DNA of 64,000 bases, taken from contig NZ_KQ948432.1 in assembly GCF_001514065.1 (NCBI RefSeq), forward strand, positions 265,632 through 329,631, in the 5' to 3' direction. Of this stretch, positions 1-64,000 are shown in pieces. Every line of letters starts with the position of its first letter. Within the stretch, counting starts at the first letter, position 1. Source of the stretch: Streptomyces antibioticus. GTDB lineage: Bacteria > Actinomycetota > Actinomycetes > Streptomycetales > Streptomycetaceae. A program made the position numbers and the translations under genes. Below the pieces are notes generated by a model that saw nothing but the letters and a program-made list of their open reading frames with translations, was not told the origin of the DNA and did not search any database.

Positions 1-501
1 CGCCGCCGCCAGCCCCCGTGCCGCCCGCGACCAGAGCCGCGCCCGCTGGAAGTGCAGTCTCCCCAACTGGTAGATCTCACCGCGGAAATGCAGCACCAGC
101 CACTGCGGGGACTGGATTCCCGCCGTCCCGTACCGCCTGCGGTGGACGGCCATGTTCCGTCCCAGGTCGGTAAGGGTGCGCCGGGACACCTCGGCGGGCA
201 CCCCCCGCGCCCGGTGGTACGCGCGCGTGTGCGGAAGCGCCGCGGCGAACACGTACGCGGGGAAGATCGGGCGCAGCGCCGCCGGTGCCTCGGCGGTCCG
301 CGCGGTCAGCTGCAAGCCGTCGCCGTACTCGACGATCTCCCCCATGTCGCGCACCAGCGCCTCGACGCACTCCGTCACCAGCCGCATCGCTCCGGCGTCG
401 GCCGTCAGGGCCCGCCGCCGGGCCACGAGCTCGTTGATGTCCTCATGGGGTACCGCGAGGTCGAGCAGCACCTCGGCGAGCTCATCGGTGTCCGGCAGCA
501 C
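1..501 (-). CDS. acyltransferase-domain protein (GNAT-like, DUF5596 type), 3' end outside window
   Basis: The reading frame stays open from a GTG at 501 to the window edge (167 codons), so the C-terminus is missing. The visible part begins MLPDTDELAEVLLDLAVPHED and contains LRPIFPAYVFAAALPHTRAYHRARG and RTLTDLGRNMAVHRR in pieces, the N-terminal helical region I associate with the Streptomyces DUF5596 acyltransferase family, whose GNAT fold lies further on. Substrate and role are unknown. GGAGGG lies just before the GTG, rather close to it. The gene is divergent from the DUF6343 gene. Family assignment is from memory of homologues. Confidence 0.65.
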   Translation of the reverse strand, partial: MLPDTDELAEVLLDLAVPHEDINELVARRRALTADAGAMRLVTECVEALVRDMGEIVEYGDGLQLTARTAEAPAALRPIFPAYVFAAALPHTRAYHRARGVPAEVSRRTLTDLGRNMAVHRRRYGTAGIQSPQWLVLHFRGEIYQLGRLHFQRARLWSRAARGLAAA

Positions 502-557
502 GCGCCCTCCAGGAAGGAGTACGAGGAGTAAGTTGACAGAGAGGAGTGGTGATCCCG

Positions 558-893
558 ATGCGTACGGGCAGTGAGCCGACGACCGCGCGCAGTGCGCTGC
601 GGGCCCGGTTCTGGCTGAGCGTGTGGGGGCTGGTCTGGGCGGTCTTCGGGACAGCCGCGTTCGCCCTCGCGGGCCGCCCCGGGTGGGCCGCCGCCTGCGG
701 GGTGCTCTGGCTGGTCGTCACCGTCGATCTGATCCTGATCCTTCGGCACATCCGACAGGGCCCGCACTACCAGCCGGGCCCGGACGTCCCACCGTACCGG
801 CCGGCGGAGCACCGGCCACCGCGCGGGTCACCGGGGCAGCGGCCGCCGTACCGACGACCGGGGAACCGGCCCCCGGACCGGCCCGCGCCCTGA
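558..893 (+). CDS. small membrane protein, DUF6343 family
   Basis: A protein of 111 residues with two hydrophobic segments (about 18-36 and 42-60) and a proline/arginine-rich, probably cytoplasmic tail with HIRQGPHYQPGPDVPPYRP. This layout and the N-terminus MRTGSEPTTARSALRARFW are typical of the actinobacterial DUF6343 family, which has no known function. In-frame GTG codons at 546 and 549 are alternatives. I chose ATG 558 because GAGAGGAG ends about 11 bases upstream of it and would be too close to the GTGs. It stands alone between a divergent gene and a convergent TPR gene (5 bp between stops). Confidence 0.75.
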   Translation: MRTGSEPTTARSALRARFWLSVWGLVWAVFGTAAFALAGRPGWAAACGVLWLVVTVDLILILRHIRQGPHYQPGPDVPPYRPAEHRPPRGSPGQRPPYRRPGNRPPDRPAP

Positions 894-897
894 GCCG

Positions 898-1278
898 TCA
901 CGCGTCGAACCGCGCCGCCTTCAGGTACTGGGGGTTCGGGTCCAGGGCGGCGGCCAGCCGGAAGTGGCGTTTGGCCTGGTCGGGGCGGGCCTGACGCTCG
1001 TAGGTGCGGGCGAGCGCGAAGTGCGCGAACGCGTTGTCCGGTTCGCGCTCCAGGACGATGGTGAACTCCAGCTCCGCGGGCCGCAGTTGGGCGGCCGCGA
1101 AGAAGGCACGCGCACGCAGCAGGCGGGCGGCGGTGTTCTCGGGGTGCGCGGCGATCACCTGGTCGAGCAGCTTCACCGCGCCCTGCGGGTCCCGTGCGGC
1201 GAGCAACTGCTCGGCGGCACGGAAGTCGATGACATGCGTCTCCGGAGTACGTCCGGTCGAACCGCTGGTCTCGGGCAC
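898..1278 (-). CDS. tetratricopeptide repeat protein
   Basis: 126 residues. Roughly residues 20-115 form about three TPR-like helix pairs, with signature stretches AVKLLDQVIAAHPEN, AELEFTIVLEREPDNAFAHF and ARTYERQARPDQAKRHFRLA. TPR folds bind proteins, and no enzymatic motif or signal peptide is visible, so a cytoplasmic adaptor role is the safest inference. It lies just downstream of coaE on the same strand (50 bp gap) and may be co-transcribed with it. The start ATG follows GAGGGAAGG at a suitable distance. Confidence 0.8.
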   Translation of the reverse strand: MPETSGSTGRTPETHVIDFRAAEQLLAARDPQGAVKLLDQVIAAHPENTAARLLRARAFFAAAQLRPAELEFTIVLEREPDNAFAHFALARTYERQARPDQAKRHFRLAAALDPNPQYLKAARFDA

Positions 1279-1328
1279 GGCAGAGTCCTTCCCTCGCTGG
1301 AAGGGTTCAACGCCCGGACGAGGGGCCG

Positions 1329-1958
1329 CTATTCCTGAGACGCCTGGGACGCGTCACGGGGCGCGCGGGCTCTTCGTACGAGCTCGTCCCATACGTCCGT
1401 CACGCGTCGCCGCAGGTCTTCCAGGGGTACGTCGTTGTCGATGACGATGTCCGCGATCTCCCGGCGCTTCTCCCGCGTCGCCTGGGCGGCCATCCGCGCG
1501 CGTGCGTCGTCCTCGGTCATGCCGCGCAGCCTGACGAGACGGTCGAGCTGGGTCTCCGGGGCGGCGTCGACGACGACCACGACGTCGTAGAGCGGGGCGA
1601 GGCCGTTCTCGGTGAGCAGCGGGACGTCATGGACGACGACCGCGTCCTCGTCGGCGGCGGATTCGAGGGCGCGGGAGCGGGCGCCCACCAAGGGGTGCAC
1701 GATCGAGTTCAGCACGGCGAGCTTCTCGGGGTCGGCGAACACGATCGACCCCAGCTTGGGGCGGTCTAGGCTGCCGTCCTCGGCGAGCACACCGGCCCCG
1801 AAGGCCTCCACGACCGCGGCCAGCCCGGGCGTACCGGGCGCGACGACCTCGCGCGCGATACGGTCCGCGTCGATCAGCACGGCCCCCCGCTCGACGAGCA
1901 GCCGCGACACCTCACTCTTGCCGGCGCCGATCCCACCGGTCAGACCCACCTTCAGCAT
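1329..1958 (-). CDS. coaE: dephospho-CoA kinase
   Basis: Catalyses the last step of coenzyme A synthesis, ATP-dependent phosphorylation of the 3'-hydroxyl of dephospho-CoA. The protein starts [15 protein letters not shown], giving a P-loop at residues 8-15, followed by [12 protein letters not shown] (the conserved D-A-D segment) and a C-terminal half with [20 protein letters not shown], the usual acceptor-binding/lid region. At 209 residues it has normal length. The frame is open 10 codons further upstream, but homology begins at this ATG. No strong Shine-Dalgarno sequence is visible. It lies between the PAC2 gene and the TPR gene, all on the minus strand. Confidence 0.93.
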
Positions 1959-2003
1959 GAGCCGCAGCTTAGGCCGTGCCGCTGACAACGCACCCCACCG
2001 GGC

Positions 2004-2942
2004 TCAGTTGTCGCCCTCCCGCTCCGCCAGGAAGCGCTCGAACTCGCGGCCGATCTCGTCGGCGGACGGGATGTCGGTGGACTCGGCGAGCATGTTGCCG
2101 CGGGTCTCGGCGCCCGCCGCCGCGTCGTACTGGTGCTCAAGGCCGTTGACGAGGGCCACCAGGTCCTCGTCGCCCTCCTGGATCTGGCGGTCGATCTCGG
2201 TCTGCGTGCGGTGCGCGTCGGTGCGCAGCGCGTGCGCGATGCCCGGCAGCACCAGACCGGTGGCCGCCGTGATGGCCTCCAGCACGGTCAGGGCCGCGTC
2301 CGGGTACGGGGAGCGCGCGATGTAGTGCGGGACGTGCGCGGCGACGCCCAGGACGTCGTGTCCGGCCTCCATGAGCCGGTACTCGACGAGCGACTCGGCG
2401 CTGCCGGGGACCTGTGCCTCGTCGAAGGGGCTGGTGTGGCCGGGCACGAGGTCGTTGCGGTTGCCGTGCGGGGTGAGGCCGACGGGGCGGGTGTGCGGGA
2501 CGCCCATGGGGATGCCGTGGAAGTTCACGGAGAGGCGCACGCCGAGCCGCTCCACGATCTGCTGGACGGCCGCCGCGAAGCGCTCCCACTCCACGTCCGG
2601 CTCGGGCCCCGACAGCAGCAGGAAGGGCGCCCCGGTGGCGTCCTGGACGAGCCGCACCTCGATCGAGGGGACCTCGTACTCGGTCCAGCGGTCGCGCTTG
2701 AAGGTGAGCAGCGGACGGCGGGCGCGGTAGTCCACGAGCCGGTCGTGGTCGAAGCGGGCCACGACCTGGTGGGGCATCGAGTCGAGCACCCGGTCGACGA
2801 TCTGGTCGCCGGTCTCGCCCGCGTCGATGTATCCGTCGAAGTGGTAGAGCATGACAAGGCCGGCCGACTCCTGGGCGAGCGCCATGTCGACGACGGTCAG
2901 GCCCTTCGGCTCCCATGCGTACAAACCCTGCGGATCAAGCAC
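2004..2942 (-). CDS. PAC2-family protein (proteasome assembly chaperone-like)
   Basis: 312 residues with the PAC2 fold pattern: [20 protein letters not shown] near the N-terminus, [20 protein letters not shown] in the middle and [20 protein letters not shown]-like sequence (here [19 protein letters not shown]), then a charged helical tail. Actinobacterial PAC2 proteins are broadly conserved next to rpsA/coaE. A link to proteasome assembly is inferred from eukaryotic relatives and not shown in bacteria. Translation starts at GTG 2942, with GAGGAGGAG about 9 bases upstream. It follows rpsA on the same strand but is separated from it by a strong terminator, so it is probably transcribed independently. 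Confidence 0.85.
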
Positions 2943-3086
2943 TGTGACCGCTCCTCCTCGTGTTCATACGCTTCAACGCCCCCTGAAGCAGGGGCATTCC
3001 CACGTGCGGAGCTGATCAGCCATCTCTTACGGCGTTTTTCCTGCGTCGTTCCACCGCTTCACGAGAAACGCCGGGGCCGGGCACGG

Positions 3087-3122
3087 CTGAGGGGCCGCAC
3101 CTCGGAAGGTACGGCCCCTCAG
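3087..3122 (-). terminator. rpsA transcription terminator hairpin
   Basis: A perfect 11-bp inverted repeat, CTGAGGGGCCG / CGGCCCCTCAG, surrounds a 14-base loop that can pair further (ACCT/AGGT). It lies 25 bp downstream of the rpsA stop. There is no long U-tract, which is usual for Streptomyces terminators. The symmetry could serve either strand, but only rpsA reads into it. Confidence 0.8.
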
Positions 3123-3147
3123 TCAGGAGCTAGTGCTCAGTGAGCGT

Positions 3148-4647
3148 TCAGCTCTGGCCACCGGCGAGCTTCTCGCGAAGCGCGGCGAGCGCCTCGTCGG
3201 AAGCCAGCGCACCGGAGGTGTCCGCACCCTCGGAGGAGTACGAACCGCCACCGCCCGCGGCCGGAGCCGCACCGGCGGCGTCGCCACCCTCGGCGGCAGC
3301 GGCCTCGTCGGCCTCGCGGGACTTGATGACCTGCTTCTGGTGCTGCTCGAAGCGGGTCTGCGCCTCCGCGTACTGCTGCTCCCACGTCTCGCGCTGGGTC
3401 TCGTAGCCCTCGAGCCAGTCGTTGGTCTCGGGGTCGAAGCCCTCGGGGTAGATGTAGTTGCCCTGGTCGTCGTACGAGGCAGCCATGCCGTACAGGGTCG
3501 GGTCGAACTCGACCGAGGCCGGGTCGGCACCGAAGGACTCGTTGGCCTGCTTCAGCGAGAGGCTGATGCGACGACGCTCGAGGTCGATGTCGATGACCTT
3601 GACGAAGATCTCGTCGTTGACCTGGACGACCTGCTCCGGGATCTCCACGTGGCGCTCGGCCAGCTCGGAGATGTGGACCAGACCCTCGATGCCCTCGTCC
3701 ACGCGGACGAACGCACCGAACGGAACCAGCTTGGTGACCTTACCCGGGACGACCTGACCGATCTGGTGCGTGCGGGCGAACTGCTGCCACGGGTCCTCCT
3801 GCGTCGCCTTCAGCGACAGGGAGACACGCTCGCGGTCCATGTCGACGTCGAGGACCTCGACGGTGACTTCCTGGCCGACCTCGACAACCTCGGACGGGTG
3901 GTCGATGTGCTTCCAGGACAGCTCGGAGACGTGGACCAGACCGTCGACGCCACCCAGGTCCACGAAGGCACCGAAGTTGACGATCGAGGAGACCACACCG
4001 GAGCGGACCTGACCCTTCTGGAGGGTCGTGAGGAACGTCTGGCGGACCTCGGACTGGGTCTGCTCCAGCCAGGCACGGCGGGACAGGACCACGTTGTTGC
4101 GGTTCTTGTCCAGCTCGATGATCTTCGCCTCGAGCTCCTTGCCCACGTAGGGCTGGAGGTCGCGGACACGGCGCATCTCGACCAGGGAGGCCGGGAGGAA
4201 GCCGCGGAGGCCGATGTCGAGGATGAGACCACCCTTGACGACCTCGATGACGGTACCGGTGACGATGCCGTCCTCTTCCTTGATCTTCTCGATGGTGCCC
4301 CAGGCACGCTCGTACTGGGCGCGCTTCTTCGAGAGGATCAGGCGGCCTTCCTTGTCCTCCTTCTGGAGAACAAGGGCTTCGATCTCGTCACCGACGGCGA
4401 CGACCTCGTTGGGGTCGACATCGTGCTTGATCGAGAGCTCGCGGCTCGGGATGACACCTTCGGTCTTGTAACCGATGTCGAGCAGGACCTCGTCCCGGTC
4501 GACCTTCACGATGACGCCGTCGACGATGTCGCCGTCGTTGAAGTACTTGATCGTCTCGTCGATCGCGGCGAGGAAGGCTTCCTCGTTACCGATGTCGTTG
4601 ACCGCAACCTGCGGGGTGGTGGCGGTGGTCTCGGTGCTGCTCGTCAT
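3148..4647 (-). CDS. rpsA: 30S ribosomal protein S1
   Basis: RNA-binding ribosomal protein that helps load structured mRNAs on the 30S subunit. The 499 residues contain four S1 OB-fold repeats (about 35-105, 123-190, 208-278 and 295-365). The last two are the best conserved (VNFGAFVDLGGVDGLVHVSEL and VPFGAFVRVDEGIEGLVHIS). They are followed by an acidic, Gln/Glu-rich and Ala/Gly-rich tail. Actinobacteria have four repeats instead of the six of E. coli. ATG 4647 is preceded by GGAG at about 10 bases; the 29 further upstream codons are leader. It is transcribed from its own promoter near 4860 through a leader of nearly 200 nt. Confidence 0.97.
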   Translation of the reverse strand: MTSSTETTATTPQVAVNDIGNEEAFLAAIDETIKYFNDGDIVDGVIVKVDRDEVLLDIGYKTEGVIPSRELSIKHDVDPNEVVAVGDEIEALVLQKEDKEGRLILSKKRAQYERAWGTIEKIKEEDGIVTGTVIEVVKGGLILDIGLRGFLPASLVEMRRVRDLQPYVGKELEAKIIELDKNRNNVVLSRRAWLEQTQSEVRQTFLTTLQKGQVRSGVVSSIVNFGAFVDLGGVDGLVHVSELSWKHIDHPSEVVEVGQEVTVEVLDVDMDRERVSLSLKATQEDPWQQFARTHQIGQVVPGKVTKLVPFGAFVRVDEGIEGLVHISELAERHVEIPEQVVQVNDEIFVKVIDIDLERRRISLSLKQANESFGADPASVEFDPTLYGMAASYDDQGNYIYPEGFDPETNDWLEGYETQRETWEQQYAEAQTRFEQHQKQVIKSREADEAAAAEGGDAAGAAPAAGGGGSYSSEGADTSGALASDEALAALREKLAGGQS

Positions 4648-4846
4648 GTGGGAAAGGGCTCCGGTTACGGACAGAAAGTCGTAGGTACTGCTACGCCGGG
4701 AGCCCGTATCGCTCTGATGAAGCCGGACAGCCAAGGAAGCGCCAAACCAGAAACTGGTGATGGCGCCTCGACAACCGAGGGGACATACAACAGATGCGAG
4801 CGCAGCCTGCTACGTCTGAGGTGCGCAGGCCCGCAGCGCAACTTGT

Positions 4847-4875
4847 AGCATACGGGGGCAGCCGGGCAGGGTCAA
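4847..4875 (-). promoter_or_regulatory. sigma-70/HrdB-type promoter of rpsA
   Basis: On the minus strand TTGACC and TATGCT are separated by exactly 17 bp, a near-consensus vegetative promoter. Transcription would begin near 4840 and give an rpsA leader of about 190 nt. The 350-bp gap (4648-4998) between rpsA and the divergent methyltransferase gene otherwise holds no gene that I can see. Confidence 0.75.
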
Positions 4876-4998
4876 TGCGCGAAGGCGCACACCCGGGGCG
4901 GATCGCCGCATACCCGGCACAAGAACTGTCTCTGGAGGCCACGCAGGCCTGAGACACCTCTCCCGTGACACCCGTGGGGACGGGTTGGAGGGAAGAGT

Positions 4999-5847
4999 AC
5001 GACGAGGGAGCCGATCATCCAAGAGCCCACTTCTTCCGAGTCCGACTTCGAGCCGGAGGCCACGCGGCGCGACGCGGGAGCCGCCGAGAGCTCCCGGGCC
5101 AACCGTGGCTGGTGGGACCGGAACGCCGACGAGTACCAGGTGGAACACGGCACGTTCCTCGGCGACGACCGCTTCGTGTGGGGCCCCGAGGGCCTGGACG
5201 AGGTGGAGGCCGAGCTGCTCGGCCCGCCGGAGGAGCTCAAGGACCGGCGCGTCCTGGAGATCGGCGCCGGCGCGGCCCAGTGCTCACGCTGGCTGGCCGC
5301 GCAGGGCGCCCGCCCGGTCGCGCTCGACATCTCGCACCGCCAGCTCCAGCACGCCCTGCGCATCGGCGGCTCCTTCCCCCTGGTCTGCGCGGACGCCGGC
5401 GCCCTCCCCTTCGCGGACGCCTCCTTCGACCTGGCCTGCTCGGCGTACGGGGCGCTGCCCTTCGTCGCCGACCCGGTGCGGGTCCTGACGGAGCTGCGCC
5501 GGGTCCTGCGCCCGGGCGGCCGCTTCGTCTTCTCGGTGACCCACCCGATCCGCTGGGCGTTCCCGGACGAGCCGGGCCCGGAGGGGCTGACCGTCGCGGC
5601 CTCCTACTTCGACCGCACGCCGTACGTCGAGCAGGACGAGCAGGGCCGCGCGGTGTACGTCGAGCACCACAGGACGATCGGCGACCGGGTGCGGGACATC
5701 GCTGCATCGGGCTTCCGCCTCGTCGACCTCGTGGAGCCGGAGTGGCCGGCCTGGAACACCGCGGAGTGGGGCGGCTGGTCGCCCCTGCGCGGGAACCTGA
5801 TCCCGGGGACGGCGATCTTCGTCTGCGAGCGGGACGACAGGGGCTGA
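4999..5847 (+). CDS. class I SAM-dependent methyltransferase, apparently with an ACG start
   Basis: A class I methyltransferase of unknown acceptor. Motif I is VLEIGAGAAQCSRWLA, followed by ARPVALDISHRQ (SAM ribose acidic residue), CADAGALPFADASFDL and ELRRVLRPGGRFVFSVTHP. The first ordinary start in frame is GTG 5140. Coding signal and the conserved stretch NRGWWDRNADEYQVEHGTF continue upstream of it, back to a stop at 4966, with no ATG, GTG or TTG. The best initiation site is ACG at 4999, six bases after GGAGGG (4987-4992). The N-terminal segment EPIIQEP matches homologues as I remember them. If ACG is not used, the protein is the 235-residue form from 5140. Divergent from rpsA. Confidence 0.8.
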   Translation, partial: TTREPIIQEPTSSESDFEPEATRRDAGAAESSRANRGWWDRNADEYQVEHGTFLGDDRFVWGPEGLDEVEAELLGPPEELKDRRVLEIGAGAAQCSRWLAAQGARPVALDISHRQLQHALRIGGSFPLVCADAGALPFADASFDLACSAYGALPFVADPVRVLTELRRVLRPGGRFVFSVTHPIRWAFPDEPGPEGLTVAASYFDRTPYVEQDEQGRAVYVEHHRTIGDRVRDIAASGFRLVDLVEPEWPAWNTAEWGGWSPLRGNLIPGTAIFVCERDDRG

Positions 5848-5855
5848 CCAGGGCC

Positions 5856-6335
5856 TCAGTCCGGCAGGTCGGTCTCGGGGTGGGCGGTGGGGTCCGCGGC
5901 CAGCCACCGGGACACGATCTCCTCGACGACCCGCTGACCGCCCCGCTGCTTGATCAGCCCCTCTTTGGCGGCGCCCCGGACGAGGACCGTACTGCCCGCC
6001 TCGCCGGCGGCGGTGACGGTGAGCGTCACGACGGCCGGGTTCAGCCCACCGAATCCGGTCCCCATCACCGCGCGGACGGCGTGGCCGCCGTTCGGCAGGA
6101 CGACGACGGCCAAGGGCGGCACACAGCCGACCACCATCTGCTCCGCCAGCGCCAGCGCCGCTTCCGGGGCCAGTCCGGTGCCGAGGCGGAACTCCAGCAC
6201 GTCCTTCTTCAGCTTACCGGCCACGAGGCGGGTGAGCCTTCCCTGCGCGCCCACGCCCTGAGCGGCGGCGCCCAGGTGGTGGGCGAGCGTCGCGTCCTCA
6301 TCGGGCAGTGGCATGTATTCGTCAGGCAGTGGCAT
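5856..6335 (-). CDS. conserved hypothetical protein with duplicated N-terminus
   Basis: 159 residues, family not recognised. Visible features are an alpha-helical N-terminal half (EDATLAHHLGAAAQGVGAQ), a central hydrophobic stretch, and a C-terminal helix VVEEIVSRWLAADPTAH. No signal peptide or catalytic motif is apparent. The start is ambiguous because the first seven codons are tandemly duplicated: ATG 6335 reads MPLPDEYMPLPDED and ATG 6314 reads MPLPDED. Neither has a good Shine-Dalgarno. It converges on the methyltransferase gene (8 bp between stops) and is divergent from hrpB with almost no promoter space. Confidence 0.7.
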   Translation of the reverse strand: MPLPDEYMPLPDEDATLAHHLGAAAQGVGAQGRLTRLVAGKLKKDVLEFRLGTGLAPEAALALAEQMVVGCVPPLAVVVLPNGGHAVRAVMGTGFGGLNPAVVTLTVTAAGEAGSTVLVRGAAKEGLIKQRGGQRVVEEIVSRWLAADPTAHPETDLPD

Positions 6336-6370
6336 GCGGTGACCATAGCCGCGTGCCCGAGACTGGTCAG

Positions 6371-8887
6371 GTGATCCGCAGCGACGCTCTCGACCGGTTG
6401 CCCGTACGTTCCGCCCTGCCCGCCCTGCGCACGGCGCTCGACGACCAGGGCACCGCCGTCCTCGTCGCGCCGCCCGGCACCGGCAAGACGACCCTCGTGC
6501 CGCTGGCCCTGGCGGGTCTCCTGGACGCCGACGCCCCCGCGCGGCGGGTGCTCGTGGCCGAACCGCGCCGCATCGCCGCCCGCGCCGCCGCCCGGCGGAT
6601 GGCATGGCTGCTCGGCGAGAGGGCCGGGCAGAGCGTCGGGTACACGGTGCGCGGGGAGCGGGTCGTCGGGCGGCACACGCGCGTGGAGGTCGTCACGACC
6701 GGTGTGCTGCTCCAGCGGCTGCAGCGCGACCAGGAGCTGGCGGGCGTGGACGTCGTGATCCTCGACGAGTGCCACGAACGGCATCTCGACGCGGACACGT
6801 CCGCCGCCTTCCTGTGGGACGTACGCCAGACCCTGCGGCCGGAGCTGCGGCTGGTGGCCGCGTCGGCGACGACGGACGCCGAGGGCTGGGCGGGGCTGCT
6901 GGGCGGGGCGCCGGTCGTCGAGGCGGCGGGGGTCTCGTATCCGGTGGAGGTGGTGTGGGCGCCGCCGGTACGGCCGGTGCGGCCGCCGCACGGGATGCGG
7001 GTCGATCCGGCGCTGCTGGCGCATGTGGCGTCGGTGGTGCGGCGGGCGTTGGCCGAGCGGGCGGGGGACGTGCTGTGCTTCCTGCCGGGCGTCGGGGAGA
7101 TCGCGCGGGTGGCCGGGCAGCTCGGCGGCCTGGGTGACGTCGAGGTGCTCCAGGTGCACGGGCGGGCTCCGGCGGCCGTGCAGGACGCGGTGCTGGCTCC
7201 CGCGGAGCGGCGGCGGGTGGTGCTGGCGACGTCCGTCGCCGAGTCCTCGCTGACGGTGCCCGGGGTGCGGGTGGTCGTGGACTCCGGGCTGGCCCGGGAG
7301 CCGCGGGTGGACCACGCGCGCGGGTTGAGCGCGCTGACGACCGTGCGGGCCTCGCGGGCTGCCGGGCGGCAGCGGGCGGGGCGGGCCGGACGTGAGGCGC
7401 CGGGGGCGGTGTACCGGTGCTGGGCGGAGGCCGAGGACGCGCGTCTGCCGCTGTTCCCGTCGCCGGAGATCAAGGTGGCCGACCTGACGGCGTTCGCGCT
7501 CCAGGTGGCCTGCTGGGGCGATCCTGACGCGTCCGGGCTGGCGTTGCTGGATCCGCCGCCGGGTGGGGCGATGGCGGCGGCACGGGCCGCGCTCGGGGCG
7601 GTGGACGCGGTGGACTCCGCCGGCCGGGCCACGGAGCGGGGGGCGCGGTTGGCCCGGATGGGGCTGCATCCGCGGCTGGGGCGGGCGTTGCTGGATGCGC
7701 CGGGGGACGCGGCCGAGGTGGTGGCGCTGCTGTCGGAGGACGTTCCGCGGGAGTACGGCGATGATCTGGCCGCCGCTCTTCGGGCTGCCCGGCGTGGGGG
7801 TGACGCGTACGCGGGGCGGTGGCGGGCGGAGGTGCGGCGGCTGCGGGCCGGCTCGGCGGCCGATGCCGCGAACGGCACGGAAGAGGCTGTCGCCGGACAG
7901 GGGCGTGCTGACGGCGATGAGCGGCTTGTCGGCGTTGTCGCCGCTCTCGCCTTTCCCGAGCGGGTCGCCAAAGTCGACGGGGGTTCCTATGTCATGGCCT
8001 CCGGTACCCGGGCCGAGCTGTCGGACGGTTCCGCGTTGCGTGGCACCCCCTGGATCGCCGTGGCCGTCGCCGACCGGCCCGTCGGGAAAGGGCACGCGCG
8101 TGTGCAGCTCGCCGCGAGCGTGGACGAGGACACGGCACGCGCGGCCGCGGCCTCCATGTACTCCGAGGTGCAGGAGGTCCACTGGGCCGACGGGGACGTC
8201 GTCGCGCGGCGCGTCGAGCGGCTCGGGGCGATCGAGCTGGCCTCCCGGCCCTTGAAGGACGCCGACGCCGCCCTCGTACGCGAGGCGCTTCTCGAAGGGC
8301 TGCGACAGGAGGGGCTCGGGTTGTTGCGCTGGTCGCCGGAGGCCGGGGCACTGCGGCAGCGGCTCGCCTTTCTGCGGCTGCATGTCGGCGACCCTTGGCC
8401 GGATGTCTCCGACGACGCGCTCCACGCGCGCGTGGACGAGTGGCTGGAGCCGGAGCTCGGGCGGGCGCGGCGGCGGGCCGATCTGGCGCGCATCGATGCG
8501 GGGGCGGGGCTGAACCGGCTGCTTCCCTGGGCCTCGGGTGCGGCGGGACGGCTCGACGAGCTCGCGCCCGAGCGGATCGCGGTGCCCAGCGGGTCCAGGA
8601 TCCGGATCGACTACTCCGAGCCCGAACAGCCCGTTCTCGCCGTCAAGTTGCAGGAGATGTTCGGACTGCAGGAGTCGCCGCGGATCGCCGGGGTGCCGCT
8701 GCTCGTCCATCTCCTCTCCCCCGCCGGGCGGCCCGCGGCCGTCACGGCCGACCTCGCCTCCTTCTGGAAGGACGGCTACAAGGGCGTACGGGCGGAGCTG
8801 CGCGGCCGGTATCCGAAGCATCCGTGGCCGGAGGACCCGGCGAGCGCCGAGCCGACGCGGCACACCAACGCGCGCCTCAGGCGGTGA
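6371..8887 (+). CDS. hrpB: ATP-dependent helicase HrpB (DEAH/RHA family)
   Basis: 838 residues. Superfamily 2 motifs are in order: P-loop APPGTGKTT (about 33-41), the DExH box ILDECHERHLDADTSAA, ASATTDAEGW (motif III), then the C-terminal RecA domain with VVDSGLAREPRVDHARG and a motif VI of the form GRQRAGRAGREAPG. A helicase-associated region and the HrpB C-terminal domain (LVHLLSPAGRPAAVTADLASFW, YPKHPWPEDP) complete it. HrpB proteins are presumed RNA helicases of unclear role. I chose GTG 6371 (MIRSDALDRLPVRSALP); frame remains open upstream to 6308. It overlaps the convergent DUF3068 gene by 11 bp. Confidence 0.92.
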   Translation: MIRSDALDRLPVRSALPALRTALDDQGTAVLVAPPGTGKTTLVPLALAGLLDADAPARRVLVAEPRRIAARAAARRMAWLLGERAGQSVGYTVRGERVVGRHTRVEVVTTGVLLQRLQRDQELAGVDVVILDECHERHLDADTSAAFLWDVRQTLRPELRLVAASATTDAEGWAGLLGGAPVVEAAGVSYPVEVVWAPPVRPVRPPHGMRVDPALLAHVASVVRRALAERAGDVLCFLPGVGEIARVAGQLGGLGDVEVLQVHGRAPAAVQDAVLAPAERRRVVLATSVAESSLTVPGVRVVVDSGLAREPRVDHARGLSALTTVRASRAAGRQRAGRAGREAPGAVYRCWAEAEDARLPLFPSPEIKVADLTAFALQVACWGDPDASGLALLDPPPGGAMAAARAALGAVDAVDSAGRATERGARLARMGLHPRLGRALLDAPGDAAEVVALLSEDVPREYGDDLAAALRAARRGGDAYAGRWRAEVRRLRAGSAADAANGTEEAVAGQGRADGDERLVGVVAALAFPERVAKVDGGSYVMASGTRAELSDGSALRGTPWIAVAVADRPVGKGHARVQLAASVDEDTARAAAASMYSEVQEVHWADGDVVARRVERLGAIELASRPLKDADAALVREALLEGLRQEGLGLLRWSPEAGALRQRLAFLRLHVGDPWPDVSDDALHARVDEWLEPELGRARRRADLARIDAGAGLNRLLPWASGAAGRLDELAPERIAVPSGSRIRIDYSEPEQPVLAVKLQEMFGLQESPRIAGVPLLVHLLSPAGRPAAVTADLASFWKDGYKGVRAELRGRYPKHPWPEDPASAEPTRHTNARLRR

Positions 8888-9866
8888 CCGGTTCCGGTGC
8901 GTCGGCGTCGGCGGGCACCGGGTCCTCCGGGCGGCGGCTGCGCGCCTCCAGCCACAGGGAGAGGGCGAGGAGCAGGACTCCGAGGGTGAGGAAGCCCCAG
9001 GGGAGGTACGTCGTCATCAGCAGGACGAGCAGGCGGTTGGACTTGACCAGGTCGACCGTGTGCTCGATGTAGTCCTCGCGCATCTTCACGTGCCCGGCGA
9101 ACGCCGTGACCTTCTCGCGGTCGCCCAGGAGGGTGCCGCCGCGGAGTTCCTCCTTGTGGATCTCCTCGCCGTAGACGGGGGCGCCGGTGACGGGCTCGAC
9201 CCAGAACTTGCGGACCGTGGTGTACCAGCGGGTCATGCCGGTCTTGGCGATCTGCTCGGGGGTGATGCCGGCGACGGGCAGCTTCTTGGGGAACTTCACC
9301 TGGGTCCAGGGGATGGTCTGCTCGAAGTAGTAGACCTCCAGGCCGCGGAAGTTCTGCGTCCCCTTGTAGTGGATGGGGTTGCTGGTGCGGGTCTGCGCGT
9401 CGAAGTACTCGTAGTCCCGCTTCTCCGTCCGGAAGGGCCACTTGAACTCGATGCCCTCGCGTTTGACCGGGTCGCCGTCGACCATCTCGCCGGTGGCGTG
9501 GACGGGGTCCTGGCTGTGGGCGTCGAAGATGTAGCGCTCGGGGATGTAGGCGACCATCTTGCCGTCGGGGTCCTGGGCGTACGACAGGCTGTCCCAGACG
9601 ACGACGTCCCGGCCGAGCGCCTTCTCGATCTTCTCCGAGGCCTCCACGTTGCCCTTGAGGGTCTGCACGATGGTGATCTTGGAGACCTTCTTCTCCTGGA
9701 GGGAGTTGTCGACGAGGGTGGCGTCCTTGGCCTCCAGGACCATGTCCTGGTACTGGTTCGCCGGGATCTTCGCCAGGCGCGGGAAGGCGTACCAGCGCAG
9801 CAGCGGGGACAGCGCCGCGAAGAACACGGCGAGGGCGAGCAGGATCAGGCTGGCCTTGCGGCGCAT
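8877..9866 (-). CDS. DUF3068-family membrane protein
   Basis: 329 residues. A transmembrane helix at about 5-25 (ASLILLALAVFFAALSPLL) and another near 288-308 (YLPWGFLTLGVLLLALSLWL) flank a large domain that should lie outside the cell, containing YIPERYIFDAHSQDPVHATG and RWYTTVRKFWVEPVTGAPVYG. This two-anchor layout is typical of DUF3068 (PorA-family-like) proteins of actinobacteria, which have no assigned enzymatic role. A short Pro/Asp-rich tail faces the cytoplasm. Its 3' end overlaps hrpB tail to tail. It is followed upstream on the same strand by a mini-gene. Confidence 0.88.
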   Translation of the reverse strand: MRRKASLILLALAVFFAALSPLLRWYAFPRLAKIPANQYQDMVLEAKDATLVDNSLQEKKVSKITIVQTLKGNVEASEKIEKALGRDVVVWDSLSYAQDPDGKMVAYIPERYIFDAHSQDPVHATGEMVDGDPVKREGIEFKWPFRTEKRDYEYFDAQTRTSNPIHYKGTQNFRGLEVYYFEQTIPWTQVKFPKKLPVAGITPEQIAKTGMTRWYTTVRKFWVEPVTGAPVYGEEIHKEELRGGTLLGDREKVTAFAGHVKMREDYIEHTVDLVKSNRLLVLLMTTYLPWGFLTLGVLLLALSLWLEARSRRPEDPVPADADAPEPVTA

Positions 9867-9887
9867 CTCGGCCTCCCTCCCGGGCGG

Positions 9888-10022
9888 TTACGGGTGTGAC
9901 GGCACGGTCGTGAGCAGCGGCTTCGGCGATGTCTTACCGGTCGGTGAGCCCATCGCGGTGATCGTGAACACCAGCGCGAGTGCGACGGCCAGGCCGATCC
10001 CGGCGGCGATGAGGGCACGCAT
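9888..10022 (-). CDS. SPW_0924-family mini-protein
   Basis: A 44-residue protein beginning MRALIAAGIGLAVALALVF, with one hydrophobic segment (about 4-24) and a short polar tail containing MGSPTGKTSPKPLL. I recognise it as the small SPW_0924 family that commonly accompanies the DUF3068 gene in Streptomyces. Function unknown; probably a single-pass membrane peptide or an uncleaved signal. It lies 21 bp upstream of DUF3068 on the same strand, so the two are likely co-transcribed. Confidence 0.75.
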   Translation of the reverse strand: MRALIAAGIGLAVALALVFTITAMGSPTGKTSPKPLLTTVPSHP

Positions 10023-10122
10023 GACGGCCTCCCGACCGGACCTCGTGAGCCCGGAACTGATACATCGTCAGGTCCGGCACCGTAGCAACGGGCGGCCGAG
10101 ATGAGAACACGTCGCACACGAC

Positions 10123-10152
10123 GACGGCGCCCTTCCGGGGAAGGACGCCGTC
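10123..10152 (-). terminator. terminator of the lytic transglycosylase gene
   Basis: A 14-bp stem with one mismatch (GACGGCGcCCTTCC / GGAAGGaCGCCGTC) and a GG loop, 16 bp beyond the stop codon at 10169. Only the minus-strand gene runs into it. Confidence 0.75.
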
Positions 10153-10168
10153 AATGCCGTACGGGAAC

Positions 10169-11878
10169 TTACGCGCTGGGACTGGGCGAGGGGCTCGGTG
10201 ACTCGGTCGGCTCGGCGGCTGCCGCCACCGTCAGTTCGACGGTCAGGGACGCGCCGCCCGCGGTGTTGATGCGGAGCAGGAACGTGCCGGTCGTGTCGTC
10301 GGCGTAGAGCTTCGGGAGCTTCAGCAGGCCGTTCGCGTCCGTCTCCAGGCCCTTCAGGGTGCGTACGGTCTTGCCGTCCGCGTCCTTGAAGTAGGGGCCC
10401 TTGGTGTTCTCGGTGGTGTCGTCCGCCGAGGTGATGAGGGTGGCGGTGGCGGCGACGCCGTCCGCCACGGCGCCGTCGTAGGTCGCCTTGATCTCGACCT
10501 GGTCGGCGAACTCGCCGCCCGGGGTGCAGGTCAGCGCGGTGTCGCTGGTGCGGGCGAGGGTGTCGGCGACGCGCTCGGTGACCGTGGCCTTGTAGTCGAG
10601 GCCGGTGACCGCGCGGCCCACGACCGTGGCGCGGACGATGAAGTCGCCGGTCTTCTCACCGGCCTTCAGCGCGGGAGCGACTGCGACGCCGGAGCCGTTG
10701 GTGACGATCGTGGCGACGCTCTCGCCTCCGGTGAAGGTGGTGTCGGTGTCGCCCACGATCGTGAAGCGGATGCGGACCTTGCCGACGGCCTTGCCGGCCG
10801 AGGTCTCGGCGCGGGTGCTGATCCGCTTGCTGAACGTGTCCCCGGCCTGCGCGGTGAGCTTCGCGGTGCCGGCGTCCTCCAGGTGGTCCACCGTGTCGGT
10901 CGGGGTGGGGGTGGGCGTGGGGGTGCCGGGCGTGGACGGGTTGTCCGACGGCGGCGGGCTGCTCGGGGTGGTGGGCGGCGTGCTGGGCGTGTCGGGCGTC
11001 GACGGCGGGGTGGGCGACGGCGAGGGGCTCGGCGGGTCGTTGTCGTCGCTGCGGTGGCCGGGCAGGCTGCCGGTGCCGTCGGGGATCTCGTGGGTGCCCT
11101 TGCGGTAGTACTCCAGCCACGACAGGACCGTGTGCAGATAGTCCTGGGAGTTGTTGTAGCTGAGGATCGCGCGGTTCATGTCGGCCTGCACGGACAGGTC
11201 CCAGCCGTTGCGGCACAGGTAGTGGCCGGCGGCGAGGGCCGCGTCGTAGACGTTGTTGGGGTCCTTCTTGCCATCGCCGTTGCCGTCGCGGCCGGCCCAC
11301 TCCCAGGTGGAGGGGATGAACTGCATGGGGCCGACGGCCTGGTCGTAGGTGCTGTTGCCGTCGTAGACGCCGTTGTCGGTGTCCGGGATGAGGGCGAAGC
11401 CGTTGCCGTCGAGCTGGGGGCCGAGGATCGGGGTGACCGTGGTGCCGTCGGCGGTGACACGGCCGCCGCGGGCCTGGCCGGACTCGACCTTGCCGATGGC
11501 GGCGAGGAGCTGCCAGGGCAGGTTGCAGCCGGGCTTGGACTCCTGGAGGGCCGCCTCGGCCTTCTTGTAGGCGTCGAGGACGGTCGCGGGGATGCCGGCC
11601 TCGCCGGTGCCCGTGACGCCGGTGCCGCCGCTGCCCGTGGTCGGGACGGGGCTCGGGCTGTTGAGGGGCGGCAGGTCCATGTAGAACGGCGAGCCGCCGG
11701 TCGCGCCGTCGTCGTCGGTCAGTTCGGGAGTGGGCTGGGCGTCGGCGGTGGTCGATCTGCCGTTGTCGTCGACCGACACGTCGGGTGCCTGGGACGCGGA
11801 CAGTGCCGCGACCGCCGCGGCGGCGACGGTGGTGGCCACCGCCCCCTTGCGCAGCCGCCTGCCGAATTGCGCCGCCAT
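10169..11878 (-). CDS. secreted lytic transglycosylase with C-terminal Ig-like repeats
   Basis: Probably cleaves peptidoglycan. The 569 residues start with a signal-type segment (GRRLRKGAVATTVAAAAVAAL), followed by an acidic linker. A lytic transglycosylase domain covers about 95-245, with the presumed catalytic Glu in IGKVESGQARGG (about residue 132) and AVGPMQFIPSTWEWAG. A Ser/Pro/Thr linker (about 262-325) leads to two beta-rich segments to residue 545 and a PSPSPSPSA end. ATG 11878 follows GGAGGGG at about 9 bases; the frame is open further upstream. Its leader contains short tandem repeats and the gene has its own terminator. Confidence 0.88.
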   Translation of the reverse strand: MAAQFGRRLRKGAVATTVAAAAVAALSASQAPDVSVDDNGRSTTADAQPTPELTDDDGATGGSPFYMDLPPLNSPSPVPTTGSGGTGVTGTGEAGIPATVLDAYKKAEAALQESKPGCNLPWQLLAAIGKVESGQARGGRVTADGTTVTPILGPQLDGNGFALIPDTDNGVYDGNSTYDQAVGPMQFIPSTWEWAGRDGNGDGKKDPNNVYDAALAAGHYLCRNGWDLSVQADMNRAILSYNNSQDYLHTVLSWLEYYRKGTHEIPDGTGSLPGHRSDDNDPPSPSPSPTPPSTPDTPSTPPTTPSSPPPSDNPSTPGTPTPTPTPTDTVDHLEDAGTAKLTAQAGDTFSKRISTRAETSAGKAVGKVRIRFTIVGDTDTTFTGGESVATIVTNGSGVAVAPALKAGEKTGDFIVRATVVGRAVTGLDYKATVTERVADTLARTSDTALTCTPGGEFADQVEIKATYDGAVADGVAATATLITSADDTTENTKGPYFKDADGKTVRTLKGLETDANGLLKLPKLYADDTTGTFLLRINTAGGASLTVELTVAAAAEPTESPSPSPSPSA

Positions 11879-11991
11879 AAAGTGAACCCCTCCCGTGGAC
11901 GCCGAGCGCCCGTCTCCGTCCGACGTGCTCGTCATGGTGTGACGATCGACCCGCGTCGCGGGTTGCCCTCGTGGAGCTTTTTCTGTGCGTT

Positions 11992-12052
11992 GTTCTGCTG
12001 TTCGGATCTGCTGTTGGTTCTACTGTTCGGTTCTGTTGTCCTGCTGTTCGGT
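11992..12052. repeat. imperfect short tandem repeats in the divergent intergenic region
   Basis: About four degenerate 12-20-base units built on TCTGCTGTTCGG (plus strand; CCGAACAGCAGA on the minus strand). They lie in the 304-bp gap between the transglycosylase gene (minus) and the DUF4184 gene (plus), inside the probable transglycosylase leader. No coding frame covers them. Confidence 0.55.
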
Positions 12053-12107
12053 CCGACCCCGCTCCCCGGCGGAGGGACCCAGGCGACCCTACGGCAACTT
12101 CCTTTGC

Positions 12108-12133
12108 TCGGGCACCCGTTCGTGCCCGGTTTT
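12108..12133 (+). terminator. candidate attenuator/terminator in the leader of the DUF4184 gene
   Basis: A 7-bp perfect stem CGGGCAC / GTGCCCG with a 6-base loop is followed directly by G and TTTT. It lies about 50 bases upstream of the TTG start of the next gene and on the same strand, so it would act before translation starts. The sequence before it (12056-12107) is GC-rich and can form more pairs. I could not match it to a known riboswitch class. Confidence 0.5.
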
Positions 12134-12182
12134 CACCAGTTGGCCATACTGGGCCGGTCCGTTTCCTGCCTTGGGAGGCCTC

Positions 12183-13028
12183 TTGCCGTTCACCCTCAGT
12201 CACGCGGCCGCGGTGTTACCTGTTGTGCGTGCTGACGGAACCGGGCGGGGGCGGCTGGTTCCGGCCGTCCTCGTGGCGGGTTCCTTCGCTCCCGACATGA
12301 CCTATTTCGCGGCGAGCGCGTTCTCCGAGGCGATGGAGTTCGGGACCGTCACCCACTCCTTCACGGGTGTCTTCACCGTCGACGTGCTCGTCGCGTGGGC
12401 GCTGGTGGGGCTCTGGCTGCTCGTGCGGGAGCCCCTGGTGGCGCTGTTGCCGAGGGCGCGGCAGGGGCGGGTGGCGGCGCTGCTGCGCTGCGGGGCGCCG
12501 CGCGCGCGGATACGGCCGGCGCTGGTGGCACGGTGGTACGTGTCGGCGGCGCTGGGGGCGTTGACGCATGTCGTGTGGGACGCGTTCACGCACCACGACC
12601 GGTGGGGGATGCGGTTGTTCCCGGTGCTGGGCGAGACGATCGCCGGGTCACCGCTGTACTGGTACCTGCAGTACGGCAGTTCGGCGGTGGCCGCGGTGGT
12701 GATCGCCGGGTTCGTCGTCCACGCGGTACGGCGGGCTCCGGTGAGCGAGCCGATGGGGGTGCCCGCGCTCTCGGCGCGCGACCGGTGGTGGGCCGCCGTC
12801 GGCATCGGCGGCTGTGTGCTCGTCGCGGCGGTGCAGCGGGCCTCGCGGTGGTGGGCCTACTGGGGGGCCTCCGCGAGGCCGTGGGAACTGATTCCGACGC
12901 TGTGCTTCGGAGTGGGCGCGGGGCTGGTGGTGGGGGTGCTCGGGTACGCCGTGGCGGTCAGGGCGTGGCGTCCGGTTCGGGTGCCCGACCGGGCCGGGCT
13001 GGAGCCGAGCCGTCCGGGGCGTCGGTGA
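12183..13028 (+). CDS. DUF4184-family integral membrane protein
   Basis: 281 residues, beginning MPFTLSHAAAVLPVV, which is the signature N-terminus of DUF4184 (the family begins with a His-containing PFTLSHAA motif). About six hydrophobic segments are interspersed with conserved polar residues: GSFAPDMTYF, THSFTGVFTVD, LTHVVWDAFTHHDRWG. The His/Asp pattern resembles membrane metal-dependent hydrolases of the YdjM type, but no activity is known. I chose TTG 12183 because GGGAGG precedes it by about 4 bases and homology starts there. The 3' end overlaps the convergent gene by 71 bp. Confidence 0.85.
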   Translation: MPFTLSHAAAVLPVVRADGTGRGRLVPAVLVAGSFAPDMTYFAASAFSEAMEFGTVTHSFTGVFTVDVLVAWALVGLWLLVREPLVALLPRARQGRVAALLRCGAPRARIRPALVARWYVSAALGALTHVVWDAFTHHDRWGMRLFPVLGETIAGSPLYWYLQYGSSAVAAVVIAGFVVHAVRRAPVSEPMGVPALSARDRWWAAVGIGGCVLVAAVQRASRWWAYWGASARPWELIPTLCFGVGAGLVVGVLGYAVAVRAWRPVRVPDRAGLEPSRPGRR

Positions 13029-13425
13029 CGGTCCTGGCGGGAGCCGCGTCGCCCGAGGGGTCCGTGACGGTCCTGCTGGGAGCCGCGTCGCCCGAGGGGT
13101 CCGTGACCGTGCCGACGGTCGCGATGAACACGGTCATGGTCCGCATCGGGCGGGAGCGCGGGACCGCGCTGAGGAGCAGTGCGAGGTAGCCGCGGGCTTG
13201 GTCGGCCCAGAGGCGGAGGTCCCTGCGGTTGAGCCAGTCCCTGCGGGCCAGGCGGTGACGGGCGTCGGTGACCGCCCTGCGGAGGGTCGTGGCGAGGTCC
13301 GTGGGGATGCGGGGAGTGCTTGCCGCTGCGGAGTAGGGCGGGACGTGCACGGCTGGGGTGGACGCGGTCGCATCGGTGGTCGCCTGCGCCGGAGCCGTCT
13401 GGCGGTGGAGCGTGCGTATACCCAT
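12958..13425 (-). CDS. hypothetical protein with C-terminal 13-residue repeats
   Basis: 155 residues, not recognised. The middle has a basic helical stretch (TTLRRAVTDARHRLARRDWLNRRDLRLWADQARGYLALLL). The C-terminus has three 13-residue repeats, TVTDPSGDAAPSR, TVTDPSGDAAPAR and TVTDAPDGSAPAR, encoded by a 39-bp tandem repeat. ATG 13425 is the most likely start. The repeats fall where the gene runs into the end of the DUF4184 gene on the other strand, so the C-terminus may have grown by repeat expansion. Function unknown. Confidence 0.6.
   Translation of the reverse strand: MGIRTLHRQTAPAQATTDATASTPAVHVPPYSAAASTPRIPTDLATTLRRAVTDARHRLARRDWLNRRDLRLWADQARGYLALLLSAVPRSRPMRTMTVFIATVGTVTDPSGDAAPSRTVTDPSGDAAPARTVTDAPDGSAPARPGRAPEPDATP
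13025..13102. repeat. 39-bp tandem repeat, two close copies
   Basis: Copies at 13025-13063 and 13064-13102 differ at only two or three positions, both starting GTGACGGTCCTG and ending CCCGAGGGGTCC. A decayed third copy lies at the left edge. It codes for the repeats of the minus-strand gene and begins exactly at the DUF4184 stop codon. Confidence 0.85.
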
Positions 13426-13538
13426 GTCCGCATCTTTACGGGCGGGGGTGGGTGGGGGCGTTTTCGCGGGGGCCACCTGAGTGACGGCTTTCCGGGGGTG
13501 GCGCCACCGCGACGGCAAAGGCCGGGACCGGCATGCGG

Positions 13539-13581
13539 CTGCGGTGGAGGGAGTCAGGTGACCCGACTCCCTCCACCGCAG
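13539..13581 (-). terminator. polA terminator, perfect 17-bp hairpin
   Basis: CTGCGGTGGAGGGAGTC and its exact complement GACTCCCTCCACCGCAG flank a 9-base loop, 23 bp after the polA stop. The symmetry would let it also stop any plus-strand transcript. Confidence 0.85.
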
Positions 13582-13604
13582 ACCACCGGCTCCACCGCCG
13601 CAGG

Positions 13605-16331
13605 CTAGTGCGCCGCCGACTCCCAGTCCGGGCCCACGCCCACCGAGACATCCAGCGGGGCGCGCAGCTGGACCGCGCCCGCCATCTCGCGGCGGACGAT
13701 CTCCTCGACGCGGTCGCGCTCGCCGGGGGCAATCTCCAGGACGATTTCGTCGTGGACCTGGAGCAGCATGCGGGAGGTCAGCTCCGCCTCGCTCAGGGCC
13801 TTGCCGACGTTGAGCATCGCGATCTTGACGATGTCGGCGGCCGTGCCCTGGATCGGCGCGTTGAGTGCCATCCGCTCGGCGGCCTCGCGGCGCTGGCGGT
13901 TGTCGCTGTTGAGGTCGGGGAGGTAGCGGCGGCGGCCGAAGAGGGTCGCCGTGTAGCCCGTCGCCCTCGCCTCGTCGACCGCGCGGCGCAGATAGTCCTG
14001 GACGCCGCCGAAGCGCTCGAAGTACGTGTCCATCAGGGCACGCGCCTCGCCCGCCTCGATGTTCAGCTGCTGGGAGAGACCGAAGGCGGACAGGCCGTAG
14101 GCGAGGCCGTACGACATGGCCTTGATCTTGCGGCGCATCTCCGCGTCGACGGCGTCGCGCTCGACGGCGAAGACCTGCGAGGCGACCGTGGTGTGCAGGT
14201 CCTCGCCGGAGGTGAAGGCCTCGATGAGGCCCTCGTCCTCCGACAGGTGGGCCATGACGCGCAGTTCGATCTGGCTGTAGTCGGCCGTCATCAGCGACTC
14301 GTAGCCCTCGCCGACCACGAAGCCGCGGCGGATGGCCCGGCCCTCGTCCGTGCGCACGGGGATGTTCTGGAGGTTGGGGTCGGTGGACGAGAGGCGTCCG
14401 GTGGCCGCGACCGTCTGGTTGAACGTGGTGTGGATACGGCCGTCCGCCGCGATGGTCTTGATCAGGCCCTCGACCGTCACGCGCAGCTTGGCCTGCTCGC
14501 GGTGCCGGAGCATGATCACCGGCAGTTCGTTGTCGGTCTGGCCGGCGAGCCAGGCCAGGGCGTCCGCGTCCGTGGTGTAGCCGGTCTTGGTCTTCTTCGT
14601 CTTGGGCAGGCCCAGTTCGCCGAAGAGGACTTCCTGGAGCTGCTTGGGCGAGCCCAGGTTGAACTCGTGCCCGGCGGCAGCGTGGGCCTCCTTGACGGCC
14701 TGCTGGACGGCGCCGGCGAACATCTGCTCCATGGCTTCCAGATGCGCCCGGTCGGCGGCGATGCCATGCCGCTCCATGCGGGCCAGCAGCGCGGAGGTGG
14801 GCAGCTCCATGTCGCGCAGCAGGTCTCCGGCGCCGACCTCCGTCAGCCGGGCCTCGAAGGCCTCGCCGAGGTCGAGGATCGCGCGGGCCTGCACCATGAG
14901 GGCCTCGGCCTCGGCGCCGTCGTCCGCGCCGAAGGCGAGCTGGCCGTCGGCCGCGGCGGCGGGGGCGAGCTCGCGGCCGAGGTACTCCAGGGACAGGGCG
15001 TCCAGGTCGAAGGAGCGGCGGCCCGGCTTGACGAGGTAGGCGGCGAGCGCGGTGTCCATGGAGACGCCGGCGATGCTCCAGCCGTGCTCGGCGAAGACGC
15101 GCATCGCGCCCTTGGCGTTGTGGAAGACCTTGGGCCTGGCGGCATCGGCGAGCCAGCCGGCCAGCGCCTTCTCGTCGGCCTCGTCGAGCTGGGTGGGGTC
15201 GATCCAGGCGGCCGGTCCCCCAGCTGCCGCGAGGGCGATCTCGGCGACCGAGCCGGTGCCGAGGCCCCAGGTGTCGACCGTGGCGACGCCGAGGGTCTGG
15301 GTGCCGTGCTCGGTGAGCCAGGCGGAGAGCTCGCCGGTGCCGAGGACGGTGCCGTCGAGTTCCACGCCGGCGGTCACGACCGGTGTCGACTCGGCCTCCT
15401 CGGCGCCCGGGTCGACGGCGAGCAGGCGCTCGCGCAGCGAGGGGTTACGGATCTCGAGGGTGTCGAGGATCATCGCGAGCGTCTTGCGGTCGTACGGGGC
15501 GCGCTCCAGGTCGGCGACCGTCTTGGGCAGCTCGACGGTGCGGACCATCTCGGTGAGGCGGCGGTTGAGCTTGACCGCCTCCAGGTGCTCGCGCAGGTTC
15601 TGGCCGGCCTTGCCCTTGACCTCATCGACGCGCTCGACGAGGTCCGCGAACGAACCGAACTGGTTGATCCACTTCGCGGCGGTCTTCTCGCCGACGCCGG
15701 GGATGCCCGGGAGGTTGTCGGACGGGTCGCCGCGCAGGGCCGCGAAGTCGGGGTACTGGGCGGGGGTCAGGCCGTACTTCTCGAACACCTTCTCCGGGGT
15801 GAACCGGGTCAGCTCGGAGACGCCCTTCGTCGGATAGAGCACGGTGGTGTGCTCGCTGACGAGCTGGAAGGAGTCGCGGTCGCCGGTGACGATCAGCACC
15901 TCGAAGCCGGCGGCCTCGGCCTGGGTGGCGAGCGTGGCGATGATGTCGTCGGCCTCGAAGCCGTCGACGGCGAACCGCGAGACCTGCATCGCGTCGAGCA
16001 GCTCGCCGATCAGCTCGACCTGGCCCTTGAACTCGTCCGGGGTCTTGGAGCGGTTGGCCTTGTACTCCGTGAACTCCTCGGAGCGCCAGGTCTTGCGCGA
16101 CACGTCGAAGGCCACCGCGAAGTGCGTGGGCGCCTCGTCGCGCAGGGTGTTGGCCAGCATCGAGGCGAAGCCGTAGATCGCGTTCGTCGGCTGGCCCGTC
16201 GCGGTCGTGAAGTTCTCCGCGGGCAGCGCGAAGAACGCGCGGTACGCCAATGAGTGCCCGTCCATGAGCATCAGGCGCGGGCGGCTGCCGCCGGGGCTGT
16301 TGTCGGTCTTCTTCGATGCTGTCTCTGCCAC
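13605..16331 (-). CDS. polA: DNA polymerase I
   Basis: Fills gaps and removes RNA primers in replication and repair. The 908 residues hold an N-terminal 5'-3' exonuclease (about 1-300; LMLMDGHSLAYRAFFALP, VDGFEADDIIATLA, VTGDRDSFQLV, GDPSDNLPGIPGVGEKTAAKW). A degenerate 3'-5' exonuclease-like region (about 330-520) lacks the usual acidic residues, as in other actinobacterial PolA. The polymerase domain has motif A TADYSQIELRVMAHLS, motif B RRKIKAMSYGLAYGLS and motif C QVHDEIVLE. I chose GTG 16331 (MAETASKKTDN) because homology starts there; the frame is open 133 codons further. Confidence 0.97.
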   Translation of the reverse strand: MAETASKKTDNSPGGSRPRLMLMDGHSLAYRAFFALPAENFTTATGQPTNAIYGFASMLANTLRDEAPTHFAVAFDVSRKTWRSEEFTEYKANRSKTPDEFKGQVELIGELLDAMQVSRFAVDGFEADDIIATLATQAEAAGFEVLIVTGDRDSFQLVSEHTTVLYPTKGVSELTRFTPEKVFEKYGLTPAQYPDFAALRGDPSDNLPGIPGVGEKTAAKWINQFGSFADLVERVDEVKGKAGQNLREHLEAVKLNRRLTEMVRTVELPKTVADLERAPYDRKTLAMILDTLEIRNPSLRERLLAVDPGAEEAESTPVVTAGVELDGTVLGTGELSAWLTEHGTQTLGVATVDTWGLGTGSVAEIALAAAGGPAAWIDPTQLDEADEKALAGWLADAARPKVFHNAKGAMRVFAEHGWSIAGVSMDTALAAYLVKPGRRSFDLDALSLEYLGRELAPAAAADGQLAFGADDGAEAEALMVQARAILDLGEAFEARLTEVGAGDLLRDMELPTSALLARMERHGIAADRAHLEAMEQMFAGAVQQAVKEAHAAAGHEFNLGSPKQLQEVLFGELGLPKTKKTKTGYTTDADALAWLAGQTDNELPVIMLRHREQAKLRVTVEGLIKTIAADGRIHTTFNQTVAATGRLSSTDPNLQNIPVRTDEGRAIRRGFVVGEGYESLMTADYSQIELRVMAHLSEDEGLIEAFTSGEDLHTTVASQVFAVERDAVDAEMRRKIKAMSYGLAYGLSAFGLSQQLNIEAGEARALMDTYFERFGGVQDYLRRAVDEARATGYTATLFGRRRYLPDLNSDNRQRREAAERMALNAPIQGTAADIVKIAMLNVGKALSEAELTSRMLLQVHDEIVLEIAPGERDRVEEIVRREMAGAVQLRAPLDVSVGVGPDWESAAH

Positions 16332-16840
16332 GCCCCCGATCCTGCCACGCCCCACTGACAGTCGTGCCACGCCGCGGGAGGCCGCCGCGGACGGCTGGTA
16401 CGTCAGGTCGGCGGAGGGCGAGGGACGCGGGCCTTGCCGAGGGGCGACGGAAGAGAGGGGCGGGGCTTGCCCGCGGGCGGCAGCAGGGCAGGCGGACAGC
16501 GCCGTGGGCGACAGCGAGGCACGTGGACGATGCCAGAGGCGGCAGTGGGGCAGGCGGACGATGCCGGGGGCGGCGGTCAGGGCGCTCGGGCCACCCCGGG
16601 GGCCGTGCACAGGGCGCCCGCCCCAGCCACCAGGGCTCGCGCCCACACGGCGGGCCGTAGCCACGGACAAGTAAGCCCCGGCCGAAGCCCCCGAACCGCC
16701 CCCGTTGCCCCTTCCGCAACCATTGCTCAATACGCAACCATGGGTTCCGTCCTCCCCGCGCCCCGGCGACCATCACTGTCGGTGTTGCGTGCGAGGATCG
16801 GAGACGTAGTTCACATGTGCATGCGAAGGAGAACGCCGCG
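16332..16840. other. 509-bp intergenic region between polA and the fdhF-like gene
   Basis: No convincing gene. Between about 16460 and 16600 the sequence is made of degenerate GC-rich blocks such as GGGGCAGGCGGAC(A/G) and GATGCC(A/G)G(A/G)GGCGGC, which look like decayed tandem duplications. The right end (16700-16840) drops in GC and should contain the promoter and operator of the oxidoreductase gene. Confidence 0.6.
16715..16741. promoter_or_regulatory. possible operator: direct repeat CGCAACCAT
   Basis: CGCAACCAT occurs at 16715-16723 and 16733-16741, start-to-start distance 18 bp. Between the copies the sequence TTGCTCAATACGCAA contains the inverted pair TTGC/GCAA. It lies 100 bp upstream of the oxidoreductase gene in the least GC-rich part of the gap, which suggests a protein-binding site. 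The regulator is unknown. Confidence 0.35.
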
Positions 16841-19120
<2,280 letters not shown>

Positions 19121-19179
19121 GCGTTTGCTCAGCCGAGTGACACCGATGCGAGCGACCCCGACGAACGGAGCCGGGCCCC

Positions 19180-19668
19180 ATGGGCGAGCAGCAGTACGTG
19201 AAGTTCCCGCAAGAGGTCATCGACGAGTACGCCGCGCTCGGCGTGGACATCTTGGCCCTGTTCTCCGCCGGGCATCTCGGCACCCGCATGGGCGTGGAGA
19301 TCGTCGAGGCCTCCGCGGACAAGGTCGTGGGGACGATGCCCGTGGAGGGCAACACCCAGCCGTACGGGCTGCTGCACGGCGGCGCCTCCGCCGTCCTCGC
19401 CGAGACCCTCGGCTCGGTCGGCTCGATGCTGCACGGCGGCAGCTCGAAGATCGCCGTGGGCGTCGACCTGAACTGCACCCACCACCGGGGCGCCCGCTCG
19501 GGCCTGGTGACCGGCGTGGCCACACCCGTGCACCGGGGGCGCTCGACGGCGACGTACGAGATCGTGATCAGCGACGAGGAGGGGCGGCGGGTGTGCACCG
19601 CGCGGCTGACCTGTCTGCTGCGCGACGTGAACCCGGGCGACGCCGCCCGCGTCGTGGCCGGCGCCTGA
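19180..19668 (+). CDS. PaaI-family hotdog-fold thioesterase
   Basis: 162 residues with a single hotdog domain: MGVEIVEASADKVVGTMPVEGNTQPYGLLHGG-type sequence in which HGGASAVLAETLGS carries the usual His-Gly-Gly and catalytic acidic residue, and GVDLNCTHHRGARSGLVTG forms the second half. These enzymes hydrolyse acyl-CoA thioesters, often phenylacetyl- or other aryl-CoAs. The actual substrate cannot be told here. ATG 19180 is preceded by GGAG at about 11 bases. It lies 59 bp downstream of the oxidoreductase gene on the same strand. Confidence 0.9.
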   Translation: MGEQQYVKFPQEVIDEYAALGVDILALFSAGHLGTRMGVEIVEASADKVVGTMPVEGNTQPYGLLHGGASAVLAETLGSVGSMLHGGSSKIAVGVDLNCTHHRGARSGLVTGVATPVHRGRSTATYEIVISDEEGRRVCTARLTCLLRDVNPGDAARVVAGA

Positions 19669-19716
19669 CGGCAGGACCTCTGGCCCCGACCGTGCCGCAA
19701 GGCCTAGCGTCGGGGC

Positions 19717-20133
19717 ATGCGAACGGGAGGAGCCCCGGCACTCGGGGCCGGGGTCGGAGTCGGGGTCGGGTTCTTGGCGGCCCTGCTGGCCCTCGGCGGA
19801 TGCGGAGGGTCCGGCTCCGCCACCACGGCGCGAGCCGGGGCGACCACCACGGCGGCGACCCCGGCCACACCCACACCCCCCGAAGACCTCTGCACCCGCC
19901 TCGTCGCCCACTGGTCCCGCGAGGTGCTGGACCAGAACACCTACGGCGACTACCAGTCGATGGGCCTGTCCAACGGCCAGTACGACATCCTCATCAAGGT
20001 CGTCGACGCCGCCCGCGCCGAGAAGAAGAAGCAAGGCGCCGCGGCCGCCGACCAGTTGATCGACCGTCAGGCCCGCAGCGGCTGCGTGCGGTGGTACCGC
20101 GACGGCGGTCCCGGCAAGGGGCCCTGGCAGTGA
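19717..20133 (+). CDS. putative lipoprotein of unknown function
   Basis: 138 residues. A hydrophobic N-terminus ends in LALGGC, a lipobox whose Cys (about 29) would be lipidated. A Thr/Ala/Pro-rich spacer follows, then a small globular part with two Cys residues (DLCTRLVAHWSREV and ARSGCVRWYRDGG) that may form a disulfide. No known domain recognised. Its stop overlaps the GTG of the next gene (GTGA), so the two are translationally coupled and probably work together at the membrane. Confidence 0.75.
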   Translation: MRTGGAPALGAGVGVGVGFLAALLALGGCGGSGSATTARAGATTTAATPATPTPPEDLCTRLVAHWSREVLDQNTYGDYQSMGLSNGQYDILIKVVDAARAEKKKQGAAAADQLIDRQARSGCVRWYRDGGPGKGPWQ

Positions 20134-20738
20134 GCGGCGTCGGACCGGTCGAACCGGGCGAGGGCACGCACGCCTGGGACGTCCTGGACGCCACCGCCCC
20201 GCCCCGACCGCGCGGCCGCCTCGGCGAGTTGTACGAACGACACCGGCGCGCCGCCCTCGCCACCGTGACCGCCACAGCCCTCCTCGCGGGCGGCACGTAC
20301 CTCTACGCGACCCGGCCCCGGCCGCCGGCGCCTCCCGATCCGCCGTATCCGTCTCAAGTGACGGACCTGCACTACCTCAGCGGCGAGGCCACACCCAAGG
20401 GCGCCGGGCGGCACAGCTTCAGCTTCGGGGTGGAACTGAGCGTGCTCGCCGGGCCGCCGGTCACCGTGACCCGCGTGTCACAGCCGTACGCGGGCATGTC
20501 GGTGACCTCGACACCCCAGGTCCCTTTCCGGACGAGTGCGGGGACGAGCCGCAAGGTCGTCATCACGATGCACGTGTCGCAATGCAGGAAAGTGCCTTGG
20601 AACGCCGGGCTCCCTTTCCTTGACGTAACCCTACGTAATACGCGCGCAATAGAAGTCCACAGTTACATCCTTGGGCAGCGATACGCCCAACACCTGTCAG
20701 AGGCCCTACAAGTCGCCTGCAGCAACGGTTTCAGGTAA
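20130..20738 (+). CDS. single-pass membrane protein, translationally coupled
   Basis: 202 residues. A short cytoplasmic part with WDVLDATAPPRPRGRLGELYERHRR is followed by one transmembrane helix (about 38-56, ALATVTATALLAGGTYLYA), then a beta-rich extracytoplasmic domain with VELSVLAGPPVTVTRVSQPY and a Cys pair (SQCRKVPW, LQVACSNGFR). Starts at GTG 20130, overlapping the lipoprotein stop by 4 bp. From about 20580 to the stop the base composition is clearly less GC-rich than the surroundings, with codons such as AAT, ATA and GTA. Not recognised as a known family. Confidence 0.75.
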   Translation: MSGVGPVEPGEGTHAWDVLDATAPPRPRGRLGELYERHRRAALATVTATALLAGGTYLYATRPRPPAPPDPPYPSQVTDLHYLSGEATPKGAGRHSFSFGVELSVLAGPPVTVTRVSQPYAGMSVTSTPQVPFRTSAGTSRKVVITMHVSQCRKVPWNAGLPFLDVTLRNTRAIEVHSYILGQRYAQHLSEALQVACSNGFR

Positions 20739-21024
20739 TTACCAAAACCCCTGAGACACCTGAACAAGGTGGGTCGAGTCCTGCGGGTTCTCAAAATATG
20801 GACAGGGCGAATCGGTCTGAATTCCGCTGTTCCACCCACTCAGTACCGCTCTGCATTACGACGTGTCATAACAAGAGCGTCACAGCCTCTGTCAGACCCT
20901 CCTCCACCTCCCTGCACACGCTTAGAGTCACGCCCAGTCACCGCGCCATGGAATCTCACATCGGACCAGCGCAGAGACTCGGTCGCTTCCAGGGGGGAGC
21001 GCCGCGCCAGTGAAAGGACGAATC
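20739..21024 (+). other. liv operon upstream region
   Basis: 286 bp without a gene and relatively AT-rich up to about 20880. It should contain the liv promoter. TTAGAGT at 20922-20928 is a possible -10 element, but no good -35 lies at the right distance, so I do not assign a promoter. Confidence 0.4.
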
Positions 21025-22254
21025 GTGCGTCAACGTTCGCTCATCACCATCACCGCCGCGCTGGCGGCGGGAGCACTCACCCTCACCGCCTGCGGCTCGC
21101 GCGACGACGACGGCGGCTCGGACTCCGGTAGCGGCGGCACCAAGGTCGTCATCGGTGTCGACGCCCCGCTGACGGGTGACCTCTCCGCCCTCGGCCTCGG
21201 CATCAAGAACTCCGTCGACCTCGCCGCGAAGACCGCCAACAAGCAGAAGCTCGTCGACGGTGTCACCTTCGAGATCAAGGCCCTCGACGACCAGGCCCAG
21301 CCCTCCTCGGGCCAGGCCAACGCCTCCACCTTCGTCAGTGACGACAAGGTCCTCGGCGTCGTCGGCCCGCTGAACTCCTCCGTCGCCGAGTCCATGCAGA
21401 AGGTCTTCGACGACGCCAAGCTCGTCGAGATCTCCCCGGCCAACACCGGCCCGGCCCTCACGCAGGGTGTCGACTGGCAGACCAAGAAGGTCCGCACGTA
21501 CAAGTCGTACTTCCGCACCGCGACCACGGACGCCATCCAGGGCCCGTTCGCCGCGCAGTACGTCTACAACGACGCCAAGAAGAAGAAGGTCTTCGTCATC
21601 GACGACAAGAAGACCTACGGCGCCGGTCTCGCCGCCACCTTCACCGCCGAGTTCAAGAAGATCGGCGGCAAGGTCGTCGGCACCGACCACATCGACCCGG
21701 ACACCAAGGACTTCTCCGCGGTCGCCACCAAGGTCAAGAACTCCGGCGCCGACGTCGTCTACTACGGCGGCGAGTACCCGCAGGCCGGCCCGCTGAGCAA
21801 GCAGATCAAGGCCGCCGGTGCCAAGATCCCGCTCGTCGGCGGTGACGGCATCTACGACCCGACCTTCATCCAGCTGGCCGGCGCCAACAGCGCCGGTGAC
21901 CTCGCCACCTCCGTCGGCGCCCCGGTCGAGACCCTCGACTCCGCCAAGCAGTTCGTCGCCGACTACAAGGCGGCCGGCTACAAGCAGGAGTACGCGGCCT
22001 ACGGCGGTTACTCCTACGACGCCGCCTGGGCGATCATCCAGGCCGTGAAGAAGGTCGTCGACGACAACAACGGCAAGCTGCCGTCCGACGCCCGCGCGAA
22101 GATCACCGCCGCCGTCCAGAACGTCTCCTTCGACGGTGTGACCGGCAAGGTCTCCTTCGACGAGTTCGGTGACGCCACCAACAAGCAGCTCACCGTCTAC
22201 GCCGTCGAGAACGGTGCCTGGAAGGCCGTCAAGTCCGGTACCTTCACCGGCTGA
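21025..22254 (+). CDS. livK: branched-chain amino acid ABC transporter substrate-binding lipoprotein
   Basis: Captures leucine, isoleucine or valine outside the membrane and delivers it to LivHM. About 409 residues. The signal peptide ends in LTLTAC (lipobox), then a Gly/Ser/Asp linker and a type I periplasmic-binding fold (GTKVVIGVDAPLTGDLSALGLG, VVGPLNSSVAESMQKVFDDAK, YYGGEYPQAGPLSKQIKAAG). Two GTG starts are possible: 21010 and 21025. I prefer 21025 (MRQRSLITITAALAAG) because AAAGGA lies 9 bases before it and the signal then has normal length. First gene of a five-gene operon. Confidence 0.95.
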   Translation: MRQRSLITITAALAAGALTLTACGSRDDDGGSDSGSGGTKVVIGVDAPLTGDLSALGLGIKNSVDLAAKTANKQKLVDGVTFEIKALDDQAQPSSGQANASTFVSDDKVLGVVGPLNSSVAESMQKVFDDAKLVEISPANTGPALTQGVDWQTKKVRTYKSYFRTATTDAIQGPFAAQYVYNDAKKKKVFVIDDKKTYGAGLAATFTAEFKKIGGKVVGTDHIDPDTKDFSAVATKVKNSGADVVYYGGEYPQAGPLSKQIKAAGAKIPLVGGDGIYDPTFIQLAGANSAGDLATSVGAPVETLDSAKQFVADYKAAGYKQEYAAYGGYSYDAAWAIIQAVKKVVDDNNGKLPSDARAKITAAVQNVSFDGVTGKVSFDEFGDATNKQLTVYAVENGAWKAVKSGTFTG

Positions 22255-22279
22255 CCCACCCCCACCCGCACCACCTGAG

Positions 22280-22315
22280 CCGCGCGGGGCGCTGTTCCAC
22301 AGGCGCCCCGCGCGG
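22280..22315 (+). terminator. intercistronic hairpin between livK and livH
   Basis: A perfect 13-bp stem (CCGCGCGGGGCGC / GCGCCCCGCGCGG) with a 10-base loop, 25 bp after the livK stop and 80 bp before livH. In binding-protein operons such hairpins stabilise or partly terminate the first message, giving an excess of the binding protein. That role is inferred. Confidence 0.7.
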
Positions 22316-22394
22316 ACTCACATCCGGCCCCGGACACACATCCGGTCACTTCCGGTCACATCCGTCGAACATCCGAAACCTCGGAGGACATGCG

Positions 22395-23327
22395 GTGAAC
22401 GAACTGCCGCAGCAGCTGGTCAACGGCCTGCTACTAGGAGCAATGTACGGGCTGGTCGCCATCGGCTACACAATGGTCTATGGCATTGTCCAGCTCATCA
22501 ACTTCGCCCACGGCGAGATCTTCATGATCGGAGGGTTCGGAGCCCTCACGGTCTACCTGTACGTACTGCCCGACGGCACCACCATGTGGGTCGCACTGCC
22601 ACTGATGCTCGTGGGAGCCGTCATCGCAGCCGTCCTCGTCGCCGTCGGAGCGGAACGGTTCGCCTACCGCCCCCTGCGCACCGCCCCACGCCTCGCGCCC
22701 CTCATCACCGCCATCGGCCTCTCCCTCGCCCTCCAGCAGGCCGTCTGGGCCTGGTACCCCGGCGCCAAGGAGTCCATCAACTTCCCCGAGATCCCCGGCG
22801 GACCCTTCGAGATCGGCAACGTCACCATCCAGACCGGTGACATCTTCCTGTTCATCGCCGCCCCCGTCAGCATGGCGATCCTCGCCTACTTCGTCATGAA
22901 GACCCGCACCGGCCGCGGCATGCAGGCCACCGCCCAGGACCCCGACACCGCCAAGCTCATGGGCATCAACACCGACCGCATCATCGTGGTCGCCTTCGCC
23001 CTCGGCGCCCTCTTCGCCGCCGTCGGAGCCGTCGCCTACGGCCTCAAGTACGGCCAGGTCCAGTTCCGCATGGGCTTCATCCTCGGCCTCAAGGCCTTCA
23101 CCGCGGCCGTCCTCGGCGGCATCGGCAACATCTACGGCGCCATGCTCGGCGGCCTCGTCCTCGGCCTCGCCGAGACCATGGCCACCGCCTACATCGCCGA
23201 CGTCCCGGGCTTCGACCTCCTCGGCGGCCAGTCCTGGGCCAACGTCTGGGCCTTCGTACTCCTCATCGTCGTACTCCTCGTCAGGCCACAAGGCCTGCTC
23301 GGCGAGCGCGTCGCGGACAGGGCGTGA
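22395..23327 (+). CDS. livH: branched-chain amino acid ABC transporter permease LivH
   Basis: 310 residues and about eight transmembrane helices. The N-terminus NELPQQLVNGLLLGAMYGLVAIGYTMVYGI and the loop LKAFTAAVLGGIGNIYGAMLGG (coupling to the ATPase) are typical of LivH. Translation begins at GTG 22395 after GGAGG. The stop overlaps the livM start by 4 bp (GTGA), so expression of the two permeases is coupled. Confidence 0.95.
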   Translation: MNELPQQLVNGLLLGAMYGLVAIGYTMVYGIVQLINFAHGEIFMIGGFGALTVYLYVLPDGTTMWVALPLMLVGAVIAAVLVAVGAERFAYRPLRTAPRLAPLITAIGLSLALQQAVWAWYPGAKESINFPEIPGGPFEIGNVTIQTGDIFLFIAAPVSMAILAYFVMKTRTGRGMQATAQDPDTAKLMGINTDRIIVVAFALGALFAAVGAVAYGLKYGQVQFRMGFILGLKAFTAAVLGGIGNIYGAMLGGLVLGLAETMATAYIADVPGFDLLGGQSWANVWAFVLLIVVLLVRPQGLLGERVADRA

Positions 23328-25159
23328 CACCGATGACGACACAGACCACCGAAAGCACCGGCGCCCCCGCCAACAAGGACAACGCGCCCAAGGGCCTCAT
23401 CGGCCTCCCCGAGAACGTCGGCCGCGCCCTCGCCACCATCGGCGGCGCCCTCACCGTCGTCTCCACCTTCCTCGCCTGGACCTGGACCTCCGCCTTCCCC
23501 GGCGACCTCACCGTCTACGGCTACCCCGGCGGCCTCCAGGTCCTCGTCCTCATCGGCGGCGCCCTCACCACCCTCTTCGGCCTCGCCTCCTACGGCGTCA
23601 AGGGCCTGCGCTGGCTCGCCCCCGCCGGCGCCGACGGCGCCATCAAGCTGGCCGCCACCGGCACCTTCGCCACCACCTGGTACACCGTCATCGCGATCAG
23701 CGACGAACTCGGCGGCGTCGTCAACCTCGAACCCGGCGGCTACATCGCCGCGGCCGTCACCCTCGCCGCCTTCCTCGGCGCCTTCTCCCTGCCCTTCGAA
23801 CGGCCGGAAGACGAACCCGTCGACGAGGACGCGACCGTCGGCGAGCGCATCGGCCACATCTGGCGCCACATCGTGGCCCTCCTGAAGTCCGCCGTCTTCA
23901 CCCCCACCCCGGCACCGGCCCGCAAGCTCCCCGCCTACGCCGAGATCCTCGTCATCGTCGCCGCCATGGCCGTCGGTCTGACCGTCTTCACCTACGGCAT
24001 CGGCACCGAGTACGACGAACTCTTCGTCGGCTTCCTCATCACCGTCGGATTCCTCTTCGCGGCCTTCTCCAAGGCCGGGCTCGTGGCCCGGGTCTCGGCG
24101 ATCACCGGCCGGCACAGCACCATCACCATGTCCGGCGCGTTCATCGCCGCCGCGCTCTTCCCCTTCACGCAGTCCAACGACCAGTACGCGACGATCGGCG
24201 TCTACATCCTGATCTTCGCCACCGTCGCCCTCGGTCTGAACATCGTCGTCGGCCTCGCCGGCCTCCTCGACCTCGGATACGTCGCCTTCCTCGGTGTCGG
24301 CGCCTACACCGCGGCCATGGTCTCCGGCTCGCCCTCCTCGCCGTTCGACCTGCACCTGCCGTTCTGGCTCTCCGCGCTCCTCGGCGCCGCGGTCGCCATG
24401 GTCTTCGGCGTCCTCATCGGCGCCCCGACCCTGCGACTGCGCGGCGACTACCTCGCCATCGTGACCCTCGGCTTCGGTGAGATCTTCCGCATCACCGTCC
24501 TCAACATGGACGGCACCTCGGGACCGGACATCACCAACGGCTCCAACGGCATCTCCTCCATCCCGAACCTCGACATCCTCGGATTCGACTTCGGCCTGGA
24601 ACACAGCATCCTCGGCTTCACCATCGGCCGATTCGCCAACTACTTCCTGCTGATGCTCCTCATCACGCTCATCGTCGTGGTGGTCTTCAAGCGCAGCAGC
24701 GACTCCCGCATCGGCCGCGCCTGGATCGCCATCCGCGAGGACGAGACCGCCGCCCTCGCCATGGGCATCAACGGCTTCCGCGTCAAGCTCATCGCGTTCG
24801 CCCTCGGCGCCTCCCTCGCCGGCCTCGCCGGCGCCGTCCAGGCCCACGTCACCTACACCGTGACACCCGAGCAGTACCAGTTCGCCCACGTGGTCCCGCC
24901 CAACTCGGCCTTCCTCCTCGCGGCCGTCGTCCTCGGCGGCATGGGCACCATCGCCGGACCCCTCGTCGGCGCGGCCCTGCTCTACCTCATCCCGGCCAAG
25001 CTCCAGTTCCTGGGCGACTACCAGCTCTTCGCCTTCGGCGTCACGCTCGTCCTCCTGATGCGCTTCCGCCCCGAGGGCCTCATCCCCAACCGGCGCCGCC
25101 AGCTCGAATTCCACGAAGAGGCCGAAGCCCCCGCAGTCCTCAGCAAGACAGGGGTCTGA
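23324..25159 (+). CDS. livM: branched-chain amino acid ABC transporter permease LivM, long form
   Basis: 611 residues, about 190 longer than E. coli LivM. Residues 30-160 add about four hydrophobic segments (VGRALATIGGALTVVSTFLAW, VLVLIGGALTTLFGLAS) before a charged linker (ERPEDEPVDEDATVGERIG). The conserved permease core starts near 190, with LNIVVGLAGLLDLGYVAFLGVGAY, LRGDYLAIVTLGFGEI, and the ATPase-coupling loop FLLAAVVLGGMGTIAGPLVGA. Start GTG 23324 overlaps livH; ATG 23333 is an alternative. The extension is common in Streptomyces as I remember it. Confidence 0.94.
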   Translation: MTPMTTQTTESTGAPANKDNAPKGLIGLPENVGRALATIGGALTVVSTFLAWTWTSAFPGDLTVYGYPGGLQVLVLIGGALTTLFGLASYGVKGLRWLAPAGADGAIKLAATGTFATTWYTVIAISDELGGVVNLEPGGYIAAAVTLAAFLGAFSLPFERPEDEPVDEDATVGERIGHIWRHIVALLKSAVFTPTPAPARKLPAYAEILVIVAAMAVGLTVFTYGIGTEYDELFVGFLITVGFLFAAFSKAGLVARVSAITGRHSTITMSGAFIAAALFPFTQSNDQYATIGVYILIFATVALGLNIVVGLAGLLDLGYVAFLGVGAYTAAMVSGSPSSPFDLHLPFWLSALLGAAVAMVFGVLIGAPTLRLRGDYLAIVTLGFGEIFRITVLNMDGTSGPDITNGSNGISSIPNLDILGFDFGLEHSILGFTIGRFANYFLLMLLITLIVVVVFKRSSDSRIGRAWIAIREDETAALAMGINGFRVKLIAFALGASLAGLAGAVQAHVTYTVTPEQYQFAHVVPPNSAFLLAAVVLGGMGTIAGPLVGAALLYLIPAKLQFLGDYQLFAFGVTLVLLMRFRPEGLIPNRRRQLEFHEEAEAPAVLSKTGV

Positions 25160-25162
25160 CAC

Positions 25163-26041
25163 ATGACCGACACCACCACCGTCACCGGGACCACCGTCCT
25201 CGACGCCCGCGGCGTCACGATGCGCTTCGGCGGCCTCACCGCCGTACGCAACGTCGACCTCCAGGTCAACAGCGGCGAGATCGTCGGCCTCATCGGCCCC
25301 AACGGCGCCGGCAAGACGACCTTCTTCAACTGCCTCACCGGCCTCTACATCCCCACCGAGGGCGAAGTCCGGTACAAGGGCAACGTCCTGCCGCCCAAGT
25401 CCTTCAAGGTCACCGCCGCCGGCATCGCCCGCACCTTCCAGAACATCCGTCTGTTCGCCAACATGACGGTCCTGGAGAACGTGCTCGTCGGCCGCCACAC
25501 CAGGACCAAGGAAGGCCTCTGGAGCGCCCTGCTCCGCGGCCCCGGCTTCCACAAGGCCGAAGCGGCCTCCCGCGAACGCGCCATGGAACTCCTGGAGTTC
25601 GTCGGCCTCGCCAACAAGGCCGAACACCTCGCCCGCAACCTCCCCTACGGCGAGCAGCGCAAGCTGGAGATCGCACGAGCGCTGGCGAGTGAACCGGGCT
25701 TGCTGCTCTTGGACGAGCCCACGGCCGGCATGAACCCCCAGGAGACCCGCGCCACCGAGGAACTGGTCTTCGCCATCCGCGACAAGGGCATCGCCGTACT
25801 CGTCATCGAGCACGACATGCGCTTCATCTTCAACCTCTGCGACCGCGTAGCCGTCCTCGTCCAGGGCGAGAAACTGGTCGAGGGCGACAGCGCCACCGTC
25901 CAGGGCGACGAACGCGTCGTCGCCGCCTACCTCGGCGAACCCTTCGAGGGCACCCCCGGTGACGAAGAAGTAGCCGAAGTCGAAGCAGCCGAAGCAGGCA
26001 CCCCGTCGGACGCCACGCCCGGCAAGGAGAACGACCGATGA
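25163..26041 (+). CDS. livG: branched-chain amino acid ABC transporter ATP-binding protein LivG
   Basis: 292 residues. Walker A GPNGAGKTT, Q-loop around ARTFQNIRLFANMTVLENV, ABC signature LPYGEQRKLEIARAL (the LivG variant of LSGGQ), Walker B LLLLDEPTAGMNPQET, and the switch VIEHDMRFIF. A Glu/Ala-rich C-terminal tail (EEVAEVEAAEAG) is extra. ATG 25163 is 3 bp after the livM stop, and the 3' end overlaps livF (ATGA). Confidence 0.96.
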   Translation: MTDTTTVTGTTVLDARGVTMRFGGLTAVRNVDLQVNSGEIVGLIGPNGAGKTTFFNCLTGLYIPTEGEVRYKGNVLPPKSFKVTAAGIARTFQNIRLFANMTVLENVLVGRHTRTKEGLWSALLRGPGFHKAEAASRERAMELLEFVGLANKAEHLARNLPYGEQRKLEIARALASEPGLLLLDEPTAGMNPQETRATEELVFAIRDKGIAVLVIEHDMRFIFNLCDRVAVLVQGEKLVEGDSATVQGDERVVAAYLGEPFEGTPGDEEVAEVEAAEAGTPSDATPGKENDR

Positions 26042-26754
26042 CCGCACTCCTCGAGGTCGAGGACCTCCGCGTCGCCTACGGCAAGATCGAGGCCGTCAAG
26101 GGCATCTCCTTCAAGGTCGAGGCCGGCGAGGTCGTCACCCTCATCGGCACCAACGGCGCCGGCAAGACCACGACCCTGCGCACCCTGTCGGGCCTCCTCA
26201 AGCCCGTCGGCGGCCAGATCAAATTCGGCGGCAAATCGCTGAAGAAGGTCCCCGCCCACGACATCGTCTCGCTGGGACTGGCCCACTCCCCCGAGGGCCG
26301 GCACATCTTCCCCCGCATGACGATCGAGGACAATCTGCGGCTGGGGGCGTTCCTGAGGAACGACAAGGTCGGCATCGAGAAGGACATCCAGCGCGCCTAC
26401 GACCTCTTCCCCATCCTGGGCGAACGCCGTAAGCAGGCCGCCGGCACCCTCTCCGGCGGCGAGCAGCAGATGCTGGCGATGGGCCGCGCGCTCATGTCCC
26501 AGCCGAAGCTGCTCATGCTGGACGAGCCGTCCATGGGCCTGTCCCCGATCATGATGCAGAAGATCATGGCGACCATCGCCGAACTCAAGTCCCAGGGCAC
26601 GACGATCCTCCTCGTCGAGCAGAACGCCCAGGCGGCCCTCTCCCTGGCCGACCACGGCCACGTGATGGAGATCGGCAAGATCGTCCTGTCCGGCTCGGGC
26701 CAGGACCTCCTGCACGACGAGTCGGTCCGCAAGGCGTACCTGGGCGAGGACTGA
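26038..26754 (+). CDS. livF: branched-chain amino acid ABC transporter ATP-binding protein LivF
   Basis: 238 residues. Walker A GTNGAGKTT, signature LSGGEQQMLAMGRAL, Walker B LLMLDEPSMGLSP and LLVEQNAQAALSLAD fix it as LivF, which pairs with LivG to power import. Last gene of the operon, overlapping livG by 4 bp and followed 20 bp on by a terminator hairpin. Confidence 0.96.
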   Translation: MTALLEVEDLRVAYGKIEAVKGISFKVEAGEVVTLIGTNGAGKTTTLRTLSGLLKPVGGQIKFGGKSLKKVPAHDIVSLGLAHSPEGRHIFPRMTIEDNLRLGAFLRNDKVGIEKDIQRAYDLFPILGERRKQAAGTLSGGEQQMLAMGRALMSQPKLLMLDEPSMGLSPIMMQKIMATIAELKSQGTTILLVEQNAQAALSLADHGHVMEIGKIVLSGSGQDLLHDESVRKAYLGED

Positions 26755-26773
26755 GCCCTCGCGCTGATACGAC

Positions 26774-26807
26774 GAGGCCCGCGCCCCCTGCTGGGGACGC
26801 GGGCCTC
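26774..26807. terminator. bidirectional terminator between livF and the ANTAR regulator gene
   Basis: Perfect 10-bp stem GAGGCCCGCG / CGCGGGCCTC, with an inner CCCC/GGGG extension around a small loop. It lies between convergent genes (livF stop 26754, regulator stop 26829) and can serve both. Confidence 0.8.
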
Positions 26808-26828
26808 ACTCGTGCTGTCCGGGGGGCG

Positions 26829-27485
26829 TCAGCCCTTGGACGCCTTCTTCTCGTCGGCGTCCTGGATGACCGCCTCGGCGACCTGCTGCATCGACATACG
26901 CCGGTCCATGGACGTCTTCTGGATCCACCGGAACGCGGCGGGCTCGGTGAGCCCGTACTCGGTCTGGAGGATGGACTTGGCACGGTCGACCAGCTTGCGC
27001 GTCTCCAGGCGGAGCGTGAGGTCGGCGACCTCCTTCTCCAGCTCCTTCAGCTCGGTGAACCGGGACACGGCCATCTCGATCGCCGGCACGACGTCGCTCT
27101 TGCTGAACGGCTTCACGAGATACGCCATGGCACCAGCGTCGCGGGCACGCTCAACAAGGTCACGCTGCGAAAAGGCGGTGAGCATCAGCACGGGCGCGAT
27201 GCGCTCTTCGGCGATCTTCTCGGCGGCGGAGATGCCGTCCATCTTGGGCATCTTCACGTCGAGGATGACGAGGTCGGGCTGGTGCTCACGGGCGAGCTCG
27301 ATGGCCTGCTCACCGTCACCGGCCTCGCCGACGACGCTGTAGCCCTCTTCCTCCAGCATCTCTTTGAGGTCGAGGCGGATCAGGGCCTCGTCCTCGGCAA
27401 TGACGACACGGGTCGTCAGCGGAGGCACGTGCGACTTGTCGTCGTCGGGCGCGTCTACGGGCTGGGGCGACTCGGGGGCGGTCAC
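26829..27485 (-). CDS. pdtaR: ANTAR-domain response regulator (PdtaR type)
   Basis: 218 residues. A receiver domain (about 24-140) has acidic residues in IAEDEALIRLDL, phosphoacceptor Asp 76 in LVILDVKMP and Lys 125 in YLVKPFSKSD. A linker helix leads to an ANTAR RNA-binding domain (about 145-208; LRLETRKLVDRAKSILQTEYGLTEPAAFRWIQK). The family relieves transcription termination by binding paired hairpins in target mRNAs, and its kinase partner PdtaS is usually unlinked; none is in this window. The N-terminal 22 residues are acidic and probably disordered. GTG 27485 follows GAGGAG. Confidence 0.92.
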   Translation of the reverse strand: MTAPESPQPVDAPDDDKSHVPPLTTRVVIAEDEALIRLDLKEMLEEEGYSVVGEAGDGEQAIELAREHQPDLVILDVKMPKMDGISAAEKIAEERIAPVLMLTAFSQRDLVERARDAGAMAYLVKPFSKSDVVPAIEMAVSRFTELKELEKEVADLTLRLETRKLVDRAKSILQTEYGLTEPAAFRWIQKTSMDRRMSMQQVAEAVIQDADEKKASKG

Positions 27486-27516
27486 GGGGGCTCCTCGTTC
27501 AGGGGCAGGGGTGCTG

Positions 27517-27547
27517 CTGACAAGAGCGTACCTAGCTGCGGTAAGGT
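27517..27547 (+). promoter_or_regulatory. promoter of the tRNA gene
   Basis: TGACAA (27518-27523) and TAAGGT (27542-27547), 18 bp apart, give a plausible vegetative promoter. Transcription would start near 27554, leaving a 5' leader of about 33 nt before the mature tRNA. Confidence 0.5.
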
Positions 27548-27586
27548 GGACGCGCAGAGGGTCAGGGGAAACCTTTGATTCTGCGG

Positions 27587-27661
27587 GCCCCGGTAGCCCA
27601 ATTGGCAGCAGGCAACGGATTCAAAACCCGTACAGTGTCGGTTCGAGTCCGACCCGGGGCA
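27587..27661 (+). tRNA. tRNA-Leu (anticodon CAA), without a long variable arm
   Basis: 75 nt that fold as a full cloverleaf. The acceptor is GCCCCGG/CCGGGGC with discriminator A73. The T arm is GTCGG-TTCGAGT-CCGAC. The anticodon loop TTCAAAA has the anticodon CAA (27622-27624), reading UUG. The anticodon stem has one A/C mismatch next to the loop, the D stem is only about 3 bp, and the variable loop is just ACAGT. Bacterial tRNA-Leu normally has a long variable arm, so the identity rests on the anticodon alone. CCA is not encoded. A short T-rich tail (ACTTTTCCTT) follows. Confidence 0.85.
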
Positions 27662-27767
27662 CTTTTCCTTCGATTCGAAGGTGGCCATCAATAAGCGGAT
27701 GCTCCCATTCTCGTGAACATCCGCTTTTTGCTGCGTGTTGTCGTGATCGCTCGCACACGCTGATCAC

Positions 27768-28543
27768 ATGTACGACATGGGCACACGCAAGCGGGCAATG
27801 GCGCTAGTCGCTGAGGGGCGCAGTCTGAGCTCGGTCAGCAGGGAAACCGGTATCTCCCGAGCGACACTCCGCAGTTGGCAACGCCGCATCGAGCCCCGAC
27901 CCCGGCTGGGCCAACACCAACCCTGCCCTCGCTGCGACGAAGTTCCGCACCCGCCAGAGGATCAAGCTGCGTACGCATACCTGCTGGGGCTGTACCTCGG
28001 CGGTGCATCAGTCCACACCGCCGAGGCGTGTACTACATGCGCATCGTGCTCGACAAGGCGTGGCCCGGAGTCATCGACGCCTGTGAGAAAGCGCTCCGCG
28101 CCGTCCGCCCCAACAACAACGTGTTCCGCGCGAAGCGGCAAGGCTGCTTCGTGGTGTCGAGCACCAGCAAGCACTGGCCCTGTCTTTTCCCGCAACACGG
28201 CCCCGGCAAGAAGCACGATCGGCCGATCATCCTTGAGCCTTGGCAACAGACCATCGTGGACGCCCACCCCTGGGAATTCATCCGGGGCCTCATCCACTCC
28301 GACGGCTGCCGCATCACCAACTGGACAACTCGCATGATCGCTGGCGAGCGCAAGCGCTACGAGTACCCCAGATACTTCTTCACCAATGTGTCAGCCGATA
28401 TCCGAGGGCTCTACACGGACACCCTCGACAGGCTCGGGATCAAGTGGACACAATCCGCGCGCAACGGCAATGCGTTCAACATCTCCATCGCCCGCAAAGC
28501 CTCAGTAGCCCTGATGGACACCCACGTAGGCCCCAAGTTCTAG
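27768..28543 (+). pseudogene. frameshifted HTH/LAGLIDADG homing-endonuclease-like gene
   Basis: Two overlapping frames together spell one protein. Frame 1 (27768 to about 28000) has a resolvase-like helix-turn-helix (AMALVAEGRSLSSVSRETGI, then SRATLRSWQRR), a Cys pair CPRCDE and AYAYLLGLYLGG. The other frame (from about 28005 to 28543) gives RIVLDKAWPGVIDACEKAL, SKHWPCLFPQHGPGKKHDRP, EFIRGLIHSDGCRITN and VALMDTHVGPKF. Intact relatives read LGLYLGDGCIS at the junction, as I recall. Here CTCGGC is followed directly by GGTGCATC, consistent with a 4-base deletion that shifts the frame and removes the catalytic Asp of the first LAGLIDADG motif. The second motif (GLIHSDGC) is intact. It sits 106 bp downstream of a tRNA. 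Confidence 0.8.
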
Positions 28544-28553
28544 CCAGCTCCCC

Positions 28554-29990
28554 CTACTTGGGACTGTCGTCCTCCCCCACGTGATGCACCCGCACCAGGT
28601 TCGTCGACCCCGCAACCCCAGGCGGCGAACCGGCCGTAATGACCACCACGTCCCCCTTCTCACACCGCCCGTACTTCAGCAGCAGCTCATCCACCTGGTC
28701 GACCATCGCGTCGGTCGATTCCACCCGCGGGCCCAGGAACGTCTCCACACCCCACGACACACTCAACTGCGACCGAGTAGCCGCCTCCGGCGTAAACGCA
28801 AGCAACGGAATCGGTGACCGGTACCGGGACAGTCGCCTCGCCGTGTCGCCGGACTGGGTGAAGGCCACCAGGAACTTCGCGCCCAGGAAGTCGCCCATCT
28901 CCGCCGCCGCCCTGGCCACCGCACCGCCTTGCGTACGGGGCTTGTTGCGTTCCGTCAGTGGGGGCAGGCCCTTCGCGAGGATGTCCTCCTCCGCCGCCTC
29001 CACGATCCGCGCCATCGTCCGGACCGTCTCCACCGCGTACTTGCCCACGCTCGTCTCGCCCGACAGCATCACCGCGTCCGTGCCGTCGATGACCGCATTG
29101 GCGACATCGGACGCCTCCGCCCTCGTCGGGCGGGAGTTTTCGATCATCGAGTCCAGCATCTGCGTCGCCACGATCACCGGCTTGGCGTTCCGCTTGGCCA
29201 ACTTGATCGCGCGCTTCTGCACGATCGGGACCTGTTCCAGGGGCATCTCCACGCCCAGGTCACCCCGCGCCACCATGATCCCGTCGAACGCCGCCACGAT
29301 GTCGTCGATCGCGTCCACCGCCTGCGGCTTCTCCACCTTGGCGATGACGGGCAGTCGGCGTCCCTCCTCGTCCATGATGCGGTGGACGTCCTCGATGTCC
29401 CGGCCGGAGCGGACGAAGGAGAGGGCGATGACGTCGAAGCCGGTGCGCAGCGCCCAGCGCAGGTCAGCCTCGTCCTTCTCCGACAACGCCGGTACCGAAA
29501 CCGCCACGCCCGGGAGGTTCAGGCCCTTGTGGTCGGAGACCATGCCTCCCTCGATGACCGTCGTGTGGACGCGCGGGCCGTCGACGCCCGTGACCTCCAG
29601 GCACACCTTGCCGTCGTCGACGAGGATGCGCTCCCCCGGTGTCACGTCTTCCGCCAGGCCGGCGTACGTCGTGCCGCACTGCCCCTGGTTGCCTTCCGCG
29701 CCGTCCTCCACCGTGATGGTGAAGGTGTCGCCGCGTTCAAGGAGTACGGGGCCTTCGGTGAAGCGTCCGAGGCGGATCTTCGGGCCCTGAAGGTCGGCGA
29801 GGAGGCCGACGCTGTGGCCGGTCTCGTCGGAGGCCTTGCGGACGCGCTGGTAGCGCTCCTCGTGTTCGGCGTAGCTGCCGTGGCTGAGGTTGAAGCGGGC
29901 TACGTCCATTCCGGCTTCGACCAGGGCTTTGATCTGGTCGTACGAGTCGGTGGCGGGGCCCAGGGTGCAGACGATTTTGGCTCGGCGCAT
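28554..29990 (-). CDS. pyk: pyruvate kinase
   Basis: Last step of glycolysis: phosphoenolpyruvate + ADP to pyruvate + ATP. 478 residues, normal length. Opening MRRAKIVCTLGPATDSYDQI and MDVARFNLSHGS (substrate-binding Arg and Asn), LLADLQGPKIRLG, the active-site segment VIAKVEKPQAVDAIDDI with its Lys, and MVARGDLGVEMPLEQVP with metal ligands. The C-terminal regulatory domain follows LSGETSVGKYAVETVRTM. It has no close same-strand upstream neighbour (105 bp gap to the SIMPL gene) and ends 10 bp from the pseudogene, tail to tail. Confidence 0.97.
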   Translation of the reverse strand: MRRAKIVCTLGPATDSYDQIKALVEAGMDVARFNLSHGSYAEHEERYQRVRKASDETGHSVGLLADLQGPKIRLGRFTEGPVLLERGDTFTITVEDGAEGNQGQCGTTYAGLAEDVTPGERILVDDGKVCLEVTGVDGPRVHTTVIEGGMVSDHKGLNLPGVAVSVPALSEKDEADLRWALRTGFDVIALSFVRSGRDIEDVHRIMDEEGRRLPVIAKVEKPQAVDAIDDIVAAFDGIMVARGDLGVEMPLEQVPIVQKRAIKLAKRNAKPVIVATQMLDSMIENSRPTRAEASDVANAVIDGTDAVMLSGETSVGKYAVETVRTMARIVEAAEEDILAKGLPPLTERNKPRTQGGAVARAAAEMGDFLGAKFLVAFTQSGDTARRLSRYRSPIPLLAFTPEAATRSQLSVSWGVETFLGPRVESTDAMVDQVDELLLKYGRCEKGDVVVITAGSPPGVAGSTNLVRVHHVGEDDSPK

Positions 29991-30095
29991 GGTTCGACCT
30001 TAGGGCTTACCGGTGGGTAGAGAATTGGCCCGGCATGACTGCGCAACGACCTTTCGGTGAAGGGGTGTTGACAAGGTTTGAAGTCGGTCGGCGGC

Positions 30096-30812
30096 TCACA
30101 GTCGCGGCGGGTGCATGGTGAAGCGGGCGTTGACCTGGGCGTAGACGCGTTGGCGTTGGGGTTCGAGGTCGAGGGGGGCGGCTGCGGTGTCTTCTGCGGC
30201 GGCGTAGGCCATGGAGCGCATGCGTCCGCCGGGGGCGGCGGGGGCGAGGGGTTGGGCGTTCTCGGCGCCGATGTCGGCGAGTTCCACCAGGGCGGCGAGC
30301 GTCGTGCCCAGGGCTTCCGCGTATTCCTGTGCTCGTTGAACCGCTTCCTTCACCGCCTGTTGGCGTGCTTCGCGGTAGGCGGGCGAGTCGAGGCGGAGGG
30401 CCCACCATGGACCGTCCACATGGGTGAGGTCCAAGTCGGCGACTCGGGTGGTGAGTTCACCCAGTGCCGTGAAGTCCGTCAGTTCCGCGGTGATGCGGAC
30501 GCGGCCGTGGTAGGCGTGGATGCGTTCGCCGCGGCCCTTCTCCTTCAGTTCGGGGGTGATGGAGAAGGAGCCCGTCTCGAGTTTCTCGACCGCGTCGCCG
30601 TAGGTCTTGATGAGGTCGAGGACCGTGGCGTTGCGGCGGGTGAGGTCGTCGAGGGCGGTGCGGCGGTCTTTGCCGCGGGCGGCGACGGTGATGCCGATGC
30701 GGGCGATCTCGGGGTCGACTTCGAGGCGTGCTTCGCCGCGGACGGCGATGCGGGGGGCGTCGGGGGTGCCGTAGGGCACGGCGGGTGCGGTGTCCGGGGA
30801 AGGTGTGGTCAT
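30096..30812 (-). CDS. SIMPL (DUF541) domain protein
   Basis: 238 residues, mainly one SIMPL domain: IAVRGEARLEVDPEIARIGITVAARG at the N-terminus, LDDLTRRNATVLDLIKTYG, GYRVRITAELTDF-like sequence (here HGRVRITAELTDFTALGELT), and a C-terminal strand VYAQVNARFTM. No signal peptide is visible, unlike the periplasmic members of the family, so it may be cytoplasmic. Function unknown; some relatives relate to oxidative stress. ATG 30812 is chosen because the domain begins just after it; the frame is open 32 codons upstream. Confidence 0.85.
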   Translation of the reverse strand: MTTPSPDTAPAVPYGTPDAPRIAVRGEARLEVDPEIARIGITVAARGKDRRTALDDLTRRNATVLDLIKTYGDAVEKLETGSFSITPELKEKGRGERIHAYHGRVRITAELTDFTALGELTTRVADLDLTHVDGPWWALRLDSPAYREARQQAVKEAVQRAQEYAEALGTTLAALVELADIGAENAQPLAPAAPGGRMRSMAYAAAEDTAAAPLDLEPQRQRVYAQVNARFTMHPPRL

Positions 30813-30961
30813 ACGACCCACTCTGTCACTTCTTGCCTGGTTGGCGGCGGCTGAAGTGACACGTTTGGTCACCTGATCGAAACCTCTGGGTCTAGTGCTG
30901 TTCGGCATGCTCGGGTCAGAATCTACGCGCGTTGTTGACCGTTCCCCGAGGAGATCGAGAC

Positions 30962-32767
30962 ATGCCGTTGAACCGCAGGAAGTTCCTGGAGAAGTCCGCC
31001 GTGACCGGAGCCGGGGTCGCGCTGGCGAGTGCCGTGGGGGCTCCTGCGGCGCAGGCGGCGGAGGCCGGGAAGGGGAAGAAGCCGTCGAAGCGGTACTCCC
31101 TGACGGTGATGGGCACGACGGACCTGCACGGGCATGTCTTCAACTGGGACTACTTCAAGGACGCGGAGTACTCGGACGCGAAGGGCAACGCGCAGGGTCT
31201 GTCGCGTATCTCGACGCTGGTGAACCAGGTGCGCGCGGCCAAGGGGCGGTGCAACACGCTGCTGCTGGACGCGGGCGACACGATCCAGGGCACGCCGCTG
31301 ACGTACTACTACGCGAAGGTGGACCCGATCACGGCGCCGGGCGGTCCCGTGCACCCGATGGCCGCCGCCATGAATGCCATCGGGTATGACGCCGTCGCGC
31401 TCGGCAACCACGAGTTCAACTACGGCATCGAGACGCTGCGGAAGTTCGAGGAGCAGTGCGACTTCCCGCTGCTGGGTGCGAACGCGCTGGACGCGAAGAC
31501 GCTGAAGCCGGCGTTCCCGCCCTACTTCATCAAGAAGTTCCGGGTGCCGGGTGCGCCGCCGGTGAAGGTGGCGGTTCTCGGGCTCACGAACCCGGGTATC
31601 GCGATCTGGGACAAGGCGTACGTCGAGGGCAAGCTGAAGTTCCCGGGTCTGGAGGAGCAGGCGGCGAAGTGGGTGCCGAAGCTGCGGTCGATGGGTGCGG
31701 ACGTCGTCATCGTGTCGGCGCACTCGGGGTCGTCGGGTACGTCGTCCTACGGTGACCAGCTGCCGTACGTCGAGAACTCGGCTGCGCTCGTCGCGCAGCA
31801 GGTGCCGGGGATCGACGCGATTCTCGTCGGGCACGCGCATGTGGAGATCCCGGAGCTGAAAGTCACCAACACGGCGACCGGCAAGACCGTCGTGCTGTCC
31901 GAGCCGCTGGCGTACGCGGAGCGGCTGTCGCTGTTCGACATCGAGCTGGTCTTCGAGAAGGGGAAGTGGACGGTCGAGTCGGTCGCGTCGTCGGTCCTGA
32001 ACTCGAACTCGGTGGCGGACGACCCGAAGATCACGAAGCTGCTGAAGGACGACCACGACATCGTCGTGAAGTACGTCAACCAGGTGGTCGGCAAGGCGAC
32101 TCAGACGCTGACGACGGTCGAGGCGCGGTACAAGGACGCCCCGATCATCGACCTGATCACGAAGGTCCAGGAGGACGTCGTCAAGGCGGCGCTGGCGTCC
32201 ACGGAGTACGCCTCGCTGCCGGTCATCGCGCAGGCGTCGCCGTTCTCGCGGACCTCGGAGATCCCGGCCGGTGACGTCACCATCCGCGATCTGTCGAGCC
32301 TGTACGTGTACGACAACACGCTGGTCGCGAAGCTCATGACCGGGGCGCAGGTCAGGGCGTACCTGGAGTACTCGGCGCAGTACTTCGTGCAGACGGCGGC
32401 GGACGCGGTGGTGGACGTCGAGAAGCTGACGAACGCGAACAACCGGCCGGACTACAACTACGACTATGTGTCGGGGCTGTCGTACGACATCGACATCGCG
32501 CAGGCGGCGGGTTCGCGGATCAAGAACCTGACGTACAACGGTGCGGCGTTGGACGACGCGCAGCAGTTCGTGTTCGCGGTGAACAACTACCGTGCGAACG
32601 GCGGCGGTGCGTTTCCGCATGTGGCGTCGGCGAAGGAGCTGTGGGCGGAGTCGACGGAGATCCGGACCCGGATCGCGGAGTGGGTGACGGCGAAGGGTGT
32701 GCTGAACCCGGCTGACTTCGCGTCGGTGGACTGGAAGCTGACGCGGAACGGTACGCCGGTGTTCTAG
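30962..32767 (+). CDS. Tat-exported 5'-nucleotidase / metallophosphatase
   Basis: Probably hydrolyses nucleotides or other phosphomonoesters outside the cell. 601 residues. The N-terminus LNRRKFLEKSAVTGAGVALA is a twin-arginine signal with cleavage near AQA-AEA. The calcineurin-like domain has metal motifs TTDLHGH, DAGDTIQG, GNHEFNYG, VSAHSG and GHAHVEIP. The C-terminal substrate domain (about 390-570) has ANNRPDYNYDYVSGLSYDID and NNYRANGGGAFPH. ATG 30962 follows GAGGAG by 9 bases. The gene is monocistronic and ends at a strong terminator. A short inverted repeat GTGAC...GTCAC (around 30856-30872) lies in its 149-bp upstream region. Confidence 0.93.
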   Translation: MPLNRRKFLEKSAVTGAGVALASAVGAPAAQAAEAGKGKKPSKRYSLTVMGTTDLHGHVFNWDYFKDAEYSDAKGNAQGLSRISTLVNQVRAAKGRCNTLLLDAGDTIQGTPLTYYYAKVDPITAPGGPVHPMAAAMNAIGYDAVALGNHEFNYGIETLRKFEEQCDFPLLGANALDAKTLKPAFPPYFIKKFRVPGAPPVKVAVLGLTNPGIAIWDKAYVEGKLKFPGLEEQAAKWVPKLRSMGADVVIVSAHSGSSGTSSYGDQLPYVENSAALVAQQVPGIDAILVGHAHVEIPELKVTNTATGKTVVLSEPLAYAERLSLFDIELVFEKGKWTVESVASSVLNSNSVADDPKITKLLKDDHDIVVKYVNQVVGKATQTLTTVEARYKDAPIIDLITKVQEDVVKAALASTEYASLPVIAQASPFSRTSEIPAGDVTIRDLSSLYVYDNTLVAKLMTGAQVRAYLEYSAQYFVQTAADAVVDVEKLTNANNRPDYNYDYVSGLSYDIDIAQAAGSRIKNLTYNGAALDDAQQFVFAVNNYRANGGGAFPHVASAKELWAESTEIRTRIAEWVTAKGVLNPADFASVDWKLTRNGTPVF

Positions 32768-32788
32768 TCGGCACTGGCGCGTTGGACT

Positions 32789-32835
32789 CGTCGCGGACCC
32801 GGCCTTGAGGCGGTACGGGTCCGCGACGGCTTTTT
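32789..32835 (+). terminator. rho-independent terminator after the 5'-nucleotidase gene
   Basis: Perfect 12-bp stem CGTCGCGGACCC / GGGTCCGCGACG with a 16-base loop and a following GCTTTTT. The T-run overlaps the stop codon of the convergent monooxygenase gene. Confidence 0.9.
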
Positions 32836-34258
32836 ATCGGGCGTCGGTCAGTGGGGTGAGGGTGGCCGGGGCTTGGCGCGCCTGCGGGACCCGGGCCGTC
32901 TGGTCGAGTCCGAAGGTGGTGAAGGCCGTTCGGGTGGGCAGCGGGTAGGGGTCCTTGCCGGTCACGGTGTTGAGGATGTGGGCGCTGCGCCAGGCGGCGA
33001 GGCCGAGGTCGGGGGTGCCGACGCCGTGGGTGTGGCGTTCGCCGTTCTGGACGTAGAGGGAGCCGGTTACGGAGGGGTCCATGACGAGCCTGAACTGTTC
33101 GTCGACGCGGGGGCGGTCGCGGCTGTCGCGGCGCAGGTAGGGGTCGAGGCCGGCGAGGATGCGGTCGAGGGGGCGTTCGCGGTAGCCGGTGGCGAGGACG
33201 ACGGCGTCGGTGGTGAGGCGGGAGCGGGTGTTCTGCTCGGTGTGTTCGAGGTGGAGTTCGACTTTGGTGGTGGCGACCCGGCCGGCGGTGCGGACGCGGA
33301 CGCCGGGGGTGAGGGTGGTGTCGGGCCAGCCGCCGTGCAGGGTGCGCTGGTAGAGCTCGTCGTGGATGGCGGTGATGGTGTCGTTGTCGATGCCCTTGTG
33401 GAGTTGCCACTGGGTGGTGACGAGGCGGTCGCGGGTGCCTTCGGCGAGGGCGTGGAAGTAGCGGGTGTAGTCGGGGGTGAAGTGCTCCAGGCCGAGCTTG
33501 GAGTACTCCATGGGGGCGAAGGCCTCGGTGCGGCCGAGCCAGTGGAGGCCTTCGCGGCCGGCGGGGCGCCCGCGGAGCAGGTCGAGGAAGATCTCGGCGC
33601 CGGACTGTCCGAGGCCGATGACGGTGACGTGTTCGGCGGCGGCGAGGGTCTTGCGGTGGGCGAGGTAGTCGGCGGCGTGGATGACGGGCACGCCGGCGGC
33701 TTCGACGAGGGGCTTGAGGGGTTCGGGGATGTAGGGCTCGGTGCCGACGCCGAGGACGATGTTCTTGGTGTACGTACGGCCGAGGGCCTCGGCTTCGCCC
33801 TCCGTGTCGAGCTGGGTGAAGTCGACTTCGAAGATGTCGCGTTCGGGGTTCCAGCGGACGGCGTCGACCTGGTGGCCGAAGTGGAGTCCGGGGAGGTTCT
33901 CGGCGACCCAGCGGCAGTAGGCGTCGTACTCGGCGCGCTGGATGTGGAAGCGCTCGGCGAAGTAGAAGGGGAAGAGCCGTTCGCGGGCCTTGAGGTAGTT
34001 GAGGAAGGTCCAGGGGCTGGCGGGGTCGGCGAGGGTCACCAGGTCGGCGAGGAACGGGACTTGGATTCTCGCGCCGTCGATGAGGAGGCCCGGGTGCCAG
34101 TCGAAGGCGGGGCGTTGTTCGTAGAAGGCGGTGTCGAGTTCGGCGAGGGGGTGGGCGAGGGCGGCGAGGGAGAGGTTGAAGGGGCCGATGCCGATACCGA
34201 CCAGGTCGCGGGGTGCGTCGGGCTCGTGGGGCGGGGTGGGGGCGGGGGTGCGGCTCAT
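32834..34258 (-). CDS. lysine/ornithine N-monooxygenase (IucD/SidA/DesB-like)
   Basis: Flavin- and NADPH-dependent hydroxylation of a diamine or of lysine/ornithine, the first committed step of hydroxamate siderophores. 474 residues. FAD motif GIGIGPFNLSLAALA, then WHPGLLIDGARIQVPFLADLVT and FLNYLKARERLFPFYFAERFH, the NADPH motif VIGLGQSGAEIFLDLL, and ATGYRERPLDRIL near the end. The start overlaps the decarboxylase stop by 4 bp, so the pair is translationally coupled. By analogy with desA-desB the substrate is probably cadaverine. No acyltransferase or synthetase gene follows. Strong resemblance to desB, but I leave the symbol open. Confidence 0.88.
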   Translation of the reverse strand: MSRTPAPTPPHEPDAPRDLVGIGIGPFNLSLAALAHPLAELDTAFYEQRPAFDWHPGLLIDGARIQVPFLADLVTLADPASPWTFLNYLKARERLFPFYFAERFHIQRAEYDAYCRWVAENLPGLHFGHQVDAVRWNPERDIFEVDFTQLDTEGEAEALGRTYTKNIVLGVGTEPYIPEPLKPLVEAAGVPVIHAADYLAHRKTLAAAEHVTVIGLGQSGAEIFLDLLRGRPAGREGLHWLGRTEAFAPMEYSKLGLEHFTPDYTRYFHALAEGTRDRLVTTQWQLHKGIDNDTITAIHDELYQRTLHGGWPDTTLTPGVRVRTAGRVATTKVELHLEHTEQNTRSRLTTDAVVLATGYRERPLDRILAGLDPYLRRDSRDRPRVDEQFRLVMDPSVTGSLYVQNGERHTHGVGTPDLGLAAWRSAHILNTVTGKDPYPLPTRTAFTTFGLDQTARVPQARQAPATLTPLTDAR

Positions 34259-35652
34259 CGGGGGGTGGTTCCTTCCACGAGTTTCAGGAGGGCGGCCAGG
34301 TCGTCGGGCCGGGTGTGGGGGTTGAGGAGGGTGGTCTTGAGCCAGAGCCGGCCGTCCGTGCGGGCCCGGCCGAGGACGGCGCGGCCGGTGCTGAGGAGGT
34401 GCCGGCGGGTGGCGGCGATGTCGTCGTCGGTCGCGTGTGCGGGGCGGAACAGGACCGTGCTGATGGTGGGCCGGTCGTAGAGCTCGAAGCGGGGGTGTGC
34501 GTCGAGGAGGTCCGCGAACTCGCGGGCCCGGTCGCAGACTTGGTCGACGAGAGCGCCGAGACCTGTCCGTCCGAGGGTCTTGAGGGTGACGGCGATCTTC
34601 AGCACGTCGGGGCGGCGGCTGGTGCGCAGGGAGCGGCCGAGGAGGTCGGGGAGGCCGGCCTCGGTGTCGTCGTCGGCGTTGAGGTAGTCGGCGCGTTGGT
34701 GGAGGGCGGCGAGGTCCTGCGGAGCTTTGGCGGTGAGGAGGCCGGCGGCGACGGGTTGCCAGCCCAGTTTGTGCAGGTCGAGGGTGACGGTGTCTGCGGC
34801 GCTTATGCCGGTGAGCTTGGATTGGTGCCGCTCGCTGAAGAGGAGGCCGCCGCCGTATGCCGCGTCGATGTGGAGGCGGGCGCGGTGGGTTTTGCAGACG
34901 GCGGCGATCTCGGGGAGGGGGTCGATGAGGCCGGCGTCTGTGGTGCCTGCGGTGGCTGCCACTAGGTGGGGGCCGGAGATGGTTTTGAGGGTGGCGTCCA
35001 GGGTGGTGGGGTCGAGGGTGCCGGTGGGGGTGGGGATGATCAGGGGGGTGGGGAGACCGAGGAGCCAGGCGCTTCGGGGGAGGGAGTGGTGGGCGTTGGC
35101 TCCGCAGATCAGGTGGGTGGTGGGGCCCAGCATTTCTCTGGCTAGGAGTAGGGCTAGTTGGTTGGATTCCGTTCCACCTGTTGTTACTGCGGCTGCGGGT
35201 GCGTTGGGGCTGGTCGCGCAGTTCCCCGCGCCCCTAGGGGGGTCGCCGTAGACCTCGTTTGCCAGTGCCCTAGTTACCATCGACTCCAGCTCAGAGGCCG
35301 CTGGTGCCTGGTCCCATGAGTCCATGGACGGGTTGAGGACCGACGCCGCCAAGTCTGCTGCCGCTGCCACGGCCAAGGGCGGGCAGTGCAGGTGCGCCGC
35401 GCACAGCGGGTCCGCCGGGTCGGCGGAGCCTTCCGCCAGCGCCCGCACCACGTGCCGTAGCGCTTCCGGGTCGCCCTCTTCCGGGAGTACGTCGCCCACG
35501 GCCGCCCGCAGCCGTTCCGCGACCGCCTCCGGGCCGCCCCTCGGCAGCGGCCCCCCGCGCGCCCGCGTCCCCTCCCCCAGAGCCTCCAGGACCGTGTCCA
35601 GCAACGGGCGCAGGGGGTCGGAGCCGCCGGACGCGAGGGGTGGGGTGGTCAT
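34255..35652 (-). CDS. PLP-dependent decarboxylase (DesA / diaminobutyrate decarboxylase type)
   Basis: 465 residues of group II PLP decarboxylases. AHLHCPPLAVAAAADL, NPSMDSWDQAPAAS, VTTGGTESNQLALLLARE, HIDAAYGGGLLFSE (PLP-binding Asp) and TLDLHKLGWQPV (Schiff-base Lys) are all present. With the hydroxylase it should make a hydroxylated diamine for a siderophore. Residues about 137-153 (DPPRGAGNCATSPNAPA) are foreign to the family and are encoded by a dispersed repeat; nearby codons are less GC-rich. The frame stays open through it and the active-site motifs are intact. No IdeR/DmdR iron box is visible upstream. Confidence 0.85.
   Translation of the reverse strand: MTTPPLASGGSDPLRPLLDTVLEALGEGTRARGGPLPRGGPEAVAERLRAAVGDVLPEEGDPEALRHVVRALAEGSADPADPLCAAHLHCPPLAVAAAADLAASVLNPSMDSWDQAPAASELESMVTRALANEVYGDPPRGAGNCATSPNAPAAAVTTGGTESNQLALLLAREMLGPTTHLICGANAHHSLPRSAWLLGLPTPLIIPTPTGTLDPTTLDATLKTISGPHLVAATAGTTDAGLIDPLPEIAAVCKTHRARLHIDAAYGGGLLFSERHQSKLTGISAADTVTLDLHKLGWQPVAAGLLTAKAPQDLAALHQRADYLNADDDTEAGLPDLLGRSLRTSRRPDVLKIAVTLKTLGRTGLGALVDQVCDRAREFADLLDAHPRFELYDRPTISTVLFRPAHATDDDIAATRRHLLSTGRAVLGRARTDGRLWLKTTLLNPHTRPDDLAALLKLVEGTTPR
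35203..35246 (-). repeat. Streptomyces dispersed palindromic repeat inside a coding region
   Basis: On the minus strand the core GGCGCGGGGAACTGCGCGAC, flanked by CCCCTAGGGG on one side and CAGCCCCAACGCACCCGCAGCCG on the other (given here in two pieces of one block), matches a repeat I recognise as scattered through Streptomyces intergenic regions. Here it lies within the decarboxylase gene and is read in frame. Confidence 0.7.
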
Positions 35653-35763
35653 CGTGGGTCCTCCCGGGCGCGTGGGCTAGAGGGAGTTCCAGCTTGTACG
35701 CGGATGCGTCATCGCGCCCGGAAAGACCAACGATCGAAACCCGAAAGGGGGTACGTCCGTGTG

Positions 35764-38271
35764 CTACGCCTGTCGCACGCGCAACGCGCGCCCCAGGTCG
35801 TCCAGTTGATCGGCGAGTTTGCGGCGCAACGCCGGGATCGGGTCGGCGTCGCTCAGGCACCGCTCTCCCAGGGCGAGCGTCTGCGCGTCGACGGCGTGGG
35901 CCGGGAAGGCCCAGCGGCCGGCGGCGTCGGCGATGGCGGGGCCGCGGCGGGCGGCGAGGGTGACGGCGTCCTCGAAGAAGCGGGGGACGTACTCGCGGAC
36001 GAGGTCGGCCTGTTCGGGCTGCCAGAAGCCTCGGGCGTTGGCGATGAACAGGTAGTTGGAGAGGTCGTCGCTGCTGAACATCGCCTCCCATGCCTTGGCC
36101 TTGGTGTCGGCGTCGGGCAGGGCGGCGCGGCAGTGGGCGGCGCCTTCCTGGCCGGTGGCGGAGGGGTCGCCGGCGAGTTCGGCGGCGATGGCGGCCTCGT
36201 CGGTGGCGCCGAGGACGGCGAGCCGGGCGAGGACGCGCCAGCGCAGTTCGGGGTCGAGTTCGGGGCCGCCGGGGACGGTGCCGTCGGCGAGCCAGGCGGC
36301 GATGGTGTCGGGGTGGGCGGCGACGTCGATGAAGTGGCGTACGGCGATGAGGCGCAGGCCGGGGTTGTCGCCGTCCTCGGTGCGGCGGATGAGGTCGCGG
36401 CACAGGCTGCTGAGCGTGGCGAGGGCGGCGGGGCGTTCCTCGGGGGTGGCGTAGCGGTCGGCGACCTGGACGGAGGCGAAGGCGAGGACGCCCTGGACGA
36501 GGGCGAGGTCGGTCTCGTACGGGAGGTGGGCGCGGGCCGCCTCCAGGTAGGCGGTGGGCGGGAGTTCGCCGTCGCGGACGGCGTCGCGCAGGGCGTTCCA
36601 GACGACCGCGCGGGTGAGCGGCGAGGGCAGTCCGGACAGGCTCTCGGTGACCGTCTTGAAGGACCCGGTGTCGAAGCGGACCTTGGCGTAGGTGAGGTCG
36701 TCGTCGTTGAGGAGCAGCAGGGCGGGGCGCTTGCCGATGGGCAGTGGGCCGTCGGTCTGCGGGACGTCGAGGTCGAGGCGTTCGCGCAGGACGAGGTGGC
36801 GCCCTTCGTCGGCTGGATTGTCGGCCAAGGCCCGGTCGTAGAGGCCGACGGCGATGCGGTGGGGGCGGCTGCCGTCGTGTTCGACGTGGAGGGTGTACGT
36901 GCCTTCGTCGCCTGGGGTGATCACGGGCCTCAGGGTGTCGACGCCGGTGGTGCGCAGCCACGTCTCGGCCCAGGCGTGGACGTCGCGTTCGGTGACGCTC
37001 GCGAGGGAGTCGATGAAGTCGGCGAGGGTGGCGTTGGCGAACTTGTGGCGGGCGAAGTGGGTGTTGATGCCGGCGAGGAAGTCCTTCTCGCCGAGCCAGG
37101 TGACCAGTTGCCGTAGTGCGGAGGCGCCCTTGGCGTAGGAGATGCCGTCGAAGTTGAGCATCGCGGAGGCGGTGTCCGGGACGAGCTCGGGGTCGGGGGC
37201 GACGGGGTGGGTGGAGGGGCGCTGGTCGGCGTCGTAGCCCCAGGCCTTGCGGACGACGCCGAAGTCGGTCCAGGTGTCGGTGAAGCGGGTCGCTTCGGTG
37301 AGGGTCTGGTAGCCCATGTACTCGGCGAAGGACTCGTTGAGCCAGATGTCGTCCCACCAGCGCAGGGTGACGAGGTCGCCGAACCACATGTGGGCCATCT
37401 CGTGGGCGATGACCATGGCGCGGGTCTGGCGTTCGGTGTCGGTGACGGCGGAGCGGTAGACGAACTCGTCGCGGAAGGTGACGAGTCCGGGGTTCTCCAT
37501 GGCGCCGGCGTTGAACTCGGGGACGAACGCCTGGTCGTAGGAGTCGAAGGGGTAGGGCTCCTCGAACTTCTCGTGGTAGCGGTCGTAGCACTGCTTGGTG
37601 ATCGTGAGGAGTTCGTCGGCGTCCGCGTCGAGGTGGGGGGCGAGCGAGCGGCGGCAGTGGAGGGCGAAGGGCAGGCCGCGGTGTTCGGTGCGGACGGAGT
37701 GCCAGGGGCCGGCGGCGACGGCGACGAGGTAGGTGGAGATGAGGGGGGTGGGGGCGGCCTGCCAGCGGCCGTCGCCGAGGGCGGTGGTGATGCCGTTGGC
37801 GAGGAACGTCCAGTTGTCGGGGACGGTCGCGGTGATCTCGAAGACGGCCTTGAGGTCGGGCTGGTCGAAGACGGGGAAGACGCGTTGGGCGTCGTCCATG
37901 CACAGGTTGGAGTAGAGGTAGGTCTCACCGTCGGTGGGGTCGGTGAAGCGGTGCATGCCCTCGCCGGTGCGGGAGTAGCGCATGCTCGCGTCGACGGTCA
38001 GTTCGTGGTCGCCGGCGGTGAGGTTCTTCAGGGGGAGGCGGTTGCCGTCGAGGGTCTCGGGGTCGAGGGGCTGTCCGTCGAGGGTGACGGAGCGCAGTTC
38101 GGCGGGCTTGACCTCGACGAAGGTGTCCGCGTCCGTGCGCGCGGTGAAGCGGATGACGGTCTTCGAGTCGAAGGTGTCGTCGCCGGTGGTGAGATCGAGG
38201 TCGATCGTGTACCGGTGGACGTCGAGGAGGGTGGCACGGGTCTGCGCTTCGTCGCGCGTCAGTACGGACAT
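35764..38271 (-). CDS. pepN: aminopeptidase N (M1 family zinc peptidase)
   Basis: Removes N-terminal residues from peptides in the cytoplasm. 835 residues, normal for actinobacterial PepN. The substrate-binding motif GAMEN is at 256-260, the zinc site HEMAH at 290-294 with the third ligand Glu 313 in NESFAEY, and the C-terminal ERAP1-like helical domain follows from about 500. ATG 38271 (MSVLTRDEAQTRA) is the start that agrees with the family; an ATG three codons upstream is possible. The receiver-domain gene lies 56 bp upstream on the same strand. Confidence 0.95.
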   Translation of the reverse strand: MSVLTRDEAQTRATLLDVHRYTIDLDLTTGDDTFDSKTVIRFTARTDADTFVEVKPAELRSVTLDGQPLDPETLDGNRLPLKNLTAGDHELTVDASMRYSRTGEGMHRFTDPTDGETYLYSNLCMDDAQRVFPVFDQPDLKAVFEITATVPDNWTFLANGITTALGDGRWQAAPTPLISTYLVAVAAGPWHSVRTEHRGLPFALHCRRSLAPHLDADADELLTITKQCYDRYHEKFEEPYPFDSYDQAFVPEFNAGAMENPGLVTFRDEFVYRSAVTDTERQTRAMVIAHEMAHMWFGDLVTLRWWDDIWLNESFAEYMGYQTLTEATRFTDTWTDFGVVRKAWGYDADQRPSTHPVAPDPELVPDTASAMLNFDGISYAKGASALRQLVTWLGEKDFLAGINTHFARHKFANATLADFIDSLASVTERDVHAWAETWLRTTGVDTLRPVITPGDEGTYTLHVEHDGSRPHRIAVGLYDRALADNPADEGRHLVLRERLDLDVPQTDGPLPIGKRPALLLLNDDDLTYAKVRFDTGSFKTVTESLSGLPSPLTRAVVWNALRDAVRDGELPPTAYLEAARAHLPYETDLALVQGVLAFASVQVADRYATPEERPAALATLSSLCRDLIRRTEDGDNPGLRLIAVRHFIDVAAHPDTIAAWLADGTVPGGPELDPELRWRVLARLAVLGATDEAAIAAELAGDPSATGQEGAAHCRAALPDADTKAKAWEAMFSSDDLSNYLFIANARGFWQPEQADLVREYVPRFFEDAVTLAARRGPAIADAAGRWAFPAHAVDAQTLALGERCLSDADPIPALRRKLADQLDDLGRALRVRQA

Positions 38272-38327
38272 GCACGACATGCTGCCTGATGGCGGGGTCG
38301 CGGCACAGGGGCGGATCGGTACGCGGC

Positions 38328-38876
38328 CTATGTCCGGTCCTGTTCGAGACTGTCGGTGTGCGCCCCTTGTGCGCGGACGGGGACGCGGGGGTCCGGGTGG
38401 GGCAGGGCGGGGCGGGAGGGGCGGCCGGGGGGTTCGGGGCCGTCCTTGACGAGGGCGCGCAGGGCGCGGTTCTCCTCTTCGAGGGCGAGCCGGCGGCGGT
38501 GGGTGTCGTAGAGGTAGCGGACCTTGGTGCGCAGGGCCCAGGGGTCGATGGGTTTCATGATGAGGTCGGCGACGCCGAGGCCGAAGGCGGTGGCCATGAG
38601 TTCCTGGTCGAGGCCGAAGCCGGTGAGCAGGACGACGGGGATGTGCTGGGTCTGTTCGACGCGGCGCATGTAGCGGACGACATCGAGGCCGCTGACGCCG
38701 GGCATGCGGACGTCGAGGAGGAGCAGGCCGACCTGGCCGCGGAGGACCTGCTTGAGGGCCTCGTCGCCGCTGGTGGCCCTGCCGAGCCGGTACCCCAGCG
38801 GGGCGAGGGCGCTCTCCAGCGCGTACAACGTGTCCTCGTGGTCGTCGACGATGAGGATCTTGGCATCCGACGGCAT
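38328..38876 (-). CDS. orphan single-receiver response regulator
   Basis: 182 residues. A CheY-like receiver (about 1-120) has KILIVDDHEDTLYALES, phosphoacceptor Asp in LLLLDVRMPGVSG, Thr in VVLLTGFG and Lys in LIMKPIDPW. Then a helical, probably coiled-coil stretch (LYDTHRRRLALEEENRALRALV) and a Pro/Arg-rich tail follow. There is no DNA-binding or enzymatic output domain and no kinase nearby. It probably acts by protein-protein contact, or as the receiver partner of a hybrid or PP2C system elsewhere. ATG 38876 follows GGGAGGGA. Confidence 0.85.
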   Translation of the reverse strand: MPSDAKILIVDDHEDTLYALESALAPLGYRLGRATSGDEALKQVLRGQVGLLLLDVRMPGVSGLDVVRYMRRVEQTQHIPVVLLTGFGLDQELMATAFGLGVADLIMKPIDPWALRTKVRYLYDTHRRRLALEEENRALRALVKDGPEPPGRPSRPALPHPDPRVPVRAQGAHTDSLEQDRT

Positions 38877-39016
38877 GGCCCGACGTCCCTCCCGCATGGG
38901 ACAACCAGCTTATGTCCGAGGCGCTGACCGTGCGTGCCCGCCGGCTGACAAGGCGTGCACAGCGCAGCATGCCCCCGCGGGAGGTGTCCTGTCACGCCCT
39001 GGGGCGTCCGGCGAGG

Positions 39017-39367
39017 TCAGTTCGCTGTGGGCGTGGCGCCGTTGGCGGCGGTGTCGGCGATGCGCTCGTGGTGGCGGATCACCTCGGCGATGATGAAGTT
39101 CAGGAACTTCTCGGCGAAGGCCGGGTCGAGTTTGGCGTTCTCGGCGAGGCTGCGCAGCCGTTCGATCTGGCGGGACTCGCGGGCCGGGTCGGCGGGCGGG
39201 AGCTGGTGCCTGGCCTTGAGGAGGCCGACCTGCTGGGTGGCTTTGAAGCGTTCGGCGAGCATGTGGACGACGGCCGCGTCGATGTTGTCGATGCTGTCGC
39301 GCAACCGGGCGAGCTCCTCGCGCACGGCGGGGTCGACGTCACCGGTACCGGGGTTGCTGGTGGTCAT
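39017..39367 (-). CDS. chorismate mutase (AroQ type)
   Basis: Converts chorismate to prephenate on the way to phenylalanine and tyrosine. 116 residues forming the three-helix AroQ fold: REELARLRDSIDNIDAAVVHMLAERFKATQQVGLLKA carries the usual Arg, Asp and Lys pattern, followed by RESRQIERLRSLAENAKLDPAFAEKFLNFIIAEVIRHH. No signal peptide, so cytoplasmic. It lies 11 bp downstream of the AraC-type regulator gene and is probably co-transcribed with it, though a functional link is not obvious. Confidence 0.92.
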   Translation of the reverse strand: MTTSNPGTGDVDPAVREELARLRDSIDNIDAAVVHMLAERFKATQQVGLLKARHQLPPADPARESRQIERLRSLAENAKLDPAFAEKFLNFIIAEVIRHHERIADTAANGATPTAN

Positions 39368-39378
39368 GAGCGTCCACC

Positions 39379-40272
39379 CTACGGTGCCCGGGTACCGGGG
39401 ATGATCGGCGGATCCTCGGGATCGGGTACCTGGTCGCTCCAGCCGCCGGGGACGACGCGGCTCTGCCGGGCGCGGAAGCGGACGGGCGGGGTGCCGACGC
39501 GGCGGGTGAAGAGGCGGGAGAAGTAGGCGGGGTCGTCGTAGCCGACGCGGCGGGCGACGGCGGCGACGGGGAGTTCGGTGCTGGCGAGGAGTTCCTTGGC
39601 GCGGCCGAGGCGGATGCCGAGGAGGTAGTCCTTGGGGCTGCATCCGGCGCCGCGGCGGACGGCGGTGCGCAGTTCGGCGAGGGTCATGCCGTGCCGGGCG
39701 GCGTGGTCGGCGACGGACAGGGGCAGGCAGGCGTCCCGGGCGAGGGCCTTGAGGAGCTGTTCGCCGTCGGGGGTGAGGTCGGCGCGGGCGCGGCGCAGGG
39801 CGACGAGGAGTTCGTGGACGGCGGCGCCGGTCTCGACCTCCAGGAGGGGGTTGTCGCGGCGGGCGGCGCGGGCCATGCGGCCGATGACGGCGCGGGGTGC
39901 GGAGGCGTCGGAGAGGGGCACGACGGGGCGGTCGGGTTCGATGTAGCCGAGTTCGGTGTAGGAGGCGGTGGCGGGCCCGGTGAAGTCGACGAAGCCCTCG
40001 TCCCAGCCGGTGCCGGGGTCGGGTGCGTAGTGGTGCGGGGTGCCGGGGGTGAGCCAGAGCAGGGCGGGTGCGGTGATGGTCGTACGGTGTCCGTCGGTGT
40101 GGTCGTACCAGCCGTGGCCGGTGCTGATGACGACGGCGACGTGGTGGTCGAGGACGCGGGGGCCGACGGTGGGCAGGGTGCCGTGCTGGAGGCCGACGCC
40201 GAGGCAGACCAGGCCGAGGCGGTGGTGGGCGGGGCCGGGGGTGAAGAACCGCATCCAGGTCTGGTACGTCAA
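39379..40272 (-). CDS. AraC-family transcriptional regulator
   Basis: 297 residues. An N-terminal cupin-like effector domain (VLDHHVAVVISTGHGWYDHTDG, LLWLTPGTPHHY) is followed by a C-terminal pair of HTH motifs (ADHAARHGMTLAELRTAVRRGAG; VAAVARRVGYDDPAYFSRLFTRRVGTPPVRFR). I chose TTG 40272 because GGAGGGAG lies about 7 bases upstream; ATG 40254 is an alternative. It is divergent from the GH35 gene with four 22-bp repeats between them, so it probably controls that gene in response to a galactoside or related sugar. The ligand is inferred from context. Confidence 0.88.
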   Translation of the reverse strand: MTYQTWMRFFTPGPAHHRLGLVCLGVGLQHGTLPTVGPRVLDHHVAVVISTGHGWYDHTDGHRTTITAPALLWLTPGTPHHYAPDPGTGWDEGFVDFTGPATASYTELGYIEPDRPVVPLSDASAPRAVIGRMARAARRDNPLLEVETGAAVHELLVALRRARADLTPDGEQLLKALARDACLPLSVADHAARHGMTLAELRTAVRRGAGCSPKDYLLGIRLGRAKELLASTELPVAAVARRVGYDDPAYFSRLFTRRVGTPPVRFRARQSRVVPGGWSDQVPDPEDPPIIPGTRAP

Positions 40273-40287
40273 CGGGTCTCTCCCTCC

Positions 40288-40375
40288 GGTCCACGTCCCG
40301 CAGATCTTCGGCCCCGGTCCCGCAGATGTTCGGTCCACGTCCCGCAGATCTTCGGTCCAAGTCCCGTCGATCTTT
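40288..40375. promoter_or_regulatory. array of four 22-bp tandem repeats, probable AraC-regulator operators
   Basis: Units at 40288-40309, 40310-40331, 40332-40353 and 40354-40375. Units 1 and 3 are identical (start GGTCCACGTC, end CAGATCTTC), and units 2 and 4 differ at a few positions. The 22-bp period is two helical turns, so all copies face the same side of the DNA. A GTCCATGGAC palindrome follows at 40377-40386. Confidence 0.75.
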
Positions 40376-40417
40376 GTCCATGGACGGTGATCGACACCAG
40401 GGGTGAGGGTGGGGGGC

Positions 40418-42151
40418 ATGAGCGAGTTCACGGTGGGGGACGCGGAGTTTCTGCTGGACGGACGGCCGGTGCGGCTGCTGTCCGGTGCGCTGCACTACTT
40501 CCGGGTGCACGAGGCGCAGTGGGGGCACCGGCTGGCGATGCTGCGGGCGCTGGGCCTGAACTGTGTGGAGACGTACGTGCCGTGGAATCTGCACGAGCCG
40601 CGGCCGGGGGTGTACGAGGACGTGGCGGCCCTGGGCCGCTTCCTGGACGCGGCGCAGGAGGCGGGTCTGTGGGCGATCGTGCGCCCCGGCCCGTACATCT
40701 GCGCCGAGTGGGAGAACGGCGGGCTGCCGCACTGGCTGGCGGGGCGGGCGCGGACGAGCGACGCGGTGTATCTGCGGCAGGTGGAGCGGTGGTTCGGCCG
40801 GCTGCTGCCCGAGGTGGTGTCGCGGCAGATCGGCCGGGGCGGTCCGGTGCTCATGGTGCAGGTGGAGAACGAGTACGGCAGCTACGGCTCGGACGCGGCG
40901 TATCTGCGGTGGCTGGCCTCGACGATCCGCGCGGCCGGTGTCACGGTTCCGCTGTTCACCTCGGACGGCCCCGAGGACCACATGCTGACCGGCGGCTCGG
41001 TGCCCGGGGTGCTGGCCACGGTCAACTTCGGCTCCCAGGCCCGCGAGGCCTTCGAGTCCCTGCGCCGGCATCGCGCCGAAGGGCCGCTGATGTGCATGGA
41101 GTTCTGGTGCGGCTGGTTCGACCATTGGGGCGCCGGTCATGTCGTACGGGATCCGGCGGACGCGGCGGCGGCGCTGCGGGAGATCCTGGAGTGCGGTGCG
41201 TCGGTGAACCTGTACATGGCGCACGGCGGGACGAGCTTCGCGGGCTGGGCGGGGGCGAACCGGGGCGGCGGTGATCTGCACGACGGGGTGCTGGAGCCGG
41301 ATGTGACGTCGTACGACTACGACGCCCCGATCGACGAGTTCGGGCACCCGACGGAGAAGTTCTGGCGTTTCCGTGAGGTTCTGGCCGAGTACGCGGACGG
41401 TCCGCTGCCCGCACTTCCGCCACTGCCGCCGCAGTTGGCGGAGGGAGCGGAGGTGGCGCTCACGGGGTGGGCGCCCTTGGCGGACGTGCTGGAGGCGCGG
41501 GGCGGGCCGGTCGTCGCCTCCCCCGTCCCGCCGACCTTCGAGGAACTGGACGTGGACCGGGGGCTGGTGCGCTACGAGGTGACGGTGCCGGGGCCTCGGC
41601 AGCCGTACCCGTTCCTGGCGCGCGGACTGCGCGATCTGGCGGTGGTGTACGTCGACGGGGAGCGGGCCGGGGTGCTGACGGAGGCGGACGGGCGGCTGAA
41701 GGAGCCGGTCGCCGGGCACGCGCGCGTGGAACTGTGGGTGGAGTCGCTGGGGCGGGTCAACTACGGGCCGCGCACCGGGGAGGCCAAGGGGATCACCGGC
41801 GGGCTGCTGCACGAGCGGCAGTATCTGCACGGGGTACGCGCGCGTGGGCTGCGACTGGACGCGTTGGACGACGTCGAGGACGTACGGCTGCGGGCGCTTC
41901 CCGAGGACGGCGCCCCCGGCCTCTACCGGGGGACGTTCGATGTGCGCGGCGCCGGGGACGCGCTGCTGGAACTGCCGGGCTGGACCCGCGGCTTCGTGTG
42001 GATCAACGGTTTCAACCTGGGCCGGTACTGGTCCGTGGGCCCGCAGCGGTCGCTGTACGTGCCCGGCCCGCTACTGCGGGAAGGGGTGAACGACGTGTGG
42101 GTGCTTGAGCTGGAGCGGGCGGCTTCGGTGCCGTACGTCCGCAGCCGATGA
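40418..42151 (+). CDS. GH35 beta-galactosidase
   Basis: Hydrolyses terminal beta-galactosides. 577 residues, no signal peptide, so cytoplasmic. LLSGALHYFRVHEAQW opens the TIM barrel, and VPWNLHEPRPGVYEF-like sequence follows. The acid/base Glu (about 152) is in VQVENEYGSYG and the nucleophile Glu (about 228) in CMEFWCGWFDHWG. The C-terminal beta domains end with TRGFVWINGFNLGRYWSVGPQ, the usual GH35 terminus. ATG 40418 follows a G-rich GGGTGGGGGG. Divergent from the AraC regulator, with an operator array between. Confidence 0.93.
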   Translation: MSEFTVGDAEFLLDGRPVRLLSGALHYFRVHEAQWGHRLAMLRALGLNCVETYVPWNLHEPRPGVYEDVAALGRFLDAAQEAGLWAIVRPGPYICAEWENGGLPHWLAGRARTSDAVYLRQVERWFGRLLPEVVSRQIGRGGPVLMVQVENEYGSYGSDAAYLRWLASTIRAAGVTVPLFTSDGPEDHMLTGGSVPGVLATVNFGSQAREAFESLRRHRAEGPLMCMEFWCGWFDHWGAGHVVRDPADAAAALREILECGASVNLYMAHGGTSFAGWAGANRGGGDLHDGVLEPDVTSYDYDAPIDEFGHPTEKFWRFREVLAEYADGPLPALPPLPPQLAEGAEVALTGWAPLADVLEARGGPVVASPVPPTFEELDVDRGLVRYEVTVPGPRQPYPFLARGLRDLAVVYVDGERAGVLTEADGRLKEPVAGHARVELWVESLGRVNYGPRTGEAKGITGGLLHERQYLHGVRARGLRLDALDDVEDVRLRALPEDGAPGLYRGTFDVRGAGDALLELPGWTRGFVWINGFNLGRYWSVGPQRSLYVPGPLLREGVNDVWVLELERAASVPYVRSR

Positions 42152-42196
42152 GCTCGTAGAGTGGAAACGGGTTCTCGGCGTCTTGGGGGTACGGTC

Positions 42197-43078
42197 GTGG
42201 CGAACGACGGACCGGTCGAGCACGGGTATCCGCATCTGGAGACGGTGCGGGCCTCGATCACCGCGCTGTGGAAACGGCTGTCGTACGACACCGTCCAGAC
42301 CTTCGCGACCAGTGTGGCCCCGGCGGACGTGGCGTTCTGCGACACCGACGATCTCCATCTGGGGGCGCAGCGGGTGGCGCGCGAGATGGTGCGGCACTAC
42401 CGGCTCCCGGATGCGCGGATGATCGTCGGCTTCCGTGACATGACGCATGCGGCGAATGTCGAACTCGCCGCCGGGCCCGAGTACTTCGTCGAACTCAACG
42501 ACCGGTTCCGCACGCATCGGCGGGACATCGGGGCGGCGCTCGCGCACGAGGTGATGCATGTGTATCTGCACCGCCTCGGGCTGTCCTTCCCGGGGACCCG
42601 GGACAACGAGATCCTCACGGACACGGCGGCGACTTACCTGGGTGCCGGGTGGCTGCTCCTTGACGCGTACCGGGAGGACTCCGCGTCCTCGCAGAAGCTC
42701 GGGTATCTGACGCCGGAGGAGTTCGGGTACGTGCTCGCCAAGCGGTCGCTGGTGTTCGGGGAGGACCCGTCGGTGTGGTTCACCAGTCCGCAGGCCTACA
42801 CCGCGTATGTGAAGGGGATGGCGCGGGCGCGGGAGGACGAGCAGCAGCCGCCGCTGACCGCGGCGGGGTGGGCGGGACGGCGGCGGTACGCGCGGGAGCG
42901 GAAGCACGCGGCGACCGCGCCGGCCGGGGTGCCGTACGCGTTCAGTCCGGACGGGGGCGGGCAGCTGCGGGTGTCCTTTCCCTGCCCGACCTGCCATCAG
43001 AAGATCCGGGTGCCGGTGCGGGGGCGGATGCGGGCGCGGTGCGGGGTGTGCCGGACGGTGCTGGAGTGCGACACGTAG
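42197..43078 (+). CDS. putative zinc metallopeptidase with C-terminal zinc ribbon
   Basis: 293 residues. HEVMHVYLHRLGL (117-129) is an HExxH zincin-like motif, and DNEILTDTAATYLGAGWLLL downstream could give the third ligand. The C-terminus, CPTCHQKIRVPVRGRMRARCGVC, is a four-Cys zinc ribbon. No signal peptide or membrane helix. The peptidase-like motif plus the ribbon suggests a nucleic-acid- or protein-associated hydrolase, but I know no characterised member. Start GTG 42197 is preceded by GGGGGT. It lies 45 bp after the GH35 gene on the same strand and may be co-transcribed with it. Confidence 0.7.
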   Translation: MANDGPVEHGYPHLETVRASITALWKRLSYDTVQTFATSVAPADVAFCDTDDLHLGAQRVAREMVRHYRLPDARMIVGFRDMTHAANVELAAGPEYFVELNDRFRTHRRDIGAALAHEVMHVYLHRLGLSFPGTRDNEILTDTAATYLGAGWLLLDAYREDSASSQKLGYLTPEEFGYVLAKRSLVFGEDPSVWFTSPQAYTAYVKGMARAREDEQQPPLTAAGWAGRRRYARERKHAATAPAGVPYAFSPDGGGQLRVSFPCPTCHQKIRVPVRGRMRARCGVCRTVLECDT

Positions 43079-43104
43079 AGGTCCCGGCGGGAAAGCAGGA
43101 GGTC

Positions 43105-44010
43105 CTACGCCCCGTAGACCGCCCCCGGCGACTCGGCGCGCGCGAGCAGCTTCCGTACGGTGTCCCCGACTTCGTCCGGGTCCCAGCGCGCCCCCTTGTC
43201 GGCGCTCGGGCCTGCCCGCCAGCCCTCCATGACGGTGACCCGGCCGCCCTCCGTCTCGAAGACCCGCCCGGTGACGCCCTCGCTCGCCGCCGAGCCCAGC
43301 CAGACCACGAGCGGCGAGACGTTCTCGGGGGCCATCGCGTCGAACCCGGCCGTGGGCGCCGCCATCGTCTCGGCGAAGGTCCGTTCCGTCATCCGGGTCC
43401 GGGCCGCGGGCGCGATCGCGTTCACCTGGACGCCGTAGCGGGCGAGTTCGGCGGCGGCGACCAGCGTCAGCCCGACGATCCCGGCCTTCGCGGCGCTGTA
43501 GTTGCCCTGCCCCAGCGAGCCCAACAGCCCGGCTCCGCTACTGGTGTTGACGATCCGGGCCACCGGCGTACGACCCGCCTTCGCCTCGCTCCTCCAGTGC
43601 GCCGCCGCGTGCTTCAGCGGGAGGAAGTGGCCTTTCAGATGGACCCGCAGCACCGCGTCCCAGTCGTCCTCGTCGAGGTTCACCAGCATCCGGTCGCGCA
43701 GGAAACCGGCGTTGTTGACCAGGGTGTCGAGGCGGCCGTACGTCTCCACGGCGGCCGCGATCAGGCTCCGCGCGCCTTCGGTCGTCGCGATGTCGCCGCC
43801 GTGCGCCACCGCCTCGCCGCCCGCCGCGCGGATCTCCGCCACGACCTGTGCCGCCGGGCTGTCGGCGCCGGGCGTGCCGTCGAGCCCCACGCCGAGGTCG
43901 TTGACCACGACCCGCGCCCCCTGAGCCGCGAACGCCAGCGCATGGGCGCGGCCGAGACCCCGCCCCGCCCCGGTGACGACGACGACCCGGCCGTCGCAGA
44001 TTGCGCTCAT
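43105..44010 (-). CDS. SDR-family dehydrogenase, Rv3548c-like (HIP cluster)
   Basis: 301 residues. NAD(P) motif TGAGRGLGRAHALAFAAQGA, NNAG in LDTLVNNAGFLRDRML, and the catalytic Ser...Tyr-x-x-x-Lys in NTSSGAGLLGSLGQGNYSAAKAG. The VVVNDLGVG start and the long C-terminus resemble 17-beta-HSD4/FabG-type enzymes acting on CoA esters. The position next to a second SDR and divergent from echA20 matches Rv3548c-Rv3549c of the KstR2 regulon. Exact substrate unknown. One base separates it from the upstream SDR stop, so the two are an operon. Confidence 0.85.
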   Translation of the reverse strand: MSAICDGRVVVVTGAGRGLGRAHALAFAAQGARVVVNDLGVGLDGTPGADSPAAQVVAEIRAAGGEAVAHGGDIATTEGARSLIAAAVETYGRLDTLVNNAGFLRDRMLVNLDEDDWDAVLRVHLKGHFLPLKHAAAHWRSEAKAGRTPVARIVNTSSGAGLLGSLGQGNYSAAKAGIVGLTLVAAAELARYGVQVNAIAPAARTRMTERTFAETMAAPTAGFDAMAPENVSPLVVWLGSAASEGVTGRVFETEGGRVTVMEGWRAGPSADKGARWDPDEVGDTVRKLLARAESPGAVYGA

Positions 44011-44011
44011 C

Positions 44012-44752
44012 TCACGTCTCCTTGTTGGCAGTTGCGGCGTCCAGGAACAGCGGCCGCTCCCCGCCTCCGTGCACCAGGAGCGAGGCCCCGCTGAGGTACG
44101 CGGCGGCGTCCGAGGCGAGGAACACGGCTGCGGCGCCGACGTCGGACGGCTCGGCCAGGCGCCCGAGCGGGACGGTGCGCGCGACGGCGTCGACCGCCTG
44201 CTCGTCGCCGTAGTGCAGGTGGGCGAGTTCGGTGCGGACCATGCCGACGACCAGGGTGTTGACCCGGACGTCCGGCGCCCACTCCACCGCCATCGAGCGG
44301 GCGAGGTTCTCCAGCCCGGCCTTCGCCGCCCCGTACGCGGCCGATCCGGGCGAGGGGCGGCTGCCGCTGACGCTGCCGACCATGACGACGGAGCCCTTCG
44401 CGCGCCGGAGATGGTCGTGGGCGGCGAGGGAAACGGTCAGCGGGGCCAGGAGGTTGAGCTCGATCACGCGCGCGTGCCGTGCCGCGTCCGCGTCGGCGAG
44501 CAGCCGGTAGGGACCGCCGCCCGCGTTGTTGACGAGCACGTCGACGCGGGGCAGGGCGGCGAAGAAGGCGTGCACGGCGTCGTGGTCTCGGACGTCGAGG
44601 AGCTTGAACTCCGCGCCCCTGGGCGGGACTTCGGGTGGTCGGCGGGCGCAGATCACGACCTCGGCGCCCGCCTCCGCCAAGGAGCGCGCGATCCCGGCGC
44701 CCACGCCCCGGGTTCCTCCCGTGACGACGGCGACCCTCCCCTTCAGCTCCAT
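44012..44752 (-). CDS. SDR-family dehydrogenase, Rv3549c-like (HIP cluster)
   Basis: 246 residues of classical SDR type. VTGGTRGVGAGIARSLAEAGAEVVICARR, VDVLVNNAGGGPYRLL, and the catalytic pair GSVSGSRPSPGSAAYGAAKAG, then a C-terminal SGASLLVHGGGE. First gene of a two-gene minus-strand operon, starting 17 bp from a KstR2-type operator shared with echA20. By position it corresponds to Rv3549c. The substrate is probably a CoA thioester from steroid ring C/D breakdown, an inference from context. Confidence 0.85.
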   Translation of the reverse strand: MELKGRVAVVTGGTRGVGAGIARSLAEAGAEVVICARRPPEVPPRGAEFKLLDVRDHDAVHAFFAALPRVDVLVNNAGGGPYRLLADADAARHARVIELNLLAPLTVSLAAHDHLRRAKGSVVMVGSVSGSRPSPGSAAYGAAKAGLENLARSMAVEWAPDVRVNTLVVGMVRTELAHLHYGDEQAVDAVARTVPLGRLAEPSDVGAAAVFLASDAAAYLSGASLLVHGGGERPLFLDAATANKET

Positions 44753-44768
44753 TCGCCGCTACCCTCCA

Positions 44769-44788
44769 CCTAACAAACGTTTGGTGGA
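44769..44788. promoter_or_regulatory. KstR2-like operator between the SDR operon and echA20
   Basis: CCTAACAAACGTTTGGTGGA, centred on the perfect palindrome CAAACGTTTG (44774-44783). It matches the site at 50761-50780 (read on the other strand) at 16 of 20 positions and resembles the mycobacterial KstR2 box AnCAAGnnCTTGnT, with two departures in the core. Confidence 0.75.
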
Positions 44789-44806
44789 AAGGTAGCTGAT
44801 GCTTCC

Positions 44807-45565
44807 ATGGGTGTCTCCACCTCATCCGAGGAAAAAGGGATTCGGGGAACCGGGATCTCCGTCGTCACGGTCGACTTCCCGCCGGTGAACGCCCTTCCGG
44901 TGGACGGCTGGTACGCGCTGGCCGACGCCGTGCGCACCGCCGGCCGCGACCCGGGGACGCGCTGTGTGGTGCTGGCCGCCGAGGGGCGGGGGTTCAACGC
45001 GGGCGTCGACATCAAGGAGCTCCAGGCGCGAGGCGCGGACGCCCTGGTCGGGGTCAACCGCGGGTGCTTCGAGGCCTTTTCGGCGGTGTACGAGTGCGAG
45101 GTGCCGGTGGTCGCGGCCGTGCAGGGCTTCTGTCTGGGCGGTGGGATCGGGCTGGTCGGGAACGCGGACGTGATCGTGGCGAGCGAGGACGCCACCTTCG
45201 GGCTGCCCGAGCTGGACCGGGGCGCCCTGGGCGCGGCCACCCATCTGGCCCGGCTGGTCCCCCAACACCTGATGCGCGCCCTGTACTTCACCTCGGGAAC
45301 TGTCACGGCGGCCGAGCTGCATGCGCACGGGTCGGTGTGGGCGGTCGTGCCGCGCGAGGAACTGCTCGACGCGGCACTGGAGTTGGCGCGGGACATCGCC
45401 GCCAAGGACGGGGAGCTGCTGCGCCTCGCCAAGGCCGCCATCAACGGCATCGACCCGGTCGACGTCCGCCGCAGCTACCGCTTCGAGCAGGGGTTCACGT
45501 TCGAGGCGAGCGTGAGCGGGGTCGCGGACCGGGTGCGGAGCAGGTTCGGGAAGGGTGATTCCTAG
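44807..45565 (+). CDS. echA20: EchA20-like hydrolase of the crotonase family
   Basis: 252 residues of the crotonase fold: FPPVNALPVDGWYALADAVR, an oxyanion loop in LAAEGRGFNAGVDIKELQARG, VAAVQGFCLGGGIGLVGNADVIVASEDATFGLPEL. In M. tuberculosis EchA20 opens steroid ring D of HIEC-CoA by hydrolysis; the same role is inferred here from cluster match. First gene of a plus-strand operon echA20-ipdA-ipdB-ipdC, about 19 bp from the KstR2-like operator. Its stop is directly followed by the ipdA GTG. ATG 44807 chosen; no better start is present. Confidence 0.85.
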   Translation: MGVSTSSEEKGIRGTGISVVTVDFPPVNALPVDGWYALADAVRTAGRDPGTRCVVLAAEGRGFNAGVDIKELQARGADALVGVNRGCFEAFSAVYECEVPVVAAVQGFCLGGGIGLVGNADVIVASEDATFGLPELDRGALGAATHLARLVPQHLMRALYFTSGTVTAAELHAHGSVWAVVPREELLDAALELARDIAAKDGELLRLAKAAINGIDPVDVRRSYRFEQGFTFEASVSGVADRVRSRFGKGDS

Positions 45566-46372
45566 GTGACCGACAAGACCATGACCGCCGACGAGGCCGT
45601 CTCCCGGCTGGAGAGCGGCATGACCCTGGGCATCGGCGGCTGGGGTTCCCGCCGCAAGCCGATGGAGCTGGTGCGGGCACTGCTGCGCACCGGCGTCACC
45701 GACCTCACCGTCGTCTCGTACGGCGGCCCCGACGTCGGCATGCTCGCCGCCGCCGGACGTCTGCGCGCACTCGTCGCCCCCTTCGTCACCCTCGACTCGA
45801 TCCCCCTCGAACCGAACTACCGGGCCGCCCGTGAGAGCGGCGCCTTCGACCTGACGGAGATCGACGAGGCGATGTTCATGTGGGGACTGCACGCGGCCGC
45901 CAACCGGCTGCCGTTCCTGCCCGTGCGGGCCGGTCTCGGCTCGGACGTCATGCGGGTCAACCCCGGCCTGCGGACGGTGACTTCGCCGTACGACGACGGC
46001 GAGACGTTCGTCGCCGTGCCCGCCCTGCGGCTCGACGCGGCCCTGGTCCACGTCAACCGCGCCGACCGGCGGGGCAACGGGCAGTACCTGGGCCCGGACC
46101 CGTACTTCGACGACCTGTTCTGCGAGGCGGCCGACGCGGCGTACGTCTCCTGCGAACGGATCGTCGAGACGGCCGAGTTCGCGAAGGAGGGACCACCCCA
46201 GTCGTTGCTGCTCAAACGGCACGTGGTGACAGGAGTCGTCGAGGCGCCGGGCGGCGCGCACTTCACGTCCTGCGTACCCGACTACGGCCGCGACGAGGAC
46301 GCCCAGCGCGCGTACGCGACCACCCCCTGGCCGGAGTTCGCCGCGCAGTACCTCGACGGGAGGACGGCATGA
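45566..46372 (+). CDS. ipdA: IpdA, alpha subunit of the COCHEA-CoA hydrolase
   Basis: 268 residues of the family I CoA-transferase fold. MTLGIGGWGSRRKPMELVRALL, LTVVSYGGPDVGMLAAAG, FDLTEIDEAMFMWGLHAAANRLPFLPV, DAALVHVNRADRRGNGQYLG. IpdAB looks like a CoA transferase but in mycobacteria and rhodococci hydrolyses the last carbocyclic ring in COCHEA-CoA; a Glu such as the one in IDEAMFMWG is the likely catalytic residue. GTG 45566 is adjacent to the echA20 stop, and the stop overlaps ipdB (ATGA). Confidence 0.88.
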   Translation: MTDKTMTADEAVSRLESGMTLGIGGWGSRRKPMELVRALLRTGVTDLTVVSYGGPDVGMLAAAGRLRALVAPFVTLDSIPLEPNYRAARESGAFDLTEIDEAMFMWGLHAAANRLPFLPVRAGLGSDVMRVNPGLRTVTSPYDDGETFVAVPALRLDAALVHVNRADRRGNGQYLGPDPYFDDLFCEAADAAYVSCERIVETAEFAKEGPPQSLLLKRHVVTGVVEAPGGAHFTSCVPDYGRDEDAQRAYATTPWPEFAAQYLDGRTA

Positions 46373-47085
46373 CCGCGACCCGCGCCGAGTACTGCGTGAT
46401 CGCCTGCGCCGAGGCCTGGCGCGACGCGGGCGAGATCCTCGCGAGCCCCATGGGCCTGATCCCCTCCGTGGGCGCCCGGCTGGCCCGCCTCACCTTCGCA
46501 CCGGACCTGCTCCTGACCGACGGCGAGGCGATGATCGTGGACGCCGAGGGCACCGCCGAGGGCTGGCTGCCGTACCGGCAGCATCTGGCCTTCGTCACCG
46601 GCGGGCGGCGGCACGTGATGATGGGGGCCGGCCAGATCGACCGGTACGGCAACCAGAACATCTCCTGCATCGGCGACTGGGAGCGTCCGAAACGGCAGCT
46701 GCTGGGGGTGCGGGGAGCGCCGGTCAACACCCTGAACAACCCGACGAGTTACTGGGTGCCGAAGCACTCCCGGCGGGTGTTCGTGGAGAAGGTCGACATG
46801 GTGTGCGGGGTGGGGTACGACCATGCCGCCGGCGCCCGTCACCACCGCATCCCCCGGGTCGTCTCCGACCTCGGCGTCTTCGACTTCGCGACGCCGGACC
46901 ACTCGATGCGACTGGCCTCGCTGCACCCCGGGGTGACGGTCGAGCAGGTGACGCAGGCGACGGGCTTCGCACTCACCATCCCCTCCGAGGTGCCCTGCAC
47001 CCGCGAACCGACCCCCCAGGAACTGAAGTTGATCCGCGAGGTGCTCGACCCGGCCGGCGCCCGCGCCAGGGAGGTCGCCGTCTGA
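46369..47085 (+). CDS. ipdB: IpdB, beta subunit of the COCHEA-CoA hydrolase
   Basis: 238 residues, second half of the CoA-transferase-fold heterodimer: ILASPMGLIPSVGARLARL, RRHVMMGAGQIDRYGNQNISCIGDWERPKRQLLGVRGAPVNTLNN, FVEKVDMVCGVGYDHAAG. The pairing with ipdA, 4-bp overlap and position before ipdC are the same as in the KstR2 regulon. Cytoplasmic. GGGAGG precedes ATG 46369. Confidence 0.88.
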   Translation: MTATRAEYCVIACAEAWRDAGEILASPMGLIPSVGARLARLTFAPDLLLTDGEAMIVDAEGTAEGWLPYRQHLAFVTGGRRHVMMGAGQIDRYGNQNISCIGDWERPKRQLLGVRGAPVNTLNNPTSYWVPKHSRRVFVEKVDMVCGVGYDHAAGARHHRIPRVVSDLGVFDFATPDHSMRLASLHPGVTVEQVTQATGFALTIPSEVPCTREPTPQELKLIREVLDPAGARAREVAV

Positions 47086-48134
47086 TGGACACGGCACTGA
47101 CCCGGCTCCTCGGGGTCCGCCATCCGATCGTGCAGACCGGGATGGGCTGGGTCGCGGGCCCCCGCCTGGTGTCGGCCACGGCGAACGCGGGCGCGCTGGG
47201 CATCCTGGCCTCCGCGACGATGACGCTCGACCAGCTGCGGGACGCGATACGGGAGGTCAAGTCCCGTACGGACGCACCATTCGGCGTGAATCTGCGGGCG
47301 GACGCGGCGGACGCCGACGAGCGCGTGTCGATCATGCTCGCCGAGGGCGTCCGGGTGGCGTCCTTCGCGCTGGCGCCCTCCCCCGACCTGATCGCCAGGC
47401 TCAAGGCGGCGGACGTCGTCGTCATCCCGTCCGTCGGGGCCCGCCGCCATGCCGAGAAGGTCGCGGCATGGGGAGCGGACGCGCTGATCGTGCAGGGCGG
47501 CGAGGGCGGCGGGCACACCGGCGACGTGGCGACGACCGTGCTGCTCCCCCAGGTGGTCGACGCGGTCGGCATCCCGGTCGTCGCGGCGGGCGGCTTCTTC
47601 GACGGGCGCGGGCTGGTCGCGGCGCTGGCGTACGGGGCGGCGGGCGTGGCGATGGGGACGCGGTTCCTGCTGACGTCGGACTCGACGGTGCCGGACGCGG
47701 TGAAGCAGCGCTATCTCGCGGCCGGGGTCAAGGACGTGACGGTGACCCGCGCGGTGGACGGACTGCCGCACCGGATGCTGCGCACGGACCTGGTGGCCTC
47801 TCTGGAGAGCTCCGGCCGCGCGAGGACCCTGTTGCGCGCGGTCCGCCACGCGACCGGCTTCCGCCGTCTCTCCGGCCTGTCCTGGCGCTGGATGCTGCAC
47901 GACGGCCTCGCCATGAAGCACGGCAGGGATCTCACCTGGAGCCAGGTGCTGCTCGCCGCCAACACGCCGATGCTGCTCAGGTCGGCGATGGTGGACGGCC
48001 GTACGGACCTCGGGGTGATGGCCTCGGGGCAGGTCGCCGGGGTGATCGACGACCTGCCGTCGTGCGCGGAGCTGGTGGGGCGGATCATGAAGGAGGCCGA
48101 GGAGGTCATCTCCGGCCTCCCCGGCACACCCTGA
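47085..48134 (+). CDS. ipdC: IpdC-like flavin-dependent oxidoreductase (nitronate monooxygenase family)
   Basis: 349 residues forming an FMN TIM barrel: VRHPIVQTGMGWVAGPRLVSATANAGALGILAS, KAADVVVIPSVGARRHAEKVAAWGADALIVQGGEGGGHTG, IPVVAAGGFFDGRGLVAALAYGAAGVAMGTRFLLT. Automatic annotation would call it a 2-nitropropane dioxygenase. Its place after ipdAB identifies it as IpdC, required for steroid ring C/D breakdown. The ATG overlaps the ipdB stop by one base (TGATG). Last gene of the operon; it ends 3 bp from the convergent fadA6. Confidence 0.87.
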   Translation: MDTALTRLLGVRHPIVQTGMGWVAGPRLVSATANAGALGILASATMTLDQLRDAIREVKSRTDAPFGVNLRADAADADERVSIMLAEGVRVASFALAPSPDLIARLKAADVVVIPSVGARRHAEKVAAWGADALIVQGGEGGGHTGDVATTVLLPQVVDAVGIPVVAAGGFFDGRGLVAALAYGAAGVAMGTRFLLTSDSTVPDAVKQRYLAAGVKDVTVTRAVDGLPHRMLRTDLVASLESSGRARTLLRAVRHATGFRRLSGLSWRWMLHDGLAMKHGRDLTWSQVLLAANTPMLLRSAMVDGRTDLGVMASGQVAGVIDDLPSCAELVGRIMKEAEEVISGLPGTP

Positions 48135-48137
48135 CCC

Positions 48138-49295
48138 TCAGAGCCTCTCGATGATCGTCACGTTGGCCTGTCCGCCGCCCTCGCACATGGTCTGCAACCC
48201 GAACCGCCCGCCCGTGCGCTCCAGTTCATGCAGCAGGGTCGTCATCAGCTTCACGCCGGTCGCCCCGAGCGGATGCCCCAGCGCGATCGCGCCGCCGTTG
48301 ACGTTGACCTTCTCCGGGTCGGCGCCCGTCTCCTTCAGCCACGCCAGCACCACCGGTGCGAAGGCCTCGTTGATCTCGACGAGGTCGATGGCGTCGATGG
48401 ACAGGCCGGTCTTCTTCAGGGCGTGGGCGGTGGCCGGGATGGGCGCGGTGAGCATACGGATGGGGTCCTCGCCGCGGACGGACAGATGGTGCACGCGGGC
48501 GCGGGGCCGCAACCCGTGTTCCCGTACCGCCCGTTCGGAGGCCAGCAGCATCGCCGCCGCGCCGTCGGAGACCTGGGAGGAGCAGGCGGCCGTGACGGTG
48601 CCGCCCTCGACGACCGGCTTCAGCCCGGCCATCTTCTCCAGCGAGGTGTCCCGGCGCGGCCCCTCGTCGACGGCCACGTCCCCGTACGCCACGGTCTCCC
48701 GCGTGAAACGTCCCTCGTCGATCGCCCGTACCGCCCGCTGATGGGAGCGCAGCGCGAACTCCTCCTGGTCCTGCCTGCTGATCCCCCACTTCGCGGCGAT
48801 CATCTCGGCGCCGACGAACTGGTTCACCGACTTGCCCGCGTACCGCGCCTGCCAGCCCTCGCTGCCCGCGAACGGCCCCTGCGTCAGCCCGAGCGGCTCG
48901 GCGGCCTGCCGGGTCGCGAAGGCGATCGGGATCATCGACATGTTCTGCACGCCACCGGCGACGACGAGGTCCTGCGTCCCGGACAGCACGCCCTGCGCCG
49001 CGAAGTGCACGGCCTGCTGGGAGGAGCCGCACTGCCGGTCCACGGTCACGCCCGGCACCTCCTCGGGCAGCCCGGCCGCCAGCCACGCGGTCCGCGCGAT
49101 GTCCCCGGCCTGCGGCCCCACCGCGTCCAGACATCCGAAGACGACGTCCTCGACGGCGGCCGGATCGACCCCGGCCCGCCCGACGAGTTCCTTGAGCACA
49201 TGCGCGCCCAGGTCGGCCGGATGGACCCCGCTGAGCCCTCCCTTGCGCCGCCCGACGGGCGTCCGCACCGCTTCGACGATGTAGGCCTCGGCCAT
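48138..49295 (-). CDS. fadA6: acetyl-CoA acyltransferase, FadA6-like thiolase
   Basis: 385 residues of the thiolase family. Nucleophile Cys 89 in VDRQCGSSQQAVHFAAQG, NEAFAPVVLAWLKE, GGAIALGHPLGATGVKL and the second Cys in LQTMCEGGGQANVTI. Cleaves beta-ketoacyl-CoA; in the HIP pathway FadA6 releases the last units after ring opening. ATG 49295 follows GGGAG at 5 bases. It is the third gene of the minus-strand unit ipdF-kstR2-fadA6 (36 bp after the regulator), the order seen in mycobacteria. Confidence 0.88.
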   Translation of the reverse strand: MAEAYIVEAVRTPVGRRKGGLSGVHPADLGAHVLKELVGRAGVDPAAVEDVVFGCLDAVGPQAGDIARTAWLAAGLPEEVPGVTVDRQCGSSQQAVHFAAQGVLSGTQDLVVAGGVQNMSMIPIAFATRQAAEPLGLTQGPFAGSEGWQARYAGKSVNQFVGAEMIAAKWGISRQDQEEFALRSHQRAVRAIDEGRFTRETVAYGDVAVDEGPRRDTSLEKMAGLKPVVEGGTVTAACSSQVSDGAAAMLLASERAVREHGLRPRARVHHLSVRGEDPIRMLTAPIPATAHALKKTGLSIDAIDLVEINEAFAPVVLAWLKETGADPEKVNVNGGAIALGHPLGATGVKLMTTLLHELERTGGRFGLQTMCEGGGQANVTIIERL

Positions 49296-49331
49296 GACAA
49301 CTCCCTTGACTGAAAGGGCACTTGATAGGGG

Positions 49332-49943
49332 CTATTCGCGTACGGCGATCCCGTCCAGCACCATCGACAGGTACTGCCGGGCGATCTCCTCCGGGCTGTG
49401 CTGTCCGCCGGGCCGGTACCAGGACGCGGCGACCCAGACGGTGTCGCGCACGAAGCGGTACGTCAGCCGCATGTCGAGGTCGGCCCGGAAGACCCGGGCG
49501 GCGACCCCGCGTTCCAGCGTGGACAGCCACGCCTTCTCGAACCTGCGCTGCGACTCGGCGAGGAACCCGAACCTCTCCTGCGCGACGAGCTGCTTGCTCT
49601 CCTTCTGGTAGATCGCGACGGCGGCGCGGTGCCGGTCGATCTCCCGGAACGACTCGGTGACGAGGGCTTCGAGGGTCTCGCGCGGGTCCGACTCGGCCGC
49701 CAGGACGGTGTCGTAGCCCGCCCAGAGCTCGTCGAGGAAGGTCCGCAGGATCTCCTCCAGCATCGATTCCTTGGAGTCGAAGTGGTAGTAGAGGCTGCCT
49801 GCGAGCATGCCCGCGTGGTCCGCGATCTTGCGGACGGTGGTGGCGTTGTAGCCCTGTTCGGCGAAGACCTCGGCGGCGGTGTCGAGGATTTCGCGCCGCC
49901 GGGCGGGGGCGGCGGTCACCTGGGGCTTCTTCTTGGTCGGCAC
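49332..49943 (-). CDS. kstR2: TetR-family regulator, KstR2-like
   Basis: 203 residues. The N-terminal HTH is RREILDTAAEVFAEQGYNATTVRKIADHAGMLAGSLYYHFDSKESML, with the GSLYYHF signature of the KstR2 branch, then a helical ligand-binding domain with EIDRHRAAVAIYQKESKQLV and AASWYRPGGQHSPEEIARQYLSMVLDGI. KstR2 represses the HIP genes and is released by HIP-CoA. Here it lies inside the cluster between an ipdF-like SDR and fadA6, and two matching operators occur nearby. Starts at GTG 49943. Confidence 0.85.
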   Translation of the reverse strand: MPTKKKPQVTAAPARRREILDTAAEVFAEQGYNATTVRKIADHAGMLAGSLYYHFDSKESMLEEILRTFLDELWAGYDTVLAAESDPRETLEALVTESFREIDRHRAAVAIYQKESKQLVAQERFGFLAESQRRFEKAWLSTLERGVAARVFRADLDMRLTYRFVRDTVWVAASWYRPGGQHSPEEIARQYLSMVLDGIAVRE

Positions 49944-49958
49944 GCGTCCATTGTCGTC

Positions 49959-50747
49959 CTACGGGTGCTGGGAGCTGACGGGGACGATCTCTCCGGTCAT
50001 GTACGACGAGTAGCCCGACGCCAGGAACACGATCACGTTGGCCACCTCCCAGGGCTCGGCGTACCGCCCGAACGCCTCCCGCGCGGTCAGCTCCTCCAGG
50101 AGCTCCGCCGACGTCACCTTCACGAGGTGCGGGTGCATGGCGAGGCTCGGCGCGACCGCGTTGACGCGCACCCCGAACGCGGCGGCCTCGATCGCCGCGC
50201 ACCGGGTCAGCGCCATCACGCCGGCCTTCGCGGCGGCGTAGTGCGCCTGCCCGGCCTGGGCGCGCCAGCCGACGACGGAGGAGTTGTTGACGATGACACC
50301 GCCCGCCCCCTGCGACCGGAGGAGCCGCAGCGCCGCCCGCGTGCACCGGAAGGTCCCGTTCAGCGTCACGTCCAGCACCCGCGACCACTGCTCGTCGCTC
50401 ATGTCGACGAGGTCCGACGTCCCGCCGAGCCCCGCGTTGTTGACGACGACGTCGAGCCGGCCGTGCTCCCGCACCGCGGCCTCGAACAACGCCGTCACCT
50501 GCGCCTCGTCGGTGACATCGCACGGTACGGCCGTCACCGCGCCCGGGAACTCCCGGCTCAGCTCGGCCTCGTACTCCTTGAGCCGGCGCACATGCGCGTC
50601 GCTGACGAGCACGCGCGCGCCCTCCTCCAGGAAGCGCCGCGCGGTCGCCCCGCCGATCCCGGCGCCGGCCGCGGCGGTGATGACGGCGGTGCGGCCCTTC
50701 AGCAGCCCGTGCCCCGGCTCGTACACCGGACTCTCGACGCCTGTCAT
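49959..50747 (-). CDS. ipdF: SDR-family dehydrogenase, IpdF-like
   Basis: 262 residues. TAAAGAGIGGATARRFLEEGARVLVSDAH (NAD(P) site), LDVVVNNAGLGGTSDLVDMSDEQW, and SSVVGWRAQAGQAHYAAAKAG (catalytic Ser/Tyr/Lys). IpdF of mycobacteria and rhodococci oxidises 5-hydroxy-HIP-CoA. This call rests on position upstream of kstR2 (as Rv3559c) and SDR type. First gene of the ipdF-kstR2-fadA6 unit, starting 13 bp from the second operator. Its final residues GEIVPVSSQHP are unusual but harmless. Confidence 0.82.
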   Translation of the reverse strand: MTGVESPVYEPGHGLLKGRTAVITAAAGAGIGGATARRFLEEGARVLVSDAHVRRLKEYEAELSREFPGAVTAVPCDVTDEAQVTALFEAAVREHGRLDVVVNNAGLGGTSDLVDMSDEQWSRVLDVTLNGTFRCTRAALRLLRSQGAGGVIVNNSSVVGWRAQAGQAHYAAAKAGVMALTRCAAIEAAAFGVRVNAVAPSLAMHPHLVKVTSAELLEELTAREAFGRYAEPWEVANVIVFLASGYSSYMTGEIVPVSSQHP

Positions 50748-50760
50748 GGGGGCACGCTAA

Positions 50761-50780
50761 CCTACCAAACACTTGTTAGG
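50761..50780. promoter_or_regulatory. KstR2-like operator between ipdF and the acyl-CoA dehydrogenase genes
   Basis: CCTACCAAACACTTGTTAGG. The core ACCAAACACTTGTT agrees with the mycobacterial KstR2 box AnCAAGnnCTTGnT except for one base. It is the mirror-oriented twin of the site at 44769-44788 and lies in the 60-bp gap between divergent genes, where a repressor could silence both. Confidence 0.78.
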
Positions 50781-50807
50781 GAAGTTCGGTGGCGGGAGGG
50801 TTCGGCG

Positions 50808-51947
50808 ATGGATCTCGCGTTCACGCCCGGGGAGCAGGCGTTCCGGGAGGAGGCCGGGGCGTGGCTCGCGGCCCACGTCCCGGCCGCTCCGCTGCCCTCC
50901 CTGGAGACCGCGGAGGGCTTCGCGGCCCATCGCGCGTGGGAGGCCGAACTGGCCGCGGACCGCTGGTCGGTGGTCGACTGGCCGGCGGCGTACGGCGGGC
51001 GGGACGCGGGGCTGGTGCGCTGGCTGCTGTTCGAGGAGGAGTACTGGGCGGCGGGCGCGCCGGGCCGGGTCGGGCAGAACGGGATCAGCCTGCTCGCGCC
51101 GACGCTCTTCGACCACGGCACGGAGGAGCAGCGGGCGCGGGTGCTGCCGCCGATGGCTCGCGGGGAGGTGGTGTGGGCGCAGGCGTGGTCCGAGCCGGAG
51201 GCGGGTTCCGATCTGGCGTCGCTGCGCTCGAAGGCGGTGCGTACGGACGGGGGTTGGCTGCTGAGCGGCCAGAAGACGTGGTCGTCCCGGGCCGCGTTCG
51301 CGGACCGCGCCTTCGGCCTGTTCCGCAGCGATCCGGACACCCCGAAGCCCCATCAGGGCCTGACGTACCTGATGTTCGACCTGCGGGCGCCCGGTGTCAC
51401 GGTCCGCCCGATCGCCCGGCTCGACGGCAAGCCGGCGTTCGCCGAGCTGTTCCTCGACGAGGTGTTCGTGCCGGACGCGGATGTGATCGGGGAGCCGGGT
51501 CAGGGCTGGCGGATCGCGATGGCGGCGACGGGCAACGAACGCGGGCTCACGCTCCGCTCCCCCGGCCGCTATCTGGCGGCGGCGGACCGGCTGCACGCCC
51601 TGTGGCGCGGGCAGGGCAGCCCGGACGCCCTGCGGACCCGGGTCGCCGACGCGCTGATCGGCGCCCGCGCCTACCAGCTGTTCACCTACACCGCCGCCTC
51701 CCGCTTCCTCGACGGTGCCCCCCTCGGCCCGGAGTCCAGCCTGAACAAGGTCTTCTGGTCGGAGTACGACATCGCGCTCACCGAGACCGCCCTCGATCTG
51801 CTCGGCGCGGAGGGCGAGTTGGCGGACACGGAGTGGGCGGAGCGGTACGTCTTCGCCCTGGCCGGTCCGATCTACGCGGGGACGAACGAGATCCAGCGGG
51901 ACATCATCGCCGAGCGCCTGCTGGGCCTGCCGAAGGGACGACGCTGA
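50808..51947 (+). CDS. acyl-CoA dehydrogenase, large subunit type (FadE30-like)
   Basis: 379 residues, FAD enzyme. WPAAYGGRDAGLVRWLLFEEEYWAAGAPG, WAQAWSEPEAGSDLASLRSKAVR (FAD/substrate loop), WLLSGQKTWSSRAAFADRAFGLFR and IYAGTNEIQRDIIAERLLGLPKG at the C-terminus. Steroid-type dehydrogenases often work as alpha2beta2 heterotetramers, and the next gene looks like the partner. A role in dehydrogenating HIP-CoA or a later intermediate is inferred from the cluster. GGGAGGG lies 10 bases before ATG 50808. Confidence 0.85.
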   Translation: MDLAFTPGEQAFREEAGAWLAAHVPAAPLPSLETAEGFAAHRAWEAELAADRWSVVDWPAAYGGRDAGLVRWLLFEEEYWAAGAPGRVGQNGISLLAPTLFDHGTEEQRARVLPPMARGEVVWAQAWSEPEAGSDLASLRSKAVRTDGGWLLSGQKTWSSRAAFADRAFGLFRSDPDTPKPHQGLTYLMFDLRAPGVTVRPIARLDGKPAFAELFLDEVFVPDADVIGEPGQGWRIAMAATGNERGLTLRSPGRYLAAADRLHALWRGQGSPDALRTRVADALIGARAYQLFTYTAASRFLDGAPLGPESSLNKVFWSEYDIALTETALDLLGAEGELADTEWAERYVFALAGPIYAGTNEIQRDIIAERLLGLPKGRR

Positions 51948-52894
51948 TGCGGCTGGTGCTCGACGACGAACAGCGGGCGTTCACCGGCGCGTTGGAGAAG
52001 ATGCTGGCCGGCGCGGACACCCCGTCCGTCGTACGGGAGTGGAGTCACGGCGCGCACGGGAGCGGGCGCGCCCTGTGGGGCCGGCTCGCTGCGGCCGGCG
52101 TGTTCGCGCTGGCCGCCCCCGAGGAGTACGGCGGCTTCGGCGTCCGTCCGGTCGAACTCGCCCTGGCCTTCATGGCATTGGGGCGCCATGTCGTCCCCGG
52201 CCCGCTCGTCGAGACCGTCGCCGCCGCCGTACTCCTGCCCACTCCCAACCTCGTCAAGCGGCTCGTGTCGGGAGAGACCCTGGCGACGGTGGCGTACGGC
52301 GGCCCGTACGCCCTCGACGGCGACGCGGCCGACCTCCGTCTCGTCCTCGCCCCCGGCGGCCTGCACACCGCCACCGGCCACGGCCCGGTCCGCCCGTCCC
52401 TCGACCCGGCCCGGCGGCTGACGACCCTCACTCCGGGCGACCTCCTCACCACCGAGCCACCCCTCGCGCAAGCCCTCCTCCTGGCCCGCCTCACCACCGC
52501 GGCCCAGGCCCTGGGCGTCGGTCTCGCCCTCCTCGACCGCACGGTCTCCTACGTCAGGCAGCGCACCCAGTTCGGCGTCCCCGTCGGCTCGTTCCAGGCC
52601 GTCAAGCACCAACTGGCCGACGCGCGGACCGCGTTGGAGTTCGCCCGGCCCCTCGTGCTCGCCGCCGCCCTCACCCTGGACCCGGCCGACGTCGCCGCCG
52701 CCAAGGTCACGGCCTGCGAGGCGGCGTACGCGACCGCCCGCACCGCCCTCCAGTTGCACGGCGCGATCGGCTACACGGCGGAGTACGACCTGTCCCTGTG
52801 GCTGACCAAGGCCCGCGCCCTGCGCACGGCCTGGGGCAGCCCCGAGGAGTGCCGGGACACGGTCCTCCTCAGTGCTGGTGATCCCCACTGCTGA
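51947..52894 (+). CDS. acyl-CoA dehydrogenase, short partner subunit
   Basis: 315 residues, shorter than a full acyl-CoA dehydrogenase (about 380). AAPEEYGGFGVRPVELALAFMALGRHVVPGPLVE, YVRQRTQFGVPVGSFQAVKHQLADARTALE and LQLHGAIGYTAEYDLSLWLTKARALR. The central beta domain is truncated (about 120-185), as in the beta subunits of steroid heterotetrameric dehydrogenases. TGATG overlap with the preceding gene supports an obligate pair. Its last 26 bp overlap the convergent qcrB-like gene. Confidence 0.83.
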   Translation: MRLVLDDEQRAFTGALEKMLAGADTPSVVREWSHGAHGSGRALWGRLAAAGVFALAAPEEYGGFGVRPVELALAFMALGRHVVPGPLVETVAAAVLLPTPNLVKRLVSGETLATVAYGGPYALDGDAADLRLVLAPGGLHTATGHGPVRPSLDPARRLTTLTPGDLLTTEPPLAQALLLARLTTAAQALGVGLALLDRTVSYVRQRTQFGVPVGSFQAVKHQLADARTALEFARPLVLAAALTLDPADVAAAKVTACEAAYATARTALQLHGAIGYTAEYDLSLWLTKARALRTAWGSPEECRDTVLLSAGDPHC

Positions 52895-54518
52895 TCTGCC
52901 GGTACTCCTCCACCGTCGGCTTCGGGATCCGTGTCTCCGGTCCGAACATCGCCCGCGCCAGCCGTGCCCGTACCCGCATGGAGGCGGTGACCGGGCGGCG
53001 GACGCCGTTGGCGTCGACGAGCGGGCCGAGCTCGTAGTGGCCGTTCTGTTCGTGCTGGGTGAGGGTGTGCAACTGCGCCTGCGCGAGCGGCTCGTGGACC
53101 TCGACGTACTCGCCGTGCGGCAGCCGCCTGATGATGCCGGACTCCCTGCCGTGCAGCACCTTGTCCCGGTCCCGGCGCTGGAGCCCGAGACAGACCCGTT
53201 TGGTGACGACGAAGGCGAGCACCGGCACCGCGAAGACAGCGATCCGTACGAACCAGGTGATCGCGTTGATGGACAGATGCAGATGCGTGGCCACGACGTC
53301 GTTGCCGCCGCCGATCAGCAGCACCACGTACAGGCTCAGCCAGGCCACGCCGAGGCCGGTGCGCACGGGCACGTTGCGCGGCCGGTCCAGGATGTGGTGC
53401 TCGCGTTTGTCGCCGGTGATCCAGGCCTCGATGAACGGATAGGCGCCGATGGCGGCCAGGATCAGCGGGAACAGCGAGAACGGGATGAAGACGCCCAACT
53501 GGAGCGTGTGACCCCAGGCGTTGATCTCCCATCCCGGCATCACCCGGATCAGCCCCTCGGAGAAGCCGAGGTACCAGTCGGGTTGGGCACCGGTGGTGAC
53601 GAGGTCGGGGCGGTACGGCCCGAAGGCCCACACGGGGTTGATCTGGGCGATGCCGCCCATGAACGCCAGCATGCCGAAGACCAGGAAGAAGAACCCGCCG
53701 GCCTTCGCCGTGTAGACGGGCAGCAGCGGCATGCCGACGACCGTCTTCTCGTCGCGGCCGGGCCCCGGGAACTGTGTGTGCTTGTGGTAGAAGACCAGGA
53801 TCAGATGCGCGGTCACCAGGCCCAGCATGATCCCGGGCAGCAGCAGGACATGGATGGGGAACAGCCGCGGGATGATGTCGTGCCCCGGGAACTCCCCGCC
53901 GAACAGGAAGAACGACAGATACGTGCCGACGATCGGCACCGACAGGATGGCGCCCTGCGCGAAGCGGATGCCGGTGCCGGACAGCAGGTCGTCGGGGAGC
54001 GAGTAGCCGGTGAGACCGGTGAGGATGCCGAGCATCAACAGGGTCCAGCCGAACACCCAGTTGACCTCGCGCGGCTTGCGGAAGGCGCCGGTGAAGAACA
54101 CCCGCATCATGTGCACGAGCATGCCGGTGACGAAGACCAGCGCCGCCCAGTGGTGGATCTGCCGGATCAGCAGCCCGCCGCGCACCTCGAAGCTGATGTC
54201 GAGCGTGGACTCGAACGCCCGGGTCATCACGACCCCGTTGAGGGGCTCGTAGGAGCCGTGGTAGACGACCTCGACGCCGCTCGGTTCGAAGAACAGGGTG
54301 AGATATATGCCGGTCAGGATGATGACGATGAAGCTGTAGAGGCAGATCTCGCCCAGCATGAAGGACGGATGGTCCGGGAACACCTTGCGCATGTTGGCCT
54401 TGGCCAGCCCGTACAGACCGAGCCGCCCGTCCGCCCAGTCGGCGAGCTTCTCGCCGCTGCCGGGCGGGCCCGAACTCCGGCCGCCCGTCCGTCCGTTCAC
54501 CGATCGCGCGCCGTCCAT
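52869..54518 (-). CDS. qcrB: cytochrome bc1 complex cytochrome b subunit, orphan paralogue
   Basis: 549 residues, full-length actinobacterial QcrB. LRLGLYGLAKANMRKVFPDHPSFMLGEICLYSF-type start, heme-b His pairs in RQIHHWAALVFVTGMLVHMMRVFF and FPIHVLLLPGIMLGLVTAHLILVFYHKHTQF, and the quinol-site segment GAQPDWYLGFSEGL (PDWY in place of PEWY). About eight or nine membrane helices and a cytoplasmic tail VEVHEPLAQAQLHTLTQHEQ. QcrA and QcrC are absent here, so this is a second, stand-alone copy. It overlaps the acyl-CoA dehydrogenase gene tail to tail by 26 bp. Confidence 0.93.
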   Translation of the reverse strand: MDGARSVNGRTGGRSSGPPGSGEKLADWADGRLGLYGLAKANMRKVFPDHPSFMLGEICLYSFIVIILTGIYLTLFFEPSGVEVVYHGSYEPLNGVVMTRAFESTLDISFEVRGGLLIRQIHHWAALVFVTGMLVHMMRVFFTGAFRKPREVNWVFGWTLLMLGILTGLTGYSLPDDLLSGTGIRFAQGAILSVPIVGTYLSFFLFGGEFPGHDIIPRLFPIHVLLLPGIMLGLVTAHLILVFYHKHTQFPGPGRDEKTVVGMPLLPVYTAKAGGFFFLVFGMLAFMGGIAQINPVWAFGPYRPDLVTTGAQPDWYLGFSEGLIRVMPGWEINAWGHTLQLGVFIPFSLFPLILAAIGAYPFIEAWITGDKREHHILDRPRNVPVRTGLGVAWLSLYVVLLIGGGNDVVATHLHLSINAITWFVRIAVFAVPVLAFVVTKRVCLGLQRRDRDKVLHGRESGIIRRLPHGEYVEVHEPLAQAQLHTLTQHEQNGHYELGPLVDANGVRRPVTASMRVRARLARAMFGPETRIPKPTVEEYRQISSGDHQH

Positions 54519-54567
54519 ACGTCGTCGCCTCCCGTCGGATCAACCTCAGGGTGGCACGGTCGTCCGG

Positions 54568-54909
54568 CTAAGCCAACGGGGCGAGCAGCCGCGTGAGCGA
54601 CCGGCGTGAGCCCTCCAGATCCGCGATCCGCTCCTCGATCCCCTGGAGTTGCTCCAGCAGCAGGGGTGTCAGGCAGGGCTCGACCTCGGCCTCGCTGCCG
54701 CACACGCAGTCCAGCACCTCCCGGATCACCCGGGTGGGCAGCCCGGCGTCGAGGAGGGCTCGGATACGGCGTACGGTCACGGGCGCGCCGGCGTCGTACA
54801 CGCGCTGCCCGCCCGGGGTGCGCCCGGCGTCGAGCAGCCCCTGCTCCTCGTAGTAGCGCAGCAGCCGCACGCTCACGCCGGTCTCCCGGGCGAGCTCCCC
54901 GATCTTCAT
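54568..54909 (-). CDS. MerR-family transcriptional regulator
   Basis: 113 residues. N-terminal winged HTH MKIGELARETGVSVRLLRYYEEQGLL and dimerisation helix near LLLEQLQGIEERIADLEGSRRSLTRLL. Two Cys in LDCVCGSEAEVEPCLTPLL-type sequence (three in all) could bind an effector or metal. The binding site is probably the dyad at 54936-54951 in front of the divergent aldo/keto reductase gene, which the protein would activate. Confidence 0.9.
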   Translation of the reverse strand: MKIGELARETGVSVRLLRYYEEQGLLDAGRTPGGQRVYDAGAPVTVRRIRALLDAGLPTRVIREVLDCVCGSEAEVEPCLTPLLLEQLQGIEERIADLEGSRRSLTRLLAPLA

Positions 54910-54929
54910 GTGACCCCCCTCACAGACCC

Positions 54930-54959
54930 TTGAACCTCACATCCATGTGAGCTCATAGC
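54930..54959 (+). promoter_or_regulatory. MerR-type promoter/operator of the aldo/keto reductase gene
   Basis: TTGAAC (-35) and CATAGC (-10) are separated by 18 bp filled by the dyad CTCACATCCATGTGAG (54936-54951). A long spacer with a central palindrome is the hallmark of MerR-activated promoters. The -10 runs to within 10 bp of the ATG, so the leader would be minimal or absent. Confidence 0.6.
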
Positions 54960-54968
54960 GTCGCAGCC

Positions 54969-55823
54969 ATGACGAACACCCAGGTATTCCGGCTCGGCGG
55001 CGATCTCGCGGTACGGCGCATCGGCTACGGCGCGATGCGGCTGGCGAACGCCCCGCACGAGCGTTCCGGCATGACGGCCCCCATCTGGACCGCGCCCACC
55101 GACCGCACGGAGTCGATCACCCTGCTGCGCCGGGCCGTCGACCTCGGCGTGAACCTCTTCGACACCGCCGACGCCTACGCCCTCGGCGCGAACGAGGAGT
55201 TGCTCGCCGAAGCCCTCCAGCCGCACCGCGACGACGTCGTGATCGCGACGAAGGCGGGCGTACTGCGCCCGAGCCCGGCCGAGTGGGTCACCCACGGCCA
55301 CCCCGCCTATCTGCGCCAGCAGGCCGAGCTGAGCCTGCGCCGGCTGCGCACCGACCGCCTCGACCTGCTGTACCTGCACCGCATCGACCCCGCTTACCCG
55401 CTCGCCGACCAGATCGGCGCGCTCAGGCAGCTCCAGGAGGAGGGCAAGGTGCGGCACATCGGGCTCTCCGAGGTGTCCGTCGAGGAGATCGAGGAGGCCG
55501 CGCGCATCGCTCCGATCGCGAGCGTGCAGAACCTGTACAACCTGGCCGAGCGCGGCCATGACCCGGTGATCGACCACACCGCTCAGCGCGGGATCGCCTT
55601 CGTGCCGTACTTCCCCGTCAGCGGGGGCGATCAGGAGGCGCTGTCCGAGGTCGCCGCGGACCTGGGCGCGACGCCCTCGCAGACCGCGCTGGCCTGGCTG
55701 CTGCACCGCGCCCCGAACGTGCTGCCGATCCCGGGGACTTCGTCGCCCGTCCACCTGGCGGAGAACACCGCCGCCCTCGAACTCGCCCTCACCGACGCGC
55801 AGTTCAAGCGCCTGGCGGAATGA
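54969..55823 (+). CDS. aldo/keto reductase
   Basis: 284 residues. NADPH-dependent carbonyl reductase fold: RIGYGAMRLANAPHERSG, FDTADAYALGANEELLAEAL (catalytic Asp and Tyr), VVIATKAGVLRPSP (Lys), DLLYLHRIDPAYPLADQI (His), and NADP binding in VLPIPGTSSPVHLAENTAAL. Divergent from and probably activated by the MerR regulator. Substrate unknown. The 3' end overlaps the vWA gene by 20 bp. Confidence 0.93.
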   Translation: MTNTQVFRLGGDLAVRRIGYGAMRLANAPHERSGMTAPIWTAPTDRTESITLLRRAVDLGVNLFDTADAYALGANEELLAEALQPHRDDVVIATKAGVLRPSPAEWVTHGHPAYLRQQAELSLRRLRTDRLDLLYLHRIDPAYPLADQIGALRQLQEEGKVRHIGLSEVSVEEIEEAARIAPIASVQNLYNLAERGHDPVIDHTAQRGIAFVPYFPVSGGDQEALSEVAADLGATPSQTALAWLLHRAPNVLPIPGTSSPVHLAENTAALELALTDAQFKRLAE

Positions 55824-56532
55824 TCCCCTGTGCCCGCGCGGCCACCAGCCACTTCGGGAACTCGCCGACCAGCTGGTCGTACAGCTCGGCGTCGGACACC
55901 TTCCGCGGCTCCGAACCGGCATGGAAGAACCCGGCGTTGTCGATGACCCGCTTGTCCGGCACGGACAGCTCGTCGAGCTTGCGGAGATAGTCGAACTGCT
56001 TGCTCTTCGCGTCCCCGAAGCCGATGAACTGCCAGAACAGCGGCAGCCGGGCAGCCTTGCACAAGTACCGTTCCGCGGCGAGCTTGTTGATCGGGCCGCC
56101 GTCGGTCTGGAAGACGACGAGGGCCGGTTCCCTGGAGCCGCTGTCGAGGTAGTGGTCGATGACCGCGTCCATCGCCAGGTGGTAGCTGGTCTTGCCCATG
56201 TGCCCGAGCCCGGCCACGATCCGGTCGATGCGCCCCTCATGGTCGGCGAGGGCGATCTCGGTCTCGGCGTCGACGTCCGTCGAGAAGAAGACCACCGGGA
56301 CACTGCCGTCGTCGTCGAGGTGCGCGGACAGCCCCAGTACCCGGTCGGCGAGCGCCTGGACACTGCCGTCGGCGTAGTACGGCTTCATCGACCCGGAGTA
56401 GTCGACGACGAGGTAGACGGCGGCCCGCAGGCCGTCCAGTCCGTGCTTCGTCAGCGAGACCCCGGCGCTCTTGTACAGGCTCACCAGCGCGGGCGCCTTC
56501 TCCTCGACCTTGCTGAGGCTGATCGCCGCCAT
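55804..56532 (-). CDS. vWA-domain protein (TerY/tellurium-resistance-associated type)
   Basis: 242 residues. The MIDAS motif DYSGSM is in AAVYLVVDYSGSMKPYYADGS, with GKTSYHLAMDAVIDHYL and FQTDGGPINKLAAERYL supplying the other metal-site residues. The N-terminus MAAISLSKVEEKAPALVSLYKSAGVSL is that of vWA proteins linked to Ter-type stress systems. No ter genes are in this window. I chose ATG 56532, preceded by GGGGGAACGA; the upstream ATG 56565 has no ribosome-binding site. Binding partner unknown. Confidence 0.85.
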   Translation of the reverse strand: MAAISLSKVEEKAPALVSLYKSAGVSLTKHGLDGLRAAVYLVVDYSGSMKPYYADGSVQALADRVLGLSAHLDDDGSVPVVFFSTDVDAETEIALADHEGRIDRIVAGLGHMGKTSYHLAMDAVIDHYLDSGSREPALVVFQTDGGPINKLAAERYLCKAARLPLFWQFIGFGDAKSKQFDYLRKLDELSVPDKRVIDNAGFFHAGSEPRKVSDAELYDQLVGEFPKWLVAARAQGIIPPGA

Positions 56533-56631
56533 TCGTTCCCCCACCGTCTCTCTCTTCACGGGCATTGGCTATTTTTGTTCGCCGCCGCCCCCACCGGCTC
56601 ACAGATCGTCCCATCTCTCAAGGAGCCGGCC

Positions 56632-57555
56632 GTGGAACCCGAGGCCACCGAGTCCGCCGTCACCACCTGCTTCCGCCATCCCAAGGTGGCGTCCTATGTC
56701 CGCTGCACCCGCTGTGACCGGTACATATGCCCGGACTGCATGCGCGAGGCCGCGGTCGGTCACCACTGCGTGGAGTGCGTGAAGGAGGGCGCGAAGTCGG
56801 TGCGGCAGGCCCGCACGGTCGTCGGCGGCCGGGTGTCGGCGGTGCCGCTGGTGACGTACGTCCTGATCGGGCTGAACGTGCTCGCGTACATCGGCGAACT
56901 GATCCGCCCGGCGATCGTCGACCGTTTCACGATGCTCACGGCGGGCCTCGACGGCGCGGACGGCGGCCACTACGTCTACCAGTCCTCCTACCCGTCCGAC
57001 TTCCATGCCGTGGGCTTGGTCGCCGGGCAGTGGGAGCGCCTGCTGACCAGCGGCTTCCTGCACGCACAGCCGACCGATCTTCCCTTCGGGCCGCTGCACA
57101 TCGTGATGAACATGCTCTCGCTGTGGATGCTGGGCCGGGCCGTGGAGCCGGTGCTGGGACGGGTCCGGTATCTCGGGCTGTACCTCCTCGCGACGGTCGG
57201 CAGTTCCGTCACCGTGGCATGGCTTGCCGACCCCGGCGCGGAGACGCTGGGCGCTTCGGGCGCGATCTTCGGCCTCGTGGGGGCCTACTACGTGCTGGCC
57301 CGCCGGGCGGGCTCGAACATGAGCGGCGTGAACCGCTTCATGGCGTACATGCTGGTCTGGCTGGTCGGCTCGGCCTTCATCACGTCCTGGCAGGGCCACC
57401 TGGGCGGACTGCTCACCGGCGCCGCGGTGACGCTCGCCTACGCGTACGCCCCCCGCGGGCCGCGGCGGGATCTGATCCAGGCGGCCGCCTGTCTGGCGCT
57501 GCTGGCGCTGCTCGTGGTCCTCACGCTCGTGCGTGTCTCGGAGTTGACCCGGTGA
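56632..57555 (+). CDS. rhomboid-family intramembrane serine protease
   Basis: 307 residues. The N-terminus has a B-box-like zinc-binding region (CFRHPKVASYVRCTRCDRYICPDCMREAAVGHHCVEC), common in actinobacterial rhomboids. Then about seven membrane helices follow, with WERLLTSGFLHAQP, the Asn helix HIVMNMLSLWMLG, the catalytic Ser 209 in LGASGAIFGLVGAYY and His 256 in SWQGHLGGLLTGA. Cleaves membrane proteins; substrate unknown. GTG 56632 follows AAGGAG. Its stop overlaps the chitosanase start by 4 bp. Confidence 0.9.
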   Translation: MEPEATESAVTTCFRHPKVASYVRCTRCDRYICPDCMREAAVGHHCVECVKEGAKSVRQARTVVGGRVSAVPLVTYVLIGLNVLAYIGELIRPAIVDRFTMLTAGLDGADGGHYVYQSSYPSDFHAVGLVAGQWERLLTSGFLHAQPTDLPFGPLHIVMNMLSLWMLGRAVEPVLGRVRYLGLYLLATVGSSVTVAWLADPGAETLGASGAIFGLVGAYYVLARRAGSNMSGVNRFMAYMLVWLVGSAFITSWQGHLGGLLTGAAVTLAYAYAPRGPRRDLIQAAACLALLALLVVLTLVRVSELTR

Positions 57556-58472
57556 GACGTATCGGTGTGCCGCTGCTCGCGGCCGTGCCCGTCGCCATCG
57601 CGGCGGGGATCTTCTTCCTGTCCCCCTCGGACTCGCCGGACTCGTCGGAGGAGCCCGACACCACCTCGCAGTCCCGGTCGGCCGTAGGCGAGGACGGCGA
57701 GGCGGCCAGGGGCCGCGCCGAGGAGAAACGTTCGGCCGACGACAAGGCCATCGCCGCCCTCCCGCCGGGTCTGGCCGCCCCCGCCAAGAAGGAGCTGGCC
57801 CAGCAGATCGTGGCCAGCGCCGAGAACTCCACCCTCGACTGGCGCACCGCCTACGCCTACATCGAGGACATCGGCGACGGGCAGGGCTACACGGCCGGCA
57901 TCATCGGCTTCTGCACCGGCACCCACGACCTGCTCACCCTGGTCGAGCGCTACACGAAGGACCACCCCGACAACGGCCTCGCCCGCTACCTCCCAGCCCT
58001 GCGCGAGGTCGACGGCACGGACTCGCACGAGGGCCTGGACCCCGGTTTCACCGCGGCGTGGAAGGCGGAGGCGAAGGTCGAGGCGTTCCGCGAGGCCCAG
58101 GACGCCGAGCGCGACCGCGTCTACTTCGACCCCGCGGTCCGCCTCGCCAAGCTCGACGGCCTCGGTGCGCTGGGCCAGTTCATCTACTACGACGCCATGG
58201 TCTTCCACGGCCCGGGCGCCAACGCCACCAGCTTCTACGGCCTGCGCGAGAACGCCAGGAAGAAGGCCGCCCTGCCCTCCGAGGGCGGCTCCGAGACCGC
58301 CTACCTCAACGCCTTCCTCGACGTCCGCAAGGCCGCGATGAGGACCCGCAGGGCGGACATCGACACCACCCGCGTCGACACCGCCCAGCGCCGCTTCCTG
58401 CGTGAGGGCAAGCTGGAGCTGGAGACGCCGTTGACGTGGGCGGTGTACGGGGAGACGTACCAGGTGAGCTAG
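57552..58472 (+). CDS. csn: GH46 chitosanase
   Basis: Endo-hydrolysis of chitosan (beta-1,4-glucosamine). 306 residues. The catalytic domain (about 75-306) has Glu 91 in ASAENSTLDWRTAYAYIEDIGDGQGYTAG and Asp 109 in the same block; their 18-residue spacing equals that of Glu22 and Asp40 in the N174 enzyme. The N-terminus (about 4-23) is a signal or membrane anchor, followed by an acidic Ser/Asp/Glu linker with charged helix, longer than in typical secreted chitosanases. Starts at GTG 57552 within the rhomboid stop. Its stop shares the palindrome CTAG with the convergent glycosidase stop. Confidence 0.93.
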   Translation: MRRIGVPLLAAVPVAIAAGIFFLSPSDSPDSSEEPDTTSQSRSAVGEDGEAARGRAEEKRSADDKAIAALPPGLAAPAKKELAQQIVASAENSTLDWRTAYAYIEDIGDGQGYTAGIIGFCTGTHDLLTLVERYTKDHPDNGLARYLPALREVDGTDSHEGLDPGFTAAWKAEAKVEAFREAQDAERDRVYFDPAVRLAKLDGLGALGQFIYYDAMVFHGPGANATSFYGLRENARKKAALPSEGGSETAYLNAFLDVRKAAMRTRRADIDTTRVDTAQRRFLREGKLELETPLTWAVYGETYQVS

Positions 58473-59503
58473 GTGCCCCACTCCTCGCGCAGCACCCCCT
58501 CCGCCGGCTTCCCGTGCGGCGTGTACGCCAGCTTCGCCGGTGTCTCGCCGCTGTCCGGCCAGTCGTCCCACATCCACCAGCAGACGCCGGCCCACCAGTG
58601 GCGCCCGGTGAAGGTCTCCAGCAACGCCCGGTAGGCGGCGGCCTGTTCGGCGTCGCCGGTGTGGTCGCTGAGGTCCCAGGCGTACGGCGCGGTGGTCGCG
58701 CCGCGCTGGCTGACGTACCCGGCCTCGGTGAACAGCACGCGCCGGTCGTACCGTTCGGCGAACGCGGCGAGTTCCTCGGTGATCGGCCGCCAGGCGCGGC
58801 GCAGCCGGCCGACGTCGGTGGTGGGCTTCTCCGTGAGCGGCCAGTAGGCGTCGATGCCGATGAGGTCGAGCCGCTTCCAGAAGCGGACCTTGGTGTACTC
58901 GTCGTAGTTGGCGGCGTAGGTCAGGGTGCCGTCGTAGCGGTCGCGGACCGCCTCGATGACGCGGGTCCAGCCCTCGCGGTCGCCGGAGACCCCGGCGAGT
59001 TCGGTGCCGACCGCGAACTGTTCGGTGCCGGTGTCCGCCGCGAGGCCGGCGTAGTGGGTGATGAAGCGGCGGTACGAGGTGAACCAGGCGGCCCGGTCGC
59101 GGGGGCGGATCTCGGCGCGGTCGCCGTCGCCGGGCAGGTCCACGTGCGGCTTGATCATCACCTTGAGGCCGAGCCGGTGCGCCCGCTGCACGATCCTGCG
59201 CAGGCTCGCGTCGCTCGCGGTCTCCTCGGTGGGGTGCATCTCCGTGTCGCTGCGCAGCCGCTGGTACCAGGTGGGCGTGAAGGTGACCCAGCGGGCGCCG
59301 GTGGCCTTGATGTCCCGGAGGTAGCGGGGGGCGGCGGGGCTGTCGTAGTCGGTGCGGTACCAGGAGGGCAGGGTGATGCCGCGCATGCCGGCCGCCGGTT
59401 TCTTGTGGTCGGAGGCGCCGGTGGTCGTACAGCCCGCGGCGGCGAGGAGGGCCGCCGCCGTGGCAGCGGCGACGACCCTCCTCCTGACGGTGGTCCGCCT
59501 CAC
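58469..59503 (-). CDS. lipoprotein glycoside hydrolase-like TIM barrel (GH113-like)
   Basis: 344 residues. Signal ending LLAAAGC gives a lipobox. The mature part looks like a (beta/alpha)8 glycosidase: GARWVTFTPTWYQRL, GLKVMIKPHVDLPGDGD, QFAVGTELAGVSGDREGW (candidate acid/base Glu), LIGIDAYWPLTEKP, RVLFTEAGYVSQRGATTAPYAW (candidate nucleophile Glu) and GVCWWMWDDWPDSGE. This is like GH113 mannanase-type or related proteins; substrate unknown. The GTG start overlaps the DUF2334 stop by 4 bp, so the two are translationally coupled and probably act on the same exopolysaccharide. Confidence 0.82.
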   Translation of the reverse strand: MRRTTVRRRVVAAATAAALLAAAGCTTTGASDHKKPAAGMRGITLPSWYRTDYDSPAAPRYLRDIKATGARWVTFTPTWYQRLRSDTEMHPTEETASDASLRRIVQRAHRLGLKVMIKPHVDLPGDGDRAEIRPRDRAAWFTSYRRFITHYAGLAADTGTEQFAVGTELAGVSGDREGWTRVIEAVRDRYDGTLTYAANYDEYTKVRFWKRLDLIGIDAYWPLTEKPTTDVGRLRRAWRPITEELAAFAERYDRRVLFTEAGYVSQRGATTAPYAWDLSDHTGDAEQAAAYRALLETFTGRHWWAGVCWWMWDDWPDSGETPAKLAYTPHGKPAEGVLREEWGT

Positions 59504-61380
59504 AGGCTCGTCGGGCTGACGAAGGTGTAGCCCAGGGCCTTGATGCCGTTGACCGTGTCCTTGAGCGGCTGGGTCGGGTAGTACGGGTGGTAGAAGAAGC
59601 TGGCGAACCCGTCCCGGACGGCCAGGTTGGCCTTGGCCGAGGCGATCAGGTCGGCCGGCAGCCTCGGCGGGTGGTTGTTGAAGGCGTCCGGTTCGTAGTT
59701 GCCGATGTTCTCGGGCAGCACCTTGGTGCCGTAGACGTCCTTGACGACGTACGGGAAGAACTGGCCGATGAACACGTTGGGTCCGGCGGAGTTGCCGCTG
59801 AGCGTTCCGGAGAAGTACAGCGAACGCTCCAGGCGGGCCGAGAAGTTGGCGCTGATGGCCTTGTAGTCGGTGGCCGAACCCGCGTAGTGCGGGGTGGTCC
59901 ACAGCGTCGGCTTCGGCAGTCCGACGGCGGCGAACGCGGCCAGCGCGCTGGTCACCCTCCCCTGCGCCCAGACGGTGGAGTCCTCGGCGACGGGGCCGTC
60001 GTAGACGACGTTGTCCGAGGCGTCGACGTGGGCCCGGTAGAACTCGAAGTCGTCGCCGGTGACGCCGTCGTAGGGGTTGGCGACGTTGCCGTACTGGTGC
60101 GTGTAGCCGTGGTCCATCAGGACCGCGCCCCTGGCCAGCATGTACTTCAGGGCGCTGACCACCTGGGGCCGCTGTGCGAGCGTGATCGTCTGCGGGACGC
60201 CGTTGTTGTAGGTGCCGTTGGGGTCCTTGTAGACCGGGATCACGTTGATGCCGTACGGGATGTTCTGCGACTTGAGGTAGTCGGCCGTCGCGCGCAGCTC
60301 GGCCGGGTCCGAGTCGGGGCTGATGTCCTCCAGGCGCAGCAGGGCGCGGTGCCGTTCGGTGGTGGCCGGCGCGAGGGCGTCGAAGAGGAGGTCCTCCAGG
60401 GCGATGATCCGGTCGCTCTCGGAGACGTACGCGAACGGGATCTCACCGATGTAGGTGAGGTTGGAGGAGCGGACCGCCCACCCGAAGGTGTGTCCGTTGG
60501 AGGTGTCGAGGCCCTCCGCGAGCCGGGTGACGGCGGGGTAGCCGGGGCCGGTGAGGACGTTGGGGCGCAGCACTCCGCCGTCCTGGCCCGCCGGGATCTT
60601 CCGGGTCAGGGCCTGGTTCTTGTACGTCACCTGCGTCACGGTGCCGATCGATCCGCCGTCCTCGTAGTACGACGACGTCGGGTCCCAGCCGTACTTCTGC
60701 GTGAACTGGGCTACGCCCACCGAGTTCGCCATGTTCCAGATGTTGGCGCCCATCCACAGCACGGGCTTGGTCGTGGTGGCGGCGTCCTGGTAGAAGGCGG
60801 CCGGGATGGCGTCCGGGACGTCGCAGCAGTAGTAGTAGGTCGAGCCGATGTAGATGACGGCCGTGTACGAGTCGACCAGGCCGGCCGTGTACTGCTGGAC
60901 CGGCTTGGCGGTCACGGTGCCGAAGTGGCCCGCGAGGTTGGCCGCGGCCATGGCGTACAGCTCGCCCAACTGCCCGTAGGGGCCTGCCGTGTCGTAGAGC
61001 ACGAGGGTGCTCGGGTCGGCCGCGGCGGCGACCTCGGCGTCGGCGGCCCGGAGCAGGGCGGCCTGGCGGGTCACGGTCGTGGCGGTGCGGGCCGGGAAGA
61101 CCGCGGTGGTCGACAGCAGGGTCGCGGAGGTCTTCGCAGGGGCCTTGTCATGGCGGGCGTCGTCGGCCTTGCGTTGGGCCTTCGCCCAGCCTGCGAGGTC
61201 GACGCGATTCAGTCCGGATTTCTTTCCGACGTTTTCATGGCCATGTCCATGACCTTTTGGCGCGGCCTGCGCGCCGGCGGCCAGGAAAGTGCCGCTCAAC
61301 AGGGCTGCGACCAGCAGCAGGAGCATGGAAAACTTCGAGATTCCTCGTCGCCGAGGACGGGTCATCGGTCTCACGATCAT
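59500..61380 (-). CDS. secreted DUF2334 polysaccharide deacetylase-like protein
   Basis: About 626 residues. Signal segment FSMLLLLVAALLSGTFLAAGAQA, then a His-rich GHGHGHENVGKK. The middle (about 115-320) is a Rossmann-like region (VLYDTAGPYGQLGELYAM, AVIYIGSTYYYCCDVP). The C-terminal half is DUF2334: LLRLEDISPDSDPAELRATADYLKSQNIPYGINVIPVY, VLMDHGYTHQYGN, FFYHPYYPTQPLKDTVNGI, with His/Asp residues expected of a metal-dependent deacetylase. ATG 61380 is used; GTG 61374 has better spacing from GGGGGG. It heads the minus-strand operon with the glycosidase and diverges from the synthase genes. Confidence 0.85.
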   Translation of the reverse strand: MIVRPMTRPRRRGISKFSMLLLLVAALLSGTFLAAGAQAAPKGHGHGHENVGKKSGLNRVDLAGWAKAQRKADDARHDKAPAKTSATLLSTTAVFPARTATTVTRQAALLRAADAEVAAAADPSTLVLYDTAGPYGQLGELYAMAAANLAGHFGTVTAKPVQQYTAGLVDSYTAVIYIGSTYYYCCDVPDAIPAAFYQDAATTTKPVLWMGANIWNMANSVGVAQFTQKYGWDPTSSYYEDGGSIGTVTQVTYKNQALTRKIPAGQDGGVLRPNVLTGPGYPAVTRLAEGLDTSNGHTFGWAVRSSNLTYIGEIPFAYVSESDRIIALEDLLFDALAPATTERHRALLRLEDISPDSDPAELRATADYLKSQNIPYGINVIPVYKDPNGTYNNGVPQTITLAQRPQVVSALKYMLARGAVLMDHGYTHQYGNVANPYDGVTGDDFEFYRAHVDASDNVVYDGPVAEDSTVWAQGRVTSALAAFAAVGLPKPTLWTTPHYAGSATDYKAISANFSARLERSLYFSGTLSGNSAGPNVFIGQFFPYVVKDVYGTKVLPENIGNYEPDAFNNHPPRLPADLIASAKANLAVRDGFASFFYHPYYPTQPLKDTVNGIKALGYTFVSPTSL

Positions 61381-61432
61381 TCCCCCCACTTTGCCCTTTC
61401 TTGGCAAAGGTTTTTCCAATGAGAAGTCACCG

Positions 61433-61461
61433 ATTCTTCTGATCGGCATGAACCGTGTCAA
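61433..61461 (-). promoter_or_regulatory. promoter of the DUF2334 gene
   Basis: On the minus strand a consensus TTGACA (61456-61461) is 17 bp from AAGAAT (61433-61438). The transcript would start near 61426, about 46 nt before the ATG. The 227-bp divergent gap is noticeably AT-rich. Confidence 0.6.
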
Positions 61462-61607
61462 TGGACAGAAGGGTGAATTCCCGAGTGCCAGGAGACCCTA
61501 CCGGAAGATCGGACTTGTCCTTTTTCCGATTGACTTCTGACTGGCCCTCGACTTCTGCTACGTTCACCTCGGCGCGATGGGGACGCGCTGTGAAATGTGG
61601 GGGGACA

Positions 61608-61850
61608 ATGTACGGACGACCCGCCCTGGGGGCTCTGCTGCCCCTGGCAGGGGCGATGGCCGCGCCAGAAGCTGTGCCGGGACTGCCTTTGGCCAAAGCC
61701 TTACAGGCAACAGCCGGAGCCGGATTTTTGTTCTATTGCCTGACGGCCTGCCTGATATTGCTGGCCCGGATACGACTGCGCCGCCAGGCACAAAGAACGC
61801 AGGCCGGCGAAAGGACGCAGGTCGGCGCCGGGAGCGGCCATGATCACTGA
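61608..61850 (+). CDS. small membrane protein upstream of the GT2 synthase
   Basis: 80 residues with a hydrophobic N-terminal half and a clear membrane helix (about 36-54, AGAGFLFYCLTACLILLA), ending in a basic, Gln/Arg-rich cytoplasmic tail with a terminal GHDH. Family not recognised. ATG 61608 follows GGGGGG. It overlaps the glycosyltransferase gene by 11 bp. Small membrane partners are common in polysaccharide synthase operons, so an accessory role is likely but unproven. Confidence 0.65.
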   Translation: MYGRPALGALLPLAGAMAAPEAVPGLPLAKALQATAGAGFLFYCLTACLILLARIRLRRQAQRTQAGERTQVGAGSGHDH

Positions 61851-63084
61851 ACTGCTCCTGTGGTCGAGCATCACCCTGATCATTATGGCCGGGTGCTACA
61901 ACACCAGTCTCTTTCTGTTGTCGAGGCGCAGAATTCGCCGTTCCCGGATCGACCGGAGAGATCGGTTCTACGTATTTCTCCTTGCCTGCCTCAACGAGGA
62001 GAAAGTGCTTTCTGAAAGCCTGGCGCGGATCACGTCACTGCCCGCCCGGAATTTCATGGCACTGGTCATCGACGACGGCTCGGACGACCGCACCTTCGAG
62101 GTCGCCCGGGCCGCCGATCCGACCCTGGTCCGCGTGCACCGGCGTACCCCGCCGAACTGCCGCAAGGGCAAGGGCGCCGCCCTCAACGACGGGGTCCGGC
62201 ATCTGCGCGCGTCCGGCCTGCTCGCCGGCCACGACCCGGCGGACGTGGTCCTGTGCGTGGTCGACGCCGACGGACGGCTCGATCCGCACGTCGTGCAGTC
62301 GGTCGACCCGTACTTCGACGACCCGAGAACGGGCGCGGTCCAGGTCTGCGTCCGGATGTACAACCGGCACCTCGGACTGCTCGCCCGCATGCAGGACATG
62401 GAGTTCGTCGTCTACGGCGACGTCTTCCAGAGCGCCCGCCGCTACATCGGCAGCGTCGGCATGGGCGGCAACGGCCAGTTCATGCGGCTGTCGGCGCTCA
62501 ACACCCTGGACGGCGACGGCCCGTGGAGCGACAGCCTCACCGAGGACCTCGACCTCGGCGTGCGGCTGATCGCCAAGGGCTGGACCAACCAGCACTGCAC
62601 CACCGCCGCGGTCTCCCAGCAGGCCGTGCTCAGCCTGCGGCGCCTGATCCGCCAGCGATCCCGCTGGTTCCAGGGCCACTTGCAGTCCGCCGGGCTCGTC
62701 CCGCTCATCCTCAGGGACGTCCCCACGAGGGCCGCGGTCGACCTGCTGTACCACCTCTCCAGCCCGGTGCTGATCCTGCTCACCTCGCTGCTGCCGCTGT
62801 CCTTCCTCGTCGCCGTCGGCGCCACCGTGGTGGCCTCCGTCCAGGTCGGACATCCGCTGGTCTCGCCCATGTGGCTGTTCGGCCCGTATCTGCTGTCGTT
62901 CACGACCGCCTACGCGTACGGCTACGTGTACGCCAAGCGGGAGCGCGAGCTGGGCCTGGTGCGGTCGGTCCTGCTCGCCCATGTCTTCGTCTTCTACGGC
63001 TACATCTGGTTCGCGGCCGGCTGGTGGGGCTTCTGGCGGATGCTCACCGGCCAGCGGGGCTGGCTGAAGACGGCCCGTACCTGA
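61840..63084 (+). CDS. processive GT2-family polysaccharide synthase
   Basis: 414 residues. An N-terminal membrane helix (about 5-27) is followed by a GT-A domain: ACLNEEKVLSESL, VIDDGSDDRTFEVA, the DxD in CVVDADGRLDPHV (Asp 142/144), the base TEDLDLG (about 234-240) and QRSRW (272-276), the processive-synthase signature. Then three to four C-terminal helices form the export channel. This is the layout of poly-GlcNAc, hyaluronan or cellulose-type synthases. With a UDP-GlcNAc epimerase next to it, an amino-sugar polymer (GlcNAc or ManNAc) is most likely. Confidence 0.9.
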   Translation: MITELLLWSSITLIIMAGCYNTSLFLLSRRRIRRSRIDRRDRFYVFLLACLNEEKVLSESLARITSLPARNFMALVIDDGSDDRTFEVARAADPTLVRVHRRTPPNCRKGKGAALNDGVRHLRASGLLAGHDPADVVLCVVDADGRLDPHVVQSVDPYFDDPRTGAVQVCVRMYNRHLGLLARMQDMEFVVYGDVFQSARRYIGSVGMGGNGQFMRLSALNTLDGDGPWSDSLTEDLDLGVRLIAKGWTNQHCTTAAVSQQAVLSLRRLIRQRSRWFQGHLQSAGLVPLILRDVPTRAAVDLLYHLSSPVLILLTSLLPLSFLVAVGATVVASVQVGHPLVSPMWLFGPYLLSFTTAYAYGYVYAKRERELGLVRSVLLAHVFVFYGYIWFAAGWWGFWRMLTGQRGWLKTART

Positions 63085-63204
63085 CGACCTCCGTACCGCT
63101 CGACCGAGGACATTCAGGCCGCACCGGGTCCCGGCGCGGGTCCTCACCTCTCATCACCCTCACGTGATCGCTGCGCCGGTCACGCATGCCCAAGGGGGGC
63201 ACCC

Positions 63205-64000
63205 ATGTCCACACCTCCGACAACCATGCCCGTGCACGCCATGCTGGTGCTCGGCACCCGGCCGGAAGCGATCAAACTGGCGCCGGTGGCGCGGGCGATG
63301 GCCGCCGGCCCGCAGTTCGAGCCGATCGTCGTCACCACCGGCCAGCACCGCGAGATGCTCCACCAGATGCTCGGCATGCTGGGCGTCGACGTCCGCATCG
63401 CCCTCGACGTGATGCGCACCCGGCAGCAGCTCTCCGACCTGACCGCCCGGCTGGTCCGGGAGCTCGGCACGGTACTGCGGGAGCAGCGGCCGGACCTCGT
63501 GGTGGTGCAGGGGGACACCACCACCGCGCTGGCGGGTGCCCTGGCCGCCTTCTACGAGAAGATCCCGGTCGCCCATGTCGAGGCGGGCCTGCGCACCGGC
63601 GTCATCGACAACCCGTTCCCGGAGGAGCTCAACCGCAGCCTCATCGGCCGGATCGCCCGCTGGCACTTCGCCCCGACCCCGGCCGCCGCCCGGCACCTGA
63701 CCGACGAGGGCGTCCCGGACGAGCAGGTGTTCACCACCGGCAACACCGTCATCGACAACCTGCTGTGGGTACTGGCCGAGGGGGCAGGCGCCTCCGCGTT
63801 CCGCACCGACGCCAAACGCATCCTCGTCACGCTGCACCGCCGGGAGAACCAGGGCGAGCGGATGCGCGGCATGGGGCGGGCGCTGAGCCGGCTCGCGCGG
63901 CGCGGGGACGTGGAGATCGTGCTGCCCCTGCACAAGAGTCCGGCCGTACGGGACGCGCTGCTGCCCGAACTCGACGGCCAGCGGGGCGTCGAGCTCGTCG
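63205..64000 (+). CDS. wecB: UDP-N-acetylglucosamine 2-epimerase (non-hydrolysing), cut by window end
   Basis: Interconverts UDP-GlcNAc and UDP-ManNAc. The first 265 residues are visible: MLVLGTRPEAIKLAPVARAM, VTTGQHREMLHQML, VQGDTTTALAGALAAFYEKIPVAHVEAGLRTG, NPFPEELNRSLIGRIA and ILVTLHRRENQGER are all signature segments. ATG 63205 follows AGGGGGG. It lies 120 bp after the synthase and probably supplies ManNAc or GlcNAc units to the polymer. The C-terminal third lies beyond 64000. Confidence 0.92.
   Translation, partial: MSTPPTTMPVHAMLVLGTRPEAIKLAPVARAMAAGPQFEPIVVTTGQHREMLHQMLGMLGVDVRIALDVMRTRQQLSDLTARLVRELGTVLREQRPDLVVVQGDTTTALAGALAAFYEKIPVAHVEAGLRTGVIDNPFPEELNRSLIGRIARWHFAPTPAAARHLTDEGVPDEQVFTTGNTVIDNLLWVLAEGAGASAFRTDAKRILVTLHRRENQGERMRGMGRALSRLARRGDVEIVLPLHKSPAVRDALLPELDGQRGVELV

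Follow-up and report, generated by a model that had tools for sequence, protein, structure and literature searches.

Steroid rings C and D are degraded in mycobacteria and Rhodococcus jostii RHA1 by the products of the HIP cluster, the KstR2 regulon, which has palindromic operators at its divergent promoters (Kendall 2010, PMC3068626; Crowe 2017, PMC5380842). Growth of a streptomycete on HIP, with accumulation of MOODA, was reported in 1977 (Hashimoto and Hayakawa, as cited by Crowe et al., PMC5380842); the activity is known, but the strain is not known to carry a cluster such as ours. A survey by ring-degradation markers found 55 of 57 Streptomyces genomes free of steroid pathways (Bergstrand et al., PMC4810484). 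Here we describe a gene cluster in a 64,000-nucleotide stretch of a Streptomyces antibioticus genome (the window) that shares orthologues, gene order, strand and palindromic operators at divergent promoters with the mycobacterial and RHA1 clusters, but that has two operators instead of three and lacks fadD3, fadE30 and fadE33, in a genome without KshA or HsaC, the two markers examined for opening of the first two rings. A GC content of 70% and a genome of 10.1 Mb fit the genus, and the two best plasmid matches are Streptomyces as well.

A KstR2-type ring C/D gene cluster

Positions 43105-52894 hold 11 genes in the order and on the strands of the mycobacterial KstR2 cluster: two SDR genes (-), echA20, ipdA, ipdB and ipdC (+), fadA6, kstR2 and ipdF (-), and two acyl-CoA dehydrogenase genes (+). 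Their products are 45-69% identical to Mycolicibacterium moriokaense counterparts, and each of the first 10 has its syntenic counterpart as top match within a 20.8-kb M. moriokaense locus. The features are as follows (identities are to M. moriokaense proteins).

43105..44010, - strand: SDR, Rv3548c-type; 64% to the syntenic gene; NCBIfam PRK07791, 500 bits (cut-off 373)
44012..44752, - strand: SDR, Rv3549c-type; 58%; NCBIfam PRK07856, 371 bits (cut-off 255)
44770..44787, no strand: KstR2-type operator palindrome CTAACAAACGTTTGGTGG, within the 54-bp divergent promoter of the SDR and echA20 genes
44807..45565, + strand: echA20, ring D hydrolase homologue; 65%; PRK07938, 405.7 bits (cut-off 260)
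45566..46372, + strand: ipdA, COCHEA-CoA hydrolase alpha subunit homologue; GTG start; 56%; 6co6_A, E 1.3e-92
46369..47085, + strand: ipdB, COCHEA-CoA hydrolase beta subunit homologue; 53%; 6co6_B, E 6.9e-87
47085..48134, + strand: ipdC, FMN-type (FabK/NMO fold) 5-OH-HIC-CoA reductase homologue; 69%; Pfam NMO
48138..49295, - strand: fadA6 thiolase; 65% (the locus's other thiolase, 43%); PRK07801, 697 bits (cut-off 591)
49332..49943, - strand: kstR2 TetR repressor; 51% to KstR2; solved relatives 2ibd and 4w97/4w1u
49959..50747, - strand: ipdF SDR; 63% (next-best SDR in the locus, 35%); PRK07831, 445 bits (cut-off 336)
50762..50779, no strand: KstR2-type operator palindrome CTACCAAACACTTGTTAG, within the 60-bp divergent promoter of ipdF and fadE31
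50808..51947, + strand: fadE31-type acyl-CoA dehydrogenase; 61% to FadE31, 39% to FadE30
51947..52894, + strand: fadE32-type acyl-CoA dehydrogenase (MOODA-CoA dehydrogenase homologue); 45-47% to FadE32, 36-38% to FadE33

Because eleven genes share order and strand with the mycobacterial cluster, chance is excluded, and the locus is a genuine KstR2-type ring C/D cluster: it combines echA20, ipdC, fadA6, ipdF and the Rv3548c- and Rv3549c-type SDR genes with an ipdAB pair that has Glu in the alpha subunit and Gly, not Glu, in the beta subunit, and with a KstR2 repressor and KstR2-type palindromes. The initial annotation had recognized a HIP cluster of ten genes matching the Rv3548c-Rv3560c neighbourhood; families and strands agree with that description, but the genes number eleven and the acyl-CoA dehydrogenases are FadE31 and FadE32, not FadE30 (Rv3560c). 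A search of the whole M. moriokaense genome returned FadE32 as top match of the second dehydrogenase, followed by FadE33, and a FadE33 assignment was rejected on the identities listed above.

The family assignments of that annotation were also right, with structure matches of IpdA and IpdB, gene order, operators and neighbours concurring. Both subunits matched the solved structures 6co6 and 6con (labelled 'CoA-transferase' in the structure records) at E values of 1e-92 to 1e-79, and the nearest true CoA-transferase structures far more weakly (7e-23 and 6e-19); 6co6 and 6con are presumably the IpdAB proteins of RHA1 and a mycobacterium. Glu101 of IpdA aligns with the Glu position that reads Ala in chain 6coj, the alpha-subunit Glu of IpdAB being catalytic. 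Gly52 of IpdB aligns with the Gly that replaces the catalytic Glu of CoA-transferases, as described for IpdB-type beta subunits (PMC5380842). The structure matches, together with the M. moriokaense synteny, led us to reject a reading of the ipd genes as ordinary CoA-transferase or nitronate monooxygenase genes; IpdC scored 251 bits, under the NCBIfam FabK equivalog cut-off of 453. In a tree of ipd sequences (no CoA-transferase or NMO outgroup included), Streptomyces forms a single clade, in which the three KshA-positive genomes sampled (G012, G074 and G076) are included. Generic names would indeed mask the pathway, as had been anticipated: an NCBIfam scan of 10 window proteins returned 'SDR', 'enoyl-CoA hydratase' and 'acetyl-CoA C-acetyltransferase', and assigned IpdB no family.

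The nearest solved relatives of the repressor are 2ibd, labelled 'possible transcriptional regulator' (E 1.5e-66), and KstR2 itself (4w97/4w1u, E 1e-56). Its two putative operators are one to two changes away from the published motif AnCAAGnnCTTGnT, and CTACCAAACACTTGTTAG is nearly identical to the Rv3560c/Rv3561 EMSA probe (PMC3068626). Genome-wide, the pattern matched just these two palindromes at two or fewer mismatches; at three or fewer the matches, with the true sites counted, numbered 7 forward and 8 reverse, and the reversed control gave 11 and 8. A scan found KstR2-type palindromes in all 20 further short clusters, the exact position within promoters being verified for the window and the remaining loci having sites by scan. 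We predict that the window cluster is regulated in vivo through these sites.

Missing genes and the unlinked C8 locus

Relative to the mycobacterial cluster, fadD3, fadE30 (encoding IpdE1) and fadE33 (encoding IpdE2) were not found in the window cluster. Candidates for all three lie in one locus on a separate contig of the genome, C8 (at about 247-289 kb), which is unlinked to the window. The C8 locus holds FadD3-, FadE30- and FadE33-like genes (52%, 55% and 33% identity), two DitZ-like amidohydrolase genes, an alpha/beta dehydrogenase pair, a second CoA ligase and Ltp/ChsH2-type genes. Its FadD3 clears the NCBIfam FadD3-family cut-off (807 against 657 bits), but the FadE33-like candidates reach just 33% identity, which counts against a pathway divided between the two loci. 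By sequence, the amidohydrolases appear to belong to the family of DitZ (8uyr; E 6e-56 and 8e-59) and PtmU3 (6omp), their nearest solved relatives, although distant ones. The dit genes serve abietane diterpenoid degradation, and PtmU3 acts in platensimycin biosynthesis; no paper on the DitZ enzyme was found among the open-licence papers searched.

An early idea, that C8 carries a full sterol locus, was rejected when KshA and HsaC were not found; on the 95-kb C8 stretch read, KstD, HsaA and HsaD had no match and an HsaB-like flavin reductase was present. Nor did the genome-wide pattern search place any KstR2-type operator at two or fewer mismatches in the C8 locus, and the matches at three or fewer are no more numerous than in the reversed control; we therefore rejected C8 as a KstR2-controlled part, and co-regulation with the window is unsupported. 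The core of a C8-type locus was found in 10 of 10 sampled genomes, whose neighbourhoods were picked for having a C8-type FadE30 match and include that of the KshA-positive G074; a FadD3-like gene was seen in two of these neighbourhoods, most of which stopped short of its place.

Co-occurrence across genomes and alternative readings

We sampled 80 genomes of the genus (G000-G079, the window's own included) out of 392, and entered presence calls by hand from match tables (cut-offs: E of at most 1e-46 for strong IpdB, below 1e-100 for FadE30 and 1e-60 for the amidohydrolase). Strong IpdB is present in 59 of the 80 (about 278 of the 392 by hand count). Among the 77 genomes that are at least 90% complete, FadE30 occurs in 58 of 59 IpdB-positive and 0 of 18 IpdB-negative genomes, and the first amidohydrolase (at least 85% identical) in 57 of 59 and 0 of 18 (58 if G073, which has just the 57% paralogue, is counted), counts that include shared ancestry within one genus and inflate Fisher values. 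The discordant genomes are G020, G032 and G073 (near complete) and G001 and G079 (incomplete).

By hand reading of the search tables, FadE30 types split 52/8. Eight regions were examined because they hold the non-C8 type, and in all six KshA-negative genomes with that type alone fadE30 lies inside the ipd cluster, so that FadE30 would come from one place or the other; G012, G023 and G074 have both types, and the C8 type may thus serve another substrate. In at least 11 of 58 genomes (hand reading), the first amidohydrolase is on another contig or more than 100 kb from FadE30. Of twenty further ipd loci, 15 keep the complete eleven-gene order and the other 5 have ten of the eleven genes; this set leans towards the window's cluster type, having been chosen among KshA-negative, IpdB-positive genomes with coordinates given. 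In a phylum sample of 197 genomes, 19 are IpdB-positive and all 12 amidohydrolase-positive genomes fall among them (the amidohydrolase is missing in 7 of the 19); in G518, G490 and G546, of other classes, it lies near fadE31/32 or ipd genes.

It is possible, though we consider it unlikely, that the strain simply scavenges HIP released by other soil steroid degraders, with the FadD3- and FadE30/FadE33-like proteins of C8 acting before the window cluster and the other C8 genes being unrelated. All three of those genes do lie on C8, HIP-CoA is described as the KstR2 effector (PMC5380842), and the HIP-grown streptomycete of 1977 cited there fits as well; what this reading leaves unexplained is that the DitZ-like amidohydrolase follows IpdB with roughly the same fidelity as FadE30 and that, in three genomes from other classes, it neighbours fadE31 or ipd genes. 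We regard as improbable that the two loci have nothing to do with each other and are old genus-core genes lost jointly in reduced lineages. Both appear vertically conserved, Streptomyces forms one clade in the ipd tree and no operator is common to the two, but the association persists in 5 further genomes from 4 other families of the phylum, the loci are physically close in G518, G490 and G546, and fadE30 placement is complementary.

The initial annotation implied that the organism can finish breakdown of sterols, bile acids or an analogous bicyclic compound. For sterols and bile acids, completion via the canonical 9,10-seco pathway is very unlikely: the cluster is a true ring C/D cluster, but the window's genome (99.98% complete as listed) has no orthologue of KshA (best match 28%, E 7e-9) or HsaC (best match 28%, E 4e-32), which leaves the known 9,10-seco sterol route without support, the cluster is without fadD3, fadE30 and fadE33, and the survey noted above (PMC4810484) points the same way. 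HIP or the analogous bicyclic compound remains compatible. Steroid degraders do exist in the genus, with a KshA orthologue (56-58%) beside IpdB in 5 of 80 genomes and an HsaC orthologue (49-50%) confined to the same five. The full steroid loci of these congeners (G012, G023, G070, G074 and G076) have the same kind of ipd cluster as the window but, unlike its genome, KshA, HsaC and a cluster-type fadE30; G070, G074 and G076 also show KshB, HsaA, HsaD and KstD, and G023 shows KshB and HsaA; in both G074 and G076 a single region combines ksh/hsa/kstD with ipd genes. All five are amidohydrolase-positive, and the upper locus is therefore compatible with steroid degradation. That the cluster is a decaying remnant, left after loss of fadD3, fadE30 and fadE33, can be dismissed as extremely improbable: it has three genes fewer than its KshA-positive congeners and one SDR went undetected in 5 of the 20 further clusters, but its 11 frames are intact, its operators are retained and gene order is kept in those clusters.

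Proposed pathway and its meaning

We consider it likely that a conserved pathway for HIP or another polycyclic acid is split over two loci, that the window carries its lower half, and that this half is reached independently of KshA and HsaC. EchA20 would open ring D by hydrolysis and IpdAB likewise ring C, after which FadA6 and FadE31/32 would carry an HIC-CoA-like bicyclic thioester on to central metabolites. The cluster would be a shortened form whose entry point is ring opening; the FadD3-, FadE30- and FadE33-like enzymes of C8 would provide activation of the side chain and its first beta-oxidation, and together the two loci would make up a single pathway retained by roughly three quarters of the genus. 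Because KshA and HsaC are absent, the predicted natural substrate is HIP, or another polycyclic or bicyclic acid converging on HIP intermediates, rather than a 9,10-seco-opened sterol; whole sterols are probably not what the strain feeds on. No description of a KshA/HsaC-free two-locus ipd pathway in Streptomyces was found in the open-licence papers searched.

Despite the earlier survey, approximately three quarters of the sampled Streptomyces (59/80) have IpdB, and the IpdB-positive genomes whose region was read have a conserved ring C/D cluster bearing operators of the KstR2 type. More tentatively, and with somewhat less than even confidence, we suggest that most Streptomyces and some other actinobacterial classes have an undescribed KshA/HsaC-independent upper pathway for a widespread polycyclic terpenoid or steroid-like acid, in which DitZ-like hydrolases, paired acyl-CoA dehydrogenases and Ltp/ChsH2-type aldolases would feed the ring C/D enzymes; if so, polycyclic terpenoids in general would end in HIP-type degradation, which would not be specific to steroids. 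Either streptomycetes are major consumers of HIP from other bacteria, or their ring C/D enzymes work on a different group of abundant natural products, and both options alter the meaning of ipd genes in genomes and metagenomes.

The steroid ring C/D cluster

Eleven close-set genes (spacing -4 to 60 bp) at 43105-52894, whose reading frames were picked first on third-position GC and next on homology, form a ring C/D module that is real and conserved. They are listed here with their putative operators and other genes of the window.

3148-4734: S1-domain (rpsA-like) gene, a core-type gene
13605-16730: DNA polymerase I, a core-type gene
42161-43078, plus strand: 305-aa protein, HExxH-like and with a zinc-ribbon look (by eye), no Pfam match
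43105-52894: SDR, SDR (minus); echA20, ipdA, ipdB, ipdC (plus); fadA6, kstR2, ipdF (minus); fadE31, fadE32 (plus)
44770-44787 and 50762-50779: 18-bp palindromes, one in each divergent promoter of the cluster
52869-54518, minus strand: cytochrome b (QcrB-like) gene, convergent with fadE32 (26-bp overlap)

Within the 20.8-kb Mycolicibacterium moriokaense locus, the syntenic gene is the best match for ten of the window genes (51-69% identity), and the eleventh is closer to FadE32 (45-47%) than to FadE33 (36-38%). The closest solved chains to IpdA and IpdB are 6co6 and 6con, which we take to be IpdAB, with glutaconate and acetate CoA-transferases far behind. IpdA Glu101 is the retained alpha-subunit Glu (the residue that reads Ala in chain 6coj), and IpdB has Gly52 at the position of the beta-subunit Glu of CoA-transferases; in Crowe et al. 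(PMC5380842), this beta Gly is one of two lines of evidence against IpdAB being a transferase. The TetR protein has 2ibd and KstR2 (4w97/4w1u) as nearest relatives. Gene order, the M. moriokaense identities and the IpdA/IpdB residues thus bear out the initial annotation of a steroid ring C/D cluster.

Both palindromes depart from the KstR2 motif AnCAAGnnCTTGnT by one or two changes; Kendall et al. (PMC3068626) give this motif and its gel-shift evidence. The ipdF/fadE31 site has GCTAACCTACCAA-CACTTG in common with the Rv3560c/Rv3561 probe published in the same paper. Two such palindromes were found in each of 20 further clusters, with a third match only in locus L145.

Distribution of ring C/D and ring A/B genes

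Strong IpdB matches (E 1e-46 or better) were found in 59 of 80 genomes of the genus (G000-G079, own genome included) and, by hand count, in 278 of all 392 genomes, 318 of which had some match. Several genomes lacking a strong match (for example, G052, G053 and G065) carry a distant IpdB-like CoA-transferase beta homologue (E about 1e-17 to 1e-25). In a tree of EchA20, IpdA, IpdB and IpdC (37 loci, 1093 columns, midpoint rooting without an outgroup), the window lies inside a single Streptomyces clade (support 99), as do all three KshA-positive congeners included, and under this rooting the clade groups with Rhodococcus, Nocardia and Mycobacterium (support 100). All eleven genes occur in the same order in 15 of 20 further KshA-negative clusters, an SDR being undetected in the other five. 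Some ipd clusters (L155, L160, L136 and L139) have an extra crotonase gene near fadE31 (about 30% identity to EchA20).

We found no fadD3, fadE30 or fadE33 in the window cluster, nor in any of the 20 further KshA-negative clusters. The initial annotation had also proposed that the organism can finish the breakdown of sterols, bile acids or an analogous bicyclic compound; for sterols by the known 9,10-seco route this was not supported, as neither a KshA orthologue (best match 28%, E 7e-9) nor an HsaC orthologue (28%, E 4e-32) was found in its genome. The ring C/D module of this genome is probably not the tail of that pathway. Among the 80 genomes, only five have a KshA orthologue (56-58%), and these five alone have one of HsaC (49-50%); all five are IpdB-positive, and KshA is missing from 54 of the 59 IpdB-positive genomes. 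Bergstrand et al. (PMC4810484) report 55 of 57 Streptomyces without a steroid pathway. Because five of the 80 carry KshA, HsaC and the ring C/D cluster (L136-L137 in G074, L138-L139 in G012, L141 in G076, L217/L142 in G070 and L218 in G023), the genus probably includes true steroid degraders; in G074 and G076, ksh, hsa and kstD genes share one region with the ipd genes.

A second locus on contig C8

In the window's genome, FadE30 (55-59%) and FadD3 (52-53%) both find their closest matches on another contig, C8. This locus (about 247-289 kb) also encodes a second CoA ligase, two PF04909 amidohydrolases, an alpha/beta dehydrogenase pair, a FadE33-like dehydrogenase (33%), an SDR, a PF04199 cyclase, an alcohol dehydrogenase, an MFS carrier (by eye), a flavin reductase, an NDP-forming CoA ligase, an FMO-like enzyme, a ChsH2-type protein, two Ltp-type thiolases, and AraC and TetR regulators. 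A genome-wide scan allowing up to two mismatches to the KstR2 motif matched only the two window places and found no KstR2 site in the C8 locus.

In ten 40-kb neighbourhoods of this type, the dehydrogenase pair, cyclase, SDR, FadE30, alcohol dehydrogenase, flavin reductase and NDP ligase were always present, followed by the first amidohydrolase and ChsH2-type protein (nine each), Ltp-type (eight) and FadE33-like (seven) proteins; a FadD3-like gene was seen in two, most of the stretches stopping short of its place. The first amidohydrolase occurs in 58 of the 80 genomes (own included; 85-96% identity), in at least 11 of them on another contig than FadE30 or more than 100 kb from it.

The two loci usually occur together. 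When the count is limited to the 77 genomes with a completeness of at least 90%, 58 of the 59 IpdB-positive ones have FadE30 (G032 does not) and 57 have the first amidohydrolase (G020 does not, and G073 has the paralogue only), while neither gene occurs in any of the 18 IpdB-negative ones. Kinship of the genomes inflates these counts. Among incomplete genomes, G001 and G079 are exceptions. FadE30 is of the C8 type in 52 of the 60 positive genomes (of 80) and of another type alone in eight, six of which are KshA-negative and have fadE30 within the ipd cluster adjoining ipdF, as in M. moriokaense. Both types are present in three KshA-positive genomes (G012, G023 and G074), and the C8 type may therefore act on another substrate.

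Of 197 genomes sampled across the phylum (own included), 19 have IpdB; the amidohydrolase was found in 12 of these 19 and in no other genome of the sample. Seven of the 12 are from the window's genus, and of the seven genomes with IpdB only, four belong to a single genus of family f3. Two genomes from other classes have fadE31 in divergent orientation to a first-type (DitZ-like) amidohydrolase gene, either near ipd (G518, L197) or with ipd on another contig (G490, L210). A third (G546) has a second-type amidohydrolase close to fadE31/32 with the alpha/beta pair alongside, and in G408 the ipd genes are far from the amidohydrolases.

Candidate substrates

We judge that the window cluster is probably the lower half of a pathway that is split between the two loci. 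The C8 amidohydrolases are closest, though distantly, to DitZ and PtmU3, which come from a terpenoid context; this likeness is no more than a lead. One candidate substrate of the two-locus pathway is a polycyclic acid other than HIP. The other candidate is HIP taken up from outside the cell, which is consistent with the streptomycete cited by Crowe et al. (PMC5380842).
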